64,000 bases of DNA from Nocardia sp. BMG51109 (GTDB lineage Bacteria; Actinomycetota; Actinomycetes; Mycobacteriales; Mycobacteriaceae): positions 1,860,001 to 1,924,000 of the forward strand of contig NZ_JAFQ01000004.1 of the NCBI RefSeq assembly GCF_000526215.1, read 5' to 3'. A model generated the notes under the pieces. It searched no databases. It saw only the letters and a program-made list of their open reading frames with translations, and was not told the DNA's origin. Shown piece by piece: positions 1 through 64,000 of this stretch. A program made the position numbers and the translations under genes. How positions within the stretch are numbered: position 1 is the first letter of the stretch; the number at the start of each line of letters is the position of its first letter.

Positions 1-16
1 CCGTATGCGGGTTCAT
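1..16 (-). CDS. Possible start of a leftward gene running off the window
   Basis: An ATG at 16-14 on the minus strand is preceded by GAGGTGG with about seven bases of spacing, a good ribosome-binding site. Only five codons (MNPHT) remain in the window, so nothing can be said about the product. It could equally be chance. Confidence 0.3.
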
Positions 17-83
17 AGCACCACCTCGAACGTTCCGCGCTCATTCCAACGTAGCGCGGACCACAGTCGTGCGGTGGTAATTC

Positions 84-100
84 GCCCCGCGCGGCGGGGC
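84..100. other. Small perfect hairpin
   Basis: GCCCCGC (84-90) and GCGGGGC (94-100) pair perfectly around a 3-nt loop. It lies beyond the fadB terminator and before the possible edge gene. Its role is unknown; it could add to termination or belong to the promoter region of the edge gene. Confidence 0.3.
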
Positions 101-134
101 TGACCGGCCCGGACGAAACCCCTTCGGACACAGC

Positions 135-170
135 ACGGCCCGGACCACGAAAACCCGTGATCCGGGCCGT
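135..170 (-). terminator. Terminator of the fadA-fadB operon
   Basis: Arms 135-149 and 156-170 form a 15-bp stem in the leftward transcript; the single C/A mismatch of the plus strand becomes a G-U wobble in that RNA. The six-nucleotide loop reads GGUUUU. It starts about 50 bases after the fadB stop codon. There is no long U tract, which is common in high-GC actinobacteria. Confidence 0.7.
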
Positions 171-189
171 ACCTGCGTACGAGGAGCGT

Positions 190-210
190 CCCGGCACCCG
201 AGGTGCCGGG
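190..210 (-). terminator. Second hairpin just after the fadB stop
   Basis: A perfect 9-bp inverted repeat (CCCGGCACC, then GGTGCCGGG) with a 3-nt loop begins nine bases after the fadB stop codon. With the larger hairpin at 135-170 it forms a tandem termination or 3'-end-protecting structure. No U tract follows. Confidence 0.55.
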
Positions 211-219
211 ACAACGGGT

Positions 220-2367
220 CTACTTGCGCAGCGAGCTCGGCACCTCGAACCGCTTGCCGTACTTGGCGGCCAGCTCGTCGGCGCGGGCCACGAAGGCCTC
301 CTGTCCACCGGGGTAGCCGACGATGAACTGGTGCACACCACCGGTCCAGGCCGGGTAGCCGATGCCGAAGATCGAACCGATGTTGGCGTCGGCGGTGGTC
401 TCGAGCACGCCCTCGTCGAAGCACTTCTGGGTCTCGATGGCCTCGATGAACAGCTGCCGGTCGATCAGGTCCTGGAACGGGACCTTGTCTTCGGTGCCGG
501 TCTCGAAGTGCTCGCGCAGACCGGACCAGATGCCCAGGCGCTTGCCGTTCTCGTCGTACTCGTAGAAGCCGGCCTTCTCCAGCCGGCCCGGACGGCCCTC
601 ACCGACCATGTAGTCGATGACGTCCTGCGCCGGATGCCGCTCGGTGCCCAGCTTCGTATCGCCGGCCTTCGCGGCCTCCAGCGTCTCGGTGGCGATCTTC
701 TGCATGAGCTTCATGTTCAGCTCGTCCGACAGCTGCAGCGGCGCCGCCGGGTAGCCGGCCTGCAGACCCGACTGCTCGATGGTCTGCGGGTCGATGCCCT
801 CCTTCAGCATGGCGATCGCCTCGTTGACGAAGGTGCCGATCACGCGCGAGGTGAAGAAGCCGCGGCTGTCGTTGACCACGATCGGGGTCTTGCGGATCGC
901 CAGGGTGTAGTCGAACACCCGGGCCAGCGCCTCGTCGGAGGTCTTCTCACCCTTGATGATCTCCACCAGCGGCATCTTGTCGACCGGCGAGAAGAAGTGG
1001 ATGCCGATGAAGTCCTGCTCCCGCTTCACACCGGCCGCGAGACCGGTGATCGGCAGCGTGGAGGTGTTCGAGCCGAGCAGCGCGTCGGGGGTGACGATGT
1101 CCTCGATCTCCTGGAACACCTTGTGCTTGAGCTCGGTGTTCTCGAAGACCGCCTCGATCACGAAGTCGACGCCCTCGAGATCCTTGGCCTCGGCGGTCGG
1201 ATGGATGCGGTCCAGCAGCGCCTTGGACTTCTCCTCGGTGGTCCGGCCCTTGGACAGGGCCTTCTCCTCGATCTTCACCGAGTAGCCCTTGCCGCGCTCG
1301 GCCGCCTCCTGCGAGACGTCCTTCAGCACGACCTCGTACCCGGCCTTGGCCGAGACGTAGGCGATGCCCGCGCCCATCATGCCGGCGCCGAGCACGCCGA
1401 CCTTCTTGATCTCGCGCTTCGGCACGTCCTTCGGCCGCGAACCACCGTTGTTGATGGACTGCAGGTCGAAGAAGAACGCCTGGATCATGTTCTTCGCGAC
1501 CGGGCCGGTGAGCAGGTTGACGAAGTAGCGCGACTCGATCAGCGAGGCGTTGTCGAAGTCGACCTGCGCGCCCTCGATGGCGGCGGACATGATGTTCTTC
1601 GGGGCCGGCATGTTGGCGCCCTTGAGCTGCTTGCGCAGGTTCGCCGGGAAGGCCGGGAGGTTCGCGGCCAGCGACGGGCTGGACGGTGTGCCGCCCGGGA
1701 TCTTGTAGCCCTTGACGTCCCAGGGCTGCACGCCCTTGTCGGGGTTGGCCTTGATCCACGCCTTGGCGGCCGGGACCAGCTCCTCGATCGAGCCGACGAC
1801 CTCGTCGACCAGGCCGATGCCCTTGGCCTTCTCGGCGTCGAACTCCTTGCCCTCCAGCAGGATCTGCAGCAGCGCGCTCTGGATGCCGAACATGCGCACG
1901 GTGCGGGTGACGCCGCCACCGGCCGGCAGCAGGCCCAGCTTCACCTCGGGCAGGCCGATCTTGAGGCCCTTCACGTCGGCGGCGATGCGGTGGTGGGTGG
2001 CCAGCGTGATCTCCAGGCCGCCACCGAGGGCGGCGCCGTTGACGGCGGAGACGACCGGCTTGCCCAGCTGCTCCAGGCGGCGCAGCGCGGACTTGATCTC
2101 GGTCAGCTCGTCCATCAGGGCCTGGGCGTCGTTCGGGCCGACGTGCATCATGTTCTTCAAGTCGCCGCCGGCGAAGAACGTCTTCTTCGCGGAGGTGATG
2201 ACGACACCGGCGATGTCGTCCTTCTCGGCCTCCAGCCGATCGACGGTGGCCGTCATCGACTTCTTGTAGAGCTCGTTCATCGTGTTGGCGCCCTGGTTCG
2301 GGTCGTCCATGGTCAACACGACGATGCCGTCGGCGTCCTTCTCCCAGGCAATCATGTTGTCGGTCAT
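220..2367 (-). CDS. fadB: Fatty acid oxidation complex alpha subunit (enoyl-CoA hydratase / 3-hydroxyacyl-CoA dehydrogenase)
   Basis: This 715-residue protein carries two steps of beta-oxidation: hydration of enoyl-CoA and NAD-dependent oxidation of 3-hydroxyacyl-CoA. The N-terminal crotonase domain (about residues 1-190) keeps both glutamate regions, GGGLEITLA and LPEVKLGLLPAGGG. A Rossmann fold starts near residue 319 (KKVGVLGAGMMGAGIA), and IGIHFFSPVDKM carries the dehydrogenase histidine; two C-terminal 3HCDH segments follow. The length is close to the roughly 720 residues of mycobacterial FadB. The ATG at 2367 has AGGAGAG about 11 bases upstream and follows fadA by 32 bases on the same strand, so the two are co-transcribed and should form one trifunctional complex. 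Two hairpins follow the stop codon. Confidence 0.95.
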   Translation of the reverse strand: MTDNMIAWEKDADGIVVLTMDDPNQGANTMNELYKKSMTATVDRLEAEKDDIAGVVITSAKKTFFAGGDLKNMMHVGPNDAQALMDELTEIKSALRRLEQLGKPVVSAVNGAALGGGLEITLATHHRIAADVKGLKIGLPEVKLGLLPAGGGVTRTVRMFGIQSALLQILLEGKEFDAEKAKGIGLVDEVVGSIEELVPAAKAWIKANPDKGVQPWDVKGYKIPGGTPSSPSLAANLPAFPANLRKQLKGANMPAPKNIMSAAIEGAQVDFDNASLIESRYFVNLLTGPVAKNMIQAFFFDLQSINNGGSRPKDVPKREIKKVGVLGAGMMGAGIAYVSAKAGYEVVLKDVSQEAAERGKGYSVKIEEKALSKGRTTEEKSKALLDRIHPTAEAKDLEGVDFVIEAVFENTELKHKVFQEIEDIVTPDALLGSNTSTLPITGLAAGVKREQDFIGIHFFSPVDKMPLVEIIKGEKTSDEALARVFDYTLAIRKTPIVVNDSRGFFTSRVIGTFVNEAIAMLKEGIDPQTIEQSGLQAGYPAAPLQLSDELNMKLMQKIATETLEAAKAGDTKLGTERHPAQDVIDYMVGEGRPGRLEKAGFYEYDENGKRLGIWSGLREHFETGTEDKVPFQDLIDRQLFIEAIETQKCFDEGVLETTADANIGSIFGIGYPAWTGGVHQFIVGYPGGQEAFVARADELAAKYGKRFEVPSSLRK

Positions 2368-2399
2368 GTGTTTTCGTCTCTCCTGTGAGTCTCGGGGCG

Positions 2400-3611
<1,212 letters not shown>

Positions 3612-3948
3612 AACGGAGTCATTCCTTCCTTAAGGCTGAGGCGACACCGCAGTGCCCGGCATCGCCGCAGGTAACCTCGCCGACCGGTCATGCGACCGAC
3701 CGTGTTCGTTGTGCGGTGCTCTCCCGGGGGCCCTGCGTGGGTTACACAGGCCGGGGCCTCCGGGACCGTCGCTCGCACCGCGTGTTGACGCTGTACAAAC
3801 GTCGGCACGCACCGGCCCACGCACGCTCCGGCCGCCCGTATGCCCGGGCACACCATAGAACCTCGTAGCACCGCTGCTGACGACCACCCGTTCATAGTAC
3901 AGCCGGATGCGAACTCCGGTTAACTTAAGGTCGTCGGGCGGGTGTCTG
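3612..3948 (-). promoter_or_regulatory. Intergenic region between dnaX and fadA
   Basis: This gap lies after the 3' end of dnaX and before the start of fadA, both leftward. It should contain the fadA promoter, but I could not fix a convincing -10/-35 pair. A CCGGA/TCCGG hairpin with a 7-base loop at 3903-3919 could weakly terminate dnaX. I see no tRNA or small RNA. Confidence 0.3.
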
Positions 3949-6900
3949 TCAACCCTCCAGCCGTGTGGCGCCCAACTCAGCCGTCAGCAACTCCAAGGCC
4001 ACCTCATCGGGGTCGCGGCGGTCGCCCGGCGGGGCCGGGCGGGCCGACTCCGCGAGCATCTCCTGCTCCTCCTCCGCCGTCGACGCAGGTGGGACACTGT
4101 CATAACCTACCGGCGAGTAGTCGGCAGGGCCGGGATCCTCGGGCAGATCCGGGCCGTCCGGCAGCGGTATGGAGTCGTCCGGCGGGGAATCGGAGTCGTC
4201 GGCGGGCGCGGAGCGAGTGCCGGAATCGGCGGCCGCCGGGCCCGACTCACGGCCGCGCGCCGCGGGCGCATCGGCCGGAGTTTCCGGATTCGCCGCCTTC
4301 GTCCGACTCGGACGGGTGTAGCGCGGGGGCTCGGACTGCACCGGGGTAGCGCCGCGCGCGGGACCTCCAGCACCGGGTGCGGGACCGGCGGAGCCGCGAT
4401 TCGCCTGCGCGGGGTTCGGCGCCCGGCCCTCGCCCGAGCCGACCTCCCAGCGCACGCCGAACTCGCGGCCCAGCACCGCATGCACCGCCGCCTGCACGGC
4501 CTCGACATACTTCGGATTCGACAGTCGCTGCGCCAAGGGCGCGTGCTGATGCGCGAACACGATGGTGTCGCCGTCCACCCGCGCCACCGACGCCCCCGAC
4601 AGCAGCGCATGCACGGCGGCCCCGAACTCCCGCACCTTGGCCCGGATCTCCCCCCACTGCGCCTCGATCTCGTGCACGAGATCGCCCGCGGGCGCGGGCG
4701 ACGGCGCGTCCGCCGCCTCGACCGGCCCACCGGAAGAGGAGCCGGCCCCCGGTTCGGAACCCGCCTCGCCCGGATCGGCCGCCGCCGCCGTGCCGCTTGC
4801 GTCCTGGCCCGGAACCGATTGCGCCATATCGGCGTTCGCGGCACCGCTGACACCCGCTACGGTGTCACTCGAATCATCCTGGAGCACCGGAGATTCGGTA
4901 CTCGGCCGAACCGCGTCGGCTGCGGCGACACCGGGGGCCCCGGAGGCGGAATCCGAGGACGTGCCGGCGGGCCGCGACACCGAATCCGCTCCGAAATCAC
5001 CCGCGCCGGCCACCGAATCGGCAGGCCCCCCTGGGGAACCCGGCTGGATACCGTGATCGAGACCGACGGAATCGTCCGGTGACGGATCGGCGGGTACACC
5101 GCCGCGACCCTCATCCACCGACGAATCCTGCTGCGCGGAGACCATATCGGGGGCGACGCCCGAGGGCCGCCCGCCCGATTGCGGCGCTGCCGCGGAATTG
5201 CCCGAACCGGTCGTCGAATCGTCCTGCGCCCCTGCGGAGCCGGGTCGCACATCCTGGTTGCCGGAGGCCGCGCGGCCGCTCCCGCCTGCGGTAGCACCGT
5301 CCTGCCCGGGCAACTCGGCCGCGGGCACAGATGCCTCGGCACCGGACTGCGCGTCCCGGTCCTCCGACCGCGCCCCGGACCGATCGGCTCGTCCGGCCGA
5401 CTGCGACCCCGCCCTGGGAGCAGACGGCTCAGCGCCGGATTGTCCGTCTCGGCCCTCCGACCGCGCCCCGGCCCGGGGAGCAGACGGGTCGGAGCCGGGT
5501 TGTCCGTCTCGGCCCTCCGGCTGCACCCCGGCCGAGGTGTCTTCCGGCGAGGCGGCGGGGGTATCGGAGCCGGCGGGCGATTCGACCGTGTCGGCAGCCG
5601 TGGCGGTGCCGAGGCCGTCCGCACGACGAACCTGTTGCGCCGCATCCTGTTCCGCATGCGACGCCGAGCCGGACGTGGGCGACGGTACCTCGAGCGCGGG
5701 ATCGGCAGCCGTTACGCCCCCGTCCGCTTCGGCCGGAGAATCGCCCGGTACCCGGCCCTGTTGCGGTCCCCCGTCCTCCGGCCCGGCGGGGGTCTGCGCG
5801 CGCTGTGCCGGGTGAGGTCGCTGTTCGGTGGCCTGTGCGGCACCCGATTGCCGGACATCGGATGATCGTGTGCCGCTATCCGTCTTCGCGGGCGACGACT
5901 CCCCCGGGTGGCCCGGTTGCACCGATCCGGTGACGCTCCCGGAGCCTCCGGGCGATTCCCCTGTGCGGCCGGCTCCCGCCGAACCGCCGGTGCCCTCCGA
6001 ACCCGCGGCCGTAGACCGTTCCGGACGTGTGGCCCCCGCCGAATCGCCGGCATCACGCGGCCCGGCACCCTCCGGACCACCGCGCTGCGCCGAACCGGTG
6101 CCCGACTGTGCCGGGTCACCGGACTTTTCGGCACGTATCGCCGCCAGCGCCTCGGCGCCGCGGCGGCGGCTGCCGCCGGAGGACGCCGTGGTTTCGGCCG
6201 TCGACCCCGGCGCGCCGGTTCCGGCGGACGGAGCCCCGCCACCTGCGGCGCGAGATCCTCCTCCGGATCCCGGGCCGCCGCCGGAGGCGGGCGGGAGGGC
6301 ACCGCCGGCCACTCCGCGCTCCAGGCGCTCCAGGCGTTGCAGGGTGGCGGATTCGGTATCGGAGACCGAGGGCAGCAGCATGCGGGCGCAGACGACCTCG
6401 AGCAGCAGGCGCGGGGCGGTGGCACCGCGCATTTCGCCCAGGCCCTCGTGCAGCAACTCGGCATAGCGGGTCAGGGTGCCGGGGCCGATGCGGGCGGCCT
6501 GGTCGCGCATGCGGTCGAGCACGTCGCCGGGGCCGGTGACCAGGTTGCGGTCGGCCGCGTCGGGCACCGCGCGGAGCAGGATCAGGTCACGCATCCGCTC
6601 CAGCAGATCGGTGGCGAAGCGGCGCGGATCGTGCCCCGCCTCGACCACCCTGTCGACGGTGCCGAACAGCGCGGCGCCGTCGTCGCCCGCCAGCGCCTCG
6701 ACGGCCTCATCGATCAGGGCGATATCGGTGACGCCGAGCAGCGCGAGCGCGCGCTGGTAGGTGATGCCCTCGGGGCCGGCGCCGGCCAGCAACTGGTCCA
6801 GCACGCTCAGGCTGTCTCGCGGGGAACCCCCGCCGGCCCGGATGACCAGCGGGTAGACCGCCTCCTCGACCGCCACGCCCTCCTGCTCGCAGATCGTGCC

Positions 6901-7458
6901 GAGCAGGCCGCGCATCGTCGCCGGGGGCAGCAGGCGGAACGGATAGTGATGGGTGCGCGAGCGAATCGTCGGCAGCACCTTGTCGGGCTCGGTGGTGGCG
7001 AAGACGAAGATCAGATGGGCGGGCGGCTCCTCGACGATCTTGAGCAGCGCGTTGAAGCCGGCCGTGGTGACCATGTGCGCCTCGTCGACGATGAACACCC
7101 GATAGCGGGACTCGGCCGGCGCGTAGAAGGCCCGGTCGCGCAGCTCGCGGGTGTCGTCGACGCCGCCGTGGCTCGCCGCGTCGAGCTCGACGACATCGAG
7201 ATTGCCCGGGCCGCCCGGTGCCAGCGCCACGCAGGACGAACACACCCCGCACGGCCGCGACGTCGGGCCCTCGACGCAGTTCAGCGAGCGCGCCAGGATG
7301 CGCGCCGAGGAGGTCTTGCCGCAACCGCGCGGGCCGGAGAACAGGTAGGCATGACTGATCCGCCCGGTGTCGAGCGCGGTGCTCAGCGGATCGGTGACGT
7401 GCTCCTGCCCCACCACCTCTGCGAACGTTGCCGGTCGGTACTTCCGGTACAGAGCCAC
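3949..7458 (-). CDS. dnaX: DNA polymerase III subunits gamma and tau, with a giant disordered linker
   Basis: This is the clamp-loader ATPase of the replisome. The start is GTG at 7458, giving VALYRKYRPATF, the conserved DnaX N-terminus. The Walker A is GPRGCGKTSSARIL, the zinc-binding segment contains CVEGPTSRPCGVCSSC, and the Walker B-like segment is VFIVDEAHM. The AAA+ and collar domains occupy about residues 1-375. A tau-type domain (EIEAQWGEIRAKVREFG to about GVRWEVGSGEG) lies near residues 920-1010. Between them is a Ser/Gly/Ala/Asp/Pro-rich linker of about 545 residues with internal repeats, and the tail beyond the tau domain is also proline-rich. At 1169 residues it is far longer than typical actinobacterial DnaX proteins of roughly 580-800. 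It appears to be a single-gene transcript, with fadA downstream. Confidence 0.93.
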   Translation of the reverse strand: MALYRKYRPATFAEVVGQEHVTDPLSTALDTGRISHAYLFSGPRGCGKTSSARILARSLNCVEGPTSRPCGVCSSCVALAPGGPGNLDVVELDAASHGGVDDTRELRDRAFYAPAESRYRVFIVDEAHMVTTAGFNALLKIVEEPPAHLIFVFATTEPDKVLPTIRSRTHHYPFRLLPPATMRGLLGTICEQEGVAVEEAVYPLVIRAGGGSPRDSLSVLDQLLAGAGPEGITYQRALALLGVTDIALIDEAVEALAGDDGAALFGTVDRVVEAGHDPRRFATDLLERMRDLILLRAVPDAADRNLVTGPGDVLDRMRDQAARIGPGTLTRYAELLHEGLGEMRGATAPRLLLEVVCARMLLPSVSDTESATLQRLERLERGVAGGALPPASGGGPGSGGGSRAAGGGAPSAGTGAPGSTAETTASSGGSRRRGAEALAAIRAEKSGDPAQSGTGSAQRGGPEGAGPRDAGDSAGATRPERSTAAGSEGTGGSAGAGRTGESPGGSGSVTGSVQPGHPGESSPAKTDSGTRSSDVRQSGAAQATEQRPHPAQRAQTPAGPEDGGPQQGRVPGDSPAEADGGVTAADPALEVPSPTSGSASHAEQDAAQQVRRADGLGTATAADTVESPAGSDTPAASPEDTSAGVQPEGRDGQPGSDPSAPRAGARSEGRDGQSGAEPSAPRAGSQSAGRADRSGARSEDRDAQSGAEASVPAAELPGQDGATAGGSGRAASGNQDVRPGSAGAQDDSTTGSGNSAAAPQSGGRPSGVAPDMVSAQQDSSVDEGRGGVPADPSPDDSVGLDHGIQPGSPGGPADSVAGAGDFGADSVSRPAGTSSDSASGAPGVAAADAVRPSTESPVLQDDSSDTVAGVSGAANADMAQSVPGQDASGTAAAADPGEAGSEPGAGSSSGGPVEAADAPSPAPAGDLVHEIEAQWGEIRAKVREFGAAVHALLSGASVARVDGDTIVFAHQHAPLAQRLSNPKYVEAVQAAVHAVLGREFGVRWEVGSGEGRAPNPAQANRGSAGPAPGAGGPARGATPVQSEPPRYTRPSRTKAANPETPADAPAARGRESGPAAADSGTRSAPADDSDSPPDDSIPLPDGPDLPEDPGPADYSPVGYDSVPPASTAEEEQEMLAESARPAPPGDRRDPDEVALELLTAELGATRLEG
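5401..5540. repeat. 60-bp tandem repeat inside dnaX
   Basis: Blocks 5401-5460 and 5461-5520 are near-identical 60-base units. Shared words include GGAGCAGACGG and TGTCCGTCTCGGCCCTCCG at the same phase. A degenerate copy precedes them (about 5341-5400) and a partial copy follows. They encode a 20-residue repeat of the type GRDGQSGAEPSAPRAGS in the DnaX linker. The period is a multiple of three, so copy-number change would keep the frame. Confidence 0.75.
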
Positions 7459-7728
7459 GGCCCGAGGGTACCGGCAAGGTGCGACAGCGCCGACCGCGTC
7501 GTCACGGCTCGCCGACCCGGGCTGCGCGATCCGCCGGCCCGGGCTGCGCGATCCATCGGCCCGGACGATGCGGAGCGGATCCGCGACCATTCCCGCAACC
7601 CGCTACAACTGCAACAACAGACCGATGAGTATGGCAGTGCCCCCAACAAATCAGATATACAACAGAATTCGTCCGACTACCGTTCTCCGGCGGTGCTCCG
7701 CAGAAAGTTCCGAACCGCCGCCCCGTTT

Positions 7729-7746
7729 GTCCGCAAAGTTGCGGAC
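7729..7746. promoter_or_regulatory. Perfect palindrome, operator-like
   Basis: GTCCGCAA and TTGCGGAC form a perfect 8-bp dyad with a 2-base centre. It sits about 220-240 bases upstream of the 7968 gene and 270 bases upstream of dnaX. The size and symmetry fit a dimeric repressor site. The regulator is unknown. Confidence 0.45.
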
Positions 7747-7840
7747 ATAACGATCCCGTAACCCGGTTGGATTTTCTTGCAATGGACTGGCTAACGTGAG
7801 TTCCGGCAACTTCGGTAGCCAAACCTTCATCAGGTTGGTG

Positions 7841-7871
7841 GCCCCGGTCGGTCCCTCATCCCGACCGGGGC
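7841..7871. other. 11-bp inverted repeat with 9-base loop
   Basis: GCCCCGGTCGG (7841-7851) and CCGACCGGGGC (7861-7871) match perfectly. It lies about 100 bases before the 7968 start, so as RNA it would be a strong 5'-leader hairpin. No U tract follows. It could be an attenuator, a terminator or a DNA site. Confidence 0.45.
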
Positions 7872-7967
7872 ACAACCAAATCCGAACCACCCGAATCCCA
7901 GCCACCGACCCCAGCGGGAGTTCTCCCCACGGCGTCACCGGGCCCTCCCGCTCCGTCCCCGGAGGAA

Positions 7968-8804
7968 ATGCCGACCGTGCCGTCGTGTGACGACATTGCC
8001 ACCGCCTGGCTTTCACAGACCGAATTCGCCGGTGACCGAACGGCGGTCGGCCTACTGAGCCGCGCGATCAGCCCGCGGGATTTCGCATTGGATCGCGATT
8101 CGCTGCCCGCGGCGGCCGCCGCCGATCCGCAGACCTCCGGCGCCATTCTGGAGTTGCTGGAGCGCGGCCAGGTTCCGACGATGGCGGCGATCCGGACGCT
8201 GATAACCCAGAACCGGGTGCGTGCCGAGGCCGAACGCATCGAACGCCTGGGAAGGCGCGCACAACGCAGTATCGATGAATTCGGCCGGGTACTGGCAACC
8301 ACCACCCACGATTACTGGGCGGAACACGGAACCGGGCCGACCCGCCGCGACATTCTGTGCACCGATCCCGTTCTCACCCTGATCCGCGAGCGCGTCGGCG
8401 ATATCGCCCCCAACGCGATCAAACATCTGTGGCTGATCGAACGCGCGCAGCGGGCCGGCTGGATCGCATTCAATGCCGAACCCCGGTCGCTGTGCGCCGC
8501 AAGGCGTTTCCATTCCGACGAATACGGCAAACGGGTCTCGCGCCGCCCGGTGAACGCGATCGGCACCGCGGTAGCCGGATTCCTCGAGACCCACGAGCGC
8601 GAGCACGGCCACCCGCCCGACTGGCCGGAGCTGGCCCGCGGCGCACACGACGACCGCGGCCGCCGGGTGTTCCACGACACCGGCGACGCCCGCGCCCAGC
8701 AGCAGTGGCTGGTCACCGCCGAATGGCTGGCCCTGCGCGACGACCGGCCGGTACCCGGACCGCGCGGGCTGCGCGCATTGACCCGCAAGCCCCGTCGACA
8801 GTAG
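7968..8804 (+). CDS. Uncharacterised 278-residue protein
   Basis: I do not recognise this family. The protein is soluble-looking, rich in Arg and Ala, and mostly helical in appearance. It has segments such as ERIERLGRRAQRSIDEFGR and a conserved-looking WAEHGTGPTRRDIL, which recalls the small winged-helix-like units of actinobacterial DNA-binding hypotheticals. There is no signal peptide or membrane segment. The ATG at 7968 has GGAGG only two bases upstream, which is too close. The in-frame GTG at 7977 has the same GGAGG about 11 bases upstream and may be the true start. It stands alone, with amt downstream on the same strand after 217 bases. Confidence 0.7.
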   Translation: MPTVPSCDDIATAWLSQTEFAGDRTAVGLLSRAISPRDFALDRDSLPAAAAADPQTSGAILELLERGQVPTMAAIRTLITQNRVRAEAERIERLGRRAQRSIDEFGRVLATTTHDYWAEHGTGPTRRDILCTDPVLTLIRERVGDIAPNAIKHLWLIERAQRAGWIAFNAEPRSLCAARRFHSDEYGKRVSRRPVNAIGTAVAGFLETHEREHGHPPDWPELARGAHDDRGRRVFHDTGDARAQQQWLVTAEWLALRDDRPVPGPRGLRALTRKPRRQ

Positions 8805-8978
8805 GGCGGCCCGCCCGTCGCATCGGCGTTGCCGTCCCCGGGCGCATAACGCGCGCCGTTATTCCGGTCGATGTGCCTTCCCCGTCGTTCCGGCGTGACG
8901 ACGGGGCCGACCCCACGCGCTGGGACGGCGGGTGTCACACCGGAGCACTGCTCGGCCGACCCCCGCGGTGAGCGTTCG

Positions 8979-8994
8979 GTAACTTCCTTGCAAC
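8979..8994 (+). promoter_or_regulatory. Putative GlnR box upstream of amt
   Basis: GTAAC, six bases, GCAAC fits the actinobacterial GlnR half-site pattern GTnAC-n6-GnAAC. It lies 28 bases before the amt start codon. A weaker match (GTCAC, six bases, GCACT) is at 8934-8949. GlnR control of ammonium transporter genes under nitrogen limitation is well established in mycobacteria and Streptomyces; the assignment here is inference from the pattern. Confidence 0.5.
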
Positions 8995-9021
8995 GCAGAA
9001 TGCGCCGGAAGGAGTTACCCC

Positions 9022-10317
9022 GTGCCCCCGACGATCGATCCCGCGGCCACGGCCTGGCTGTTGGCGGGCACCGCACTGGTGCTGCTCATGACGCCCGGAC
9101 TGGCCATCTTCTACGGCGGCATGGTGCGCTCCACCGGCGTGCTGAACATGCTGATGATGAGTTTCATCGCCATCCCGCTGGTCACGGTGACATGGCTGCT
9201 GCTCGGGTACGCGTTCGCCTTCGGCGACGATGCCGGCGGCGGGCTGATCGGCAACCTCACCCATGCCGGGATGGTCGGGATCGGCCCGTCCTCGGTGCGC
9301 AACTCGGTACCGGAACTGCTGTACGCCACATTCCAGCTCACCTTCGCGATCCTGACCGCGGCACTGGTCAGCGGCGCGATCGCGGACCGGGCGAAGTTCT
9401 CGGCCTGGATGGTGTTCGTACCGCTGTGGACGCTGGCGGTCTACGCGCCGATCGCACATTGGGTGTGGGGCCCGGACGGCTGGCTGTCCTCCTTCGGCGC
9501 GCTGGACTTCGCCGGCGGCCTGGTCGTCGAGATCGGTTCGGGCGCCTCGGCATTGGCGCTGGCGCTGGTCCTGGGCCCGCGCGTCGGATTCAAGCTCGAT
9601 GCGATGCGACCGCACAATCTGCCGTTCGTGCTGCTGGGCGCGGGCATCCTGTGGTTCGGCTGGTTCGGCTTCAACGCGGGATCGGCGCTGGCGGCCGACG
9701 GAACCGCCGCCGCGGTCTTCCTGAACACGCTCGTCGCCGGCTGCCTGGGCATGCTGGGCTGGCTTGCGGTGGAACAGCTTCGGGACGGGCGCCCGACCAC
9801 CTTCGGCGCGGCCTCGGGCGTGGTGGCCGGCCTGGTGGCGATCACACCGGCGTGCGGTTCGGTGAACACCCTCGGCGCGGTGATCGTGGGACTGGCCGCG
9901 GGCGTGGTGTGTTCCTACGCGGTGGGGTGGAAGTTCAAGGCGGGCTACGACGATTCGCTCGACGTGGTGGGCGTGCACTTCACCGGCGGCGTGGTCGGCA
10001 CGCTGCTGATCGGCCTGCTCGCCACCCGGGTGATGACCGGCGACGCGCGCGGCCTGTTCTATGGCGGCGGACTCGCCCAGCTGGGCAAGCAGGCGGTCGG
10101 GGTGCTGGTGGTCGCGGTGTGGGCGTTCGCGGTGTCGTTCGTGCTGGGCAAGCTGATCGATCGCACGATGGGCTTCCGGGTCAGCAGGGAGGACGAGGTC
10201 GCCGGCATCGACTTCGCCCTGCACGCCGAGACCGCCTACGCCGAGGGGGTGCACGGGCACGCGCCGCGCGGACTGTCCGGCCACCAGCACGGAAAGGGCG
10301 ATCGGGACCGAAAGTAA
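9022..10317 (+). CDS. amt: Ammonium transporter (Amt family), twin-histidine variant
   Basis: This 431-residue membrane protein has about 11 hydrophobic segments and the family signatures MTPGLAIFYGGMV, DFAGG and WFGWFGFNAGSA. It conducts ammonium across the cytoplasmic membrane. In E. coli AmtB two pore histidines (168 and 318) line the channel. Here the first is Glu170 (GGLVVEIGSG), while the second is kept as His319 (VVGVHFTGG). A similar Glu substitution is known in some fungal Mep proteins. The GTG at 9022 has GGAAGGAG seven bases upstream. A GlnR-like box lies in the promoter region. No glnK or glnD gene follows, unlike many amt operons. Confidence 0.92.
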   Translation: MPPTIDPAATAWLLAGTALVLLMTPGLAIFYGGMVRSTGVLNMLMMSFIAIPLVTVTWLLLGYAFAFGDDAGGGLIGNLTHAGMVGIGPSSVRNSVPELLYATFQLTFAILTAALVSGAIADRAKFSAWMVFVPLWTLAVYAPIAHWVWGPDGWLSSFGALDFAGGLVVEIGSGASALALALVLGPRVGFKLDAMRPHNLPFVLLGAGILWFGWFGFNAGSALAADGTAAAVFLNTLVAGCLGMLGWLAVEQLRDGRPTTFGAASGVVAGLVAITPACGSVNTLGAVIVGLAAGVVCSYAVGWKFKAGYDDSLDVVGVHFTGGVVGTLLIGLLATRVMTGDARGLFYGGGLAQLGKQAVGVLVVAVWAFAVSFVLGKLIDRTMGFRVSREDEVAGIDFALHAETAYAEGVHGHAPRGLSGHQHGKGDRDRK

Positions 10318-10323
10318 CCGGCA

Positions 10324-10339
10324 TGTGATCGGGATCACT
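10324..10339. promoter_or_regulatory. Crp-like palindrome between amt and the mmpL-type gene
   Basis: TGTGA, six bases, TCACT, with GTGATC/GATCAC as perfect 6-bp arms, matches the Crp-type consensus TGTGA-n6-TCACA at all but the last base. It sits seven bases after the amt stop and about 90 bases before the next start. It may be a binding site or a small terminator hairpin. Confidence 0.3.
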
Positions 10340-10374
10340 CGATTGCCCGGGCAGCGCCCCTTGCGACCCGTAAA

Positions 10375-10403
10375 GGTAACAGCGTTACGCTAACGCTGTT
10401 ACC
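10375..10403. promoter_or_regulatory. 29-bp palindromic operator of the mmpL-tetR operon
   Basis: GGTAACAGCGTTA (10375-10387) and TAACGCTGTTACC (10391-10403) are perfect 13-bp arms around CGC. The symmetry continues outward as CCGTAA on both sides with one extra base on the left. It lies 27 bases upstream of the mmpL-type start codon, over the expected promoter. The most likely ligand is the TetR regulator encoded in the same operon at 12680. Confidence 0.7.
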
Positions 10404-10430
10404 TTACGGCCGCATCGAGGAGCACACTTC

Positions 10431-12680
10431 ATGCTGACCACCATCGCCCGGACCGCCACCCGGTATCCGAAAGGGATCCTGCTCGCGGCGCTGGCCCTCG
10501 CGCTGCTGTGCGCCGGATTCGGCGCCTCGGTCACCAGCGGCCTGAAATCCGGCGGCTTCACCTCGGACGCCTCCGAATCCTCCGAGGTAACCCGCCTGTT
10601 GGCGGACAACTTCGGCGGCGCCGAGCCCAACCTGGTGCTACTGGTGCACTCCGACCAGGGCGTCGAGGCCCCCGACGCGCGAGCGGCCGCCACCGACATC
10701 ACCGAGCAGTTGCAGGGCCGCCCCGATACCGTCGGCGTCCGCTCCTATTGGTCCAGCCCACCTCAGGTCGCGTCCGCCCTGCGCAGCACCGACGGCAAGA
10801 GCGCGCTCGTGCTCGCCTATCTCACCGGCGGCGACGACAAGGCACAGCGGTCCGCCGCGGATATCGCGGCCGGGCTGGGCGATATGCCGCCGGGCGTCAC
10901 GGTGCAGGCGGGCGGCCAGTCGATCCTCTATCACGAGGTGAACAGCCAGGTCACCAAGGATCTTGCGATCGCCGAGGCGGTCGCGGTGCCGCTGACGGCG
11001 ATCGTGCTGATGCTGGTGTTCGGCAGCGTGATCGCGGCGTCGCTGCCGCTGCTGATCGGGGTGTTCGCGATCGTCGGCACGATAGCGATCCTGCGAGCGT
11101 TCACGATGTTCGCCGACGTGTCGATCTACGCGCTGAACATGACGACCGCGCTGGGCCTGGCGCTGGCCATCGACTACAGCCTGTTCATCGTCAGCCGATT
11201 CCGGGAGGAACTGGCGCGCGGCCTGACCCACCGCGACGCCGCGATCCGCGCCGTCCAGACCGCCGGGCGCACGGTGCTGTTCTCCGCGCTCACGGTGGTG
11301 CTGGCGCTGGCCGCGCTGGCGGTGTTCGATCTGTACTTCCTGCGGTCGTTCGCCTACGCCGGCGTGGCCGTGGTGGCCGCCGCGGCCGCCGCGTCGATCG
11401 TGATCCTGCCGGCCGCGCTGGTGCTGCTGGGCGACCGGGTGAACGCCTGGGACCTGCGAGTTCCATTGCGGCGCATGCTGCGCCGGCCGCGGCCCGAGCC
11501 GGTCCCGCCCGAGCGGTCGGCGTGGTATCGCATGGTGACCTGGGTGATGCGGCGGGCCGCTCCGGTCGCGGTGGTGATCGTCGCGGTGCTGCTGGCGATC
11601 GGAGCGCCGTTCCTGGGCGTGAAATTCGGCTTCCCGGACGAGCGGGTGCTGCCGCCCGGCGCCGAGAGCCGGGCCGTCGGCGACGTCCTGCGCAGCGAGT
11701 TCCCGGCCGTGAACACGGGAACGGCGACCACTGTCGTGCTGAACGGGTACCGCGGGGATCCGGCCGCGGTGGGTGGCTATGCGGCCGAGCTGTCGAAGGT
11801 GGACGGGGTATCGGCCGTGCTGTCCGGGCCGGGCGTCTATGTGTCCGGCTCGCGGGTCGCGCCCACACCACCCGGAATGGCCAACGATACCGGCCAATAC
11901 CTCACCGTCACAACGACATTCAATCCGTACTCGGCCGCGGGCGAGCAGCAGCTGCGACAACTGCGCGACGTGCCCGCCCCCGGACCGGCGCTGTTCGGCG
12001 GCGGCGCGGCGATCAACACCGACACCCTGCACGCGCTGGGGGCGCGGCTGCCGCTCGCCGCCGCACTGATCGCGCTGTCCACCTTCATCGTGCTGTTCCT
12101 GTTCACCGGCAGCGTGGTGCTCCCGCTGAAGGCGCTGGTGCTCAACTCGCTCTCGCTGAGCGCCATGTTCGGGATGATGGTCTGGATCTTCCAGGACGGC
12201 CGGTTCGCTGACCTGCTGGGCTTCACTCCGACCGGCTACCTGGTGGCGACGATGCCGATCCTGATGTTCTGCTTGGCATTCGGGATGTCGATGGACTACG
12301 AGGTGTTCCTGCTGTCGCGGATCCGGGAGGCGTGGCTGTCATCCGAGCGCACCGCGGCGGACAATCTGCGGTCGGTGGCGATCGGTGTCGCCCGCACCGG
12401 CAAGATCGTCACGGCTGCGGCGGTTCTGATGGCTATCGTGTTGGGGGCCATGATTACTTCGAAAGTGTCCTTCATGCAGATGTTCGGTCTCGGGCTGACC
12501 CTGACCGTGCTCGCCGATGCCACCATCATTCGCGGGCTGCTGGTACCGGCGCTGATGAAGCTGCTGGGGACGGTCAACTGGTGGGCGCCCGCACCGCTCG
12601 CCCGGTTGCACGATCGGTTCGGCCTGTCGGACGAGGAGCCGAGCGCGGTCGCCGAACCGGAGCCGGTGGGCCGGCCGTGA
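10431..12680 (+). CDS. MmpL-family RND transporter
   Basis: This 749-residue inner-membrane exporter is built of two repeats, each with one N-terminal helix, a large extracytoplasmic domain and five further helices. The Asp-Tyr pairs of the MmpL proton relay are present: Asp248-Tyr249 in AIDYSLFIVSRFREEL and Asp622-Tyr623 in SMDYEVFLLSRIREAW. The mycobacterial relatives move lipids or drugs; the substrate here is unknown. GAGGAG lies eight bases before the ATG. The gene overlaps the downstream tetR gene by one base and follows a perfect 13+13-bp palindrome, so it is probably repressed by that TetR and induced by a substrate or lipid ligand. Confidence 0.9.
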   Translation: MLTTIARTATRYPKGILLAALALALLCAGFGASVTSGLKSGGFTSDASESSEVTRLLADNFGGAEPNLVLLVHSDQGVEAPDARAAATDITEQLQGRPDTVGVRSYWSSPPQVASALRSTDGKSALVLAYLTGGDDKAQRSAADIAAGLGDMPPGVTVQAGGQSILYHEVNSQVTKDLAIAEAVAVPLTAIVLMLVFGSVIAASLPLLIGVFAIVGTIAILRAFTMFADVSIYALNMTTALGLALAIDYSLFIVSRFREELARGLTHRDAAIRAVQTAGRTVLFSALTVVLALAALAVFDLYFLRSFAYAGVAVVAAAAAASIVILPAALVLLGDRVNAWDLRVPLRRMLRRPRPEPVPPERSAWYRMVTWVMRRAAPVAVVIVAVLLAIGAPFLGVKFGFPDERVLPPGAESRAVGDVLRSEFPAVNTGTATTVVLNGYRGDPAAVGGYAAELSKVDGVSAVLSGPGVYVSGSRVAPTPPGMANDTGQYLTVTTTFNPYSAAGEQQLRQLRDVPAPGPALFGGGAAINTDTLHALGARLPLAAALIALSTFIVLFLFTGSVVLPLKALVLNSLSLSAMFGMMVWIFQDGRFADLLGFTPTGYLVATMPILMFCLAFGMSMDYEVFLLSRIREAWLSSERTAADNLRSVAIGVARTGKIVTAAAVLMAIVLGAMITSKVSFMQMFGLGLTLTVLADATIIRGLLVPALMKLLGTVNWWAPAPLARLHDRFGLSDEEPSAVAEPEPVGRP

Positions 12681-13357
12681 TGTGCCCACGCCAGCGATCG
12701 GCCCGCGGCAGCGGCGCCCAGTTGCGCGAGGAGATTCTGGTCGCGACCCGGGAGTTGCTGGCACGCACCGGAAATGCCGATGCGGTATCGATCCGCGAGG
12801 TCGGCAAGCTCGTCGGGGTGAGCGCGCCGTCGATCTACCGGCACTTCGCCGACAAGAACGCGCTCATCGAAACGGCCGTGGCGCAGGTGTTCGAGAATCT
12901 CGACACCGCGGTGGTCGCGGCCACCGATCCCGGCGTCTCGCCGGTCACCCGGATGCGCGACCAGGGCATGGCCTATGTGCGATTCGCCCTGGAGCATCCG
13001 GCCCAGTACCGGGTCGCCATGGCGGCCACCTCCGATCAAGGTCCGCGCGCGGTCGACCTGGTGATAGGCAGCGGTGCGTTCCAGCGCTTCTCGCACACCG
13101 TCCGGGAGGCGATGGATGCCGGCACCATCACGCCCGGTGATCCGCTGCCCGTCGTGCTGGAACTGTGGGCGGCCGCGCACGGCGTCGCCTCGCTGCTGAT
13201 CGCCAAGCCCTACCTGCCGTTCGGCGATGCCGAGGAGTTCGCCAGCCGCGTGCTCGGGGCCACGTGCGTCGGCCACCTGGTGCTCGACATCCTGGGCGGG
13301 GTGCCCGAGCCCGACGAGGCGGCACAGCGGCTGGCACCGCTGCGCGACACCGAATGA
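12680..13357 (+). CDS. TetR family repressor, likely controlling the mmpL-type gene
   Basis: This 225-residue protein has an N-terminal helix-turn-helix (about residues 14-60: ILVATRELLA, then IREVGKLVGVSAPSIYRHFADK) and a C-terminal domain of the WHG/TetR_C type (LELWAAAHGVASLLI). The ATG at 12680 overlaps the TGA of the transporter as TGATG, so translation is coupled. The natural target is the palindrome at 10375-10403 in front of the operon, which would make it autoregulatory. The ligand is unknown. Confidence 0.88.
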   Translation: MCPRQRSARGSGAQLREEILVATRELLARTGNADAVSIREVGKLVGVSAPSIYRHFADKNALIETAVAQVFENLDTAVVAATDPGVSPVTRMRDQGMAYVRFALEHPAQYRVAMAATSDQGPRAVDLVIGSGAFQRFSHTVREAMDAGTITPGDPLPVVLELWAAAHGVASLLIAKPYLPFGDAEEFASRVLGATCVGHLVLDILGGVPEPDEAAQRLAPLRDTE

Positions 13358-13389
13358 CCACGGCCGCACCGTAATTCAGGAAAAGTCGT

Positions 13390-14595
13390 TCAGGAGACGT
13401 CGGCGGCCGCGGCCAGCCAGGTGTTGCACTTCTGGGTGCGGTTGTTGGTGTAGCCGTACTCGTGCCAGGCACCGAAGTTCTGCTTGCTGCCGTGGTCTCG
13501 GGTATCGCCCGGACGGTCGCCGCGGGTGTAGGAGTCGCGGATGACGCGCCCCGCCTGGTCGTCGGTCACCGTACCGACGAAATTGGAAGAGCCGAGGAAC
13601 ATTCCGCCGAAGCATTCGGCCTGCAGTTCATGACGGCGCGAAAGCTCCAGCCCCCGTGCCGAACTCGGCCCCGCCTCACGCCGGTCCTTGTTCTCCTTGG
13701 CCGTGACGCCGCTGACCGCCTCGACGTGATGGCCGTATTCGTGGGCGAAGACGCCCAGATAGATCACCGAATCGTCGCCGTACTCCTCGATCTGGATGGT
13801 GTCCAGCGGCATGTAGATGGTGTGGTTGGCCGAGCAGTAGAACGCCGCGAAGCTGCCCCCGGAACTGGTGCACGGCGAGGTCGCGTTCACCGCCTTGGCC
13901 GGGACGGAGACGGTGGGGCTGAAGAAGGGCAGGCCGGCCGCCTGCAGCACCGGCTTCCACATGTTGTCCAGGCAGGTCTTGGCGGCCTCGAAGAACGCCG
14001 TTGCCGCCGCGACGCTGGAACCCCACTGCGGGTAGCCGCACTGGATGTTGACCAGACCGGAATCGGGGTCGCGGAACAGCGGATTGTCACCGGTGGCGAC
14101 GACCGGTTGCGGCCCTGCGGGTTTCGTGGTCGTCGCGGCGGTGCTGCGCCGGGTCGTCGTGGACCGGGTGGTCGTGGTGGACGATGCCGAGCTCGACGAC
14201 GCCGTGGTGTAGCTCGACGTCGTGGTTTCGCTCGGTGCGGTGTAGGTGTAGCTCGGCGAATCGTAGGAGTGCTTGGACGATTCGCTCTCGCTCGCGCCGA
14301 CGGTGGCGAAGACGACCAGCGCGCCGACCACGGCGAAGACCAGCAGCACACCGAATACCGCGCCGACCGCGCCGCCGCCCGAACTCGGTGGCGGATAGGG
14401 CCGCCCGTAGTAGCCGGGCGGCGGCAGCGGCGGGCCGTACGGGGAACCCGGCGGCGGACCGTACGGAGGGCGCTGACCGTATCCCGGAGGCGGACCGTAG
14501 CCAGGAGGCGGACCGTATCCGGGCGGCGGGCCGTAGGGCGGTCGGCCCGGCGGCGGAAAGCCGTGCGGCGGCGGGTATCCGGGAGGCTGGTTCAT
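13390..14595 (-). CDS. Neutral zinc metallopeptidase (YpfJ family), first of a tandem pair
   Basis: This 401-residue protein has an N-terminal cytoplasmic stretch of about 65 residues made of PPGYGPPPGYG-type repeats, one transmembrane helix (AVFGVLLVFAVVGALVVFATVG), a Ser/Thr-rich linker and a C-terminal metallopeptidase domain. The zinc motif is HEYGH at His285-Glu286 to His289 (FAHEYGHHVEAVSG). Cysteines in INIQCGYPQW-, TCLDNMW-, SPCTSSGG- and FYCSANH-like positions suggest disulfides outside the cell. The substrate is unknown. It lies seven bases downstream of a paralogue on the same strand. The start codon is ATG at 14595. Confidence 0.85.
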   Translation of the reverse strand: MNQPPGYPPPHGFPPPGRPPYGPPPGYGPPPGYGPPPGYGQRPPYGPPPGSPYGPPLPPPGYYGRPYPPPSSGGGAVGAVFGVLLVFAVVGALVVFATVGASESESSKHSYDSPSYTYTAPSETTTSSYTTASSSSASSTTTTRSTTTRRSTAATTTKPAGPQPVVATGDNPLFRDPDSGLVNIQCGYPQWGSSVAAATAFFEAAKTCLDNMWKPVLQAAGLPFFSPTVSVPAKAVNATSPCTSSGGSFAAFYCSANHTIYMPLDTIQIEEYGDDSVIYLGVFAHEYGHHVEAVSGVTAKENKDRREAGPSSARGLELSRRHELQAECFGGMFLGSSNFVGTVTDDQAGRVIRDSYTRGDRPGDTRDHGSKQNFGAWHEYGYTNNRTQKCNTWLAAAADVS

Positions 14596-14602
14596 ATCCG
14601 GG

Positions 14603-15787
14603 TCAATTCACCTGGCTCGCGGGGGCTCGGAACGTATTGCACTGTGCGGTCTTGTTCTTGTCGAAACCCGTGCTCCACCAGTCGCCCATGTTCTGGGCGG
14701 AGCCGTGATCGCGCATATCGCCGGGGGCGTCGCCGCGACCGTAGGAGTCTTCGCGGGTGTTGCCGGTCTGCGAGGAGGTCAGCGAGCCGCCGCCGGCCGT
14801 GGCCGCGACGAACATGCCGTCGAAACAGTTGGCCTGCAACTCGACCCGGCGGGACAGCTCCAGGCCGCGGGCGCTGCGGGTACCGGCCTCGCGGCGCTGC
14901 TTGTTGGCCTCCAGCAGGATTCCGGACTGGGCCTGCACGTGATGCCCGTACTCGTGGGCGAACACCGACAGGTAGATCTCCCAGTGATCCCGGAACATCT
15001 CGGTCTGCAGCTGGCTGACCGGCATGTAGATGGTCTGGTCGGCCCCGCAGTAGAACGCCGCGAAACTGCTGCTGGTGCCCGTGCACGGGGTGGTGATCCC
15101 GGCCGTGGTGGCGGTGACGTTGATCTTCGGTGCGGTGAACGACAGGTTCGCCGCCGACAGCACCGGGCGCCAGGCCTGTTCGAGACAGCCCGCCGCGCTC
15201 TCGAAGAACTTGCGCGCCGCGTCGACCTGCGTGCTCCACGGCGCGTAGTTACAGCGGGCCGGGTTGAGCGGCGAACCCGGGTCGGCCACCAGCGGATTGG
15301 CGTCGGTCGATGCGACGCCCGCTGTGCCCGAATCCTTTCCGGGGCCCGTCGTCGGCGCGTAGGTGTAGCTCGGCTGATCGCCGGAATGCGCCGCATCCAC
15401 GCCGGTGCGAATCGCGGTGCGCACCAACCCGCTGGTCACGATCAGGATCAGGACGATCAGGATGGCGCCCGGGCCACCGCGGCGCTTCCGTTTCGGCGGC
15501 CGCCCGGGCGGGCCGTACGGTGCCGGTGGCGGCATCGGCGGGCGGTAGCCCGGAACCGGCGGTGGGGCACCGTAACCCGGTGGCGGACCGTAACCGGGTA
15601 CGGGGTAGCCGGGCGGTGGGCCGTAGCCGGGCGGCGGACCGTACCCCGGCGGCGGAGCGTAACCGGGCGGCGGGGCATAACCGGGCGGAGGGCCAGGTGG
15701 CGGGCCGTACGGCGGAGGCTGCTGCCCCGGCGGGGGCGGGCGACGCCCGGGAGGAATCGGACCATATCCGTAGGGTGGTTGGCTCAC
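14603..15787 (-). CDS. Neutral zinc metallopeptidase (YpfJ family), second of a tandem pair
   Basis: This 394-residue paralogue of the 13390 gene has the same architecture: a proline/glycine/tyrosine-rich N-terminus of repeated GYGPPPGYG units, one transmembrane helix (GAILIVLILIVTSGLV), a linker and an extracytoplasmic domain with HEYGH (His278, Glu279, His282). GTG at 15787 gives VSQPPYGYG and is preceded by a G-rich stretch; longer reading frames upstream lack the family N-terminus. It is the first gene of a two-gene operon and is divergent from the DUF2207 gene. The pair probably arose by tandem duplication. Confidence 0.85.
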   Translation of the reverse strand: MSQPPYGYGPIPPGRRPPPPGQQPPPYGPPPGPPPGYAPPPGYAPPPGYGPPPGYGPPPGYPVPGYGPPPGYGAPPPVPGYRPPMPPPAPYGPPGRPPKRKRRGGPGAILIVLILIVTSGLVRTAIRTGVDAAHSGDQPSYTYAPTTGPGKDSGTAGVASTDANPLVADPGSPLNPARCNYAPWSTQVDAARKFFESAAGCLEQAWRPVLSAANLSFTAPKINVTATTAGITTPCTGTSSSFAAFYCGADQTIYMPVSQLQTEMFRDHWEIYLSVFAHEYGHHVQAQSGILLEANKQRREAGTRSARGLELSRRVELQANCFDGMFVAATAGGGSLTSSQTGNTREDSYGRGDAPGDMRDHGSAQNMGDWWSTGFDKNKTAQCNTFRAPASQVN

Positions 15788-15864
15788 TCCCCCGTGCCCC
15801 CTGGTTCTTTCTGGTATACGACTGCCGCTGACGCAGAATAGCAAGCTGTCTAAGCTATGGCGTC

Positions 15865-17478
15865 ATGCTGATCATTCGGGGGGGCGCCCTGGGCGCTCTG
15901 TTTCTAGTTCTGGCGGGTCTGTTCGCCACCTCGACACAGGCCCAGCAACCGGCGGACGGCGTGACGATCAACGCCGACATCACACTGAACGAACAGGGTC
16001 TGCTGGGGGTCGACCAGACTGTACAGGTACCACCGGGCGGCGAGTTCCACATGGCCGTCCCGCTGCGAGTCGCGCTGGCGGACAAGGGCGAACGACGATT
16101 CACCGTCACCGATATCGCGGCCACCGGGCCGGGCACGGCGAAGGTGGACGGCGACCGGTTCGGCATCGACGCGCAGCCCGGCGAATCGTCGTACAAGTAC
16201 ACCGTGCACAACACGGTGAACGATGCGCCGGGCACCCAGATCTTCCGCTGGAGCGGCGTTCTCAACACCGATGTCGCCGCGATCGACGCCTCGGTGATCG
16301 GTCCCAGCTATCAAATGGGCATCGTCGACTGCAAGATCGGCCCGGCCGATGCCCCGCAGCCGTGCGCCGATGTGCGGGTGGAGCCGGACGGCGTGCTGTC
16401 GCTGCACAAGGAGGGCCTGCACAAGGGCGACCTCATCGACCTCACGCTGCAGTTGCCGCCGGGCACCGTGCCCGCCAACGCCGACATCAGCGGCGACGAG
16501 CCGAGCGCGTTCGCGATCACGACGCCCGTGCTGGCCGCGTTCGGGGTGTTGCTGGTGGCGCTGATCGCGGCCGGCGGCTACCTGGTCTGGGCGCGGCGAC
16601 AGGACGCGGCGGCGCTCGCGGTGACCGAGACGCTGGATCCGGTGCAGCACAGCGGTAAGCAGGCACAGTTCGTCTCGCCCGGCGGCGTGCTGCCCGGCGA
16701 GGCAGGCCTGCTGCTGGACGGTTCGGCGGATCCGGGCGATCTGGCCGCCACGGTGGTGGATCTCGCTGTGCGCCGGTACATCTGGATCACCCCCGTCAGC
16801 GATTCGGACTGGCGGATCGATCGCATCAATCCGGCCGACGATCAACTGCGCGCCTACGAGCAGGCGGTCTACCGCGCGCTGCTGCCCGACGGCACCGATT
16901 CGGCGCTGGTCTCGGAGCTGCGCGGCGGCGGCCGGGTGAACGGCGCGCCGGTGTCCGCCGCGCTGCGCGACGACGCCCTCACCCGCGGCACCCTGGTCGA
17001 TCGGTCCCGCCGCGGCCCGGCGTTCTGGCTGGGCGCGGTGCTGGTGGTGGCCGGTGTCGGCACGACGATCGGGCTCGCGGTGACGAGCGGGCATGCGCTG
17101 GTCGGCGTCGCGATCGCGATCGGCGGGGTGGCGGCGCTGCTGCTGCCGCGCTACCTGCCGGAGCGCACCGCCGCGGGCCGCGAGCTGGCCGGGCAGGTGC
17201 GGGCGCTGCAACGCGGACTGGATTCGCTTGCGCCCGACCGGGTTCCGCCTGGCGATCAGGAGCTGGTGTTCTCCCGGGCGCTGCCGTTCAGTGTGATCGG
17301 CGGGCGCGCCGACAACTGGATCCGCACCTTCCGGGAGCTGAACCCCGGGGCCGATCGGCAGCCCGGCCTGTACTGGTTCGGCGGCTTCGACCGCGACCGC
17401 AATCTGCACCGGTTCGCCGGGCACTTCCCGTATTTCATCACCGCGGTGGAGGGTCTGTTCGGCGCCGCCCGCCGTTAG
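15865..17478 (+). CDS. DUF2207 family membrane protein with signal peptide
   Basis: This 537-residue protein has a signal peptide (about residues 1-27, ending STQA-QQ), an extracytoplasmic beta-rich DUF2207 domain, a transmembrane helix near residue 220 (VLAAFGVLLVALIAAGGYLVWA), a cytoplasmic stretch, a second hydrophobic pair (AVLVVAGVGTTIGLAV and ALVGVAIAIGGVAALLL) and a C-terminal domain. DUF2207 proteins have no settled function. It is divergent from the metallopeptidase operon with 77 bases between starts. Its stop codon overlaps the convergent beta-lactamase-like gene by four bases. Confidence 0.8.
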   Translation: MLIIRGGALGALFLVLAGLFATSTQAQQPADGVTINADITLNEQGLLGVDQTVQVPPGGEFHMAVPLRVALADKGERRFTVTDIAATGPGTAKVDGDRFGIDAQPGESSYKYTVHNTVNDAPGTQIFRWSGVLNTDVAAIDASVIGPSYQMGIVDCKIGPADAPQPCADVRVEPDGVLSLHKEGLHKGDLIDLTLQLPPGTVPANADISGDEPSAFAITTPVLAAFGVLLVALIAAGGYLVWARRQDAAALAVTETLDPVQHSGKQAQFVSPGGVLPGEAGLLLDGSADPGDLAATVVDLAVRRYIWITPVSDSDWRIDRINPADDQLRAYEQAVYRALLPDGTDSALVSELRGGGRVNGAPVSAALRDDALTRGTLVDRSRRGPAFWLGAVLVVAGVGTTIGLAVTSGHALVGVAIAIGGVAALLLPRYLPERTAAGRELAGQVRALQRGLDSLAPDRVPPGDQELVFSRALPFSVIGGRADNWIRTFRELNPGADRQPGLYWFGGFDRDRNLHRFAGHFPYFITAVEGLFGAARR

Positions 17479-18434
17479 CGCGGGGTGCGGTAGAGCGCAC
17501 CGATCACATACCTCGCCGCGTCGGCGATCATCGCGGGCCGCGGTTCGTCGGCGGGGCCGGGCCGGTCGGTCAGGACCGTCAGCACCAGCGGGGCGCCGCC
17601 CGGCGGCCGGACGACCGCGGCGTCGCAGGCTCGTCCATAGCCGCCCAGCCCGGCCTGACCGGCCACGGTCCAGCCGGCGGGCACACCGGCCCGGATGGTG
17701 TCGGCGCCGGTGGTGCCGTGCTCGAGCCAATCCTTCAGCAGCACTTCCTGTTGCGGAGCCAGCGCGGCGCGCAGCACGATCTGCTGATAGTCGGCCGCGA
17801 GGGCACGCGGCGTGGTGGCGCCGCGCGGGTCGCCGGGTGCGACGCCGCCCAGTTCCGGCTCGTACAGGTCGATCCGGCTCACCGTGTCACCCAGGCTGCG
17901 CAGGTAGGCGGTCAGCTGCTCCGGGCCGCCGATATCGCGCATCAGCAGGCCGGCCGCCGTGCCGTCGCCGAATCTCACTGCGGCATCGCACAACTCGCGG
18001 ATGGTCAGGCCGGTCTCGATATGCTCCCGGGTCACCGGGGAGAACGAATTCACGTCCTCCGGAACGTATCTGACCACCGTGTCGAGATAGGACAGCGGCC
18101 GCTGACGCAGCACGGCCGCGGCCGCGAGGGTCTGGTAGGTCGAGGCGAACGCGAAAGGATCGTCCGCGTGATAGGCGATGGCTACCGAGGTGCCGGTCGC
18201 CATGGCGTAGACGCCCAGGCGCGCATCGTATTTCCGCTCCAGCGCTGCGAAGTGATCCTCGGCCGCCACCGGATCGACCCGGGCACTGGACACCGGATCC
18301 GACCCCGCCGGGACGATCGCCGGGGCATCGGGCTTCGCGCATGCCGCCAGCGGTAGAGCCAGCGCACTTCGCAGGAGGAGGCGACGCCCGAAGCCGGTGT
18401 GTCCGGACGCCGAGAGTTGTCGTCGATCGGCCAC
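17475..18434 (-). CDS. Class A beta-lactamase-like lipoprotein, catalytically degenerate
   Basis: This 319-residue protein has a Tat-like signal (GRRLLLRSALALPLAAC) with a lipobox, so it is probably an exported lipoprotein. The rest aligns along the class A beta-lactamase fold, but the active site is changed. The SxxK motif is S98-T-Y-Q (Lys73 to Gln), SDN is G156-D-G (Ser130 and Asn132 to Gly), Asn136 and Asn170 are Gly, and KTG is Q260-A-G (Lys234 and Thr235 lost). Ser70, Glu166 (Glu192 in EPELGGVAPGD) and GGYG are kept. Hydrolysis of beta-lactams is therefore unlikely; a binding or sensing role is more plausible. GTG at 18434 has GGAG almost abutting it. The gene follows tetR by nine bases and is probably co-transcribed with it. 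Confidence 0.8.
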   Translation of the reverse strand: MADRRQLSASGHTGFGRRLLLRSALALPLAACAKPDAPAIVPAGSDPVSSARVDPVAAEDHFAALERKYDARLGVYAMATGTSVAIAYHADDPFAFASTYQTLAAAAVLRQRPLSYLDTVVRYVPEDVNSFSPVTREHIETGLTIRELCDAAVRFGDGTAAGLLMRDIGGPEQLTAYLRSLGDTVSRIDLYEPELGGVAPGDPRGATTPRALAADYQQIVLRAALAPQQEVLLKDWLEHGTTGADTIRAGVPAGWTVAGQAGLGGYGRACDAAVVRPPGGAPLVLTVLTDRPGPADEPRPAMIADAARYVIGALYRTPR

Positions 18435-18443
18435 CTCCGCACA

Positions 18444-19007
18444 CTACCGGGCGCGCAGGCCGTCCAGCAGGATGTCCATCGTCCGCCGCACCGCCGCCGC
18501 GTACGGCTCGTCGGGGCGGGTGTAGATCTGCAGGGACATCAGGCGACTCACGTCCTGGGCGTCCACATCGGTGCGCAGGTCGCCGTCGACCTGCGCCTGC
18601 GCCGTCAACCGGGCCACCTGCTCGGCGACGCTCGCGCGAATATCGGTGAGGCCCGGATCCGCCCGGGTGTCGGCCTGCAGCGCCGGTTCGATCGCGGAGG
18701 CCGTGGCGCCCAGGCGCGATTCGGCGCATTCCCGCAGGAACCGGCACAGCGCGAGCCAGGCGCGGTCCTCCTCGTCCCGGGCCGTGGCGGCCAGCTCGGC
18801 CAGCGCGCCGATGTAGGACCGCGCCGCCGCGCTGATCAGCGCGCCCCGGTCCGGGAACCGCCGGTAGAGGGTGCCGACGCCGACCCCGGCCCGATCGGCG
18901 ATCTCCTTCATCGGCACGTCGACGCCCTGTTCCCGGAACACGACCTCGGCCGCCGCCAGGATCTGGTCCCGGTTGCTCCGCGCATCGGCCCGCAAGTCGT
19001 CGGCCAC
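18444..19007 (-). CDS. TetR family regulator upstream of the degenerate beta-lactamase gene
   Basis: The N-terminal helix-turn-helix reads ILAAAEVVFREQG, then MKEIADRAGVGVGTLYRRFPDR; the ligand domain follows. I chose GTG at 19007 (VADDLRADARSN, 187 residues), with GAGG seven bases upstream. An alternative GTG at 19016 and a longer start at 19049 are in frame, but the longer form would put the coding region over the dyad at 19025-19049, which looks like the gene's own operator. It is transcribed with the following lipoprotein gene. Confidence 0.8.
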   Translation of the reverse strand: MADDLRADARSNRDQILAAAEVVFREQGVDVPMKEIADRAGVGVGTLYRRFPDRGALISAAARSYIGALAELAATARDEEDRAWLALCRFLRECAESRLGATASAIEPALQADTRADPGLTDIRASVAEQVARLTAQAQVDGDLRTDVDAQDVSRLMSLQIYTRPDEPYAAAVRRTMDILLDGLRAR

Positions 19008-19024
19008 CGCCGTCACCTCACCCT

Positions 19025-19049
19025 GTGGAAATGGACGAAAATCTTCCAC
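19025..19049. promoter_or_regulatory. Dyad upstream of the TetR gene
   Basis: GTGGAA (19025-19030) and TTCCAC (19044-19049) form a dyad with a 13-base AT-richer centre. It lies 18 bases upstream of the chosen start, as expected for autoregulation by a TetR dimer. Confidence 0.45.
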
Positions 19050-19112
19050 TTAGTCTAGCGGGGTCGAAGGGACAGGCCCGCGCGGCGGCATCGGATGAGC
19101 GCTGCGCGACGA

Positions 19113-19153
19113 GCACGAGCGGCGGTTGCGTTGTGCGACAACGCCGCTCGTGC
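19113..19153 (-). terminator. Terminator after the ROK regulator gene
   Basis: GCACGAGCGGCG (19113-19124) pairs with CGCCGCTCGTGC (19142-19153); three further pairs continue after a one-base bulge, leaving a 10-base loop. It begins 29 bases after the stop codon of the leftward ROK gene. Confidence 0.65.
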
Positions 19154-19181
19154 CCGGTCGGATGGCGGGGCCGGAGCCCGG

Positions 19182-20447
19182 TCAGCGGGTGGTGCGGATG
19201 CTTCGGCGCATGGCCGACAGTGGGTCCGCGTAGAACACGCTGAGCGCGGTCACCGCGGCGGCGTGCTCCTGGACCCGGCCGCCGAACCGGCTGAGCCGCA
19301 GATCGGCCGGCGGCAGCGTGCTGCCCTGCGCAAAAGCCCGCAGTACGTGGTCGATTCCGGGGCGATAACCCGTGAACGCCTGGCCGCCCAGAACGATCCG
19401 GTCCGGATTGAACATGTCCCGCACCAGAGCCGCTGCGTGACCGAGGATTTCGGCCCGCTCCACCAGCAGCTCACGCGCCGGCGCCGAACCGGATTCGGCC
19501 GCCCGGTACAGGTCGCCGATCATCGGGCGGCGCGGCGCCTCCCGCCTGGGCACGATGCCGGCCCGCACGGCGCGGGCCAGCAGCCCCGCCTCGCCGACGG
19601 TGGCCTCCAGGCAGCCGCGCCGGCCGCACTGGCATTCCACCTCGGAGCCGGTGGGCAGGTGCGCGATCGACCCCGGGCCGTTGGTCGGGGTGTGCACGCG
19701 GTCGTGCAGGGTGACCGCGATCCCCGCGGTCTCCCGGGCGTAGACGTACAGGCTGGAACCGGGCCGTGCGCCGTCGCTGCCGCCGTGGGCGAGCAGTAAC
19801 TCCGCCGCGGCCATGGCCTCCACGTGCGCGGACACCGACACCGGGAGGTCGAGCACCGAACCGAAGACCGCCGACACCGGCGCGGCCCGCCAGTCCAGCC
19901 GCGGATGGTCCACCACGCCGGCGGCGGGATCGACCCGGCCGGCCAACGCGACGCCGGTCCACAGCGGACGGCGGCGCGGCAACCGGTCCAGGAATGCCTT
20001 GGCGCTGCGGGCGATGATGGTGAGTGCGGCCTCCTGCCCGACCTGCGGGGTGGCGATCTCCAGGCCGCCGAGGATGCGGCCGGACAGGTCGGCGGCGATG
20101 ATCCTGGTCACCGTGGCGCCGATGTGCACGCCGAGGGTGGCGTACGTATCGGTGTCGACCTCGAAGGGCACCCGCGGGCGCCCGACGGCTCCGGATGCGG
20201 TGAGGTCGGCGCGCTCGCGCAGTAATCCGGCCGAAAGTAGCGCGGAGACTTGGCGATTCACCGTCGCGATGCTCAGGCCCGTGGTCTGGGCGGCGGTGTC
20301 GCGGAAGATCGGGCCGCGAGTGGCGGCACGTAACACCGCCGAGGCCGGATTGTCGGCGATGCGGAGTTCGGGTGGTACCGCCGGCCGCGGCGGTACCACT
20401 CGGGTGGCGGTCTGGGCGGACGTTCGCTCGAGGGTGGGGCTCGTCAT
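19182..20447 (-). CDS. ROK family transcriptional regulator
   Basis: This 421-residue protein has an N-terminal winged helix (about residues 45-85: IFRDTAAQTTGLSIATVNRQVSALLSAGLL, with GRPRVPFEV after it). A ROK domain follows, with LGVHIGATVTRI, a zinc-binding cluster CQCGRRGCLEA and an actin-like fold end VLGGQAFTG. The canonical ATP/sugar residues look weak, so it is more likely a repressor than a sugar kinase. M. tuberculosis Rv0485 has the same architecture. The start codon is ATG at 20447. It is followed by a strong hairpin and is divergent from the GntR operon. Confidence 0.82.
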   Translation of the reverse strand: MTSPTLERTSAQTATRVVPPRPAVPPELRIADNPASAVLRAATRGPIFRDTAAQTTGLSIATVNRQVSALLSAGLLRERADLTASGAVGRPRVPFEVDTDTYATLGVHIGATVTRIIAADLSGRILGGLEIATPQVGQEAALTIIARSAKAFLDRLPRRRPLWTGVALAGRVDPAAGVVDHPRLDWRAAPVSAVFGSVLDLPVSVSAHVEAMAAAELLLAHGGSDGARPGSSLYVYARETAGIAVTLHDRVHTPTNGPGSIAHLPTGSEVECQCGRRGCLEATVGEAGLLARAVRAGIVPRREAPRRPMIGDLYRAAESGSAPARELLVERAEILGHAAALVRDMFNPDRIVLGGQAFTGYRPGIDHVLRAFAQGSTLPPADLRLSRFGGRVQEHAAAVTALSVFYADPLSAMRRSIRTTR

Positions 20448-20920
20448 GTGCGGATCCTTGTTGTGGTCCCGGGTCGCGGGACAGATCGAACTATTGCAGC
20501 AACAAGGCAGCGAGAAGGGCCCGGAGGAAACCGGAAAACGGCTTGGGAGCGGTTCTCAGCTGCGCGGCCGAGAGCAACACAGCTCCCGCTGCCGCGGCAG
20601 CCGCACACCGAGCGCGACGGTCATGTACGTGACCCGCGCGGCGATCGGTCGGCTGTTGGACATGCCATCGAAGCTAACATCCCATGTCTGCATGACGCCA
20701 GACCAGGCGGTATGCATCTGTTTCGCTCACCGTGATTTCAACTCGCCCCGCACGCTACGGGGGTGGCGGAATGACCGAAATCACCGTGATTCGAGCAGGA
20801 CCGGCCGCTCGGTGAGCGGCGCATAACCGAAGCCGCCCGCGGCGGCCGGGCACGCTTCGCGCCGGTGCACCCCGAACCGCCGTTATTCTCGGAAATCGCA
20901 GGTCAACGGCGGGAGGAGAA
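20448..20920. promoter_or_regulatory. Divergent intergenic region between the ROK and GntR genes
   Basis: This 473-base region must hold the promoters of both flanking transcription units. It contains two copies of TCACCGTGATT (20727 and 20781) that are themselves palindromic. No gene with convincing codon use was found. Confidence 0.4.
20727..20791. promoter_or_regulatory. Two palindromic sites 54 bp apart, probable GntR operators
   Basis: TCACCGTGATT occurs at 20727-20737 and 20781-20791. The second copy extends to AATCAC-C-GTGATT, a perfect 6-bp dyad with one central base at 20779-20791. The copies start 54 bases apart, close to five helical turns, which would allow looping by a regulator on one DNA face. 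They lie about 130-190 bases before the GntR start. Confidence 0.5.
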
Positions 20921-21991
20921 ATGGTGACGCCGCAACCCGCGCCGCAGCGCGCCGTACTCCGCAGTGTCGACGGCCGCCGTGCTACCGGCGATCCCCAGGG
21001 GGCCGACAGCCCCCGTGATACCGGCACCGGCAACTTCTCCGGCGCCCACGTCATCCGCGGTACCGACGACATCCCGGGCATCGACGACATCCGCGATGCC
21101 GGCAATGCCCCTGACGCCGACGAAGTCCCTGACACAGACGCTGCCCCTGACACAGACGGAGTCCCCGACGCCGACGACGCCCACCGCGGCCGCGGAGCGG
21201 AGAGCCACCGTGCGGGCGACGACGCGTCCGATGCGGGCGGCCGGTCCGCCGACCGCGGAGTCCGCCGCGCGGATCGAGCCCGCCGCGTCGCCGATGTGCT
21301 GCGCCAGCAGATCCATGCCGGGGTCTTCGACCGCGCCCTGCCCGGCGAATCCGCGCTGACCGCCGAATTCGCGGTGTCGCGCAACACCGTTCGCGACGCG
21401 CTGGCGCTCCTCAAGGACGAGGGCCTGATCGAGCGCGCGCCGAAGGTGGGAACCCATGTGGCGCAGCGCAAATACGAACACGGCCTGGACTCGCTGCGCG
21501 GCCTGAAGGAGACGCTGCGCGAGCACGGCGAGGTCCGCAACGAGGTCCGGGCGGCGCGGCGGATCACGCCGCCACCGGCCGTCGCCCGCCGGCTGCGCCT
21601 GGCGCCCGGCGAACCGGCGGTCTATCTGGAACGGCTGCGCTATCTCGGGGATCTGCCGCTGAGCCTGGATCTCACCTACCTCGTGCCCGATATCGGCGAT
21701 CGGGTGATCGAGCGCGACCTGGAGACCAACGACATCTTCGCGCTCATCGAGCAGCTCGGCGGCCCACTGGACTCCGCCGACCTGGTGCTCGAGGCCATCA
21801 ACGCCGACGCGCATTCGGCGGCCGCGCTGCAGATGCCCGAGGGTGGCGCACTGCTGCTGTTGGAACGACTGGCGAAGTTGGTGGACGGCCGCCCGGTGGA
21901 TCTCGAGTACATCCGGCTGCGCGGTGACCGAATCACGATGCGCGGCAGCCTGTCTCGCCCGATCGACAGCCCCGATTGGAGATTGATCTGA
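20921..21991 (+). CDS. GntR/HutC family regulator with a long disordered N-terminus
   Basis: This 356-residue protein begins with about 115 residues of low-complexity sequence (DTDAAPDTDGVPDADD and similar). A GntR winged helix follows (about 117-185: RRVADVLRQQIHAGVF, LTAEFAVSRNTVRDALALLKDEGLIE), then a UTRA effector domain (about 205-350). The ATG at 20921 follows GGGAGG by four bases. An internal start near the helix-turn-helix is possible, but no good ribosome-binding site was seen there. It abuts the ferredoxin gene with no gap, so it heads the operon for the transporter and redox genes and probably controls it. The ligand is likely a sulfur compound, by inference. Confidence 0.82.
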   Translation: MVTPQPAPQRAVLRSVDGRRATGDPQGADSPRDTGTGNFSGAHVIRGTDDIPGIDDIRDAGNAPDADEVPDTDAAPDTDGVPDADDAHRGRGAESHRAGDDASDAGGRSADRGVRRADRARRVADVLRQQIHAGVFDRALPGESALTAEFAVSRNTVRDALALLKDEGLIERAPKVGTHVAQRKYEHGLDSLRGLKETLREHGEVRNEVRAARRITPPPAVARRLRLAPGEPAVYLERLRYLGDLPLSLDLTYLVPDIGDRVIERDLETNDIFALIEQLGGPLDSADLVLEAINADAHSAAALQMPEGGALLLLERLAKLVDGRPVDLEYIRLRGDRITMRGSLSRPIDSPDWRLI

Positions 21992-22219
21992 ATGGCCATG
22001 GTCAACCAGCGCACCGATGTCCCGGTGACGATCGACGAATCGCTGTGCATCCAGGGATGCACGCTGTGCGTGGAGATCTGCCCGCTGGATTCGCTGGCGA
22101 TCAACCCGGACAACGGCAAGGCCTACATGCACGTCGACGAGTGCTGGTACTGCGGTCCGTGCGCGGCCCGCTGTCCCACCGGCGCCGTCACCGTGAACAT
22201 GCCGTATCTCCTGCGCTGA
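21992..22219 (+). CDS. 2[4Fe-4S] ferredoxin-type protein (AprB-like)
   Basis: This 75-residue protein binds two 4Fe-4S clusters. One set is Cys19, 23, 26 and 30 (CIQGCTLCVEICP, a CX3CX2CX3C spacing) and the second is Cys51, 54, 57 and 61 (CWYCGPCAARCP). The CX3C spacing of the first set resembles the beta subunit of adenylylsulfate reductase. Its partner is probably the AprA-like flavoprotein encoded last in the same operon (25549). The start codon immediately follows the GntR stop. Confidence 0.88.
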   Translation: MAMVNQRTDVPVTIDESLCIQGCTLCVEICPLDSLAINPDNGKAYMHVDECWYCGPCAARCPTGAVTVNMPYLLR

Positions 22220-22274
22220 ATCACGCGCTCCCCACCTTCATCGGCCTGGATGGCCGCTTCTGCGAGGAACATCC

Positions 22275-23702
22275 ATGAAATACCGTCGTGCCCGCCTGAC
22301 CGCGATGGCCGCGATCGTGGCGCTCACCGCCGCGGGCTGCTCGCTGGAGCAGGCCGCCTCCGGTGACACCGTCAAGGTCGTCATCGGCTACCAATCCAAG
22401 ACCATCAACACCGTCACCGCCGGAACCCTGTTGCGGGCGAAGGGATTTCTGGAGCAGCGCCTGTCGAAGCTCACCGCGGACGGCGGGAAGAAGTACCGGG
22501 TGGAGTGGCAGGACTACGACACCGGCGCACCGATCACGGCGCAGATGGTGGCGGAGAAGATCGATATCGGGTCCATGGGCGACTATCCGCTGCTGATCAA
22601 CGGCTCACGCACGCAGGCCAACGAGCGCTCCCGCACCGAGTTCGTCTCGGTGACCGGCTATCACCCGAAAGGGTCGCCGAATATGATCGTCGTGGACAAG
22701 GGTTCGCCGGTGCGGTCGCTGAGCGAGCTGGCAGGCAAGAAGGTGTCCTCCAGCGTGGGCTCGGCCAGCGACGGCCTGCTGCGGCAGGCATTGAGCCGCA
22801 ACGGAATAGATCCGAAGTCCGGTGTCGAAGTGCTGAACCAGCAGCCACAGATCGGCGCCTCGGCGCTGGAATCCGGTCAGGTGCAGGCGCTGTCGCAGTT
22901 CGTGGCGTGGCCTGGGCTGCTGGTCTTCCAGGACAAGGCGAAACTTCTGTTCGACGGTGCCGAGCTGAACGTGCCCACGTTCCACGGAGTGGTCGCCCGG
23001 CACGGCTACACCGAGCAGCATCCGGAGGTTCTCGACGCCTTCCTGCGGGCACAGCTGGACGCCACCGACTTTCTGCATCAGCGTCCCCTCGAGGCCGCGA
23101 AGCTGGTGGCCGAAGGGTCGGGCCTACCGCAGGAGGTCGTGTACCTCTACAACGGCCCCGGCGGCATCTCGTTCGACACCCCGTTGAAGCCGGATCTGAT
23201 CCGGGCGTTCAAAGGCGATGTGCCGTACCTGAAGTCGATCGGTGACTTCGCCGACCTGGACATCGACAAGTTCGTCGACGACGCGCCGCTGCGCAGGGCA
23301 TTCGCCGAACGCGGTGCCGACTACAACGCCGCCGTGGGCAATCCGGCCAACCCCGCGCCGATCACCGGCACCGATCCGCTGACCAACGGCCCGGTGACCG
23401 ACCCGGCGCGGGCGAGCGAGGTCTGGACCGACGGCCAGGACACCGCTCAGCCGGCCGCCGACCCGACCAGCCTGCTGCGCGCCGTGAAATTGGCTCGGGC
23501 ACAGGGGAAGAAGGTCCGTGCCGCCTATGTGCCCGACGCCGAACTCGGCACCCGCTGGTTCGCCGACAAGGCGCTCTGGGTGCGCGACGGCGACACCTAC
23601 CTACCGTTCACCACACCGGCTGCGGCGCAACGCTATCTCGCCGCGCACCCGACCGGCGCCCAGGTGTCGTTCGAGCAAGCCGTCGGCGAGGTCCGGTCGT
23701 GA
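22275..23702 (+). CDS. ABC transporter substrate-binding lipoprotein with a NosL-like C-terminal domain
   Basis: This 475-residue protein has a lipoprotein signal (VALTAAGC, Cys22). A periplasmic-binding domain of the SsuA/NitT/TauA class follows (about 30-330, with SKTINTVTAGTLLRAKGF and ELAGKKVSSSVGSASDGLL). Residues about 395-475 differ: AAYVPDAELGTRWFADKALW, then YLPFTTPAAAQRYLAAHPTG, which resembles the NosL copper-chaperone fold in order and spacing. This tail is absent from usual SsuA proteins. The substrate class, sulfonate or related anion, is inferred from the family and context. Confidence 0.82.
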   Translation: MKYRRARLTAMAAIVALTAAGCSLEQAASGDTVKVVIGYQSKTINTVTAGTLLRAKGFLEQRLSKLTADGGKKYRVEWQDYDTGAPITAQMVAEKIDIGSMGDYPLLINGSRTQANERSRTEFVSVTGYHPKGSPNMIVVDKGSPVRSLSELAGKKVSSSVGSASDGLLRQALSRNGIDPKSGVEVLNQQPQIGASALESGQVQALSQFVAWPGLLVFQDKAKLLFDGAELNVPTFHGVVARHGYTEQHPEVLDAFLRAQLDATDFLHQRPLEAAKLVAEGSGLPQEVVYLYNGPGGISFDTPLKPDLIRAFKGDVPYLKSIGDFADLDIDKFVDDAPLRRAFAERGADYNAAVGNPANPAPITGTDPLTNGPVTDPARASEVWTDGQDTAQPAADPTSLLRAVKLARAQGKKVRAAYVPDAELGTRWFADKALWVRDGDTYLPFTTPAAAQRYLAAHPTGAQVSFEQAVGEVRS

Positions 23703-23881
23703 GAAAGAGACGCATGAGCACCGGCGGAGTTCGAGCCCGGATCGTGCGCGCACTGACCGACGAACCGGCAGCCGCGGCGACGGCACGCGCAGTAGGCCCT
23801 ACCTGCCCGAACTCTCGACTCGCCCGGGAACCGGTCGCCATGGCATCGGGCGGAGACGTTCCGAGGAAGGCGCGCCCATGA
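23699..23881 (+). CDS. Possible 60-codon coupling ORF between binding protein and permease
   Basis: GTG at 23699 overlaps the stop of the binding-protein gene, and the TGA at 23879-23881 overlaps the permease ATG as ATGA. The stretch could therefore be translated to couple the two genes. GC at third positions is only about two thirds, lower than the neighbours, and I see no known domain. It could be plain intergenic DNA. The segment also repeats the word ATGAGCACCGG at 23714, as at the permease start. Confidence 0.25.
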   Translation: MRKRRMSTGGVRARIVRALTDEPAAAATARAVGPTCPNSRLAREPVAMASGGDVPRKARP

Positions 23882-24744
23882 GCACCGGGACGATTCAGGT
23901 CGATACCGCAACCACTCTCGCGGAAGAACGTGCGCCCGAAACGAGGCCGGTCGCCGGCGGGCCCGGGGTATGGCGGTCGCGGGCCGTCCGGGCGCTGTCG
24001 ATCGTCATTGCCGTTGTCGTGTGGCAGCTGTTGACCGCCAACGACGTTCGGCTGTGGGTGCGGTTCGACACGCTGCCGACGGTGACCGAGATCCTGCGGG
24101 CGCTGGGGCGGCAGCTGGGCACCGGCACCTACTGGCTGGATCTGGCGCAGTCGTTGATCCGCATCCTCAGCGGCTTCGCGTCGGCCGCCGTGATCGGTGT
24201 GGGAAGTGGTGTGGCACTGGGTCGTTCGCGGGCGTTTTCCGACATCTTCGGGCCGCTGACCGAACTGGCCCGGCCGATTCCGGCGATCGCGATCGTGCCG
24301 GTGGCGATTCTGCTGTTCCCCACCGACGAGGCCGGGATCGTGTTCATCACCTTCCTGGCCGCCTACTTCCCGATCATGGTCAGCACCCGCCATGCCGTGC
24401 GCGCGCTGCCGACGATCTGGGAGGACTCGGTGCGCACCCAGGGTGGTGGCCGATGGGACGTGCTGGTTCGAGTGGTGTTGCCGGGCAGCCTGCCGGGGGT
24501 CTTCAGCGGGCTGTCGGTGGGCATCGGGGTGGCGTGGATCTGTGTGGTGTCGGCCGAGATGATCTCGGGCCGTCTGGGTGTCGGCTATCGGACCTGGCAG
24601 GCGTACACGATCGTGGACTATCCCGGGGTGTTCGTCGGCATCATCACCATCGGGGTGCTGGGATTCGTCACCTCGGCGATGGTGGAGCTGTTCGGCCGCC
24701 GAGTCACGCGCTGGCTGCCGCGAGCGGAGGAGACGGCGAAATGA
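23878..24744 (+). CDS. ABC transporter permease, sulfonate/nitrate type
   Basis: This 288-residue BPD_transp_1 permease has about six membrane segments. The EAA-like loop is EDSVRTQGGGRWDVLVRVVLPGSLPGVFSGL, where it meets the ATPase. The ATG at 23878 has GAGGAAGG eight bases upstream. Its stop overlaps the ATPase start by four bases (ATGA). Confidence 0.88.
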   Translation: MSTGTIQVDTATTLAEERAPETRPVAGGPGVWRSRAVRALSIVIAVVVWQLLTANDVRLWVRFDTLPTVTEILRALGRQLGTGTYWLDLAQSLIRILSGFASAAVIGVGSGVALGRSRAFSDIFGPLTELARPIPAIAIVPVAILLFPTDEAGIVFITFLAAYFPIMVSTRHAVRALPTIWEDSVRTQGGGRWDVLVRVVLPGSLPGVFSGLSVGIGVAWICVVSAEMISGRLGVGYRTWQAYTIVDYPGVFVGIITIGVLGFVTSAMVELFGRRVTRWLPRAEETAK

Positions 24745-25520
24745 GTACCGCGGTGGAGGACGAAAAAGACTCGGCTGCAACGAGTTTGGTACTCGATGGC
24801 GTCGAGCTGGGTTATTCCGGCGCGTCGGTCGTGCGGAATCTCACCCTGACGATCGGTCCGGGCGAGATCCTCGTCCTGACCGGGCCGTCCGGATGCGGCA
24901 AGTCGACGGTACTGCGGGCGCTGGCCGGGCTCCTTCCGCCCCGAGCGGGCCGGATGACGGCCGGCGACACCGAGATCACCGGCCCGTCCCGCGACCGGGC
25001 AATGGTGTTCCAGGACAACGCGCTACTGCCCTGGCGCACGGTGCGATCCAATATCGAACTGGCACTGAAGCTGCGCGGCGCACCGCGGGCCGGGCGCCGG
25101 GAACGGGCCGAGCGCTGGATCGACGAGGTGGGCCTCACCGGCTTCGGCGACTACCTGCCCAAGAGCCTGTCCGGCGGTATGCGCCAGCGGGTCCAACTGG
25201 CCCGCGGCCTGGCCGGGGAGCCGCGGGCGGTGCTGATGGACGAGCCGTTCGGCGCCCTCGACGCCCCGACCCGCGCCACCATGCAGCGGTTGCTGATCGA
25301 CACCTGGCGGTCGCATCCGGTCACCGTCGTCTTCGTCACCCACGACGTGGACGAGGCGCTGCTGCTCGGCGACCGCGTCGCGGTGCTGGGCCGCGCCGCG
25401 CAACCGCTGCGCGCCCGCTTCGAGGTGCCGCATCCCCGCGACGATGTCGACAGGTCGACACTACGTACGGAAATCCTTGCCGCCCTGGATTATTCGGGCG
25501 ATTTCACCGCGTCCGTGTAG
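24741..25520 (+). CDS. ABC transporter ATP-binding protein, sulfonate/nitrate type
   Basis: This 259-residue ATPase has Walker A GPSGCGKST, the Q-loop VFQDNALLPWRTV, the signature LSGGMRQRVQLARGL, Walker B AVLMDEPFGALD and the H-loop THDVDEA. It energises the permease at 23878 and the binding protein at 22275. It overlaps the permease gene by four bases. Confidence 0.9.
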   Translation: MSTAVEDEKDSAATSLVLDGVELGYSGASVVRNLTLTIGPGEILVLTGPSGCGKSTVLRALAGLLPPRAGRMTAGDTEITGPSRDRAMVFQDNALLPWRTVRSNIELALKLRGAPRAGRRERAERWIDEVGLTGFGDYLPKSLSGGMRQRVQLARGLAGEPRAVLMDEPFGALDAPTRATMQRLLIDTWRSHPVTVVFVTHDVDEALLLGDRVAVLGRAAQPLRARFEVPHPRDDVDRSTLRTEILAALDYSGDFTASV

Positions 25521-25548
25521 TGACCCTTCTTCCCCGGAGCATGTGCCG

Positions 25549-28242
25549 ATGAACATTCCCGACCTGTCCGAAACCGCCCGGCTCGACTGTGACGTCCTGG
25601 TGATCGGCGGCGGCACGGCGGGCACCATGGCCGCGCTGACCGCCGCCGAGAACGGGGCGAACGTACTGCTGCTGGAAAAGGCGCACGTGCGGCATTCCGG
25701 AGCCCTGGCGATGGGCATGGACGGTGTGAACAACGCCGTCGTCCCGGGTAAGGCGGTGCCCGAGGACTACGTCGCCGAGATCACCCGGGCCAACGACGGA
25801 ATCGTCGACCAGCGCACCGTCTACCAGACCGCGACCCGCGGTTTCGCGATGGTGCAGCGGCTGGAGCGTTACGGGGTGAAGTTCGAGAAGGACGCCTACG
25901 GCGAGTACGCGGTGCGCCGGGTGCATCGCTCCGGCTCGTACGTGCTGCCGATGCCGGAGGGCAAGGACGTCAAGAAGGCGCTGTATCGCGTACTGCGGCA
26001 ACGGAAGATGCGCGAACGCATCCGCATCGAGAATCGGCTGATGCCGGTTCGGGTTCTCACCCAGGACGGGCGCGCGGTCGGCGCCGCCGCATTGCACACG
26101 CGCACCGGTGAATTCGTCGCGATCGGCGCGAAGGCGGTGATCCTCGCGACCGGCGCGTGCGGGCGTCTGGGACTGCCGGCGTCCGGATATCTGTACGGCA
26201 CGTACGAGAATCCGACGAATGCGGGCGACGGCTACGCGATGGCCTACCACGCGGGGGCGGAGCTGTCGGGCATCGAATGTTTCCAGATCAACCCGCTGAT
26301 CAAGGATTACAACGGCCCGGCCTGCGCGTACGTGGCGAATCCGTTCGGCGGATACCAGGTCAACGCGCAGGGCGAACGCTTCGTGGACTCGGACTACTGG
26401 TCCGGCCAGATGATGTCGGAGGTCAAGCGGGAGATCGAATCCGCTCGGGGGCCCATCTATCTGAAGGTGACTCATCTGCCGCACGAGACGCTGTCGGCGC
26501 TCGAAGGCATCCTGCACACCACCGAGCGGCCCACCCGCGGCACCTTCCACGCCAATCGCGGGCACGATTACCGGACTCACGACGTGGAGATGCACATCTC
26601 CGAAATCGGCTTGTGCAGTGGGCATTCCGCATCGGGTGTGTGGGTGGACGAGCACGCCCGCACGACCGTCCCGGGGCTGTACGCGGCCGGTGATCTGGCA
26701 TGCGTGCCGCACAACTACATGATCGGCGCGTTCGTATTCGGCGATCTGGCAGGCGAGCACGCGGCCGCCACGCTCGCCGATCTGGCCGCACCGCAGGATC
26801 TTCCGGTCGATCAGCTCGCGTCGGCGCACGAACTCGTGTACCGCCCGCTGCGCCACCCGGACGGCCCGCCGCAGCCGCAGGTGGAATACAAGCTGCGCCG
26901 ATTCGTCAACGACTATGTGGCACCGCCGAAGACGGCGACGAAACTGTCGCTGGCGATCGAGACCTTCGAGCGCATGCGCGGCGAGATCGCCGAGATGGGC
27001 GCCACCACCCCGCACGAGCTGATGCGGTGCGCGGAGGTGAGTTTCATCCGGGACTGCGCGGAGATGGCGGCGCGCTCGTCGCTGACCCGCACCGAATCCC
27101 GTTGGGGTCTCTATCACGAGCGCGCCGACCTACCGCGGCGCGACGATGCGGAGTGGCGCTATCACCTGAATCTGCGCCGCGGCAGGAACGGCATGGAGTT
27201 CCTGAAGCGGCCGGTAGCACCGTATTTCGTGCCCGTCCCCGAGTTCGCCACGGTGCCGTCCACCGCCGCCGCGCCGGAACCGGTGTCGCAGCCCGACATC
27301 GTGACGGGCCCGCCGCGCGCCCAGGAGTCGGCGCCGCTCGTGGCCGGCCGCGGCGACGGCACGGCGGTGACCGAGTCTCAGGACGCCGCGGCGCCGCGGA
27401 TCGCCGGTCTCCTGGCATTGGACGGCCCGAGCGCAACCGATCTGGATCCCTACCTGGACGACCCGGAACCGCGGGTGCGCGCCACCGCGCTGTCGGTGCT
27501 GACCGAGGAGACACCGGACGGCTTCGCCGACCGGTTGATCGGCGCCCTCGGCGATCCCGAGTCGACCGTGCGCGCCGCCGCCGTGTCCGGACTCCGCGAA
27601 CTGGTCGAAATCCTGCCCACGGCAACCGGTCTGGCCGCACTCGCGGCGTCCGACGACCCGGTGGTGCGGGCGGCGGTGATCGAACTGCTGCGCACCTCGC
27701 GATCGGGCGACCGGGAGCTGTTCGGCAAGGCCATGGTCGACCCCGACCATCGCGTCCGCATCGAGGCGGTGTCGGCACTGGTATCCGTGAACGACTGGCC
27801 CGCGCTGACCGCGGCCGCGCACGACGAGAATCGCGAGGTCCGCATTGCCGCGGCCCGCGGCCTGGCCACCGTCGGCCGGGGCGGCCGGGCGACAGTGCGC
27901 ACCCTCGCCGAGGACCACGACCCGCTCGTGCGTGCCGCGGCGTTGGCCGCGTTCGCGACGCTGGGAGCCGCCGACGATGCCGCCACTCTGTCTGCGGCCC
28001 TCAACGATTCCGCCTGGCAGGTACGCGAGGGCGCAGCCCGGGGCCATGCCGGCCTCGATCCGCAATACGCCGCGGAGGCCCTGCGCCCCGCCCTGGCCGA
28101 CCCGCACCCGGATGTCCGCAAGGCCACCGTACTCACCCTCAGCACCTGGCCGGACGACGACCGCGCCCGCGAGACCCTGCAAGCGGCCCTGGCCGATTCG
28201 GACGCCGACGTCCGCGCCTACGCCCGCCACGCACTCGGGTAA
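25549..28242 (+). CDS. AprA/FrdA-like FAD flavoprotein fused to C-terminal HEAT repeats
   Basis: The first about 570 residues of this 897-residue protein are a fumarate reductase/adenylylsulfate reductase-type flavoprotein. The dinucleotide motif is DVLVIGGGTAGTMAAL at about residues 15-30, AKAVILATGACGRLGLP lies in the middle, and GLYAAGDLACVPHNYMIGAF is the C-terminal FAD contact, close in style to AprA. Residues about 617-897 consist of eight or nine PBS-lyase/HEAT repeats (VRATALSVL, VRAAAVSGL, VRIEAVSAL, VRIAAARGL, VRAAALAAF and so on). The ATG at 25549 has GGAG about 10 bases upstream. Electrons could pass to or from the operon ferredoxin. The substrate is unknown; oxidation or reduction of a sulfur compound is an inference from family and transporter context. 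Confidence 0.82.
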   Translation: MNIPDLSETARLDCDVLVIGGGTAGTMAALTAAENGANVLLLEKAHVRHSGALAMGMDGVNNAVVPGKAVPEDYVAEITRANDGIVDQRTVYQTATRGFAMVQRLERYGVKFEKDAYGEYAVRRVHRSGSYVLPMPEGKDVKKALYRVLRQRKMRERIRIENRLMPVRVLTQDGRAVGAAALHTRTGEFVAIGAKAVILATGACGRLGLPASGYLYGTYENPTNAGDGYAMAYHAGAELSGIECFQINPLIKDYNGPACAYVANPFGGYQVNAQGERFVDSDYWSGQMMSEVKREIESARGPIYLKVTHLPHETLSALEGILHTTERPTRGTFHANRGHDYRTHDVEMHISEIGLCSGHSASGVWVDEHARTTVPGLYAAGDLACVPHNYMIGAFVFGDLAGEHAAATLADLAAPQDLPVDQLASAHELVYRPLRHPDGPPQPQVEYKLRRFVNDYVAPPKTATKLSLAIETFERMRGEIAEMGATTPHELMRCAEVSFIRDCAEMAARSSLTRTESRWGLYHERADLPRRDDAEWRYHLNLRRGRNGMEFLKRPVAPYFVPVPEFATVPSTAAAPEPVSQPDIVTGPPRAQESAPLVAGRGDGTAVTESQDAAAPRIAGLLALDGPSATDLDPYLDDPEPRVRATALSVLTEETPDGFADRLIGALGDPESTVRAAAVSGLRELVEILPTATGLAALAASDDPVVRAAVIELLRTSRSGDRELFGKAMVDPDHRVRIEAVSALVSVNDWPALTAAAHDENREVRIAAARGLATVGRGGRATVRTLAEDHDPLVRAAALAAFATLGAADDAATLSAALNDSAWQVREGAARGHAGLDPQYAAEALRPALADPHPDVRKATVLTLSTWPDDDRARETLQAALADSDADVRAYARHALG

Positions 28243-28333
28243 CACGCGAACGCCGCGCATTCGATCTCCTCGATCCGGCGCCTCGAACGATCGCCGGGAC
28301 TGTCGATCGGCGGCGTGTGGCACCATAGCCGCC

Positions 28334-29284
28334 ATGCCTGCGCCGATGACGTCCGAACAGCTTGCCGACCGCACGTCGCGTGCTTTCGATGCGGCCGTTG
28401 CCGCAGGGCGCGATCTAGGGCTGACCGTGACCGAGGCGACCGTGCTGCACGACGTGTTCTCCGTTGTCGTGCACCTCGCTCCGTCGCCCGTGGTGGTGCG
28501 GGTGCCGACCGTGTTGCCGGGCTATCTCGAACCGCGGGACCAGGCGGCGCGGCAGCAAGCGGAACTGGATGTGGTGGCATGGCTTGCGGAACGCGGGGAT
28601 CCGGTGATTCCGCCCAGCCCGCTGGTGTCGCGAGAACCCGTGCAGCGCAATGGTTTTTCGATGACGTTCTGGCAGTTCGCCGAGCAGGACAGGGCCGAGC
28701 CCGACTATGTGGACAACTGCCGCCTGGTCGCCGATCTGCACGCCGTGCTGCGGGACTACCCGGGTGAGCTGCCGTTCCTGTCGGCGGCCGAACCGAGGAT
28801 GGTCGACGAGGGCCTTGCCGCCTTGGCGGCGAACCCCGACCTGATCGACCCGGCCGATCTCGACCGCGCGCGGAACGAATGGGCGGTCCTGGCGCCGATC
28901 ATCCGCTCGCGCAACGCATTCGAGGCTACGTTCCCGGGCATCGACCTCCAACCGATTCACGGCGACGCCCCCGCGGCGAATATCGTTGCCACGCCGACCG
29001 GTCCGCTGTACTCCGACTTCGAGCTGGTTTCGCTCGGACCGGTCGAATGGGATCTGGCGTTCTTCGGGCCCGAGGGCGAGGCGGCCTACAACTCGGGCGC
29101 ACGGCTCCACGGCATGCGCGAGCTGGACGAACGCCTGCTCCGCTTCGTCAACGCCGTCGGCGCCGTCCGGACGGTGGCCTGCCTGGCGCTGGTCCCGCAG
29201 CTGCCCATGCTCGCGGAGGCGCTGAAACCGGCCATGGACCAGTGGCGAACGATGCCACCTATCTCGGACGATCTCGGCGGCTGA
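28334..29284 (+). CDS. Aminoglycoside phosphotransferase family kinase
   Basis: This 316-residue APH-fold protein has the catalytic loop IHGDAPAANI (His209, Asp211, Asn216) and a metal-binding DFE in LYSDFELVSLGPVEWDL, where most relatives have DWE or DFD. It likely phosphorylates a small molecule; these orphan actinobacterial APH proteins rarely have a proven substrate, and resistance cannot be assumed. The ATG at 28334 is used; a second in-frame ATG lies 12 bases on. Confidence 0.8.
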   Translation: MPAPMTSEQLADRTSRAFDAAVAAGRDLGLTVTEATVLHDVFSVVVHLAPSPVVVRVPTVLPGYLEPRDQAARQQAELDVVAWLAERGDPVIPPSPLVSREPVQRNGFSMTFWQFAEQDRAEPDYVDNCRLVADLHAVLRDYPGELPFLSAAEPRMVDEGLAALAANPDLIDPADLDRARNEWAVLAPIIRSRNAFEATFPGIDLQPIHGDAPAANIVATPTGPLYSDFELVSLGPVEWDLAFFGPEGEAAYNSGARLHGMRELDERLLRFVNAVGAVRTVACLALVPQLPMLAEALKPAMDQWRTMPPISDDLGG

Positions 29285-29763
29285 CTCCGTTCGACGCGTC
29301 TTCCGGCCGCCGAATCCGACCCGGCCGGTGCACATCGACGAATCGGCCGCACCCACTGCCGCGAGCGCCGGGAGCCCGCGCACCTCCGGCGTCGCGATCC
29401 CCGCCCGACCCGCGCCATCGATCCGGACAGGATCGCCGCCGACAAGCTCCGGCCCGTGAACTGGACCAGGGACGGCCGGGCCCGCTGTCGATGTCGAGCG
29501 AGATTCACTCGGCATCACCGAAACCGGCTGGCAGCGAAAACGATCTGCGCGGCATGCGGCTCGAGGTCGTCCCGTGACGGGTCCGCTTCTCCGCCGAAAA
29601 TGCGGCGTACCGCGCTGCCGAGAGTCGAGTTACCTGCCAGGTTCCACCGGTACGATGGGCGACGAGTTCGATCGGCCGAATCAAATCAAACAGCGGACGT
29701 TGGCGGCCTTGTTCCATCGTTTGCGGGAGCCGTCTTCCTACGCGCCGAGGAAGGACATCCGAC
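29285..29763. other. Gene-poor stretch between the APH gene and the 29764 gene
   Basis: No frame shows good third-position GC and a recognisable product. It probably holds the promoter of the 29764 gene near its right end. No repeats of note were seen. Confidence 0.3.
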
Positions 29764-30351
29764 GTGACCATCGGCCCGGCCCCGATCTACTACCCGAAAG
29801 ACGCCTCGATTCGCGATCTCACCCACTGGATGCTGGAGCAGCACGAGGATTGGGGTGCGGCGCCGATGTTCTTCGGGCTGGCCGCCCATCCCAGCGGCGA
29901 ACTCGCCGTCACGGCAGGCCCGCTGGAGAACGAGGAGACCGAGGAATCCGCAATGAACCCGGTGCACTTCCGGGCGGCGCAGATGAAGCACACCGGGATG
30001 CCGCTGTGGGGGTTCGGGCTCGTATTCGAGGGCTACTGCGAGGAATTCACGGCGGAGGAGACGGCGTCCGGCGAGATGCGCCGAATCATGCTCGAGGGCC
30101 GCATGCCCGAGCGCCCGACCGCCGAGGAGATGGCCAACGCGGTCATCTACGACGCCCGCGGCAACGAATGGGTCGCCCTCACCTACCGCTACCTCCCGGA
30201 GCGGGGCATCTCCGACTTGTTCACGCCCGCAGACGAATTCACCAAACCGCCGCTCGGCATGTCCGGCTACCTGTGGTCGGCGGCCATGCTCCTGGACCCG
30301 GCCAACCGCCCCCGAGTGCTGGAGATGGTCGCCGCCGACGAAGACGACTGA
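29764..30351 (+). CDS. Uncharacterised 195-residue acidic protein
   Basis: I do not recognise the family. The protein is acidic, has no signal or membrane segment, and reads like a conserved cytosolic domain (FFGLAAHPSGELAVTAGPLENEE, then IYDARGNEWVALTYRY). GTG at 29764 is supported by GAGGAAGGA about nine bases upstream. The VOC gene follows after 28 bases, so the two may be co-transcribed. Confidence 0.75.
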   Translation: MTIGPAPIYYPKDASIRDLTHWMLEQHEDWGAAPMFFGLAAHPSGELAVTAGPLENEETEESAMNPVHFRAAQMKHTGMPLWGFGLVFEGYCEEFTAEETASGEMRRIMLEGRMPERPTAEEMANAVIYDARGNEWVALTYRYLPERGISDLFTPADEFTKPPLGMSGYLWSAAMLLDPANRPRVLEMVAADEDD

Positions 30352-30379
30352 ATCCGGCTCCCGGCATACCCTCGGAGAC

Positions 30380-30754
30380 ATGATCCATCACGTGCAGGTC
30401 AGTAGCCCGCCCGGCAGCGAGGGGCGCCAGCGGGCGTTCTATACCGGCATCCTCGGCTGGGCGGAATTGCCCAAACCGCCTGTGCTCGCCGCCCGAGGGG
30501 GCTGCTGGTTCCGGGTGCCGGGTAACGGCGGTCCCGACGGTGAACTGCACGTCGGCATCGAGGACGATTTCCGGCCCGCGCGCAAGGCGCATCCCGGATT
30601 CGTCGTCGACGTGGACGCGGTGGCCGCCGCACTCTCCGCCGCCGGGTACCCGGTCACCTGGGCCGATCCGGAGGAGATCCCCGGTCGGCGACGCTTCCAC
30701 AGTCGTGACGGTGTCGGCAATCGACTGGAATTCCTTGCTCCGGAAAATAATTGA
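30380..30754 (+). CDS. VOC (glyoxalase/bleomycin-resistance fold) family protein
   Basis: This 124-residue single-domain VOC protein starts with HHVQVSSPPGSE-, has YTGILGW as its second beta-alpha element and ends with DGVGNRLEFLAP. Such proteins are metal-dependent lyases, isomerases, dioxygenases or binding proteins; the substrate cannot be told from sequence. The usual metal-ligand glutamate is present near the C-terminus (RLEF). Confidence 0.8.
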   Translation: MIHHVQVSSPPGSEGRQRAFYTGILGWAELPKPPVLAARGGCWFRVPGNGGPDGELHVGIEDDFRPARKAHPGFVVDVDAVAAALSAAGYPVTWADPEEIPGRRRFHSRDGVGNRLEFLAPENN

Positions 30755-30796
30755 CATCATGTTCGGGCGGCCGAACTGGCTGACGACAGCGCGGGC

Positions 30797-31573
30797 TCAA
30801 AACGTTTGCTGGTGTTCCCGTCCGGATCGGCCGACGACGGTATCGATCGGATTGTGAGTGATCAGGATTCGGATGCCCAGCTTCCAGAACACCCCCGCCC
30901 GGGAATGCGGCCGCTGCCCGGCCTCGCGCCGCAGCGCACGAACCAGCAGCGGGGCGAAACCGTCACGCGGATGCGCCCGCACGACCTCGGCGAGTGCGTC
31001 CGGGGGCAGATCGCGGTGACGGGTGCCGGCCACGTCGAGGTGGGCGGCGGCCTGTAGGAGATGGGCCACGATTCCGTCGTGCTGCGATACCCGCATGTCC
31101 AGGTGCCGGGCAATGGCGGTTCGGGCGGTGTCGGCGAAATCGGTGTCGGCGCCCCAGTCCAGCAGCCGCCGATGGGTCAGGTCCGCACCATGTACTGCGA
31201 AACACGCGACTCCCGAAGGCGGGCAATGGGCGTCGGTCAGGGCCACGTCGTGCAATAGGCAGGACACGTACAGCAGTTCCGGGTCGTAGTCGTGATTTCC
31301 GTACTGCGCGAACAGGTCTCCGAAGTACCAGCACCGCAGGCAGTGCCGCAGGAGCGGGCGATCGTAGACGGTGGTGGCCCATTCGCGAGCCCGCCGGGTG
31401 AGGCTGCTGTCCGGCGGGTCCACGAGCCGGAATGTCGATGTTGGGCGTGTCCTCTTGCCGCCCAAGACAGTTCGCGCGGTATCGGGTAGCGCGCGCAGCT
31501 GGCCGAGAACGGCTCGCCGAGCGAAGGCGAGCTCCTCCGACCGGCTCATCGGCGCGATACCGCCCCGGATCAT
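30797..31573 (-). CDS. HD domain hydrolase, cyanamide-hydratase-like
   Basis: This 258-residue protein has an HD-type metal site: His77 in LLRHCLRCWYFGDLF and His108-Asp109 in ELLYVSCLLHDVALT, with further His residues near HGADLTHRRL and IARHLD. The pattern resembles the cyanamide hydratase/HD phosphohydrolase group. ATG at 31573 has AAGGAG about seven bases upstream, better than starts further upstream. It is transcribed after the short SnoaL-like gene. Confidence 0.78.
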   Translation of the reverse strand: MIRGGIAPMSRSEELAFARRAVLGQLRALPDTARTVLGGKRTRPTSTFRLVDPPDSSLTRRAREWATTVYDRPLLRHCLRCWYFGDLFAQYGNHDYDPELLYVSCLLHDVALTDAHCPPSGVACFAVHGADLTHRRLLDWGADTDFADTARTAIARHLDMRVSQHDGIVAHLLQAAAHLDVAGTRHRDLPPDALAEVVRAHPRDGFAPLLVRALRREAGQRPHSRAGVFWKLGIRILITHNPIDTVVGRSGREHQQTF

Positions 31574-31622
31574 CGGGATTCTCCTTCGGCGGTGCGGAGC
31601 GATAGCCGGTGCCACCCGAACG

Positions 31623-31937
31623 TCACGGCATTGCGGACGGACCGCTCGTCCACTCGTTCACCAGCGTTCGCTCATCCGCCGTGATCAGCCGCTTGGCCAC
31701 GATCAGGTTGCGGGACCGCAGGAACCGGGCCATCAGTTGCCAGCGCCGGACGATCTCGTCGATACCGTTCGCGGACAGCACGACACCGTCGATGACGATC
31801 GTCCAGGCCGCGTCCGGCGCGAAGATGCTCCGCACCGCCTCGACATCCCTGCTGTTGGTGATGCGCTGCGCTGCTGCGACGAACTCCCGAGGATCCTGCG
31901 GCGTCCACCGTCTCGCCGGTTCGGCTCCGACAGTCAT
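31623..31937 (-). CDS. SnoaL-like domain protein, probably truncated
   Basis: This 104-residue protein starts like a SnoaL/NTF2-fold nuclear-transport-factor-like domain (AAAQRITNSRDVEAVRSIFAPDAAWTIVIDGVVL). It stops at NEWTSGPSAMP, before the last beta strands found in the usual proteins of about 130-140 residues. The 49 bases to the HD gene contain no continuation. It is probably a truncated or short relative. ATG at 31937 follows a G-rich Shine-Dalgarno sequence. It is divergent from the HxlR gene, a common arrangement for HxlR and its target. Confidence 0.6.
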   Translation of the reverse strand: MTVGAEPARRWTPQDPREFVAAAQRITNSRDVEAVRSIFAPDAAWTIVIDGVVLSANGIDEIVRRWQLMARFLRSRNLIVAKRLITADERTLVNEWTSGPSAMP

Positions 31938-31964
31938 GATCCACCCCCTCAACATACTTCTAAA

Positions 31965-31993
31965 TTGACAAGCTATAGCACCATATTTATTAA
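31965..31993 (+). promoter_or_regulatory. Promoter of the HxlR gene in the divergent region
   Basis: TTGACA (31965-31970), a 17-base spacer and TATTAA (31988-31993) make a sigma70-like promoter about 35 bases before the HxlR start. The region is unusually AT-rich and also contains TATAGC on the other strand, a possible -10 for the leftward SnoaL-HD pair. Confidence 0.5.
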
Positions 31994-32026
31994 GTACAGA
32001 GTCGGATGTTGATAGGCTACGGCGCG

Positions 32027-32686
32027 ATGACCAAGCGTTCCTACAACCAGTACTGCGCGATCGCGGCGGCACTCGATGTGCTCGGTGAGCGCTGGACGCT
32101 GCTGATCGTGCGGAATCTCCTGCTCGGCCCGCAGCGGTTCAGCGACCTGTTGAACGAGCTCCCCGGCATCGGAACCGGGCTGCTCACCGAGCGTTTGAAA
32201 CACCTCGAACGGACCGGCGTCATCGCCAGAACCACGCTCCCGCCTCCGGCCGCGTCGACCGTCTACCAGCTCACACCCACCGGAGACGACCTGCGACCGA
32301 TACTGATCGGGCTCGGCCGCTGGGGGATGGCACAGCTCGGCGACCCCGACGACCGGTACATCGCCCCGGATCTGCTGGCCCTCGGCCTCCAGGCCCGCTT
32401 CGACCCCACCCGCGCGTCCGGCGCCGACGGCACCTACGAACTACGCATCGACGACCGCGCCTACCGCGTCGACATCGACCAGGCCGACATCACCGTGCGC
32501 GCCACCAGCACCGAAAACCCACGCGCGACCATCGCCACCGACACCGCTACCCTGGTCGACCTCAACACCGGCACCCGCACCCTCGCCGACGCCCTCGCCC
32601 ACGAATCCCTCACCATCGCAGGCGATCCCACCGCCCTCCCCGCCCTGGCCGGCGCATTCGCACTGGCCGATCCCGCCGCGACCTGA
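32027..32686 (+). CDS. HxlR family regulator with C-terminal SCP2-like domain
   Basis: This 219-residue protein has an HxlR winged helix (about residues 8-100: CAIAAALDVLGERWTLLIVRNLLLGPQRFSDL, where Cys10 is the usual conserved cysteine; then LTERLKHLERTGVI). A C-terminal sterol-carrier-type domain with YRVDIDQADITVRA is common in actinobacterial HxlR proteins. I used ATG at 32027; an in-frame ATG at 32006 is possible but overlaps the promoter. It is likely to control the divergent SnoaL and HD genes. Confidence 0.82.
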   Translation: MTKRSYNQYCAIAAALDVLGERWTLLIVRNLLLGPQRFSDLLNELPGIGTGLLTERLKHLERTGVIARTTLPPPAASTVYQLTPTGDDLRPILIGLGRWGMAQLGDPDDRYIAPDLLALGLQARFDPTRASGADGTYELRIDDRAYRVDIDQADITVRATSTENPRATIATDTATLVDLNTGTRTLADALAHESLTIAGDPTALPALAGAFALADPAAT

Positions 32687-33037
32687 GTGGCGCGGAAGGT
32701 GGCCCGGACGGGATACTCACCCACGGTCGCGGGCGGTTCCACGACCTGAGCCCCCGTACCACGGGACGTGCCCTGATATTCCGAACCGGCGCCAGGCCCT
32801 CTTCCGGACAGGCTCGGGGTGCCCGTGCCGAACTGGACCGATGCTCGTCGGGAACCTTGACTGTTCGTCTCTCGCGAAATGCCGCCGAAGTTCCTGGTGA
32901 TCGCTGGTCCGATCTGCTGCCCGCAACGTCCTCGGACGACAGATGAGGAGCGGGCACGGCCCATCACCCCGGCATCGATTCAGTATGCTGCGAGTGCGGT
33001 GTGCACGGCTTCTGACCAGGGAGGGGGCCTACCGAGC
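32687..33037. other. Gene-poor stretch upstream of the SseB/toxin-like gene
   Basis: I see no convincing gene. TATGCT at about 32982 could be a -10 for the 33038 gene. The sequence is GC-rich, so the GC-poor island starts only inside the next gene. Confidence 0.3.
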
Positions 33038-33469
33038 ATGTCTGCTGACAATGGTGGTTCGGCCCGTTTGCGGTCGGAGGTTCGGGCGTTTTATGCGGGG
33101 GTCGGGCAGCCGGAGTTGCTGGTGGCGGCGTTGCGGGATGCGGTGTTGCTGGTGCCGGTGACCGAGGACGATCGGGTCTGCACCTACGTGGTGGGTGGGG
33201 TGCGGTGGATCGGCGGGTTCATCGGGGTCGGGGAGTTCCAACTTCGCCCAGGCACTCTTGACTCGCTTATCAATGTCGGCGTCCGGGATGTCTCGAACGT
33301 AACGTCGAGCATATATCCGGACATGCCTGTTGTGTCGAAAGGGTGGGCAGAAGAAAACGCCTTCTTCAAAGGTGAAGGTCCTGGGCATATCAACATCGGA
33401 CTCGGAAGAGGAACAGCTCTGGATATTTTCAATGGAGGCATTCTCAACTTCAAGGAGATACCGCGATGA
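33038..33469 (+). CDS. Chimeric protein: SseB-like N-terminus with a foreign toxin-like tail
   Basis: This is a 143-residue protein. Residues about 1-67 read like the N-terminal part of an SseB-type protein (LLVAALRDAVLLVPVTEDD, then WIGGFIGVGEF) and are about 70 percent GC. From about 33240 the DNA drops to near 50 percent GC. The remaining 76 residues (VSKGWAEENAFFKGEGPGHI, then GLGRGTALDIFNGGILNFKE) look like a C-terminal toxin tip rather than an SseB domain. The stop overlaps the start of a HEAT-repeat gene by four bases (ATGA), the usual layout of toxin and immunity genes. The function is inferred from layout and composition; I cannot name the toxin family. Confidence 0.6.
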   Translation: MSADNGGSARLRSEVRAFYAGVGQPELLVAALRDAVLLVPVTEDDRVCTYVVGGVRWIGGFIGVGEFQLRPGTLDSLINVGVRDVSNVTSSIYPDMPVVSKGWAEENAFFKGEGPGHINIGLGRGTALDIFNGGILNFKEIPR

Positions 33470-33984
33470 CCCCGGAGGACAAGCGCATTATATTAGAACT
33501 CGTTCATGCGCCAGGAAAGCCGCCGTCGGCTACGCAGGAAGATATTCTTCAGCACTTCGGAACGAGAGACGGAAAGACTCTCGGCCTAAAGCTTCTCCGG
33601 AATGCCACGGAACGTCGCGATGCTGCAGATATCGAGTATGCCATGATTGTGTCCAGCGTGTTTGGATTCGATCTCGACCATCTCGATCTACTGCGCCAAC
33701 TCTCCACATCAGATTGGCATTACAAACACGAAGATGTGGTATCAGCACTAGGGGAGCTAAAGACACCAGCGGCCGTAGATGCCCTGTACAACGCCACGCA
33801 GTGGATTCCAGAATATCTTGAGTTCGACGATAGCCGCGCCCTGGCCACGAAAGCAATATGGGCGCTCGGAGGAACACCAGGACCAGAGGCTGAGCAAGCG
33901 TTGAATCGACTGCTTGAATCGGACGATGAGATCTTGAGAGAAAGTTCCGAAAAGCAGCTCGAACGAAGGCGAAACAAGAAATGA
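33466..33984 (+). CDS. HEAT-repeat-like protein, probable immunity protein
   Basis: This 172-residue acidic alpha-helical protein has repeats such as HEDVVSALGELKTPAAVDALYNA and ALATKAIWALGGTPGPEAEQALNRLL. HEAT-type immunity proteins commonly follow polymorphic toxin genes. The gene is about 50 percent GC and uses codons rare here (ATA, TTA at codon 10), so it is foreign. Its ATG overlaps the preceding toxin-like gene. Confidence 0.65.
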   Translation: MTPEDKRIILELVHAPGKPPSATQEDILQHFGTRDGKTLGLKLLRNATERRDAADIEYAMIVSSVFGFDLDHLDLLRQLSTSDWHYKHEDVVSALGELKTPAAVDALYNATQWIPEYLEFDDSRALATKAIWALGGTPGPEAEQALNRLLESDDEILRESSEKQLERRRNKK

Positions 33985-34037
33985 TCACTACGAATTTGTC
34001 GCCATTAATAGTCCGCTTTCCCGGGCACGCAGCAAGC

Positions 34038-34646
34038 CTATCCGCCGGATATACCCAGATGCGCAGCCAACTCTTTCGAGACCGGATACGGGTTCTCCTT
34101 CGGAAGGATTTCGTACGCTTTCTCGGTATCACCAGAAGTGACCAGCCCATCTATCTCGTGCGCCAGACCAGTAACGTCTTCGATGCCGACTATCCACTCG
34201 TCGCAGTAGCGGCGGACGGCCTCGCCCGACAGGCCTACCTGTAGGGAGCGGTGTGGTAGCGGGCTGAATTTGGTGTTACGTTCCGGGTCCCACTGAATGC
34301 GTACGGGTGCCGACAGGCTGGCCTTCCACTGGGCGTCGTCCGCATGTACGGCGGGGTCGAAATGTGCGAAGGCTGAATTCCACAAGGCCCACTCGAACCC
34401 TTCTCGGATGATCGATATTGCCAGGACATGTTCCTGGCCAGGCTTCTTGGCCCAACCGGAGCGGTACATCATCCAGAGGAACGAGGGTTTGATCCAGGTC
34501 ATCCGCTCCCTCTTGAAGGCCGGAGGAAACTTTCCGTTCTTCGCCGCTGAAATCGCGATCTCGGCACGGTAGGCCTGGTAGACGGTGATCGCATCATCGT
34601 CGAAGTGGGCTCGGATCTGTCTGTAGGGAACGTCCATGGCGCTCAT
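34038..34646 (-). CDS. DUF4291 family protein
   Basis: This 202-residue protein matches the DUF4291 pattern: IRAHFDDDAITVYQAYRAEI, then RMTWIKPSFLWMMYRSGWA and QEHVLAISIIREGFEW. The family has no settled function known to me. The GC content (about 55 percent) is lower than the flanks. It lies convergent to the toxin-immunity pair and shares its low GC, so it may have arrived with it. ATG at 34646 is used; ATG at 34637 is the alternative. Confidence 0.82.
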   Translation of the reverse strand: MSAMDVPYRQIRAHFDDDAITVYQAYRAEIAISAAKNGKFPPAFKRERMTWIKPSFLWMMYRSGWAKKPGQEHVLAISIIREGFEWALWNSAFAHFDPAVHADDAQWKASLSAPVRIQWDPERNTKFSPLPHRSLQVGLSGEAVRRYCDEWIVGIEDVTGLAHEIDGLVTSGDTEKAYEILPKENPYPVSKELAAHLGISGG

Positions 34647-34882
34647 CGTCCCATCTCGCCTCGACGTACGATACTTCTTTTGCTCGAGTTCCGCCGAGAG
34701 CGGGCAATGTGTGGTGTATGGGCAAGCGCATCGTTCGAGTTCGCGAAAGAGGTGGCGACTCCCCGGTTACGCGACCTACCGTCATACAGGACATTCAGAG
34801 CTTCTGATCGACGGAGAAGAAATGCACCACACGTTCAACGTCGGGCAGACTGAGACGCCGGAATTCGTTGGCCGGTACCGGA

Positions 34883-35260
34883 TCAGCCGACAGCCCGGCA
34901 CCGAAAACCCTTTCGGTGTTCGCGGTTGGCGGTTATCAGGTCGTCCAGGGCGTTTCGGGTGTGGATGAGGTCGGTGATGTGGGTCGACAGGCGGTCTCGT
35001 TCCTGGGTCATTCGGTGTAGGGCGGCGTCGGAGTTTTCTTCGGAGGGGGAATCTACGCACGGGAGGAGTTCGGCGATGGTGCGGCTGGAGAGGCCGGCGG
35101 CGTAGAGGCGTTGGAGGAAGGCTACTCGGTCGATGTCGGCCGGGGTGTAGTGGCGTTGGCCGCTCGGGCTTCGGGTGCTGGTGAGTAGGCCCTGTTCCTC
35201 GTAGTAGCGCAGGGAGCGGACGCTTACTCCCGTGCGGGACGACAGTTCGCCGATGCGCAT
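34883..35260 (-). CDS. MerR family regulator, divergent from an ene-reductase gene
   Basis: This 125-residue protein has the MerR helix-turn-helix (MRIGELSSRTGVSVRSLRYY, then EEQGLL and RHYTPADIDRVAFLQRLYAAG) and a short coiled coil. ATG at 35260 has GGAGG five bases upstream. The C-terminus is short, without a cysteine-rich metal site. It is divergent from the OYE gene, with a perfect dyad in the shared promoter, so it most likely regulates that gene. Confidence 0.87.
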   Translation of the reverse strand: MRIGELSSRTGVSVRSLRYYEEQGLLTSTRSPSGQRHYTPADIDRVAFLQRLYAAGLSSRTIAELLPCVDSPSEENSDAALHRMTQERDRLSTHITDLIHTRNALDDLITANREHRKGFRCRAVG

Positions 35261-35299
35261 GGGACCTCCAGGTGTGAAGTGGGGCACAAAGCTTTGCCT

Positions 35300-35315
35300 C
35301 TGACATCCGTGTCAG
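35300..35315. promoter_or_regulatory. MerR operator dyad
   Basis: CTGACA-TCCG-TGTCAG is a perfect 6-bp dyad. It lies between a TTGCCT -35-like hexamer (35294-35299) and a TTAGCG/TAGCGT -10-like sequence with about 19-20 bases between, the long spacer typical of MerR-controlled promoters. It is 58 bases upstream of the OYE start. Confidence 0.6.
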
Positions 35316-35373
35316 GTTTTAGCGTAGCTCTCGTGCCCGAGTGCGGGCGCTTCGGATCACCAAGGAGCTTGAC

Positions 35374-36447
35374 GTGGCAACACTTTTCGACAGCTATCGG
35401 CTCGGCGGCCTGACGGTGCCCAATCGGGTGGTGATGGCGCCGATGTCGCGGGTTCGGGCCGACGACGGAGGACTGGCGACGCCCTCGATGGCGACCTACT
35501 ACGCGCAGCGGGCGACGGCCGGGCTGATCGTGACCGAGGGGGCGCAGCCGAGCCTCATCGGGCAGTCCAATCCGGGGACGCCGGGGCTGCATACCGAGGC
35601 GCAGGTCGTCGCCTGGAGGCAGGTGACCGAGGCCGTACATACCAACGGCGGGCGGCTGTTCGCGCAGATCATGCATGGTGGACGGGTTTCGCATCCCGAG
35701 ACGACCGGGATGCAACCGGTCGGGCCGTCCGCGGTGCCGGCCGTCGGCGATGTGTTCACGCCGGCCGGGCCGAAGCCGGTGCCCGTGCCGCGCGCCTTGG
35801 ATACCGAGGAGGTGCCCGAGCATGCGCGGTCGTATGCCGATGCCGCCCGCCGGGCCGTCGAGGCCGGCTTCGACGGCGTGGAGTTGCACGGGGCCAACGG
35901 CTACCTGATCTCCCAGTTCCTGTCCTCGAACGCCAATCTGCGCACCGACCGTTACGGCGGCTCGATCGCCAATCGGATCCGGTTCGCCGTCGAAGCCGTG
36001 ACCGCGACCGTCGAGGCCGTCGGCGGGGCAAGGACCGGTATCCGCCTCTCCCCCGGCGGCGGGTTCTGGGGCGTGCGGGAAACCGACGCCGCCGAGTTGA
36101 ATACCGCGCTCCTGGACGAGCTGGCCCGCCTCGACCTCGCCTACATCCACCTCGAGGCCACCACGGACGACGACGTGCTGCTGGGCCTGCGCAAGGCGTG
36201 GCCGGGCACGCTCGTCATGAACCCGGTATTTCCCATGGGCCCCAAGCAAACCGGGCACACCGACGCCGACCGATGGCTCGGGCTGGGCGCCGACCTCATC
36301 AGCTTCGGCCGCGCCTTCATCGCCAACCCCGACCTCGTCGAGCGGCTGCGCAACTCGCTACCGATCGCTCCGGTCGACGAGGCCACCTACTACCAGGGCA
36401 GTGACACCGGCTATCTCACCTATCCGGCCTATCAGTACACGGCCTGA
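35374..36447 (+). CDS. Old yellow enzyme family NADH:flavin oxidoreductase (ene-reductase)
   Basis: This 357-residue FMN TIM barrel has the family pieces APMSRVRADDGGLATPSMATYYAQRA, IMHGGRVSHPE, the substrate-binding VELHGANGYLISQF (His and Asn) and NLRTDRYGGSIANRIRF. It should reduce activated C=C bonds or nitro compounds with NAD(P)H. GTG at 35374 has AAGGAG about seven bases upstream. It is under the divergent MerR regulator, which suggests induction by an electrophile. Confidence 0.9.
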   Translation: MATLFDSYRLGGLTVPNRVVMAPMSRVRADDGGLATPSMATYYAQRATAGLIVTEGAQPSLIGQSNPGTPGLHTEAQVVAWRQVTEAVHTNGGRLFAQIMHGGRVSHPETTGMQPVGPSAVPAVGDVFTPAGPKPVPVPRALDTEEVPEHARSYADAARRAVEAGFDGVELHGANGYLISQFLSSNANLRTDRYGGSIANRIRFAVEAVTATVEAVGGARTGIRLSPGGGFWGVRETDAAELNTALLDELARLDLAYIHLEATTDDDVLLGLRKAWPGTLVMNPVFPMGPKQTGHTDADRWLGLGADLISFGRAFIANPDLVERLRNSLPIAPVDEATYYQGSDTGYLTYPAYQYTA

Positions 36448-36532
36448 CGGCGGAACGCCGAGAGCCGCGACGACCACCAGAAGGCAGGCAACCCGGCGCC
36501 GGGTACCGGCCAGGGAAAGCGGGTACGACAGC

Positions 36533-37666
36533 TCACGCCGCGCGGACGTGCGACAACCCCCATTCCCGTGCCAGCAGGCGGTGGGAGGTCAGCCGGTCCT
36601 CGTGGCGGTGGGTCACCGAGGTGACAACCAATTCGTCTGCGCCCGTGAGCTGTTGGAGAGCGCTGAGGCGTTCGGCGACGGTGTCGGGGCCGCCGACGAA
36701 CTGGGTGGTGATGCGGTCGTGGACCAGGCGCTGCTGTTGCTCGGTGAGGGGAACGGCGGTGTCCGGATCCTCGTATGCGGCCGCACCGGCGCCGCTGCGG
36801 ATGCTGTACACCCAGTGGCCGTAGGTCGAGGCGAGATGGCGGGCGGTCGCATCGTCCTCGGCGACAACGACATCCGCCGACACCACCAGGTACGGAGCCG
36901 GGTACCGCTCCGACGGAACGAACGAACCCCGATAGGCCGCAACGGTTTCCAGGACGGTTCCCGGCGAGACATGGTAGTTCGCCGCGAACGGCAGGCCCAG
37001 TCGCCCGGCGAGCTGGGCGCTCTCCCCGCCGCTCGATCCGAACAACCACAGCTCGACATCGGCGCCCTCGCCCGGAACGGCATGCAGCGCAACGTCGTCC
37101 GCGGTCCGGTAGCTGCCGTCGAGCAGGGCGCGGATCTCCTCGACCTGCCCCGAGTAGTCGACGGATTCCGCGCCGGGGAACAGCAGCGCCTCGAACGAGG
37201 CCGCCAGCCGCGTGGTGTCGAGCTGCTGACCGGGCTTGAACGGCGGCGGGATCACCACGCCTTCCCGCACCTCGGTGGGGCGTTCGGGCGTCCGCACCGG
37301 CGGCACCCCGGCCGACCGCAGCTGGGCCACGCGTTGTGCCGAACGCCCGAGCCCGAGATCCAACCGGCCCGGATACAGCGCATCGATCGTGCCGAACGAC
37401 TCCACCACCGAGGCCGGGGTGTGATGCCCCAATTGCACTGCGGCCGAGCCCACCCGGATCGTCTCGGTGGCCGCCGCGACCAGTGCGATGAGCGTCGACG
37501 TGGCGGAACTCGCCACCTGCACGAAGTGATGTTCGGCCAGCCAGTAGCGCCGATATCCCCAGCCCTCCACATGCCGCGCGAGGTCGATACTGTTGCGAAT
37601 CGCCTGCTGCGCGGTCGATCCCGCGCTGACGGGCGACAGGTCCAGCACCGAGAGTGGAACGCTCAT
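36533..37666 (-). CDS. LLM-class flavin-dependent oxidoreductase (luciferase-like)
   Basis: This 377-residue bacterial-luciferase-type TIM barrel has YRRYWLAEHHFVQVASSAT, IRVGSAAVQLGHHTP and LDLGLGRS. It should use reduced FMN or F420; the cofactor cannot be fixed from these motifs. ATG at 37666 has GGAGG seven bases upstream. It stands alone and is convergent with the OYE gene. Confidence 0.87.
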   Translation of the reverse strand: MSVPLSVLDLSPVSAGSTAQQAIRNSIDLARHVEGWGYRRYWLAEHHFVQVASSATSTLIALVAAATETIRVGSAAVQLGHHTPASVVESFGTIDALYPGRLDLGLGRSAQRVAQLRSAGVPPVRTPERPTEVREGVVIPPPFKPGQQLDTTRLAASFEALLFPGAESVDYSGQVEEIRALLDGSYRTADDVALHAVPGEGADVELWLFGSSGGESAQLAGRLGLPFAANYHVSPGTVLETVAAYRGSFVPSERYPAPYLVVSADVVVAEDDATARHLASTYGHWVYSIRSGAGAAAYEDPDTAVPLTEQQQRLVHDRITTQFVGGPDTVAERLSALQQLTGADELVVTSVTHRHEDRLTSHRLLAREWGLSHVRAA

Positions 37667-38113
37667 CGCAGCGCCTCCGCGCATCGAACCGGCACGGCCG
37701 GGCAGCCCCGCGCCCGGACCGGATGCCCGGCCCGCCGAGCACACCGATGGGTTTCGAAGCCTGCGGCGGGTATGCACATGGAAATCGAGATCCTCCATCG
37801 ATCCTGGCGGTGGCATCGGCACTCGCGGCGCGCGAGCCCACCTGTAACGAGGACGGCCCGGGCAACGGTGCCTGCGATGCGCCCGGTGTCGACAACTGGC
37901 TGCCGCGGTCCCGGTTCCCGCGACCGTTCCGGACGGGCGTAATCGACGCTATCCCCGGCAGCCCCGGAAGTCCGCACTCCCGATCACCGTGAATCCAACA
38001 GTTGGCACTCGTCCGCGGCCTGTGATGTCCGGCGCAACCCCCCTTATGTACACCAGTGTTCGCAATACCTTATTGTGAACACTATTGTTCTTCGATTGCT
38101 AGGAGATCCACCC
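37667..38113. promoter_or_regulatory. Divergent intergenic region between the LLM and SDR genes
   Basis: No gene is supported in this stretch. It carries the promoter of the LLM gene at the left and, at 38056-38090, overlapping palindromes just before the SDR start. Confidence 0.35.
38056..38090. promoter_or_regulatory. Overlapping palindromes upstream of the SDR gene
   Basis: GTGTTCGCAAT (38056-38066) and ATTGTGAACAC (38072-38082) are 11-bp arms with one mismatch and a 5-base centre. A second dyad, GAACA-CTAT-TGTTC (38077-38090), shares the right arm. The cluster of GTGTTC/GAACAC half-sites 24 bases before the SDR start codon looks like a TetR-type operator. No TetR gene is adjacent. Confidence 0.55.
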
Positions 38114-38977
38114 ATGAAGGACCTGACCGGCCGGAAATGCCTGATCACCGGCGCGGCCAGCGGCATCGGCCGGGCCACCGCCCTGGCCGCGGCGCGCAAG
38201 GGGGCGCACCTCGTCCTCACCGATATCGCCGAGGACGGCCTGAACGAAACGGTCCGGCTGGTAGAGACCGGCGGCGGGCACGTGTCGGTGGCGCAGGCAC
38301 TCGACGTGTCGGACTACGAGGCGGTCGCGGCGTGGGCCGATCGGGTGCACGCCGAATACGGCGCGCTCGACGTCGTCATGAACATCGCCGGCATCGCCAC
38401 CTGGGGCACCGTGGAGAATCTCGGCCATCGGCACTGGCGATCGGTCATCGATGTGAATCTGATGGGGCCGATCCACATCATCGAGAACTTTCTGCCCCCG
38501 ATGGTGCGGGCCGGGCGCGGCGGGCATCTGGTCAACGTGTCCTCGGCCGCGGGGCTGTTCGGCCTGCCGTGGCATGCCGCCTACAGCGCCAGCAAGTTCG
38601 GAGTGCGCGGGATGTCGGAGGTGCTGCGGTTCGATCTGGAGCGGCACGGCATCGGCGTCAGCCTGGTGGTGCCGGGCGCGGTGCGCACGCCGCTGGTGAA
38701 CACCGTGCAGATCGTGGGGGTGGACCGCGGCGACCCCCGGGTGCGGCGGCTGACCGGGCTGTTCGAGGGACATGCGGTGGCGCCGGAGCGGGCCGCCGAC
38801 CGGATCATCGCGGGCATCGAGCACAACCGCTACCTGGTGCACACCTCGCTCGACATCCGCCTCGCCTACTGGTTCACCCGCAAGTTCGCGCTGCCCTACG
38901 AGATCGTCATGCGGATCGCGAACCGCCGGTTCAGCAAGTTGCTGGCGACCTCCGACACGCTGTCCGCCACGAGATAG
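38114..38977 (+). CDS. Short-chain dehydrogenase/reductase
   Basis: This 287-residue classical SDR has the cofactor motif ITGAASGIGRATAL, NIAG, and the active site SSAAGLFGLPWHAAYSASK (Ser, Tyr-x3-Lys). LTDIAEDG has Asp at the end of beta 2, which favours NAD. The C-terminus (YWFTRKFALPYEIVMRIANR) is basic and amphipathic, as in relatives acting on lipids. ATG at 38114 has AGGAG eight bases upstream. Confidence 0.88.
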   Translation: MKDLTGRKCLITGAASGIGRATALAAARKGAHLVLTDIAEDGLNETVRLVETGGGHVSVAQALDVSDYEAVAAWADRVHAEYGALDVVMNIAGIATWGTVENLGHRHWRSVIDVNLMGPIHIIENFLPPMVRAGRGGHLVNVSSAAGLFGLPWHAAYSASKFGVRGMSEVLRFDLERHGIGVSLVVPGAVRTPLVNTVQIVGVDRGDPRVRRLTGLFEGHAVAPERAADRIIAGIEHNRYLVHTSLDIRLAYWFTRKFALPYEIVMRIANRRFSKLLATSDTLSATR

Positions 38978-38990
38978 CCTGAACCGATTA

Positions 38991-39020
38991 CCGCAGTTTT
39001 GCTTGCGCGAGTGCGGTATT
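38991..39020 (+). terminator. Weak hairpin after the SDR gene
   Basis: TACCGCA (38991-38997) pairs with TGCGGTA (39014-39020) around a T-containing 16-base loop, 13 bases after the stop codon. The stem is only 7 bp, so this is a tentative terminator. Confidence 0.35.
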
Positions 39021-39070
39021 CATGGCTCAATCCGAGAGCACGTGGCAATCGTACCGAGCGGGGACCACCG

Positions 39071-39712
39071 ATGATGGATCGGCATTCGCATCGCTGGACG
39101 CCGACCGGTGAGGCGGACATGGTGGAGTTGCACGACCTGGAGTCGGGTTACGCGGTGCGCATCGTGCGACCGGCCGAGGACGAGCTGCCCGGCGACCTGC
39201 TCGTCGACACCGAGGAGCTGGTGTTCCGGTGGGCGAACCTCGGCACCCACGCCCGGGCCGACAACGAGATCGGCGAGCTGGACACGATGCCGATCCTCTA
39301 CGCCCTCAGCTGGCTCTGCGCGCTGTGGGCGGTGGTCTGCGAGGCCCGGCTGGGCAAGTCGGCCGGCAGCATCATCCGGGACCTGGACTATCGCGGCGGC
39401 TGGCGCCGGATCGAGACCGCCGAGGACGCCGACCTGTGGGACGGTCTCACGCAGCGGGTGCGCCTGGGCGCACTGGCCGCGCTGACCGAGGATCCGCGGG
39501 CGGTGGAGGCGTACTATCGGGCCCGCACGGATCCGCCGGACGTGGGCCCGACCCTGGTGCGGCACACGCTCGTTCACCTCGACGGCTTCAGCCAGGACAT
39601 GCAGCGGCACGACCTGCAGGCGCAGGGACTGGCGGCGGCGATCTCGGCACATACCGATCCGCTGCCCGGGCCGCGCCGGCGACTGTGCTTCCGCCCGCCG
39701 TATCCCGCGTGA
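39071..39712 (+). CDS. Uncharacterised 213-residue protein
   Basis: I do not recognise the family. The protein is soluble with a Trp-rich helix (LYALSWLCALWAVVCEARLGK) and acidic surroundings. ATG at 39071 follows a GGGGA sequence. It may be co-transcribed with the SDR 93 bases upstream, although a hairpin lies between them. Confidence 0.65.
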   Translation: MMDRHSHRWTPTGEADMVELHDLESGYAVRIVRPAEDELPGDLLVDTEELVFRWANLGTHARADNEIGELDTMPILYALSWLCALWAVVCEARLGKSAGSIIRDLDYRGGWRRIETAEDADLWDGLTQRVRLGALAALTEDPRAVEAYYRARTDPPDVGPTLVRHTLVHLDGFSQDMQRHDLQAQGLAAAISAHTDPLPGPRRRLCFRPPYPA

Positions 39713-39791
39713 GATGCGCCCGTATTCCGCGAGCGATGCATCCCGAGATGTCTTGCCCCTCATCAGTATTCGAGACATCCCGGCATGCCGG

Positions 39792-39953
39792 CTACAGCGG
39801 CGCGGGCCCGAGCACCGCGCCGAGCCAGTCGAGGTTCACCCAGTCCCATCGCCGCCGCGGCGAATCGTCCACCGGCACGGACGATTCGCCGAGCAGGATG
39901 CGCACCGGCCGCGGCAGCGGAAAGGTGAGATCCCCCGGATCACCGTGCGCCAT
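39792..39953 (-). CDS. Small 53-residue protein overlapping the flavin reductase gene
   Basis: ATG at 39953 lies inside the last codons of the flavin reductase gene (14-base overlap, different frame), and the frame runs to TAG at 39792. Third-position GC is about 87 percent, like real genes here. The product is rich in Pro, Leu, Trp and Asp (RPVRILLGESSVPVDDSPRR, then WDWVNLDWLG). I know no family. The overlap suggests translational coupling. Confidence 0.5.
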   Translation of the reverse strand: MAHGDPGDLTFPLPRPVRILLGESSVPVDDSPRRRWDWVNLDWLGAVLGPAPL

Positions 39954-40458
39954 TGCGGGCCTCCTCCGGATGCAGGCGGCGAAAACGGCTGCCGTGGAAG
40001 ACCAGTGGGTCGACCCCGGTCGGGGTGGCCAGGCGCCGCACCCGCAGGATGACCACGTGATGGTCGCCGGCGGGCACCTGGGTCTCGATCACGCCCTCGA
40101 GCCAGGCCGAGGCGCCGTCCACGAACACCGCGTGCTCGGCGCCGCGATGCAGTGCCAGATCGCGGAACCGGTCGCCGTCGCGGGAGCTCAGCGAGCGCGC
40201 GGCCGCGTGCTGATCGGTGCCCAGCAGGCTCAGGCCCAGATGGCTGGCCACCGCCAGGCGGGGCCACGTGTTCGAACTGTTCTGCACACAGAACGACACC
40301 AGCGGCGGATCCAGCGACACCGGAACGAACGTGCTGACCGCCAATCCGTACGGCGTGCCGTCGATCTCGGCGCACACCGCGACGACGCCGCTGGGGAAGG
40401 CCGCGAAGGCGCGGCGCAAACCGGCACCGTCGGCGGGGATTTCGTGCAGTTCAGCCAT
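39940..40458 (-). CDS. Flavin reductase-like protein (HpaC/FMN-binding split barrel)
   Basis: This 172-residue protein has the flavin-reductase signatures FAAFPSGVVAVCAEIDG, then GLAVSTFVPVSLDPPLVSFCV and HHVVILRVRRL. It would supply reduced FMN or FAD to a monooxygenase. Candidates within the window are the LLM enzyme at 36533 and SsuD at 61390; no partner is adjacent. ATG at 40458 is used. Confidence 0.87.
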   Translation of the reverse strand: MAELHEIPADGAGLRRAFAAFPSGVVAVCAEIDGTPYGLAVSTFVPVSLDPPLVSFCVQNSSNTWPRLAVASHLGLSLLGTDQHAAARSLSSRDGDRFRDLALHRGAEHAVFVDGASAWLEGVIETQVPAGDHHVVILRVRRLATPTGVDPLVFHGSRFRRLHPEEARNGAR

Positions 40459-40681
40459 GATTCACCAGCTCGATCTCGGATACCTCGAACACCGCGCGCC
40501 GTTCGCCCGGCGTCGCGCGCGGCCTGCGCCTCGACGGGGCGCCGGGCACGGAAACCGGGCGCCCGGCGCACCTTCGACTAGACCATCGGCGCCGCCTCGG
40601 GCGCGAGGGTTTCGCTCGGCGCGATTGCATCGCTCGCCGGGCCGTACCGGATAGAATTGCCGGATCACGAAAGGGGGAGCA

Positions 40682-41272
40682 GTGATCTACCAGCAGCCCG
40701 ACCCAGCCGGGCAGCCCTACCAGCCCTATCCCGGCGGGCACCCCTATCCCGGCGGCCCCGGGCAGCCCTGGGCACCACCGAGCAGGCCGCCCACTCCGCA
40801 GTCGGTGATGGTCGCGTTCTACCTCATGCTCGCCGGAGCCGTGCTGACCCTGCTCGGCACGACGGTCGGATTCACGCAGCTGACACAGATACGCGATCAG
40901 ATCCGCGACGACGCCCCCGAACTCACCGACTCCCAGGCGAATATGGCCGTTGCCGTGGGGATCGGATCGGGCGTCGCGGTCGCCCTGGTGTCGGCCGCCC
41001 TGTGGACCTGGATGGCATTCGCCAGCCGGGCGGGGAAGAACTGGGCCAGAATCACCGGAACGGTGTTCTTCGCCGTCAACGCCGTGTTCTTCGTGATCGG
41101 ACTCGTCGGCGCCGGGCTGCTCGGCACGGCGACCAGCGTCGTGAGCACGATCTTCAGCGTCCTCGTCCTGATCGTGGGCCTGGCCGCCGTCGTCTCCCTG
41201 TGGACAAAACACTCCGCTCCCTACTTCCGGCCGGTGCCGCCCGGCGGTTACCACCCGTACCCGGGTGGCTAG
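40682..41272 (+). CDS. Membrane protein with proline/tyrosine-rich cytoplasmic N-terminus
   Basis: This 196-residue protein has a PYPGG-rich N-terminus of about 40 residues and four hydrophobic segments (MVAFYLMLAGAVLTLLGTTV; AVAVGIGSGVAVALVSAALW; ITGTVFFAVNAVFFVIGLV; VVSTIFSVLVLIVGLAAVV). A second PYPGG closes the C-terminus. GTG at 40682 follows AGGGGGAG. The function is unknown; such proline-rich tetraspan proteins are frequent in Nocardia-like genomes. Confidence 0.78.
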   Translation: MIYQQPDPAGQPYQPYPGGHPYPGGPGQPWAPPSRPPTPQSVMVAFYLMLAGAVLTLLGTTVGFTQLTQIRDQIRDDAPELTDSQANMAVAVGIGSGVAVALVSAALWTWMAFASRAGKNWARITGTVFFAVNAVFFVIGLVGAGLLGTATSVVSTIFSVLVLIVGLAAVVSLWTKHSAPYFRPVPPGGYHPYPGG

Positions 41273-41317
41273 CCGCGTCGCGGCCATACCCCGTACTCAT
41301 CCACCTCCAGCGTCGCC

Positions 41318-41340
41318 GGACAACGGAAACCGTTGTGTCC
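41318..41340. terminator. Bidirectional hairpin between convergent genes
   Basis: ACAACGG-AAA-CCGTTGT is a perfect 7-bp stem with a 3-base loop (41320-41336), extended by GG/CC after a small bulge. It lies between the 3' ends of the rightward membrane-protein gene and the leftward FAAL operon. Confidence 0.55.
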
Positions 41341-41436
41341 CAGCGCCTTCCTGCATCACAGGACCCAGCGGGACGAGCGGCGCGAGCCACACCAGCCGGG
41401 GCACGATCCGACGCAGGATCGGCCCGGCCCCACTCC

Positions 41437-43428
41437 TCATGCGCAGTCCCGGGCCGATTCGCCGGCGCGGCGAGCGATCGCGGCGGCCAGGTGCCCGGCG
41501 ATCCCCTCGATCGTGGGATGGTCCCACATGATCAGCGTCGGCACCGGGAACCGTAGCCACGCGGCGAGATCGGTGGCGACCTCGACGGCGTCGGCGGAGT
41601 TCATCCCGAACTCGGCGAACGGGGCCCGCACGTCGATCTCCTCGAGGGGCAGGCCGAACCGTTCGGCCACCCGGCGCTTCAGCCAGCTCTCGATCACCTC
41701 CGCGCTCAGATCGGCGGTCGGTGGTTCAGCCGGCCACCACTGGTGCTGAACCTCGAAAGCTCCGGACTGCAACATCTTTAGCGTTTCGGAACGCCTGATC
41801 TTGCCGCTCGACGTCTTCGGGATCTGGCCGGCCGTGATCAGCACGACGGCATGCACGCCGACGGCATGTTCGGTGGATATCGCCCGGCGGACGGCCGCGG
41901 CGGCGCCCTCGAGGTCGTCGCCGGCGTCCGGGCGCACCTCCTGCACGATCACGATGCGGTCGCCCTCGTTCTCCTCCTCCGAACTGATATCCACGGCCGC
42001 AACGCATCCCGGCCGCAGCGCCGGGTGGCTTTCCTCCGCGCTGCGCTCGATGTCCTGCGGATAGGTGTTCTGCCCGCGGATCACGATGACGTCCTTGCGG
42101 CGTCCGGTGACGAAAAGCTCTCCGTCATAGGTGAATCCGAGATCGCCCGTGCGCAGGAACGGCCCGTTGCCGTCGGCCGTGCAGGCGTCGAAGGCTTCGG
42201 CGGTCTCCAGAAGCCTTCCCCAGTAACCGATTCCGACGCTGTCGCCCGCCACCCAGATCTCGCCGACCCGGCCGGGACCGCATTCGGCGCCGGTGTCCGG
42301 GTCGACCAGCACGACGAGCTGCCCGTCGACGGCGCGCCCCGCGCTGACCAGCGTCGTCCCGAGGCCCTGCTCGCTCGCAGGCACCCCGCGGCCCTGTCCG
42401 AGCGCCGCCGAATCGAACCGCTCGACGCGCGGCGCGTCGGACACCGAACCGGTCGTCAGGACCAGGCCCTCGGCGAGTCCGTAGAGGTTCAGATGGGTGG
42501 AACTGCGGAAGCCGGCCACCGCGAAGGTTTTGTCGAAGCGGTCCAGGGTGGCGGCGCGCACCGGCTCGGCGGCGTTGATCGCGACCTGCCAGCAGCTCAG
42601 ATCGAGATCCTGCACCTCCCGCCGACCGGTACGGCGTGCGCACAGATCGTAGGCGAAGTTGGGGCCCGCCGTGGCCCGCACCCGATACCGCGAGATCGCC
42701 TGGACCCACCGGGCCGGCCGGCGCAGGAAGTCCAGCGGCGTCATCATGATGATCGGGTTCCGCCCGTACACCGGTTGCAGCAGGCCGAAGAACAGTCCGA
42801 GGTCGTGGTACTGCGGCAGCCAGCTCAGCACCCGCGCACCCGGCTCGACGAGCCGCGCGAACACCGAACCGCAGTGCAGCAGGTTGCCGTGGGTGACCAC
42901 CACGCCCTTGGGTGCGGAGGTCGAGCCGGACGTGTATTGCAGGAAGGCCGGGCTGTCACGGGTGACCGCGGGCTGGTGCCAGTCGGCGGCGCGCCCGTCG
43001 GGCACCTGTGACGTGACGATCCACGACAGCGTCGCCAGGGCGGGTTCCACCCCGACGAAGGCGTCGATGCGGGCGTACACGTCCGGGTCGGTGAGCGCCA
43101 CCTCGATCCCGGCGTCCGGAATGATGGTGTGCAGCTGGGAAACCGAGCGATTGAGCTCGGGCGGATAGGCGGGCACCGCGATGGCGCCCGCGTACAGGCA
43201 CGCGAAAAACGCCACCACATAGTCGATTCCGGCCGGATAGACCAGCAGCACGCGCTCCCCGGCCAGGACGCGGGCCTGTAGCTCACCCGCGATGGCGCGG
43301 GCGCGCAGGTCCAGCTGCGCCCAGGTCAGGGTCAGCTCCTCGGACTCACCGTCGGTCAGAAAGGTGTACAGCACGTCGTCGCCGCGTTCGTCCGCACCCG
43401 CCCGCACCAGATCGATATAAGAAGTCAT
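41437..43428 (-). CDS. Fatty acyl-AMP ligase (FAAL) with C-terminal acyl carrier domain
   Basis: This is a 663-residue protein. The FAAL part (about 1-570) activates a fatty acid as acyl-adenylate. Motifs are LQYTSGSTSAPKGVVVTHGNL, the FAAL-like SWLPQYHDLGLFFGLL, LYGLAEG, RTGDLGFTYDGELFVTGRRKD and KTSSGKIRRSE. A carrier domain (about 585-660) bears the phosphopantetheine serine Ser611 in FGMNSADAVEVA. In polyketide lipid pathways FAALs pass the acyl group to a carrier protein rather than CoA. It is the last gene of a four-gene operon with the ACP-KS-AT-ACP enzyme, the AfsA-like protein and an oxidoreductase. ATG at 43428 is used, 29 bases after the preceding stop. Confidence 0.92.
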   Translation of the reverse strand: MTSYIDLVRAGADERGDDVLYTFLTDGESEELTLTWAQLDLRARAIAGELQARVLAGERVLLVYPAGIDYVVAFFACLYAGAIAVPAYPPELNRSVSQLHTIIPDAGIEVALTDPDVYARIDAFVGVEPALATLSWIVTSQVPDGRAADWHQPAVTRDSPAFLQYTSGSTSAPKGVVVTHGNLLHCGSVFARLVEPGARVLSWLPQYHDLGLFFGLLQPVYGRNPIIMMTPLDFLRRPARWVQAISRYRVRATAGPNFAYDLCARRTGRREVQDLDLSCWQVAINAAEPVRAATLDRFDKTFAVAGFRSSTHLNLYGLAEGLVLTTGSVSDAPRVERFDSAALGQGRGVPASEQGLGTTLVSAGRAVDGQLVVLVDPDTGAECGPGRVGEIWVAGDSVGIGYWGRLLETAEAFDACTADGNGPFLRTGDLGFTYDGELFVTGRRKDVIVIRGQNTYPQDIERSAEESHPALRPGCVAAVDISSEEENEGDRIVIVQEVRPDAGDDLEGAAAAVRRAISTEHAVGVHAVVLITAGQIPKTSSGKIRRSETLKMLQSGAFEVQHQWWPAEPPTADLSAEVIESWLKRRVAERFGLPLEEIDVRAPFAEFGMNSADAVEVATDLAAWLRFPVPTLIMWDHPTIEGIAGHLAAAIARRAGESARDCA

Positions 43429-43457
43429 TGATTCAACACTCCGAGATCGGCGCCGGC

Positions 43458-44792
43458 TCATCCGCGGCGCAGTAACCGTTTCGCCGCTTCCTGGCCGGAC
43501 CGGAAACAGGCCTCGAGCGGCGCTCCCTTGACGTAGTCACCGGCGAGTTCGACGCCCGGCACGCCGGACAGTTCCGTGCGCACCTTGGACAGGAAATCGC
43601 CGTAGAACGGCAGGTAGGCGCAGTAGGCGGCATCCCAGATCCGGGTCACCGTATGTACCCTGACCAGCTCACCCTCGATGCCGAGCAGGCCCTTGATCAG
43701 TGTCTCGGCCTCGTCGACCCAGGCGCCGAGCTCGTCCGGGGTCGGCATCGGGCGCGCGGCTCGCCCGCTGAAGGTGTAGCGCACGATGTTCAGGTCGTTC
43801 ACGCCGTAGACGCCGGCATTGCTGCACCGCCCGCCGTCGAGCGCGATCGCGCGCACCACCGTGCCGAAGACCGGGCGATCGTATTCGATCACCGCGACCG
43901 CGGCCGGAAAGTACCGCACCTCGGCCAGCAGCTCGCTCAGCGCGGGCATCTCGGACTTCACGATGTCGGCCGCGGCGTAGGCCGGCGTGGCCACCACGAC
44001 CCCGTCGTAGGGCAGTTGCTCGGGCCCCTTGCCGTTGCCCGCGATCCGCACCCCGCTCACCTTCCCGTCCTGCACGACGAGCGATTCCACAGGTGAGTCC
44101 GTCCGCACCGCAACGTGTTTCGAGAACTCGTCGAGCGCGGGCTGAACGCCGTGGGTCAGCTGGTCGAAGGTGCTGGCCAGGCTCAGATTCACGTTGAAGT
44201 TGCCGAGGTACATCTCGTCCGGCTCGGCGCCGTTGAGCCGCACCGTCAGCGGCCGGAACATGTTGTTCGCCAGTGCCGAACCGAAATACGAGGTGAGCGG
44301 GCGGTGGTCGCGTCGGGCCCCGATCCGCGAGAACGTCGCACCGCCGAGGAACCGGTTGCTGTCGTCGCGCTTGATCCGCAACATCAGGATGCCCAGCTTC
44401 AGCAGGTCCAGCGGCGAACCGAGCCGGAGGATCTTGCGGACCAGATCCAATCGGCTGTTCTTACTGTCGAAGGTGATCAGCTTGCCGTCGATCAGCCGGG
44501 ACGTGTTGACGCCGAAGTACTCGAAGTCGTCCCCGGCGCCCATGGCGGTGAGGAAGGCGCGCAACTCGGTGTAGGTGCGGCTGATGTTCTTGCCGCCCAT
44601 CATGACCGGGCGGTCACCGAGGTGGTCGACCCCGAATCGCCCGCCCAGCACCGGGTTTCGCTCGAAGAGTTCCACCTTGTGCCCGGCCCGCTGCAGCTCG
44701 TGGGCCGCGGCGATGCCGGCGACACCGCCGCCGACCACGGCGTATTTCCTGGTCTTGTCGAGTCTCGTCACATTGTTCGTCGAGGTGGTCAT
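43458..44792 (-). CDS. FAD-dependent oxidoreductase (amine oxidase / phytoene desaturase-like)
   Basis: This 444-residue flavoprotein has an N-terminal dinucleotide fold KYAVVGGGVAGIAAAHELQR, then VELFERNPVLGGRFG. The C-terminal FAD contact GVELAGDYVKGAPLEACFRS is typical of the amine-oxidase/protoporphyrinogen oxidase/phytoene desaturase superfamily. It could desaturate or oxidise the polyketide-derived product. ATG at 44792 has AGGAG eight bases upstream. It lies 20 bases after the AfsA-like gene and 29 bases before the FAAL gene. Confidence 0.85.
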   Translation of the reverse strand: MTTSTNNVTRLDKTRKYAVVGGGVAGIAAAHELQRAGHKVELFERNPVLGGRFGVDHLGDRPVMMGGKNISRTYTELRAFLTAMGAGDDFEYFGVNTSRLIDGKLITFDSKNSRLDLVRKILRLGSPLDLLKLGILMLRIKRDDSNRFLGGATFSRIGARRDHRPLTSYFGSALANNMFRPLTVRLNGAEPDEMYLGNFNVNLSLASTFDQLTHGVQPALDEFSKHVAVRTDSPVESLVVQDGKVSGVRIAGNGKGPEQLPYDGVVVATPAYAAADIVKSEMPALSELLAEVRYFPAAVAVIEYDRPVFGTVVRAIALDGGRCSNAGVYGVNDLNIVRYTFSGRAARPMPTPDELGAWVDEAETLIKGLLGIEGELVRVHTVTRIWDAAYCAYLPFYGDFLSKVRTELSGVPGVELAGDYVKGAPLEACFRSGQEAAKRLLRRG

Positions 44793-44812
44793 GTCGTCGC
44801 TCCTGGTCGTTG

Positions 44813-45763
44813 TCACGCGCCGGCCGGATACGGCGCTAGTTCGATGCGGCACCCCGCGATGCGGGCGCCGAACTGATGGACGCCGAGTGCGACTCGGGCG
44901 CCGTCGGTGTCGGGGTCTGCCTCGGGCTCGGCGGTGAGCTCGACGGGCGCACCGAGTTCGGCGAACCCGGAGAAGGTGGCTTCGCAGCCGAGCACGGCGG
45001 CGACGGGCGAGGCGAGGAACCCGGCGCGGGCCGCGGCCACGACCGCCGCCTGCCGGTATCCCTCGATCAGCAACGGACCGGGCACGTGGTCGTAGGCGTG
45101 GTCGAAGAACGACGGATGCCGCTGATCGATCACCAGCGAGAACCCCCGTTCGGTCGTGCCGACGACGACGTTGCGCGGATCTCGGCGCCCGACCTGCTCG
45201 GGAGCCACCCGCTGCACCGGCTCGGCGGGCGCGTCCACGCCGGGCCGATTGTCCTGCTGCAGTGCGCGAATCTCCCGGTAGGTGTCAGCGGGGAACTGAA
45301 TACCGCTGCCCCGCAACGTCATCGCCTGCGAACCGGCGATGGTGAGCTGCGCCTCGAAGAACGTTCCCGCGGCGTCGCCGAAGGAGTCGAACATCCCGGC
45401 GTGCGCCCGGACGATGCCCTCCAGCGGTGCGTTACCCGTGTCGCGGAAGACACTGAGATCCTCGACCTCGAAATCCAGCTGCTGCAGGCTGGCCGGGGTG
45501 TTCTGCGGAACGTTCAGATACCGGTGGCCCACCACGATCATCGCCTGGCGGATCGCCTCCACCGTCGACAGCGGGTCGTGATAGTCCACCAGCCGGTCGA
45601 AATACAGCGAGTGCGCGCGCGGGATCTGGATCGCGGCCAGAAAGCCCTCCGATCCGTCCGTCGAGGTGTCGGCGACGAACACCTCGCCCAGCGCGCGGCG
45701 GTGCGCCAGCGAACACGGCACCGTGCGTTCGAAACTCAACATCGTCTCGGTGGCCTGACTCAT
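44813..45763 (-). CDS. AfsA-like protein (A-factor / gamma-butyrolactone synthase family)
   Basis: This 316-residue protein has two AfsA-type hot-dog repeats. The first starts HRRALGEVFVADTSTDGSEG, with PRAHSLYFDRLVDYHDPLST, then EAIRQAMIVVGHRYLNVP. The second contains RHPSFFDHAYDHVPGPLLIE, then GYRQAAVVAA. In Streptomyces, AfsA joins a beta-ketoacyl-ACP to dihydroxyacetone phosphate at the start of gamma-butyrolactone signalling synthesis. Here it is translationally coupled (4-base overlap) to a PKS that should make exactly a beta-ketoacyl-ACP. Whether the acceptor is dihydroxyacetone phosphate is not known. ATG at 45763 has GAAGAGG about seven bases upstream. Confidence 0.85.
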   Translation of the reverse strand: MSQATETMLSFERTVPCSLAHRRALGEVFVADTSTDGSEGFLAAIQIPRAHSLYFDRLVDYHDPLSTVEAIRQAMIVVGHRYLNVPQNTPASLQQLDFEVEDLSVFRDTGNAPLEGIVRAHAGMFDSFGDAAGTFFEAQLTIAGSQAMTLRGSGIQFPADTYREIRALQQDNRPGVDAPAEPVQRVAPEQVGRRDPRNVVVGTTERGFSLVIDQRHPSFFDHAYDHVPGPLLIEGYRQAAVVAAARAGFLASPVAAVLGCEATFSGFAELGAPVELTAEPEADPDTDGARVALGVHQFGARIAGCRIELAPYPAGA

Positions 45764-48700
45764 GGCGAAACCTCTTCCAGCACGGGTTCTTCGACTCCGG
45801 TGAGCAACCGCGCCGCGTCGCGCACCGTCGGATGGGTGATCAGGCTCTCCAGCGAGATCGACGTCCCGGCAACCTGATTCAGCCTGCTGCGCAGCTCCAA
45901 CATGGACAGCGAGGTCAGGCCGGCCTCGAACAGGTTCGCCTCGCCGGCGATCTCGCCGTCCAGCTCGAGCAGGATCTCCGCGAGCTGGGACCGCACCACG
46001 CCGGCGGCGAATTCGAGCCGTTCGGATTCGGGCAGCGCGGCCAGGTCGTCCCGGAACCGTTGTCCGGGATCGACGTCCGGGGCGCCGTCGGGCCGCTGCT
46101 CGACGGCCGGGAGGGCGGCGGTGGTCCCGGACCAGTAGCGCCGATGCTGGAAGGCGTAGGTCGGCAGGTCCACCACCCGCGCCCCGCGCCCCGCGTACAT
46201 CGCCGCCCAGTCCACGGTGGCGCCGGTGGTCCAGGCGGTGGCCACGGCGCGCAACAGGCTGCGCACCTCCGGTTGTCCGCGACGCAGTGCGGCGGCCACG
46301 GAATGCCCACCGTCGGTGAGGCATTCGTGGGTCATCCCGGCGAGCGCCTCGCCCGGCCCGGCCTCCAGGAACAGGGTCGCTCCGGCGTCGGCCAGCGTGT
46401 GCACGCCGTCGCGGAACAGCACGGCGTGGCGGGCCTGGGCGACCCAGTAGTCCGGGCTGCACAACTGCTCGGTGGTCGCGAATTCGCCGGTGACGTTGGA
46501 TACCACCGGGATCGCGGACGACCGCGGCCCGGCCGCGGCGACCACTCGCCGATACTCGTCGAGCATGCCGTCCAGATGTGGGGAGTGAAAAGCCCGCTCC
46601 ACCCGCAGCCGCTTGGTACGCCGCCCGCGCGCCCGCCAGTATTTTCCGATCGCGGTCACCGCCTCCTCGTCACCGGAGACGACCGTCGCGTTCGGGCCGT
46701 TGCTGGCCGCGATCGCCACTGTCGATTCCTGCCCGACGATCGATTCGGCGACCTCGACGTCGGAGGCCCGCACCGACAGCATGGCGCCGGGGCGCAGCCG
46801 CTGCATCAGCCGCCCGCGCGCGGCCACCACCGCGGCGGCATCCGCCGTCGGGAACACCCCGCCCGCGTGGGCGGCCGCGAGTTCGCCGATCGAGTGCCCG
46901 AGCAGGTAATCCGGTACCACTCCCCAGGACCGGAGCAGATGCAGCAGCGCGACCTCGACGGTGAACAACGCGGGCTGGGTGTAGTCGGTGCGATCCAGCA
47001 GGCCGGTGTCGTCGGTATCGAAGATCACCGCGCGCAGCGGGTGGTCCAGATGCCGGTCGAATTCGCCGCACAGCTCGTCGAAGACCCGGGCGAACTCCGG
47101 ATACGCCTCGTACAGTTGCCTTCCCATGCCCGCGGCCTGACTGCCCTGGCCGGGCAGCAGGATCGCGACCTTCGGCGCCGAGCCGGCCCGTCCCGTCACC
47201 GCGCCGGACGCGCCGGCGCCCTGCGCCAGCGCCGCGAGCCCGTCGGCCAGTTCCGTGCGATCCGCGACGACGAGCGCGGCGCGGCGGTCGAATCCGGTCC
47301 GGGTCGTGGCCGCGGACAGCGCGATGCTCGCGACGTCCGGCGCGTCGTCGGCCACGCAGGCCGCACGCAACCGCTCCGCCTGACCCCGCAGCGCACCGTC
47401 GGTCCGCGCGGACAGCACACACACCGACAACGCACCCTCGACCGAGTCACCGTCGGCGGCAACGGGTTCGGCCCATGCGGGATCGTACTCGAGAATCACG
47501 TGCGCATTCGTGCCGCTGATGCCGAACGAGGAGATCCCGGCCCGCCGGGGCCGGTCGCGCTCGGGCCACGGCCGCGACTCGGTCACCAGGCGGATGTGCC
47601 CCGCCGACCAGTCCACGTGCGGCGAGGGCGTGTCGACGTGCAGCGTGGGCGGCATCGCCGCGTGCCGCATGGCGAGGATCATCTTGATCAGGCCCGCGGC
47701 GCCGGCCGCCGACTGCGTGTGCCCGATATTGGATTTGATCGACCCGAGCAGCAACGGCTGCTCGGCCGGTCGCTGCCCGTAGGTCGCCAGCAGTGCCTGC
47801 GCCTCGATCGGATCGCCGAGTACCGTGCCCGTTCCGTGGCCCTCCACGGCATCCACATCCGACGCCGACAATCCGGCGTTCGCCAGCGCCTGCCGGATGA
47901 CGCGCTGCTGGGACAGGCCGTTCGGCGCCGTCAGCCCGTTCGACGCGCCGTCCTGGTTGGTCGCCGAGCCGCGGACCACGGCCGCGACGGGATGGCCGTT
48001 GCGCCTGGCGTCCGAAAGCCGTTCCAGCACCAGAACTCCCGCGCCCTCCGACCACGAGGTGCCGTCCGCCGCGGCGGCATAGGACTTGCAGCGCGCGTCG
48101 TACGCCAAACCCCGCTGCGCCGAGAAGAATACGTAGCCCAGCGGCGACATCGTCACGGACACACCGCCCGTCAGCGCCAGCGAGCATTCGCCCGACCGCA
48201 GCGACTGCGCGGCGTGATGCAGCGCCACCAGCGATGACGAGCACGCGGTATCGACGGTCACCGCCGGGCCCTGCAAGCCGAGGAAGTAGGCGATCCGGCC
48301 GGAGGCCACCGCGGGCATGTTCCCGGTCAGCAGATAGCTTTCGGCGCCCGCCAGGTCCGGGCCCGCGGCCAGCAGCGAGCGATAGCCCATATCGCTGAGT
48401 CCGAGAAATACGCCGGTCTCCGTGCCCCGCAGCGCAGCGGGATCGATCCGGGCCCGCTCGAAGGCCTCCCAGGCGAGTTCGAGCAGCATGCGCTGCTGCG
48501 GATCCGTCGCCAGCGCCTCCCGGGCCGAGATCCCGAAGAACCCGGCATCGAATTCCGCCGCGCCGTCGAGGAATCCGCCCTCTCGGACATACGACTTGCC
48601 CGGCACGCCCGGCTCCGGATCGTAGAGATCGTCGAGGGGCCAGCCCCGATCCGCCGGGAACCCCGTGATGGCATCGCGTCCCTCGGCGACCAGCCGCCAC

Positions 48701-49161
48701 AGGTCGTCGGGGGTGGCGACGCCGCCCGGGAAGCGGCAGGCCATCCCGACGATCGCGATCGGATCGTCCGCCGCCGCGGCCGGGTGCGCCGCGGCCGACG
48801 ACGCCGCCTCGGCCTCCGCACCGGCCGGCTCGCTCAGATGCGCGGCCAGCGCCTCGATGGTGGGGTGGTCGAAGATCACCGCGGCCGGCAGGGCGATCCC
48901 GGTCTCGGCCGCCACCCGGTCGCGTAATTCGACGGCGGTCCGGGAATCCAGCCCCAGATCGACGAAACCCGCTGTGACATCGATGTTTTCGGGGGCGAAG
49001 TCGCCGAGAACCGCATCCACCTGACGCCGGATCATCTCCATCAGCAGCCGTTGCCGCTCGCTCAAGTATCGGTGTTGCAACAGGTCGAGGGCGCGGCTCG
49101 CGGAATCAGGTGCGTCGGCCCCGGCATGCTCGTCCGCACCGGACAGTTCTGCATGCGACAT
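45760..49161 (-). CDS. Type I polyketide synthase, ACP-KS-AT-ACP, Pks13-like without thioesterase
   Basis: Domains of this 1133-residue protein in order: an N-terminal ACP (Ser73 in LGLDSRTAVEL); KS (about 133-560; DTACSSSL Cys307, EGHGTGTVLGD His442, KSNIGHTQSAAG His481); AT (about 665-960; GQGSQAAGMG, GHSIGE Ser757, and AFHS, which favours malonyl-CoA); and a C-terminal ACP with an unusual FEAGLTSLSML (Ser1084; Thr where Asp is normal). No KR, DH, ER or TE domain is present. The layout mirrors mycobacterial Pks13, which takes its acyl chain from the FAAL FadD32, but lacks the TE. The expected product is a beta-ketoacyl chain on the last ACP. It is first in the operon, followed by the AfsA-like gene. 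ATG at 49161 is used. Confidence 0.93.
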   Translation of the reverse strand: MSHAELSGADEHAGADAPDSASRALDLLQHRYLSERQRLLMEMIRRQVDAVLGDFAPENIDVTAGFVDLGLDSRTAVELRDRVAAETGIALPAAVIFDHPTIEALAAHLSEPAGAEAEAASSAAAHPAAAADDPIAIVGMACRFPGGVATPDDLWRLVAEGRDAITGFPADRGWPLDDLYDPEPGVPGKSYVREGGFLDGAAEFDAGFFGISAREALATDPQQRMLLELAWEAFERARIDPAALRGTETGVFLGLSDMGYRSLLAAGPDLAGAESYLLTGNMPAVASGRIAYFLGLQGPAVTVDTACSSSLVALHHAAQSLRSGECSLALTGGVSVTMSPLGYVFFSAQRGLAYDARCKSYAAAADGTSWSEGAGVLVLERLSDARRNGHPVAAVVRGSATNQDGASNGLTAPNGLSQQRVIRQALANAGLSASDVDAVEGHGTGTVLGDPIEAQALLATYGQRPAEQPLLLGSIKSNIGHTQSAAGAAGLIKMILAMRHAAMPPTLHVDTPSPHVDWSAGHIRLVTESRPWPERDRPRRAGISSFGISGTNAHVILEYDPAWAEPVAADGDSVEGALSVCVLSARTDGALRGQAERLRAACVADDAPDVASIALSAATTRTGFDRRAALVVADRTELADGLAALAQGAGASGAVTGRAGSAPKVAILLPGQGSQAAGMGRQLYEAYPEFARVFDELCGEFDRHLDHPLRAVIFDTDDTGLLDRTDYTQPALFTVEVALLHLLRSWGVVPDYLLGHSIGELAAAHAGGVFPTADAAAVVAARGRLMQRLRPGAMLSVRASDVEVAESIVGQESTVAIAASNGPNATVVSGDEEAVTAIGKYWRARGRRTKRLRVERAFHSPHLDGMLDEYRRVVAAAGPRSSAIPVVSNVTGEFATTEQLCSPDYWVAQARHAVLFRDGVHTLADAGATLFLEAGPGEALAGMTHECLTDGGHSVAAALRRGQPEVRSLLRAVATAWTTGATVDWAAMYAGRGARVVDLPTYAFQHRRYWSGTTAALPAVEQRPDGAPDVDPGQRFRDDLAALPESERLEFAAGVVRSQLAEILLELDGEIAGEANLFEAGLTSLSMLELRSRLNQVAGTSISLESLITHPTVRDAARLLTGVEEPVLEEVSP

Positions 49162-49271
49162 TTTGCCATCCTCGTATCGTTCGAAATCCGTAACGGCACC
49201 GTTCGGCGCGCCCCCGCATATCTGGTGTGCGATGAAATCCTATGGGCGTGTCGCACCGCACCACCCATCGA

Positions 49272-49281
49272 CCGGTAATCG
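49272..49281 (-). promoter_or_regulatory. Single SARP-type element facing the PKS operon
   Basis: Read leftward this is CGATTACCGG, identical to the right-facing element at 49333-49342. Eleven bases further on only a partial match (TGGGTGG) follows. It may be a half-site for the leftward PKS promoter. Confidence 0.45.
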
Positions 49282-49335
49282 TCCGGCCACAAGGAAAAAT
49301 CAACCGTCCGACCAGGTCAACCGGTGGGTGCGCGA

Positions 49336-49353
49336 TTACCGGCCGATTACCCG
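49336..49353 (+). promoter_or_regulatory. SARP-type direct repeat upstream of the FadD-like gene
   Basis: TTACCGG (49336-49342) and TTACCCG (49347-49353) repeat with an exact 11-bp period, embedded in CGATTACC twice. The second heptamer ends eight bases before TAGACT, a -10-like hexamer. SARP activators of Streptomyces bind heptamer direct repeats with 11-bp period placed eight bases before the -10, so this matches the rule. A SARP gene lies two kilobases away. Confidence 0.6.
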
Positions 49354-49481
49354 CCGACCGCTAGACTTGCGCGGTCAAGAATCGAAGACACGTATCCGAA
49401 TGTACGGATGTTTACCCTGGTTCGCTGATTAAAAACGTCGACGCCGACGAATTCGTCGCGAGCCGGAGATCAGAGGTTGTT

Positions 49482-51074
49482 ATGATTTCTCCGAAAGCAG
49501 CCGAATCCGTTGAAATTCCCGTCGATTTCGCCGGACTCTGCCGGCAACATGCCGAATCTCGCCCCGACGATATCGCCCTCGTCTGCGGCGACCGTTCGAT
49601 CGGTTACGCCGCGCTGCAACAGTCGTCCGCCCGGGCCGCGAACGCGCTACTAGCGGCCGGCCTGGGCGCCGGCGACCGGATCGCCTACATCGGCCGGGAC
49701 TCCGAGCACCTCTACGAGTTGCTGATCGCCGCCGCCGAGACCGCGACGGTGCTGATCCCGGTCAATCGGCTGCTCACCGCCGACGAACTCGCCCACATCC
49801 TGCTCGATTCCGGCTGCCGTCTGCTGTTCGTCGATGCCGCGACCGAATCGGTGGTGGTGCAGGCGCAGGAGCGGGCCGGCACCCGAATCGACGTGGTGCA
49901 CACCGATATTCCCGGCCGTCCGGGTGGCGGCTTCACCGACTGGCTCGACGGCCACCCCACCACCGATCCGAATATCGCTGTCGGACCGGACGATCCGCTC
50001 ATCCAGATGTACACCAGCGGCACGACCGGCCTGGCGAAGGGCGTGATGATCGGCCAGCGCAGCATCTACGCGGCCCGCGAGAGCCTGCTCGCACCCGAGG
50101 TGGACTGGTTCGACGTCCGCGACGACGACCGGCTCCTGGTCGCCATCCCGAGCTTCCACATCGCCGGCCTGGCCTGGGTGGTGCAGGGCCTGTTCGCCGG
50201 GGTGCCCGTGGTCCTGCTGCCGGAGTTCACGCCGGGCGCGGCCGTGGATCTCGTAGTCGCCCAGCGCATCACCGTCATGGTGGCGGTGCCGGTGATGTTC
50301 GCGCTGATGCTCGGCGAACCGGCGGCGACCGGCGAGGCGTTCACCCGGCTCCGTCTGGCGGCCTACGGCGGCTCCCCGATCCCCGAAACCCTGCTCGCCG
50401 AGTGCATGAAACGGTTCGACTGCGGATTCGTCCAGTTCTACGGCATGACCGAGACCGGCTGTTCGATCACCTATCTGCCGCCGGCCGACCACACCCCCGG
50501 CAACCCGCGGCTGCGCTCGGCCGGTTACCCCTGCCCCGGATTCGACATCACCGTCGTCGACACCGCGGGAGATCCGTTGCCGCCGGGCGAGATCGGCGAG
50601 ATCCTGGTGCGCAGCCCGGCGACGATGCTCGGCTACTGGAACAAGCCGGAGGTCACGGCGCACACCCTCGTCGACGGCTGGCTGCACACCGGCGACGCCG
50701 GCTGGCTGGACCCCGACGGATATCTGTTCCTGTGCGACCGCATCAAGGACATGATCATCGTCGGCGGCGAGAACGTGTACCCGGCGGAGGTGGAGAACGC
50801 CATCACCGCTCATCCCGCGGTGCGCGAGGCCGCCGTCATCGGCGTGCCCGACGAGCGCTGGGGCGAGGTGGTGCACGCCTTCGTGGCCGTGCACGCCGGG
50901 GCCGAGGTCACCGGCCGCGAGCTGGCCGCGTTCCTGCGCGACCGGATCGCGCCGTTCAAGCTGCCCCGCAAGTTCGACTTCGTCGACTACATCCCGCGCA
51001 ATACCACCGGAAAGATCCTGCACCGGGAGCTGCGGGACAGGTTCTGGGCCGGACGGGAGAGGGCCATCAACTGA
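49482..51074 (+). CDS. FadD-like acyl-CoA ligase (AMP-binding)
   Basis: This 530-residue ANL enzyme has the motifs IQMYTSGTTGLAKGVMIGQR, FVQFYGMTETG, LHTGDAGWLDPDGYLFLCDR, KDMIIVGGENVYPAEVE and NTTGKILHREL with the C-terminal catalytic lysine. It should make acyl-CoA through an acyl-adenylate. In contrast to the FAAL it has no carrier domain. AGAGG lies seven bases before the ATG. It is divergent from the PKS operon and carries the clearest SARP-like repeat in its promoter; it may supply or recycle the starter acid. Confidence 0.88.
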   Translation: MISPKAAESVEIPVDFAGLCRQHAESRPDDIALVCGDRSIGYAALQQSSARAANALLAAGLGAGDRIAYIGRDSEHLYELLIAAAETATVLIPVNRLLTADELAHILLDSGCRLLFVDAATESVVVQAQERAGTRIDVVHTDIPGRPGGGFTDWLDGHPTTDPNIAVGPDDPLIQMYTSGTTGLAKGVMIGQRSIYAARESLLAPEVDWFDVRDDDRLLVAIPSFHIAGLAWVVQGLFAGVPVVLLPEFTPGAAVDLVVAQRITVMVAVPVMFALMLGEPAATGEAFTRLRLAAYGGSPIPETLLAECMKRFDCGFVQFYGMTETGCSITYLPPADHTPGNPRLRSAGYPCPGFDITVVDTAGDPLPPGEIGEILVRSPATMLGYWNKPEVTAHTLVDGWLHTGDAGWLDPDGYLFLCDRIKDMIIVGGENVYPAEVENAITAHPAVREAAVIGVPDERWGEVVHAFVAVHAGAEVTGRELAAFLRDRIAPFKLPRKFDFVDYIPRNTTGKILHRELRDRFWAGRERAIN

Positions 51075-51079
51075 CGACA

Positions 51080-51096
51080 TGTCCTTGGTGAGGACA
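51080..51096 (+). terminator. Hairpin after the FadD-like gene
   Basis: TGTCCT-TGGTG-AGGACA is a 6-bp stem with a 5-base loop starting five bases after the stop codon and followed by GTTT. It is a short terminator candidate. Confidence 0.4.
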
Positions 51097-51213
51097 GTTT
51101 CCGGATCGTGTGCGTTGACCATTCGATGTCGGTATGAGGCCGCCTCGAAGCCACGTCCCTGTAACCCGAGTACAGCCATATCTCACGGCTGCGCAAGGCG
51201 AGAGGTGACGGTA

Positions 51214-52023
51214 GTGGAGTTCCGTGTTCTAGGTGAATTGGATGTCGTCGAAGACGGTGCGCAGATCCAGCTGGGTGGAGTCACCCGGCGCGCCGTCCTC
51301 GGCTACCTCCTACTGCACAACAACCAGGTGGTGCCCGCGAGTCAGCTGCGCGAGGCGCTGTGGAGCGGCGATTACCCGCCGACGGCCCGCAAGATCGTGC
51401 AGAACGCGGTGTCGGGGATTCGCCGCGTCCTCGCCGAGCACGAGCGGCCGGCGCAGACCACGCTGCTCACCCAGCCCCCGGGCTATCTGCTGCGGGTCGA
51501 CCCGGATGCGGTCGATCTGATGCTGTTTCGCCGGCTGGTCCGGATCGCCGCCGACGAACTGGCCTCCGGCGCGGCCGAACACGCGCGCGTCCGATTCCGC
51601 CAGGCCCTCGGGCTCTGGCGCGGCCGCCCGCTGGCCGACCTGGCCGAGAACGGCATCCTGTGGAGCGAGCTGACCGCCATCGAGGACGAGCGGCTCAACG
51701 CCTACGAGAACTGTTTCGACGCCGAACTGGCCAGCGGGCGGCATCGGGAGATCACCCCCGAACTGGAGATCCTGACGGTGGCGGTGCCGACCCGCGAAAC
51801 CTTCTGCAAGCAATACATGTTGGCGCTGTATCGATCCGGCCGGCAGGCCGACGCCCTCAAGGCGTTCCAGCGCACCCGCGGCGCCCTGGTCGAGCACCTG
51901 GGCATCGAGCCCGGCCTCGAGCTGCAGCGGCTGTACCAGATGATCCTGCGGCAGGATCCCGGGCTCGAGTTCCTTTCTCCCTCACAGCCTTCGGGTCCGT
52001 GGCGGCACATCGCGGCCGGGTAG
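51214..52023 (+). CDS. SARP family activator (first of two)
   Basis: This 269-residue protein has an OmpR-type winged helix (about 1-95: VEFRVLGELDVVEDGAQIQL, then VPASQLREALWSGDYPPTAR) and a bacterial transcriptional activator domain (about 100-250: LMLFRRLVRIAADELASG, then LALYRSGRQADALKAFQRTR). It has no ATPase domain, so it is a small SARP. GTG at 51214 has AGAGG eight bases upstream; GTG at 51205 is the alternative. SARPs switch on adjacent biosynthetic genes; 11-bp repeats suited to it lie at 49336, 53630 and 53692. The last 42 bases overlap the convergent aldehyde dehydrogenase gene. Confidence 0.88.
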   Translation: MEFRVLGELDVVEDGAQIQLGGVTRRAVLGYLLLHNNQVVPASQLREALWSGDYPPTARKIVQNAVSGIRRVLAEHERPAQTTLLTQPPGYLLRVDPDAVDLMLFRRLVRIAADELASGAAEHARVRFRQALGLWRGRPLADLAENGILWSELTAIEDERLNAYENCFDAELASGRHREITPELEILTVAVPTRETFCKQYMLALYRSGRQADALKAFQRTRGALVEHLGIEPGLELQRLYQMILRQDPGLEFLSPSQPSGPWRHIAAG

Positions 52024-53562
52024 CAGGCCGACCAGCCCGGCCAGCTGAATCATCAACCGCTGCCACTGGCCGTCGGTGAGGAACGGCGGGGTGTCCAGGT
52101 TCTTGAACCTGGTCGTCGCCACCGCCTGCGGTTCGGTGTACTTGAGCAGCCCCTCGACTCCGTTGCGGCGGCCGAGCCCGGAATCGCGCATGCCGCCCAT
52201 CGGGGCGCCCATGCTGCCGAAGGCCGGCACATAGCCCTCGTCGACGTTCACCGTCCCGGTGCGCAGCCGCCGCGCGATCTGCCTGCCGCGTGCCTTGCTG
52301 CCGGCCCAGACGCTGGCATTCAGCCCGTACTCGGAATCGTTGGCCCGCGCGACGGCCTCGTCGACGGTATCGACCGGGTAGATGGCGACGAGCGGCCCGA
52401 AGGTCTCCTGCCGCGCGCACTCCATCTCGTCGGTGACGCCGGTGAGCACCGTCGGCTCGTAGAACAACGGCCCGAGATCCGGTCGCGGGTTGCCGCCGGT
52501 AAGGACCTTCGCGCCCTTGGATTTCGCATCCGCGACGTGCTTGGCCACCCGCTCGAGCTGGTCGGCGGAGATCATGCTGCCCATCGCCACCGTGAAGTCG
52601 TAGGCTCCGCCGACCGTCATCGACTCGGTCGCGGCGACGAACTTCTCGGTGAACTCCTGCGCCACAGCCGCTTCGACGTAGATCCGCTCCATCGACAGGC
52701 ACAGCTGGCCGGCATTGCCGAAGCACGCCCGCAACGCGGCCCGGGCGACGGTGTCCAGGTCGGCGCCGGCCGCGACGATCATCGGGTTCTTGCCACCGAG
52801 TTCGGCGGAGAAGCCGATCAGCCTGCGGGCGCACTGCTCGGCCAGCAGGCGGCCCGTCGCCGTGGACCCGGTGAACATCAAATAGTCGCAGTTGCCGGCG
52901 ATTTCGGCGCCGACGACGGTGCCCTCGCCGGGCACCACCGCCAGCACGTCGCGCGGCAGGCCGGCGCGGTAGAGCAGTTCGGCGTTGGCCAGCAGCGAGA
53001 ACGGCGTCCGGGAGTCGGGCTTGATCACGGCGGCGTTGCCCGCGAGCAGCGCCGGTACCGCGTCCCCGATGGACAGGATCATCGGGTAGTTCCACGGGGA
53101 GATGAACCCGACCACCCCCTTGGGCTGGTGGTACACCACGGTGTGGACGAGTATCGGGAACAGTCCCGGGACCCGGTAGGGCCGCAGCAGCCCGGACGCG
53201 ACCCGCGCGTAGTACTGCGTGGCCAGCGCGAGACCGAGCACCTCCTCGTTCGCGGCCGCGCGCGACTTACCGGTCTCGGCCTGCAGCAGGTCCATCAGGA
53301 AGTCCCGGTTGTCCAGGATCAGCGTGCGGTACCGTTCGAAGACGGCGGCGCGCTCGCGCGGGCTCGTCTCGGCCCACCGGCCCTGTGCGGCACGGGCTTC
53401 GGCGAACGCCGCGGTGACGTCCTCGGCGTCGCCCATCGGGATCTCGGCGAGCGGATCCCCGGTGAACACCTCGTCGATGCGCCGTTGCGGCCGGCCGGCC
53501 GGGTCGCCGAGGGCGGCCAGGTCGCGTAGCCGGTCGAGGGTCTGACGTTGCGGGACAGGCAT
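51982..53562 (-). CDS. gabD2: Aldehyde dehydrogenase, succinic semialdehyde dehydrogenase GabD2 type
   Basis: This 526-residue enzyme is very similar in style to mycobacterial GabD2: RRIDEVFTGDPLAEIPMGDA near the N-terminus, FISPWNYPM, FTGSTATGRLLAE, ELGGKNPMIV with the catalytic Glu, GQLCLSMERIYV with the nucleophilic Cys, and ETFGPLV. It should oxidise an aldehyde to the acid with NAD(P). The true substrate may be a fatty aldehyde of the cluster rather than succinic semialdehyde. ATG at 53562 has AGGAG eight bases upstream. It is divergent from the SDR and preceded by three 11-bp repeats. Confidence 0.9.
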   Translation of the reverse strand: MPVPQRQTLDRLRDLAALGDPAGRPQRRIDEVFTGDPLAEIPMGDAEDVTAAFAEARAAQGRWAETSPRERAAVFERYRTLILDNRDFLMDLLQAETGKSRAAANEEVLGLALATQYYARVASGLLRPYRVPGLFPILVHTVVYHQPKGVVGFISPWNYPMILSIGDAVPALLAGNAAVIKPDSRTPFSLLANAELLYRAGLPRDVLAVVPGEGTVVGAEIAGNCDYLMFTGSTATGRLLAEQCARRLIGFSAELGGKNPMIVAAGADLDTVARAALRACFGNAGQLCLSMERIYVEAAVAQEFTEKFVAATESMTVGGAYDFTVAMGSMISADQLERVAKHVADAKSKGAKVLTGGNPRPDLGPLFYEPTVLTGVTDEMECARQETFGPLVAIYPVDTVDEAVARANDSEYGLNASVWAGSKARGRQIARRLRTGTVNVDEGYVPAFGSMGAPMGGMRDSGLGRRNGVEGLLKYTEPQAVATTRFKNLDTPPFLTDGQWQRLMIQLAGLVGLLPGRDVPPRTRRL

Positions 53563-53629
53563 CGCCGCACTCCTGCCGTCGAGCGATGGGATATCGATAA
53601 CATACTCGTAATTCCCTGTACACCAACAT

Positions 53630-53662
53630 CTTTCGGAAACCGTCCGGTAACCGCCGGGGAAC
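53630..53662 (-). promoter_or_regulatory. Triple 11-bp repeat facing gabD2
   Basis: Read leftward the units are GTTCCCCGGCG, GTTACCGGACG and GTTTCCGAAAG: three contiguous 11-mers sharing GTT, CC and a final G at the same positions. This is the spacing of SARP sites. The middle unit carries the TTACCGG heptamer also found at 49336. Confidence 0.65.
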
Positions 53663-53691
53663 TCGCGCGGGCGCCGGGGAGCCGGGCCGCC

Positions 53692-53724
53692 GTTACCGGA
53701 CGATTCCCGCGCGGTGACCGAAAA
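53692..53724 (+). promoter_or_regulatory. Triple 11-bp repeat facing the SDR gene
   Basis: Units GTTACCGGACG, ATTCCCGCGCG and GTGACCGAAAA follow each other without gaps. The first is the exact inverse of the unit at 53641-53651, giving a perfect 11-bp inverted repeat at the heart of the divergent region. The third unit can double as a -35 for TACTTT at 53739. Confidence 0.62.
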
Positions 53725-53776
53725 ACCTCGCGCAGCGGTACTTTCGACGTAAACAAACGGTTCGGTAGGGAGTGCG

Positions 53777-54628
53777 GTGCGGATATTGCCGGTGCGACAC
53801 GAGGTATCCGATACGGACGGATGGGCCGTGGTCACCGGTGCGTCCTCGGGAATAGGCGCGGCGCTGAGTTCTCAGCTCGCCGCCCGCGGCTTCCCGACCG
53901 TTCTCGTGGCCCGCCGAGCGGATCGGCTGGACGCGCTGGCGACCAGCATCCGCAACCGGTTCGGCACGAAGGTCGAGACCATTGCCTGCGACCTCGCCGA
54001 CCACGTGCACCGCGAGGCGCTGTGCGACGATCTGGCCCGGCGACGGGTGGCGGTGCTGTGCAACAACGCGGGCCTGGCCGTCTGCGGCGACGTGGCGGAC
54101 AGCGACCCGCGGGCGCAGCGCTCGCTCGTGCAGGTCAATGTGGTTGCCGCACAGGCGCTCACCTTGGCCGTGCTGCCCGCGATGATCGCCCGGCGGAGCG
54201 GCTCGATCCTGATGACCGGCTCCATCGCCGGCGTTCAGCCGGTACCCACCGCCGCCGCGTACGCGGCCAGCAAGGCGTTCGTGAACAATTTCGCCGAGGC
54301 GCTGCACGTGGAGCTGCAGGGTACGGGGGTCACCTGCACGCTGCTGTCGCCGGGACCGGTGCGCACCGAGTTCTATCAGGTCGGCGGCGTCACGCCGGAG
54401 CGGGAGGACTCCTACTCCGCGATGTCCGCCGACCTGGTCGCCCGGGCGGGGCTGGAGGGGCTGTTCGCGGGCCGGCCGACGGTCGTCCCCGGCCGCACGG
54501 CCAAGCTCCAGGCGTGGGGTGGCCGGAGCATCCCGCGCCCCTTGCTGTTTCCCGCGCTGCGCCACCTCTTCCTGCCCTGGCTCCGCGCCGGCCTGGCCGA
54601 GTCCGTCACCGATACGCGGCCGAAATGA
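53777..54628 (+). CDS. Short-chain dehydrogenase/reductase
   Basis: This 283-residue SDR has the cofactor motif VVTGASSGIGAALS, NNAG, and the active site MTGSIAGVQPVPTAAAYAAS followed by K. ARRADRL after beta 2 favours NADPH. The C-terminal LLFPALRHLFLPWLRAGL is hydrophobic, suggesting membrane contact or a lipid substrate. GTG at 53777 follows AGGGAG by six bases. It is divergent from gabD2 and shares the SARP-like repeats. A ketoreductase role toward the beta-keto product is possible. Confidence 0.85.
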   Translation: MRILPVRHEVSDTDGWAVVTGASSGIGAALSSQLAARGFPTVLVARRADRLDALATSIRNRFGTKVETIACDLADHVHREALCDDLARRRVAVLCNNAGLAVCGDVADSDPRAQRSLVQVNVVAAQALTLAVLPAMIARRSGSILMTGSIAGVQPVPTAAAYAASKAFVNNFAEALHVELQGTGVTCTLLSPGPVRTEFYQVGGVTPEREDSYSAMSADLVARAGLEGLFAGRPTVVPGRTAKLQAWGGRSIPRPLLFPALRHLFLPWLRAGLAESVTDTRPK

Positions 54629-54733
54629 GCGCTGCCGCAGCGGTTCATGGAGCCCAATGGCGGCCTACGCGGGTCCCTCCGGTGGTTACGCAGGCTTCCT
54701 CCTCCGGTCCCGTCGCTCCGCCCGCAGTCCAGT

Positions 54734-54750
54734 AGCGGCCTACGGCCGCT
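54734..54750 (-). terminator. Hairpin over the LAL stop codon
   Basis: AGCGGCC-TAC-GGCCGCT is a perfect 7-bp stem with a 3-base loop that spans the stop codon of the leftward LAL gene. It also lies between the convergent SDR and LAL 3' ends. Confidence 0.4.
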
Positions 54751-57379
54751 TCCGGCGTGGTCCGCCGTTTCGGCGCGGTCGTTTGGCGGCTTCGGCCCGG
54801 ACCTCACCGATCCGGTCGGCGGGCACGAAATCCATGATGTCCATCCGGGAGGTGATCATCAGCTTCTGCAGGATCGCGGCCATCTGCGCGTCGACGGTCT
54901 TGGCGGAACTGCCCCGGCGAGCCGCGATCGCGGTATTCGTCCACCCGGCCGCCGCCAGCAACGCCACCTGCCGCTCGGCGCCGGACAGCTCGTCCCAGAG
55001 CGATGTGGCGTTCGCCCGCGCGCGGGTGTGGTCCGCCGACAGCCGGTCCGCGGGCAGCGTGCCCAGCGCCAGGCGGTGAACCTCGCCCAGCTGCGGCCGC
55101 AGTAGGGCGCCCTGCTGCGCGGCATCGGCGTATGCCCCGGCGCCCAGGACATTGCGGGCGACCTCGACCGCCCTGTTCGTCTCCTCGGCCACGGGCCCCA
55201 GCCCCCCGGTGTCGGCGCCCAGCTCCGTCAACTCTCGCCCGCTACCTCCCGCGAGCCTGGCGATCTCGGTGGCCAGCGCTCTCAGCCGAGCCCGGTCGGG
55301 ATGTCCGGCCACCTGCGCATCGGTGATGAGCTTCGCCAATGTCCAGGTCCGGACGCTCACCGCCGCTACCGCGCCCCACAGGTCCCGCGCGGCGACCAAC
55401 TGCGCCAGAGCGGTGCGGCCGAGTTCCAGCGCCGCGGTGGGCTCGCCGTGCTTGGTCAGGGCGATCGCCCGCACCATCTCGGCCCACGCCTTCGCCCAGC
55501 CGGCGCGTGCGTCGGCGGTGTGATCGAGGTGGCGCCGGGTGATCTCGAGGGCCTGCTGCCGCGGTGCCAGCAAGCTCGCCGCCCATGCCTCGAACCGCTC
55601 GATCCGCGCCTCGCCGCCGCGATTGCCGACGGCACCGAGCTTTTCGCGACCGCGGCCCAGGACGGTCACCGACCTCGGATCGTGGTGAACCATCATCAGT
55701 TCCACCCCCCACAGGAATTCGACCGGAGCGGGGAGGCCGAGATCGGTGTCGGGGGTGCGCCGCCAGTTCCTTGCGGTCTCCGGGTCGTCCAGGCAAGAGG
55801 TGGCGCAGTCCTCGAGTATCCGTTCGGTGTCGTCGGTCCTGCCCTGCAGCAACGCGAGCCACCCGAGCGAGGCCATGGCCTCGATCTGCAGATCGGTCAG
55901 CCGCGTGGACCGCAACCGGGTCGCCTGCAGCGTGTTCTCGATCCACCCGCAGACTTCGCGCAGCGAACGATCTCGGAGCGAACGCCGGAAGATCTGCAGA
56001 CCTATTATGCCCATGGCGATTTCCAGCCCGAGTTCGACCTCGCCCGAGGAAAGACTCGACTCGATCGCGGTGGCGATGTTGTCGCCCGCCGCGCGCACCC
56101 AGACGATCAGTTCCCGCTCGGCGGGACCGAACCATTCGCGTTGTGCCCGAACGATTTCGTCCCGGTAGTAGCGGCGGTGGCGCCGGGCGAACCGTTCCGA
56201 TTCGTCCACCTCGTCGGTGGACCGTTCACACAGCCGCTGATGGGCGAACACGCGAATGCTCTCCAGCAGGGAATACCGCACCGCAGTCGGCGTGATGTGC
56301 ACGGTCACCAGCGACTGATCGACCAGCCGCCCCAGCGCGCCCTCGATCTCGCCCCGGGCCAGGCGCACGGCCGGGACACCCTGCGCCGCACGGTGTTCGT
56401 CGCGTCCGGGGGCCGGATCGTCGTCGGCGCAGACCATCTCGATGGCGTCCAGGTCCGCGCCCACATCCAGCCCGGAGGCCGTGTCGTCCTCGGTATTGGT
56501 GTCGTAGCCGGCGGCGAACACCGACATCCGGTCCAGCAGCAGCTTTTCGGTGTCCCGGCACAGATCGTAGGACCAGGCGATGGCGTCCCGGACGCCCCGA
56601 TGCCGCGGCTCCGAACCGACCCGGGGCCCGTGCGACCAGCGCATCCGCTTATCGGTCGGCTCGCCGCTGAGCTCGGCGAGGATCATCGCCGGCGGCTGGC
56701 GCACCAGCCGCGCCGCCGCCAACCGGACATACAGCGGATTGTCGTGCACATGGTGGCAGATCTGGCCGACGATCTCCTCCTGTTCGGCACCGGTGACCGG
56801 GTGCCCGGTCAATTCGGCGCGCTGCCGGAACAGCAGCACGGCCTGCGGCCGCGTCAACGGGGGAACCTGCACCAGATGTTCGTCGGCCCACCCCACCGCC
56901 GCCCGGCTGGTCGCCAGGATGGTCAGCGTCGGCACCGCGTCCAGCAGCTCCGCGATCAAACGCCCGGCGCCGGCGACGACATGCTCGCAGTTGTCCATCA
57001 CCAGGACGGTCCGCAGATTGCGCTCCGCCGCGTCGGTCCTGGTCAACGTACCGACCAGGCTGTCCCAAGCCGACCGCCCGGAGAAATCGGCCTCGGCCAC
57101 CGAGCGGGCCGCCTCCTCCTCGACCGCGAGCGCGTCGGAACCCTTGGGCAGCCGGGCCAACCGCGTCCAGTACACCGGAGTGCCTCCGGCCTTGCGGAAT
57201 CGGCGCAGGGTCTCTGCCGCGAGCCGGGTCTTGCCGATCCCGCCCGGGCCTGTCAACGTGATCAACCGGGCCGGACCGAGCAGCAACAGACTGATCTTGT
57301 CCTGCTCCGATTCACGGCCGACGAACCGATCCGTGGCCGCTACGACATCTCTTGCCCGTCCTCGGCGCGCCGCCGACAT
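54740..57379 (-). CDS. Large LuxR-type ATPase regulator (LAL-like)
   Basis: This 879-residue protein has an AfsR/STAND-type ATPase (P-loop TLTGPGGIGKTRLAAE, Lys50; TVLVMDNCEHVVAGAGRLI; TILATSRAAVG), a helical repeat middle region and a C-terminal LuxR-type helix-turn-helix (about 815-865: LSGAERQVALLAAAGWTNTA, then KTVDAQMAAILQKL). The HTH has Asp-Ala-Gln where Glu-x-His is usual. ATG at 57379 gives MSAARRGRARDV; an upstream ATG at 57487 would run through a palindrome and is less likely. It is divergent from the second SARP gene and probably cross-regulates it. Confidence 0.87.
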   Translation of the reverse strand: MSAARRGRARDVVAATDRFVGRESEQDKISLLLLGPARLITLTGPGGIGKTRLAAETLRRFRKAGGTPVYWTRLARLPKGSDALAVEEEAARSVAEADFSGRSAWDSLVGTLTRTDAAERNLRTVLVMDNCEHVVAGAGRLIAELLDAVPTLTILATSRAAVGWADEHLVQVPPLTRPQAVLLFRQRAELTGHPVTGAEQEEIVGQICHHVHDNPLYVRLAAARLVRQPPAMILAELSGEPTDKRMRWSHGPRVGSEPRHRGVRDAIAWSYDLCRDTEKLLLDRMSVFAAGYDTNTEDDTASGLDVGADLDAIEMVCADDDPAPGRDEHRAAQGVPAVRLARGEIEGALGRLVDQSLVTVHITPTAVRYSLLESIRVFAHQRLCERSTDEVDESERFARRHRRYYRDEIVRAQREWFGPAERELIVWVRAAGDNIATAIESSLSSGEVELGLEIAMGIIGLQIFRRSLRDRSLREVCGWIENTLQATRLRSTRLTDLQIEAMASLGWLALLQGRTDDTERILEDCATSCLDDPETARNWRRTPDTDLGLPAPVEFLWGVELMMVHHDPRSVTVLGRGREKLGAVGNRGGEARIERFEAWAASLLAPRQQALEITRRHLDHTADARAGWAKAWAEMVRAIALTKHGEPTAALELGRTALAQLVAARDLWGAVAAVSVRTWTLAKLITDAQVAGHPDRARLRALATEIARLAGGSGRELTELGADTGGLGPVAEETNRAVEVARNVLGAGAYADAAQQGALLRPQLGEVHRLALGTLPADRLSADHTRARANATSLWDELSGAERQVALLAAAGWTNTAIAARRGSSAKTVDAQMAAILQKLMITSRMDIMDFVPADRIGEVRAEAAKRPRRNGGPRRKRP

Positions 57380-57712
57380 ACCAACAAAGCCTAGCCGCAG
57401 AACGTACCTCCGACCATTGTCCGAGGTACGCCTCCCTAGGTAACACATAGGTTGAACTACCGATGCGCGGATCTCGTTGTACGCCAAGAATTACCAGTGT
57501 CGGGCAATGTGGCCGTGACGAAGAAGGATCTGGAGTACGACCTCGGTCCGCGGGGTGCCACGGAGGCTGTGGGGGCTCGTGTGGCAGGTCGGCTCACCGT
57601 TCACAACGATGCGACCGACAGATCCGCGTTCGTCGGCGGAGTGGTCACCGTTCCGTCGGCGGGCGCCCGGCACCGATACCTCGGTGCCGAGGTCGCCACC
57701 GAGGGAGGAAAA
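57380..57712. promoter_or_regulatory. Divergent region between the LAL and second SARP genes
   Basis: This 333-base region contains the palindrome at 57403-57430. The reading frame of the SARP is open upstream to 57452, but the extra residues do not look like SARP sequence, so I treat the region as non-coding. Confidence 0.4.
57403..57430. promoter_or_regulatory. Palindrome just upstream of the LAL gene
   Basis: CGTACCTC (57403-57410) and GAGGTACG (57423-57430) are perfect 8-bp arms with a 12-base spacer, 24 bases before the LAL start codon. The position suits a repressor or autoregulatory site. Confidence 0.5.
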
Positions 57713-58540
57713 TTGGTCGGCCGTCTGCATTTTCACGTTCTCGGCGCGCTGGAGGTTACGGGCCCGCGCACGGTGCCGATCACCAGCCATCGGGACAGGA
57801 TCGTCCTGGCCATGCTGCTGTTGCGGCCCAATCGGATCGTCTCCGTCGACCGCCTGGTCGACGGGGTCTGGAGCGATTCGCCGCCGTCCACGGCACGGCG
57901 CCAGATTCAGTCGTGCGTCGTGCGGTTGCGCAGAATCCTGCGCCCCGTCTCCGACCACGAGATCATCGTCACCGCCTATCCCGGATATCTGCTCCGGCCC
58001 GGTGTGCACACCTCGGATCATTGGGAATTCGTCTCGCGCATAGGAGATCTCACCGCCGCCGCCGAGTCCGGGCCGGTGGATTGGTCCGCCCTCGCCGACG
58101 ATATTCGCGGCGCATTGTCGTTGTGGCGCGGCCCGGCGCTGGAGGGAATAAATTCACCGGCCGTCGAAGCGGAGGCCGCCCGGCTGGAGGAAATGCGCCT
58201 GGCCGCCGTGGAGTGGCTGATGGATGTCGAGCTGACGGCCGGGCGCGACCACGAACTCATCGGCGAACTCATCCCGCTCATCGGCAGTCATCAATTCCGG
58301 GAGAGATTCTGCGAACAGTTGATGGTCGCCCAATATCGTGCCGGCCGACGCGTCGACGCGCTCGCGACATACCGGGAAGCCCGCACGCTGTTACTGGCGG
58401 AAATCGGCTCCGAACCCGGAGCGAATCTGCGCCGACTGCACGATGCCGTGCTGTGTGACGATCCGGCGCGGGTGCGCCTGGAGGCCACGTCACCGGGCCG
58501 GCGCAGCCGCTATCCGCGCGAATCGAGCTATGCCTGGTAG
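57713..58540 (+). CDS. SARP family activator (second of two)
   Basis: This 275-residue protein has a winged helix (LHFHVLGALEVTGPRTVPIT, then DRIVLAMLLLRPNRIVSVDR and RLVDGVWSDSPP) and an activator domain (LMVAQYRAGRRVDALATYRE). TTG at 57713 is supported by GGAGG four bases upstream; the open frame extends further up but looks non-coding. Codon 227 is TTA (58391-58393), a very rare codon in such genomes. In Streptomyces, TTA codons put SARPs under bldA control; relevance here is unproven. It is divergent from the LAL gene. Confidence 0.85.
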   Translation: MVGRLHFHVLGALEVTGPRTVPITSHRDRIVLAMLLLRPNRIVSVDRLVDGVWSDSPPSTARRQIQSCVVRLRRILRPVSDHEIIVTAYPGYLLRPGVHTSDHWEFVSRIGDLTAAAESGPVDWSALADDIRGALSLWRGPALEGINSPAVEAEAARLEEMRLAAVEWLMDVELTAGRDHELIGELIPLIGSHQFRERFCEQLMVAQYRAGRRVDALATYREARTLLLAEIGSEPGANLRRLHDAVLCDDPARVRLEATSPGRRSRYPRESSYAW

Positions 58541-58628
58541 GGCGTCCGCCTGGTAAGGCGCCCGACCGGCACCCGACCGGTAAGGCGTCCGACCGGCACC
58601 CGCCTGGAAAGGCGCCCGACCGGCACTG
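58533..58628. repeat. Imperfect tandem repeats of 26-28 bp
   Basis: Units start at 58533 (partial), 58549, 58577 and 58603 and share CCTGGTAAGGCGCCCGACC or close variants followed by GGCACC. The first unit overlaps the stop codon of the second SARP gene and the last ends about 30 bases before ssuC. The DNA is more than 65 percent GC. The array may be a decayed regulatory element or a structured leader of the ssu operon. Confidence 0.6.
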
Positions 58629-58659
58629 TCAGGTGTAAGAACCAGGCAGATTTCAACCG

Positions 58660-59562
58660 GTGACATCCGCCTCCACCTCGGGCACTGTGGCACCTCGGGC
58701 TGCCGACCGCTCGGCACCGCCGACACAGTCCGCCACCACTGCACGAGGTTTCACGTTGTCTTCACTTGCCCTGCGGTCGACACCCGTCCGGCTGCCCCGA
58801 CTGCCGTCCGGGCGCTGGGTGCGGCTGGTCGTTCCGGTGCTGATCGTCGTGCTCTGGCAGGTCGCCAGTGCCACCGGCGTGCTGCCGGAACGGCTGCTGG
58901 CCGCGCCGACGACGGTGGTGGACACGGCGATCGAGTTGTTCCGGGACGGTACGCTGCCGCACGCCATCGCGGTGTCGCTGCAACGCGCGGCGATCGGCTT
59001 CGGGGTGGGCGCGGCGATCGGCATCGTCCTGGCGGTGCTCGCCGGGCTCAGCCTGTTCGGGGAGTACGTCGTCGATCCGCCCATGCAGATGCTGCGGACG
59101 CTGCCGTTCTACGGGCTCATCCCGCTGCTCATCCTGTGGTTCGGCATCGGCGAACTGCCGAAGATCGTGCTGGTGGCCTTCGGCGTCGCGATTCCGCTGT
59201 ACCTCAACACCTTTGCCGGAATCCGCGGGGTGGACGGCAAGCTCGCGGAGGTGGCCCGGGTGCAGCAGCTGTCGCGGCTCGCGACCATCGGGCACATCGT
59301 GCTGCCCGGCGCGCTGCCGCAGGCCCTGGTCGGGCTGCGGCAGTCGCTCGGGGTGGCCTGGCTCGCACTGATCGTCGCCGAACAGGTGAATGCCGATGCC
59401 GGACTGGGCTTCCTGATCAACGATGCCCGCGAATTCCTGCGCACGGATGTGATCGTCGTCGGGCTGCTGGTCTACAGCCTGCTCGGCCTGATCACCGATG
59501 CCGTTGTCCGGCTGATCGAAAGGAAGGCGCTGGTATGGCGACGCGGGTTCTTGGCGAGCTGA
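58660..59562 (+). CDS. ssuC: Alkanesulfonate ABC transporter permease
   Basis: This 300-residue BPD_transp_1 permease has about six hydrophobic segments. The EAA-like loop (ARVQQLSRLATIGHIVLPGA, then LPQALVGLRQSLG) contacts SsuB. GTG at 58660 lacks a strong ribosome-binding site; an in-frame TTG at 58756 has GAGG about nine bases upstream and may be the true start, giving 268 residues. It overlaps ssuB by 28 bases. It works with SsuB, SsuA and SsuD to bring in and cleave aliphatic sulfonates under sulfate limitation. Confidence 0.88.
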   Translation: MTSASTSGTVAPRAADRSAPPTQSATTARGFTLSSLALRSTPVRLPRLPSGRWVRLVVPVLIVVLWQVASATGVLPERLLAAPTTVVDTAIELFRDGTLPHAIAVSLQRAAIGFGVGAAIGIVLAVLAGLSLFGEYVVDPPMQMLRTLPFYGLIPLLILWFGIGELPKIVLVAFGVAIPLYLNTFAGIRGVDGKLAEVARVQQLSRLATIGHIVLPGALPQALVGLRQSLGVAWLALIVAEQVNADAGLGFLINDAREFLRTDVIVVGLLVYSLLGLITDAVVRLIERKALVWRRGFLAS

Positions 59563-60377
59563 GCACCGACACCACCGAGACAGACACCACCGACACCGGC
59601 ACCACCGAGACCGAAGCCGTCGACGAACGGGAACGGTCCGCCGACCGCGATCCGGTGGCCCGAATTCGCAAGCTGACCAAGGCTTTCGGCCCCCGCACGG
59701 TGCTCGACGGCATCGATCTGGACATCGGCCGCGGCGAATTCGTCGCCCTGCTCGGTCGCAGCGGCTCCGGCAAGTCGACGCTGCTGCGCGCGCTGGCCGG
59801 ACTGGATCGCGACCACGGCGGCGAGCTCACCGTGTCCGGCGATGTCGCCGTCGCCTTCCAGGAGCCGCGGCTGGTGCCGTGGAAACGCGTGCACGCCAAC
59901 ATCACCCTGGGCCTGCGGCACAGCGACCCCGGAACCGCCGCGCGCGACGCGCTGGCCGAGGTCGGGCTCACCGAGCGCGCGGACGCCTGGCCGCTCACCC
60001 TGTCCGGCGGTGAGTCGCAGCGCGCCTCGCTGGCCCGCGCGCTGGTGCGCGATCCGGATCTGCTGCTGCTCGACGAGCCGTTCAGCGCCCTGGATGCGCT
60101 GACCCGCATCACCATTCACGGGCTGGTGCTGCAACTGTGGGCGCGGCATCGGCCGGGCGTGCTGCTGGTCACCCACGATGTGGACGAGGCGCTGCTGCTC
60201 GCCGACCGCGCGCTGGTCCTCGCCGACGGCCGGATCGCCGACGACATCACCATCGACCTCCCCCGGCCGCGCCGCCGCGAGGACTCCCGATTCGCCGCGC
60301 TGCGCCGGGACCTGCTCACCGAACTCGGTGTCGGCTCGCTCGACGGCGGCACAGCAGAGACCGAAGGAACCGCATGA
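59535..60377 (+). CDS. ssuB: Alkanesulfonate ABC transporter ATP-binding protein
   Basis: This 280-residue ATPase has a Thr/Asp/Glu-rich N-terminal extension of about 35 residues, Walker A GRSGSGKST, the Q-loop AFQEPRLVPWK, signature LSGGESQRASLARAL, Walker B LLLLDEPFSALD and the H-loop THDVDEA. The ATG at 59535 has AGGAAGG seven bases upstream. Its stop overlaps the ssuA start (ATGA). Confidence 0.9.
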   Translation: MATRVLGELSTDTTETDTTDTGTTETEAVDERERSADRDPVARIRKLTKAFGPRTVLDGIDLDIGRGEFVALLGRSGSGKSTLLRALAGLDRDHGGELTVSGDVAVAFQEPRLVPWKRVHANITLGLRHSDPGTAARDALAEVGLTERADAWPLTLSGGESQRASLARALVRDPDLLLLDEPFSALDALTRITIHGLVLQLWARHRPGVLLVTHDVDEALLLADRALVLADGRIADDITIDLPRPRRREDSRFAALRRDLLTELGVGSLDGGTAETEGTA

Positions 60378-61375
60378 TCAACCGCCGCCTGTTCGCCGCC
60401 CTCGCCCTCACGGCGCTGGTCGCCACCGCCTGTGGCACCGACGACGCCGAGGACACGGCGGTCCGGCCCGACGGCACCGTGGACCTGTCGCAGGTGACGC
60501 TGCGCCTCGGCGACCAGAAGGGCACCGGGCTGCAGGCCCTGCTGGAATCCGCCGGCGAGCTGCGGGACGTGCCGTACAAGATCGAATGGTCGCAGTACAC
60601 CGCGGGTCCGCCGATGCTGGAGGCGATCAACTCCGGCTCGGTCGACTTCGGCGGCGTCGGCAATTCGCCGCCGGTGTTCGCCGCCGCGGCCAAGTCCGAG
60701 ATCAAGATCGTCGGTGGATATCGGGCGGGCACCGCCGGGCAGGCGATCCTGGTGCCGAAGGACTCCCCACTGCGTGCCCCGACCGACCTGAAGGGCAAGC
60801 GGATCGCGGTCACCAAGGGCAGCTCCGCGCACCACCACCTGCTGACGGTGCTGAGCAAGAACGGACTGTCGTTCGACGACATCGAGGCCCAGTACCTGCA
60901 ACCCGCCGACGCGCTCGCGGCGCTGAGCACCGGCCGCGTCGACGCGTGGGCGATCTGGGATCCCTACACCGCCCAGGGCGAGGCGCAGACCGGGGCCCGA
61001 ATCCTGGTGGACGGCAACGGGTATATCAACGGCGACGCGTTCTTCGTCGCGGGATCCGAGGCGCTGGAAAGCAAGTCGCGGACGGCGGCGATCCGGGATC
61101 TGCTCGGCCGCGCCCAGCGCGCGCACGCCTGGGCCGATCAGCACCCGGAGCAGTGGGCACAGACCTGGGGACAGCTGACCGGACTGCCCACCGACGTGAC
61201 GCTCGTGGCCGCGAAACGCGATCCCTACCAGGACCATCCGCTCGACCCCGCGACCATCGACGCCGAACAGCAGGTCGCCGACGCCTTCGCCGACGCGGGA
61301 CTGATTCCGAAGAAGGTGAACATCCCGGACTTCGTCGATACCCGCTTCAACGACCTCTTCCCCACGGCCTCCTGA
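60374..61375 (+). CDS. ssuA: Aliphatic sulfonate-binding lipoprotein
   Basis: This 333-residue binding protein has a lipoprotein signal (LALTALVATAC, Cys20) and SsuA/TauA-class motifs: LRLGDQKGTGLQALLESAG, GPPMLEAINSGSVDFGGVGN, DLKGKRIAVTKGSSAHH and RVDAWAIWDPYTA. Translation is coupled to ssuB by a 4-base overlap. Confidence 0.9.
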   Translation: MINRRLFAALALTALVATACGTDDAEDTAVRPDGTVDLSQVTLRLGDQKGTGLQALLESAGELRDVPYKIEWSQYTAGPPMLEAINSGSVDFGGVGNSPPVFAAAAKSEIKIVGGYRAGTAGQAILVPKDSPLRAPTDLKGKRIAVTKGSSAHHHLLTVLSKNGLSFDDIEAQYLQPADALAALSTGRVDAWAIWDPYTAQGEAQTGARILVDGNGYINGDAFFVAGSEALESKSRTAAIRDLLGRAQRAHAWADQHPEQWAQTWGQLTGLPTDVTLVAAKRDPYQDHPLDPATIDAEQQVADAFADAGLIPKKVNIPDFVDTRFNDLFPTAS

Positions 61376-61389
61376 AGGGAGCACCCCGA

Positions 61390-62541
61390 ATGTCCCTGTC
61401 CTTCCATTGGTTTCTGCCCACCTACGGCGACTCGCGCAACCTCGTCGCCGGCGGTCACGGCACCTCGATGTCGGGCGACCGCCCGGCCTCGCTGCGCTAC
61501 CTGAACCAGATCGCGGGCGCCGCGGAGGAGAACGGCTTCGAGGGCGTGCTCACCCCGACCGGACTGTGGTGCGAGGACGCCTGGTTGAGCACGGCCATGC
61601 TGGTCGAAACCACCGAGACGCTGAAGTTCCTGGTGGCGTTCCGGCCCGGCCTGGTCAGCCCGACGCTGGCCGCGCAGATGGCGGGCACCTTCCAGCGGCA
61701 TTCGCGCGGCCGGCTGCTGCTGAACGTGGTCACCGGCGGTGAACCGCACGAGCAGCGCGCCTTCGGCGATTTCCTGGACAAGGAGGAGCGCTACGAGCGC
61801 ACCGGGGAATTCCTGCACGTGGTGCGCTCGCTGTGGGATTCGCGCGAGCCGATCTCTTTCGAGGGCAAGCACATTCACGTGCAGGACGCGCTGCTCGACA
61901 ACCAGCCCGACCCGGTCCCGCCGATCTTCTTCGGCGGCTCCTCACAGGCGGCCGGGCCGGTGGCGGCCAAGTACGCCGACACCTACCTCACCTGGGGCGA
62001 ACCGCTTTTCGCGGTGAGCAAGAAGCTGGAGTGGATTCGCCGGTTGGCGGTCGACCAGGGCCGCCGGCTGCGCTACGGCCTGCGCATCCACGTCATCTCC
62101 CGGGACACCTCCGAACGGGCCTGGGCCGAGGCGGACCGACTGCTGGAGTCGATCGACCCCGCGGATATCGAACGCGTGCAAGCGAATCTGGCGCAGAGCG
62201 AGTCCGAGGGCCAGCGCCGGATGCTGGAGCTGCACGGCGGCTCCAGCGAGCGCCTGGAGATCGCCCCCAACCTGTGGGCGGGCGTCGGCCTGGTCCGCGG
62301 CGGCGCCGGCACCGCCCTGGTGGGCTCGCACGAGGAGGTCGCCGAGCGCCTGATCGAGTACTCCCGCCTGGGCATCGACCAGTTCATCCTCTCCGGCTAC
62401 CCCCACGTCGAGGAGGCATACTGGTTCGGCGAGGGCGTCCTCCCCATCCTCCAGCGCCGCGGCCTCTGGAACCCCCCGTCCCACCGCGAAACCCGCACCG
62501 TAGCAACCCCTTTCGCCACCGCCCAGGCCAGCAGCAGCTAG
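61390..62541 (+). CDS. ssuD: FMNH2-dependent alkanesulfonate monooxygenase
   Basis: This 383-residue enzyme matches E. coli SsuD along its length: FHWFLPTYGD, LTPTGLWCEDAWL with the conserved Cys61 (Cys54 in E. coli), LLNVVTGGEPHE, PPIFFGGSSQAA, YLTWGEP and the flexible-loop region NLWAGVGLVRGGAGTALVG. It splits C2 and longer alkanesulfonates into aldehyde and sulfite. It needs a flavin reductase; none is encoded in the operon, but one lies at 39940. GGGAG lies eight bases before the ATG at 61390. Confidence 0.95.
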   Translation: MSLSFHWFLPTYGDSRNLVAGGHGTSMSGDRPASLRYLNQIAGAAEENGFEGVLTPTGLWCEDAWLSTAMLVETTETLKFLVAFRPGLVSPTLAAQMAGTFQRHSRGRLLLNVVTGGEPHEQRAFGDFLDKEERYERTGEFLHVVRSLWDSREPISFEGKHIHVQDALLDNQPDPVPPIFFGGSSQAAGPVAAKYADTYLTWGEPLFAVSKKLEWIRRLAVDQGRRLRYGLRIHVISRDTSERAWAEADRLLESIDPADIERVQANLAQSESEGQRRMLELHGGSSERLEIAPNLWAGVGLVRGGAGTALVGSHEEVAERLIEYSRLGIDQFILSGYPHVEEAYWFGEGVLPILQRRGLWNPPSHRETRTVATPFATAQASSS

Positions 62542-62929
62542 CCGTGCCGCGGCGGCCCGCAACCCCGCGCCCGCCCGGCACGCACCTGCGGCCGGGGTCC
62601 ACCTCCAACCACAGTGGACTCCGGCCGGAAGCGCGCCGGGACGACAAGGCTACGGGTGCAACGAGTGTTCTTGCCCCGGCCAGGTTTTCAGCGCGCCGGT
62701 AGGAGTACCGCGCAACCCGGGTCGGTCGGTTCCGCGGCCGCCTCGAACCAGGCAACCCGAAGACGCGCGAACCCGGTCTCCACCAACACAATCGATCACG
62801 ACCTGAACAGGCGCCCGAGCAGCGCAGACCCCATCCACAGAGCACGTCCCATCCGCCGGAATCTGCTACTCTCACCGGGCTGTCCGTGCGACGGCCCTAT
62901 TTCGATAACCACTGTGGGGGGTCAAAACG
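62542..62929. other. Intergenic region between ssuD and the type VII secretion genes
   Basis: It contains the ssu terminator at 62590-62626 and, near its right end, the promoter region of the 62930 gene, with a GTGGGGGG ribosome-binding stretch. No other gene is supported. Confidence 0.4.
62590..62626 (+). terminator. Terminator of the ssu operon
   Basis: GGCCGGGGTCCAC (62590-62602) pairs with GTGGACTCCGGCC (62614-62626) over 13 bp with one G-U pair and an 11-base loop, 48 bases after the ssuD stop. Confidence 0.65.
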
Positions 62930-63271
62930 ATGGGGAGTTTCCTCCAAGCCGATCTCGACGTGTTGAGAGGCGCAGCGGATTCCATGGTTCGCGCCGGTGA
63001 GCTGCTCGACGACGTCCGCGCGAAGATGTCGCAAGAGGCCGCGCTGCGTATCGGCACGGACGAACTGGTCTCCGCCGCCGACGAATTCCAGCAGAAGTGG
63101 CGCTACGGCGCCGAGCAGATCGGCAAGGGCGTCGAGGCCACTGCGGAGGGCCTGCGGCGCACCCACGACGCCTATGCCTCCACCGAACAGGCGTTCACCG
63201 ATGCGCTGAACAAGGTGGGGCAATCGATCGCTCAGCCCGGTGCCGCGGCTCCCGGCGCGACTATCGCCTAG
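62930..63271 (+). CDS. EspC-like / WXG100-like type VII secretion protein
   Basis: This 113-residue helical hairpin protein resembles the EspC/ESX-1 secretion-associated family: LQADLDVLRGAADSMVRAGE, then AADEFQQKWRYGAEQIGKG and an alanine-rich unstructured tail. Such proteins are made next to larger type VII substrates and are probably co-secreted or act as partners. The ATG at 62930 follows a G-rich ribosome-binding sequence. The next gene starts seven bases after its stop. Confidence 0.8.
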   Translation: MGSFLQADLDVLRGAADSMVRAGELLDDVRAKMSQEAALRIGTDELVSAADEFQQKWRYGAEQIGKGVEATAEGLRRTHDAYASTEQAFTDALNKVGQSIAQPGAAAPGATIA

Positions 63272-63278
63272 GTCGGAC

Positions 63279-64000
63279 ATGGCAGACGACAATCCCTACC
63301 CGAACCTCGGGTTCAACCCCGCCGCCGGCGTCCCGGCCGACCTGGACACCATGTCGACCGCGGTGAAGAGCGCGAGCGACACCGTCACCGAGTGCAACCG
63401 GATGCTGAGCCGGTTGCAGAACTCCACCGATGCCGTGTGGCAGGGCGAGGCCGCCGACGCGTTCCGCAAGAATTTCGACCAGACCCTCGGAGCCGACCTG
63501 CGCCGGGCGCAGGACTCGCTCGGCAGGGCCGTCGGTGTGCTGCAAGGGTGGCACGGGGTCCTCATCGCCCACCGTGACGTCGCAAGCCGGCTCGACACCG
63601 AGATGGCCGCCGCCGCGCAGGCTCGGGCCACCGCGCAGACCGCCTACGACAATGCCAAGGCCAACCCCGATCTGGGCCTGGCCGGTAAGCAGGTGCCGAC
63701 CGAGCAACTCGCCGCGGTGCAATCGCGGTTGAACGCGGCCACCACCGCGGTCGACACCGCCAACACCGCGCTCACCGAGGCGAACGCTCAGGTCGCGTCG
63801 ATCCTCGCGCAGGCCGGCACCTTGAAGAACGAGCACGAGGGCGCGGCCGAGAAGGCCGCGCAGGAGCTTCGGGATGCGGCCGGGGATTTCGCGCCCGACG
63901 AGCCCGGACTGTGGGATCGCCTGAAAAAGGGCTTCGGCGATGCGCTGAAAGCCGTCGGTGACTGGCTGTCCGAGCACAAGGACACCATCCGAAACGTCCT
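63279..64000 (+). CDS. Type VII secretion substrate N-terminus, cut by the window end
   Basis: ATG at 63279 opens a frame that runs off the window (240 codons seen). The first about 110 residues are a WXG-like four-helix domain (VWQGEAADAFRKNF), followed by an Ala/Thr-rich coiled-coil stretch (SRLNAATTAVDTANTALTEA) and a helix WDRLKKGFGDALKAVGDWLS. This is the N-terminal layout of large type VII polymorphic toxins or secreted proteins. The C-terminal domain, which would decide function, is outside the window. Confidence 0.78.
   Translation, partial: MADDNPYPNLGFNPAAGVPADLDTMSTAVKSASDTVTECNRMLSRLQNSTDAVWQGEAADAFRKNFDQTLGADLRRAQDSLGRAVGVLQGWHGVLIAHRDVASRLDTEMAAAAQARATAQTAYDNAKANPDLGLAGKQVPTEQLAAVQSRLNAATTAVDTANTALTEANAQVASILAQAGTLKNEHEGAAEKAAQELRDAAGDFAPDEPGLWDRLKKGFGDALKAVGDWLSEHKDTIRNV

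What the first reader, a model, noticed from the sequence alone, without database searches (positions are those of the whole stretch)
41437..49161. FAAL + Pks13-like KS-AT + AfsA-like protein in one operon: a beta-ketoacyl-to-butyrolactone-type pathway
The operon encodes an ACP-KS-AT-ACP enzyme without KR, DH, ER or TE, a coupled AfsA-like protein, an FAD oxidoreductase and an FAAL-ACP. Seen: the domains, active-site residues and the 4-base overlap of the PKS and AfsA-like genes. Known: FadD32 loads Pks13 through its N-terminal ACP, and AfsA uses beta-ketoacyl-ACP and dihydroxyacetone phosphate. Inferred: FAAL loads the N-terminal ACP, one malonyl extension gives beta-ketoacyl-ACP, and the AfsA-like enzyme offloads it in place of a thioesterase, giving a long-chain butenolide or butyrolactone, possibly a signal. 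I know of no described pathway that combines these three parts.
Basis: partly seen in the sequence, partly recalled or inferred. Interest (0 to 1): 0.88.

Follow-up and report, generated by a model that had tools for sequence, protein, structure and literature searches.

The report
Fatty-acid-fed polyketide enzyme with butenolide-type release
A Nocardia gene cluster pairs a one-step polyketide enzyme, fed by a fatty-acid-activating enzyme, with a separate A-factor-synthase-like protein that probably releases the product as a lactone, and related clusters occur in other actinobacteria.

Summary
The minus strand carries PKS (ACP-KS-AT-ACP, no KR/DH/ER/TE), AfsA-like, FAD oxidoreductase and FAAL-ACP genes, with 4-base overlaps at PKS/AfsA and FAD/FAAL. 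Conservation widens it to eight genes, 41437-54628. MAG SZAS-8 (L055) has the same four-gene order. The AfsA-like protein keeps all 32 residues conserved in at least 93% of 57 AfsA-type proteins. It lies in a clade apart from the butyrolactone-signal synthases sampled; clade members have a type I PKS within four genes upstream in 37 of 37 named loci with AfsA called. The nearest PKS module has a malonyl-type AT in 36 of 36 and room for only an ACP after it in 30; six Streptomyces loci have 422-495 residues there, a thioesterase in the one scanned. AfsA-type release of a PKS chain with dihydroxyacetone phosphate is published (gladiostatin, Burkholderia), so this is a new variant: stand-alone enzyme, actinobacterial cis-AT PKS, one module, FAAL-fed. 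The signal idea is unsupported: no receptor-type gene was found nearby. Product and acceptor are untested.

The parts
45760..49161 (-). Type I PKS, 1133 aa: ACP1 (res. 48-109), KS (133 to about 559), malonyl-type AT (669-981), ACP2 (about 1055-1120, estimated from the sequence); no KR/DH/ER/TE
   Evidence: Pfam; motifs; ACP comparison
44813..45763 (-). AfsA-like double-hotdog protein, 316 aa; proposed stand-alone chain-releasing phosphorylated-butenolide synthase
   Evidence: PF03756 two stretches; conserved residues; tree; model pLDDT 87 and hotdog fold matches
45760..45763 (-). 4-base overlap of PKS stop and AfsA start (probable translational coupling)
   Evidence: 4-base overlap also in L055, L058, L059, L061
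43458..44792 (-). FAD oxidoreductase of the protoporphyrinogen-oxidase/amine-oxidase fold, 444 aa; tailoring step unknown
41437..43461 (-). Fatty acyl-AMP ligase fused to an ACP, 674 aa
   Evidence: AMP-binding + PF23024 + PP-binding; FadD32, FadD23 and FadD28 structures score above the CoA ligases
49482..51074 (+). Acyl-CoA ligase (PF00501 + PF13193), 530 aa, conserved in the cluster
51079..52023 (+). SARP-family regulator (BTAD); start may be 51214
51982..53562 (-). Aldehyde dehydrogenase (PF00171), 526 aa
   Evidence: 63-67% in 4 loci
53792..54628 (+). Short-chain dehydrogenase, 278 aa
   Evidence: 54-59% to the SDR directly after the FAD gene in 8 loci (7 genomes; L042 and L090 are the same contig by length)

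Best explanation
An eight-gene specialised-metabolite cluster for an acyl butenolide or butyrolactone lipid. The FAAL adenylates a free fatty acid and loads it on its own ACP or on the N-terminal ACP of the PKS (inferred). The KS-AT extends it once with malonyl (malonyl-type AT and absence of a KR are seen in the sequence), leaving a 3-oxoacyl chain on ACP2. The separate AfsA-like protein, probably translationally coupled to the PKS, passes that chain to dihydroxyacetone phosphate; ring closure gives a 2-acyl-3-(phosphooxymethyl)butenolide, so AfsA does the work of a thioesterase (inferred from family chemistry and locus conservation). A general phosphatase and the FAD, SDR and ALDH enzymes then finish the molecule (order and chemistry unknown). 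The SARP probably regulates the cluster (inferred).
For: All domain sets and motifs are present. The same four-gene order occurs in L055 at 57-66% identity, with the same two 4-base overlaps. Of the 40 loci I dropped L093 and L094 (short, 39% matches); of the other 38, AfsA was called in 37, and 37 of 37 have a PKS within four genes upstream on the same strand; in L091, not called, PKS matches lie about 8 kb upstream. Among 12 loci with AfsA outside the clade (L043-L054) I see none, read by eye from the gene lists. Nearest PKS module: AFHS or GFHS with GHSxG (malonyl type, recalled) in 36 of 36 named loci with a PKS within three genes, and 123-180 residues after the AT in 30 of 36; 43 of 43 distinct terminal ATs likewise. 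32 of 32 conserved columns kept, 21 of them invariant in all 57 rows. The 40 PKS-linked AfsAs form one group, support 100/99. 8 of 8 cluster genes have homologues in the 62 loci compared, against 2 of 40 other called window genes. Precedent in vitro: the gladiostatin AfsA-like domain condenses 3-ketothioesters with DHAP (PMC7756379, passages).
Against: No biochemistry; acceptor and chain length unknown. Six Streptomyces clade loci (L075, L082, L085, L087-L089) have 422-495 residues after the AT of the nearest PKS, a thioesterase domain in L082, the only one scanned, so AfsA cannot be assumed to be the releasing enzyme throughout the clade. L067 has a separate thioesterase gene between PKS and AfsA, and genes of like size stand there in similar loci. 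The window protein scores below NCBI's ScbA/BarX cut-off. No phosphatase family was matched among the eight genes. L055 lacks the N-terminal ACP, so loading through ACP1 is not general. The malonyl control is weak: of 35 non-terminal ATs 16 are malonyl type, 18 unclear, 1 methylmalonyl. The tree program warns of long branches meeting, and 40 of its 57 rows were found with clade members.
Confidence: 0.6

Rival explanations
1. AfsA is not the releasing enzyme but acts one step later: the chain leaves the PKS by hydrolysis or transfer, the conserved acyl-CoA ligase reactivates it, and AfsA condenses the 3-oxoacyl-CoA with DHAP.
For: The acyl-CoA ligase gene has homologues in 7 loci (5 genomes). 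Six Streptomyces clade loci have a long tail on the nearest PKS, a thioesterase in L082, yet keep AfsA.
Against: No thioesterase domain in the window PKS or in L055, and by length none in the terminal module of 30 of 36 named loci. AfsA follows the PKS gene directly in 12 of 37 named loci, with a 4-base overlap in four.
Confidence: 0.17
2. AfsA makes an ordinary gamma-butyrolactone signal that regulates the cluster, and its place beside the PKS is regulatory rather than catalytic.
For: It is a PF03756 protein, and SARP-type regulators are typical targets of butyrolactone signalling (recalled).
Against: Separate group from the sampled signal synthases; PKS linkage in 37 of 37; no ScbR match in the window, best genome hit 35% identity about 1.1 Mb away (150 of 201 candidates scored). 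The four Streptomyces plasmid loci fetched have ScbR and an NAD(P)H-binding protein beside the synthase.
Confidence: 0.1
3. The hotdog protein uses another acceptor, or is a hotdog thioesterase or dehydratase-like enzyme, giving a different end group.
For: Foldseek's nearest solved folds are mostly acyl-ACP and acyl-CoA thioesterases, with some dehydratases; I know of no structure that fixes the DHAP-binding residues (one search found no solved sequence relative).
Against: All residues conserved across AfsA-type proteins are kept; in Pfam only PF03756 matches.
Confidence: 0.1

Closest known systems
Gladiostatin/gladiofungin PKS of Burkholderia gladioli with AfsA-like (PBS) release domain (PMC7756379, PMC7756420; passages read)
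   Same: An AfsA-like unit follows a last ACP bearing a 3-oxo chain in a PKS without a terminal thioesterase; expected phosphorylated 2-acyl butenolide
   Different: There the domain is fused to a large trans-AT assembly line; here it is a separate protein after a one-module cis-AT PKS with a FAAL gene. The gladiofungin paper also reports end-standing AfsA domains in orphan clusters of Gloeobacter, Paenibacillus and Ruminiclostridium
A-factor/GBL signal synthases AfsA, ScbA, BarX
   Same: PF03756 double hotdog; conserved residues kept
   Different: Separate group in the tree, below the NF041195 cut-off, no receptor gene found beside it, acyl chain probably supplied by a dedicated PKS
FadD32-Pks13 of mycolic acid synthesis
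   Same: FAAL plus PKS with N-terminal ACP, KS, AT, ACP
   Different: Below both family cut-offs; no thioesterase domain; the genome's own Pks13 and FadD32 are at C4:2082633-2090076
FAAL-like/ACP/AfsA gene strings of Nocardia without a type I PKS (L046-L051, L053, L054), which I recall as resembling the salinipostin spt cluster (not tested)
   Same: AMP-ligase, ACP-sized protein and AfsA in one gene string
   Different: No type I PKS seen; in L046, the one scanned, NDK-like, nitroreductase and PPDK-like genes instead

Membership tests
AfsA family (PF03756) | PF03756 match over the cut-off, two copies | tested here: met
   115.2 bits against 24, two stretches
AfsA family (PF03756) | Residues conserved across AfsA-type proteins kept | tested here: met
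   32 of 32 columns conserved in at least 93% of 57 sequences (40 of them, window included, of its own clade), incl. E69, R72, Q73, E234, R237, Q238
ScbA/BarX GBL synthases (NF041195) | Score over the curated cut-off | tested here: not met
   185.2 against 200 bits
ScbA/BarX GBL signalling system | Receptor (ScbR/ArpA) gene beside the synthase | tested here: not met
   No match of the ScbR of L144 in the window, 150 of 201 candidates scored; best at C4:810350, 35%. No TetR family among the 26 of 48 called window genes scanned, which cover 34883-62541
PBS-type PKS chain release | Last module leaves a 3-oxo chain (no KR) and has no thioesterase | tested here: met
   Pfam; 148 residues after the AT match
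PBS-type PKS chain release | AfsA domain fused to the PKS C-terminus | tested here: not met
   Separate gene overlapping by 4 bases
PBS-type PKS chain release | Condensation of ACP-bound 3-oxoacyl with DHAP | not testable with these tools
   Needs purified protein
Pks13 (NF040607) | Score over the cut-off | tested here: not met
   729.9 against 2100 bits; true Pks13 elsewhere, 2621 bits
FadD32 (NF038339) | Score over the cut-off | tested here: not met
   389.8 against 975 bits
Fatty acyl-AMP ligases | FAAL-type C-terminal domain (PF23024, recalled as typical) and FAALs among the nearest solved relatives | tested here: met
   PF23024 33.5 bits against 27, no PF13193; solved relatives in order: chains labelled polyketide synthase, saframycin synthetase B, acyl-CoA synthase, FadD32, FadD23, FadD28; the CoA ligase FadD13 far below

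The most novel reading that the evidence does not exclude
A large, apparently undescribed actinobacterial family of cis-AT polyketide pathways is released by a separate AfsA-type enzyme instead of, or besides, a thioesterase, and the window holds its smallest form: one module that turns a free fatty acid directly into an acyl butenolide lipid.
Probability: 0.5. Interest if true: 0.7.

Novelty: new variant of a known kind. Interest (0 to 1): 0.58.

Why it matters
If true, a C3 unit from glycolysis ends polyketide or fatty chains in many actinobacteria, through an enzyme family best known for signal synthesis; gene clusters taken for butyrolactone signalling would partly be biosynthetic. The window gives a compact system of few proteins in which FAAL loading, one extension and AfsA release could be rebuilt in vitro and used to make acyl butenolides from chosen fatty acids.

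Tried and rejected

Literature: ten searches gave no listing that I recognised as an actinobacterial PKS with AfsA release; two searches showed only 20 of 28 and 20 of 37 papers, and the library holds only openly licensed papers. Passages, not whole papers, were read of PMC7756379, PMC7756420, PMC5550956, PMC5735094, PMC7413640, PMC3848822 and PMC13307308; the rest were seen as listings. The Nocardia survey PMC7413640 speaks of mono-modular PKS families, but the passages shown do not mention AfsA.

Limits: genes in relatives come from my own codon-usage caller. The 62 loci include several from the same genomes. Two of the 40 loci (L093, L094) were dropped before the counts. In L085 and L088 the called terminal PKS gene shows no KS. 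Flanks of at most 10 kb make 14 of 37 a lower bound for FAAL genes, and the five Streptomyces FAAL-like hits among them rest on a best match of 33-35%. (6 of 394 genomes of the class, own genome included) scored only five candidates per genome; one search found a clade member in 26 of 150 Nocardia genomes at E 1e-50. Linkage and clade were not sampled independently, since the clade loci came from a search with clade members. R. fascians AfsA fell outside the other four signal synthases in the tree. Nocardia sp. NPDC050712 appears with AfsA (P0003) and FAAL (P0123), both with a longest contig of 573450, but a close FAD partner of that strain is not among the 120 rows shown.
Full report
Observation. 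Pfam gives ACP-KS-AT-ACP with no reducing or thioesterase domain, two PF03756 stretches, an amine-oxidase-type flavoprotein, and a FAAL with PF23024 and an ACP. PKS/AfsA and FAD/FAAL overlap by four bases. KS motifs are intact and the AT is of the malonyl type. The host is probably a Nocardia, since the nearest named relatives of the AfsA-like protein are. The genome has 8.79 Mb and three AfsA proteins.

Extent. I compared 48 called window genes with 62 loci around related AfsA genes (several from the same genomes). Eight neighbouring genes, 41437-54628, all have homologues there (at least 40% identity over 60% of the length); of the other 40 called genes two do. The four added genes are an acyl-CoA ligase, a SARP regulator, an aldehyde dehydrogenase and an SDR. 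The SDR matches the SDR that directly follows the FAD gene in eight loci, seven genomes (54-59%).

Relatives. Locus L055, a MAG called Actinomycetota bacterium SZAS-8, is the window's nearest row in the AfsA tree and has PKS, AfsA, FAD and FAAL-ACP in the same order with the same two 4-base overlaps; its PKS has no N-terminal ACP. In many other Nocardia loci the AfsA gene follows a KS-AT-ACP protein of about 1030-1080 residues, itself preceded by a larger PKS protein. In Nonomuraea, Microtetraspora, Streptomonospora and some Nocardia, a FAAL gene or its end stands before the PKS genes, and one more gene, a thioesterase in the one scanned (L067), stands before AfsA. The window's ACP1 is 58% identical to the N-terminal ACP of the large PKS protein before the terminal module of N. 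anaemiae and 42% to that protein's inner ACP. The window enzyme thus looks like such an N-terminal ACP joined to a terminal KS-AT-ACP (inference; in N. anaemiae further PKS genes lie upstream, so that ACP need not be a loading ACP).

AfsA. One search gave 40 loci; I dropped two short matches (L093, L094). Of the 38 left (L055-L092) AfsA was called in 37; all 37 have a PKS within four genes upstream on the same strand, 12 directly adjacent, 17 have the FAD gene within three genes downstream, and at least 14 a FAAL-like gene. In the twelve loci with AfsA outside this clade (L043-L054) I see no type I PKS upstream (read by eye). The tree of 57 proteins puts the 40 PKS-linked ones in one group (100/99), apart from four Streptomyces plasmid proteins annotated as signal synthases, one of Rhodococcus, eight of FAAL-ACP-AfsA strings and three of loci with free-standing KS genes; the program warns of long branches. 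All 32 columns conserved in at least 93% of rows are kept in the window protein, 21 of them invariant. The model (pLDDT 87) is a double hotdog.

Terminal module. In the 36 named loci with a PKS within three genes, the AT of that PKS carries GHSxG with AFHS or GFHS in 36, and 30 have only 123-180 residues after it. Six Streptomyces loci have 422-495 residues there, a thioesterase domain in L082, the one scanned. A CH2 between two carbonyls is what AfsA chemistry needs (family knowledge), so a malonyl AT without a KR fits; but upstream ATs are also often malonyl (16 of 35, 18 unclear, 1 methylmalonyl), so this is weak support.

Mechanism. Shown by sequence: domains, motifs, gene order, conservation. 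From published work, passages read: an AfsA-like PKS domain condenses 3-ketothioesters with DHAP to a phosphorylated butenolide (PMC7756379); deletion of such a domain stops gladiofungin formation, and end-standing AfsA domains occur in orphan clusters of other bacteria (PMC7756420); in A-factor-type pathways a reductase and a phosphatase, thought unspecific, follow (PMC5735094). Inferred: FAAL loading, one extension, release by the separate AfsA protein, tailoring by the FAD, SDR and ALDH enzymes.

Against the reading. Some relatives carry thioesterases; NCBI's signal-synthase model is missed by 15 bits; no receptor gene was found beside AfsA, which weakens the signal idea but not the release idea; nothing has been tested in vitro.

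Novelty. Ten searches showed no listing that I recognised as a description of this combination in actinobacteria; two of the lists were cut at 20 and subscription papers are not held. The release chemistry is known; the stand-alone, FAAL-fed, one-module form is a new variant.

Noticed in passing
L037 and L138 (G000:C4:8128000-8153599): The same genome has a second PKS-AfsA-FAD cluster with a much larger modular PKS upstream; its AfsA is about 54% identical to the window's.
   Followed up: partly
L046 (G000:C4:4535000-4554999); similar order in L047-L051, L053, L054: Third AfsA of the genome lies in a string: PPDK-like, FAAL-like 1209 aa, ACP-sized protein, NAD-binding_4, NDK-like protein, AfsA, nitroreductase. 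Resembles the salinipostin cluster as I recall it; not tested.
   Followed up: partly
L043, L044, L045: AfsA followed by a homologue of the window FAD protein (44-45%) in loci with free-standing KS genes; the AfsA-FAD pair is thus not confined to type I PKS clusters.
   Followed up: partly
L075, L082, L085, L087, L088, L089: Streptomyces loci: terminal PKS with a long tail (a thioesterase in L082), then two genes, AfsA, FAD and SDR, with a FAAL-like gene in five of the six. In L082 the two genes are KAS III-like and an FAD monooxygenase, and a desaturase follows.
   Followed up: partly
window 54740-58540: A LuxR-type AAA regulator (879 aa) and a second SARP-type regulator (347 aa) stand just beyond the cluster; no homologue passed the thresholds in the relative loci.
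   Followed up: no
window 58819-62541: ABC permease, ATPase, NMT1/THI5-like binding protein and a luciferase-like monooxygenase in a row; looks like a small-molecule uptake and oxidation set.
   Followed up: no
window 25549-28242: One protein joins a fumarate-reductase-type flavoprotein with C-terminal HEAT repeats.
   Followed up: no
window 32006-32686: HxlR-type regulator fused to an alkyl-sulfatase C-terminal domain.
   Followed up: no
G000:C4:8293743-8295221: A FAAL-like stretch with one in-frame TGA in the FadD32 search; possible pseudogene or sequencing error.
   Followed up: no
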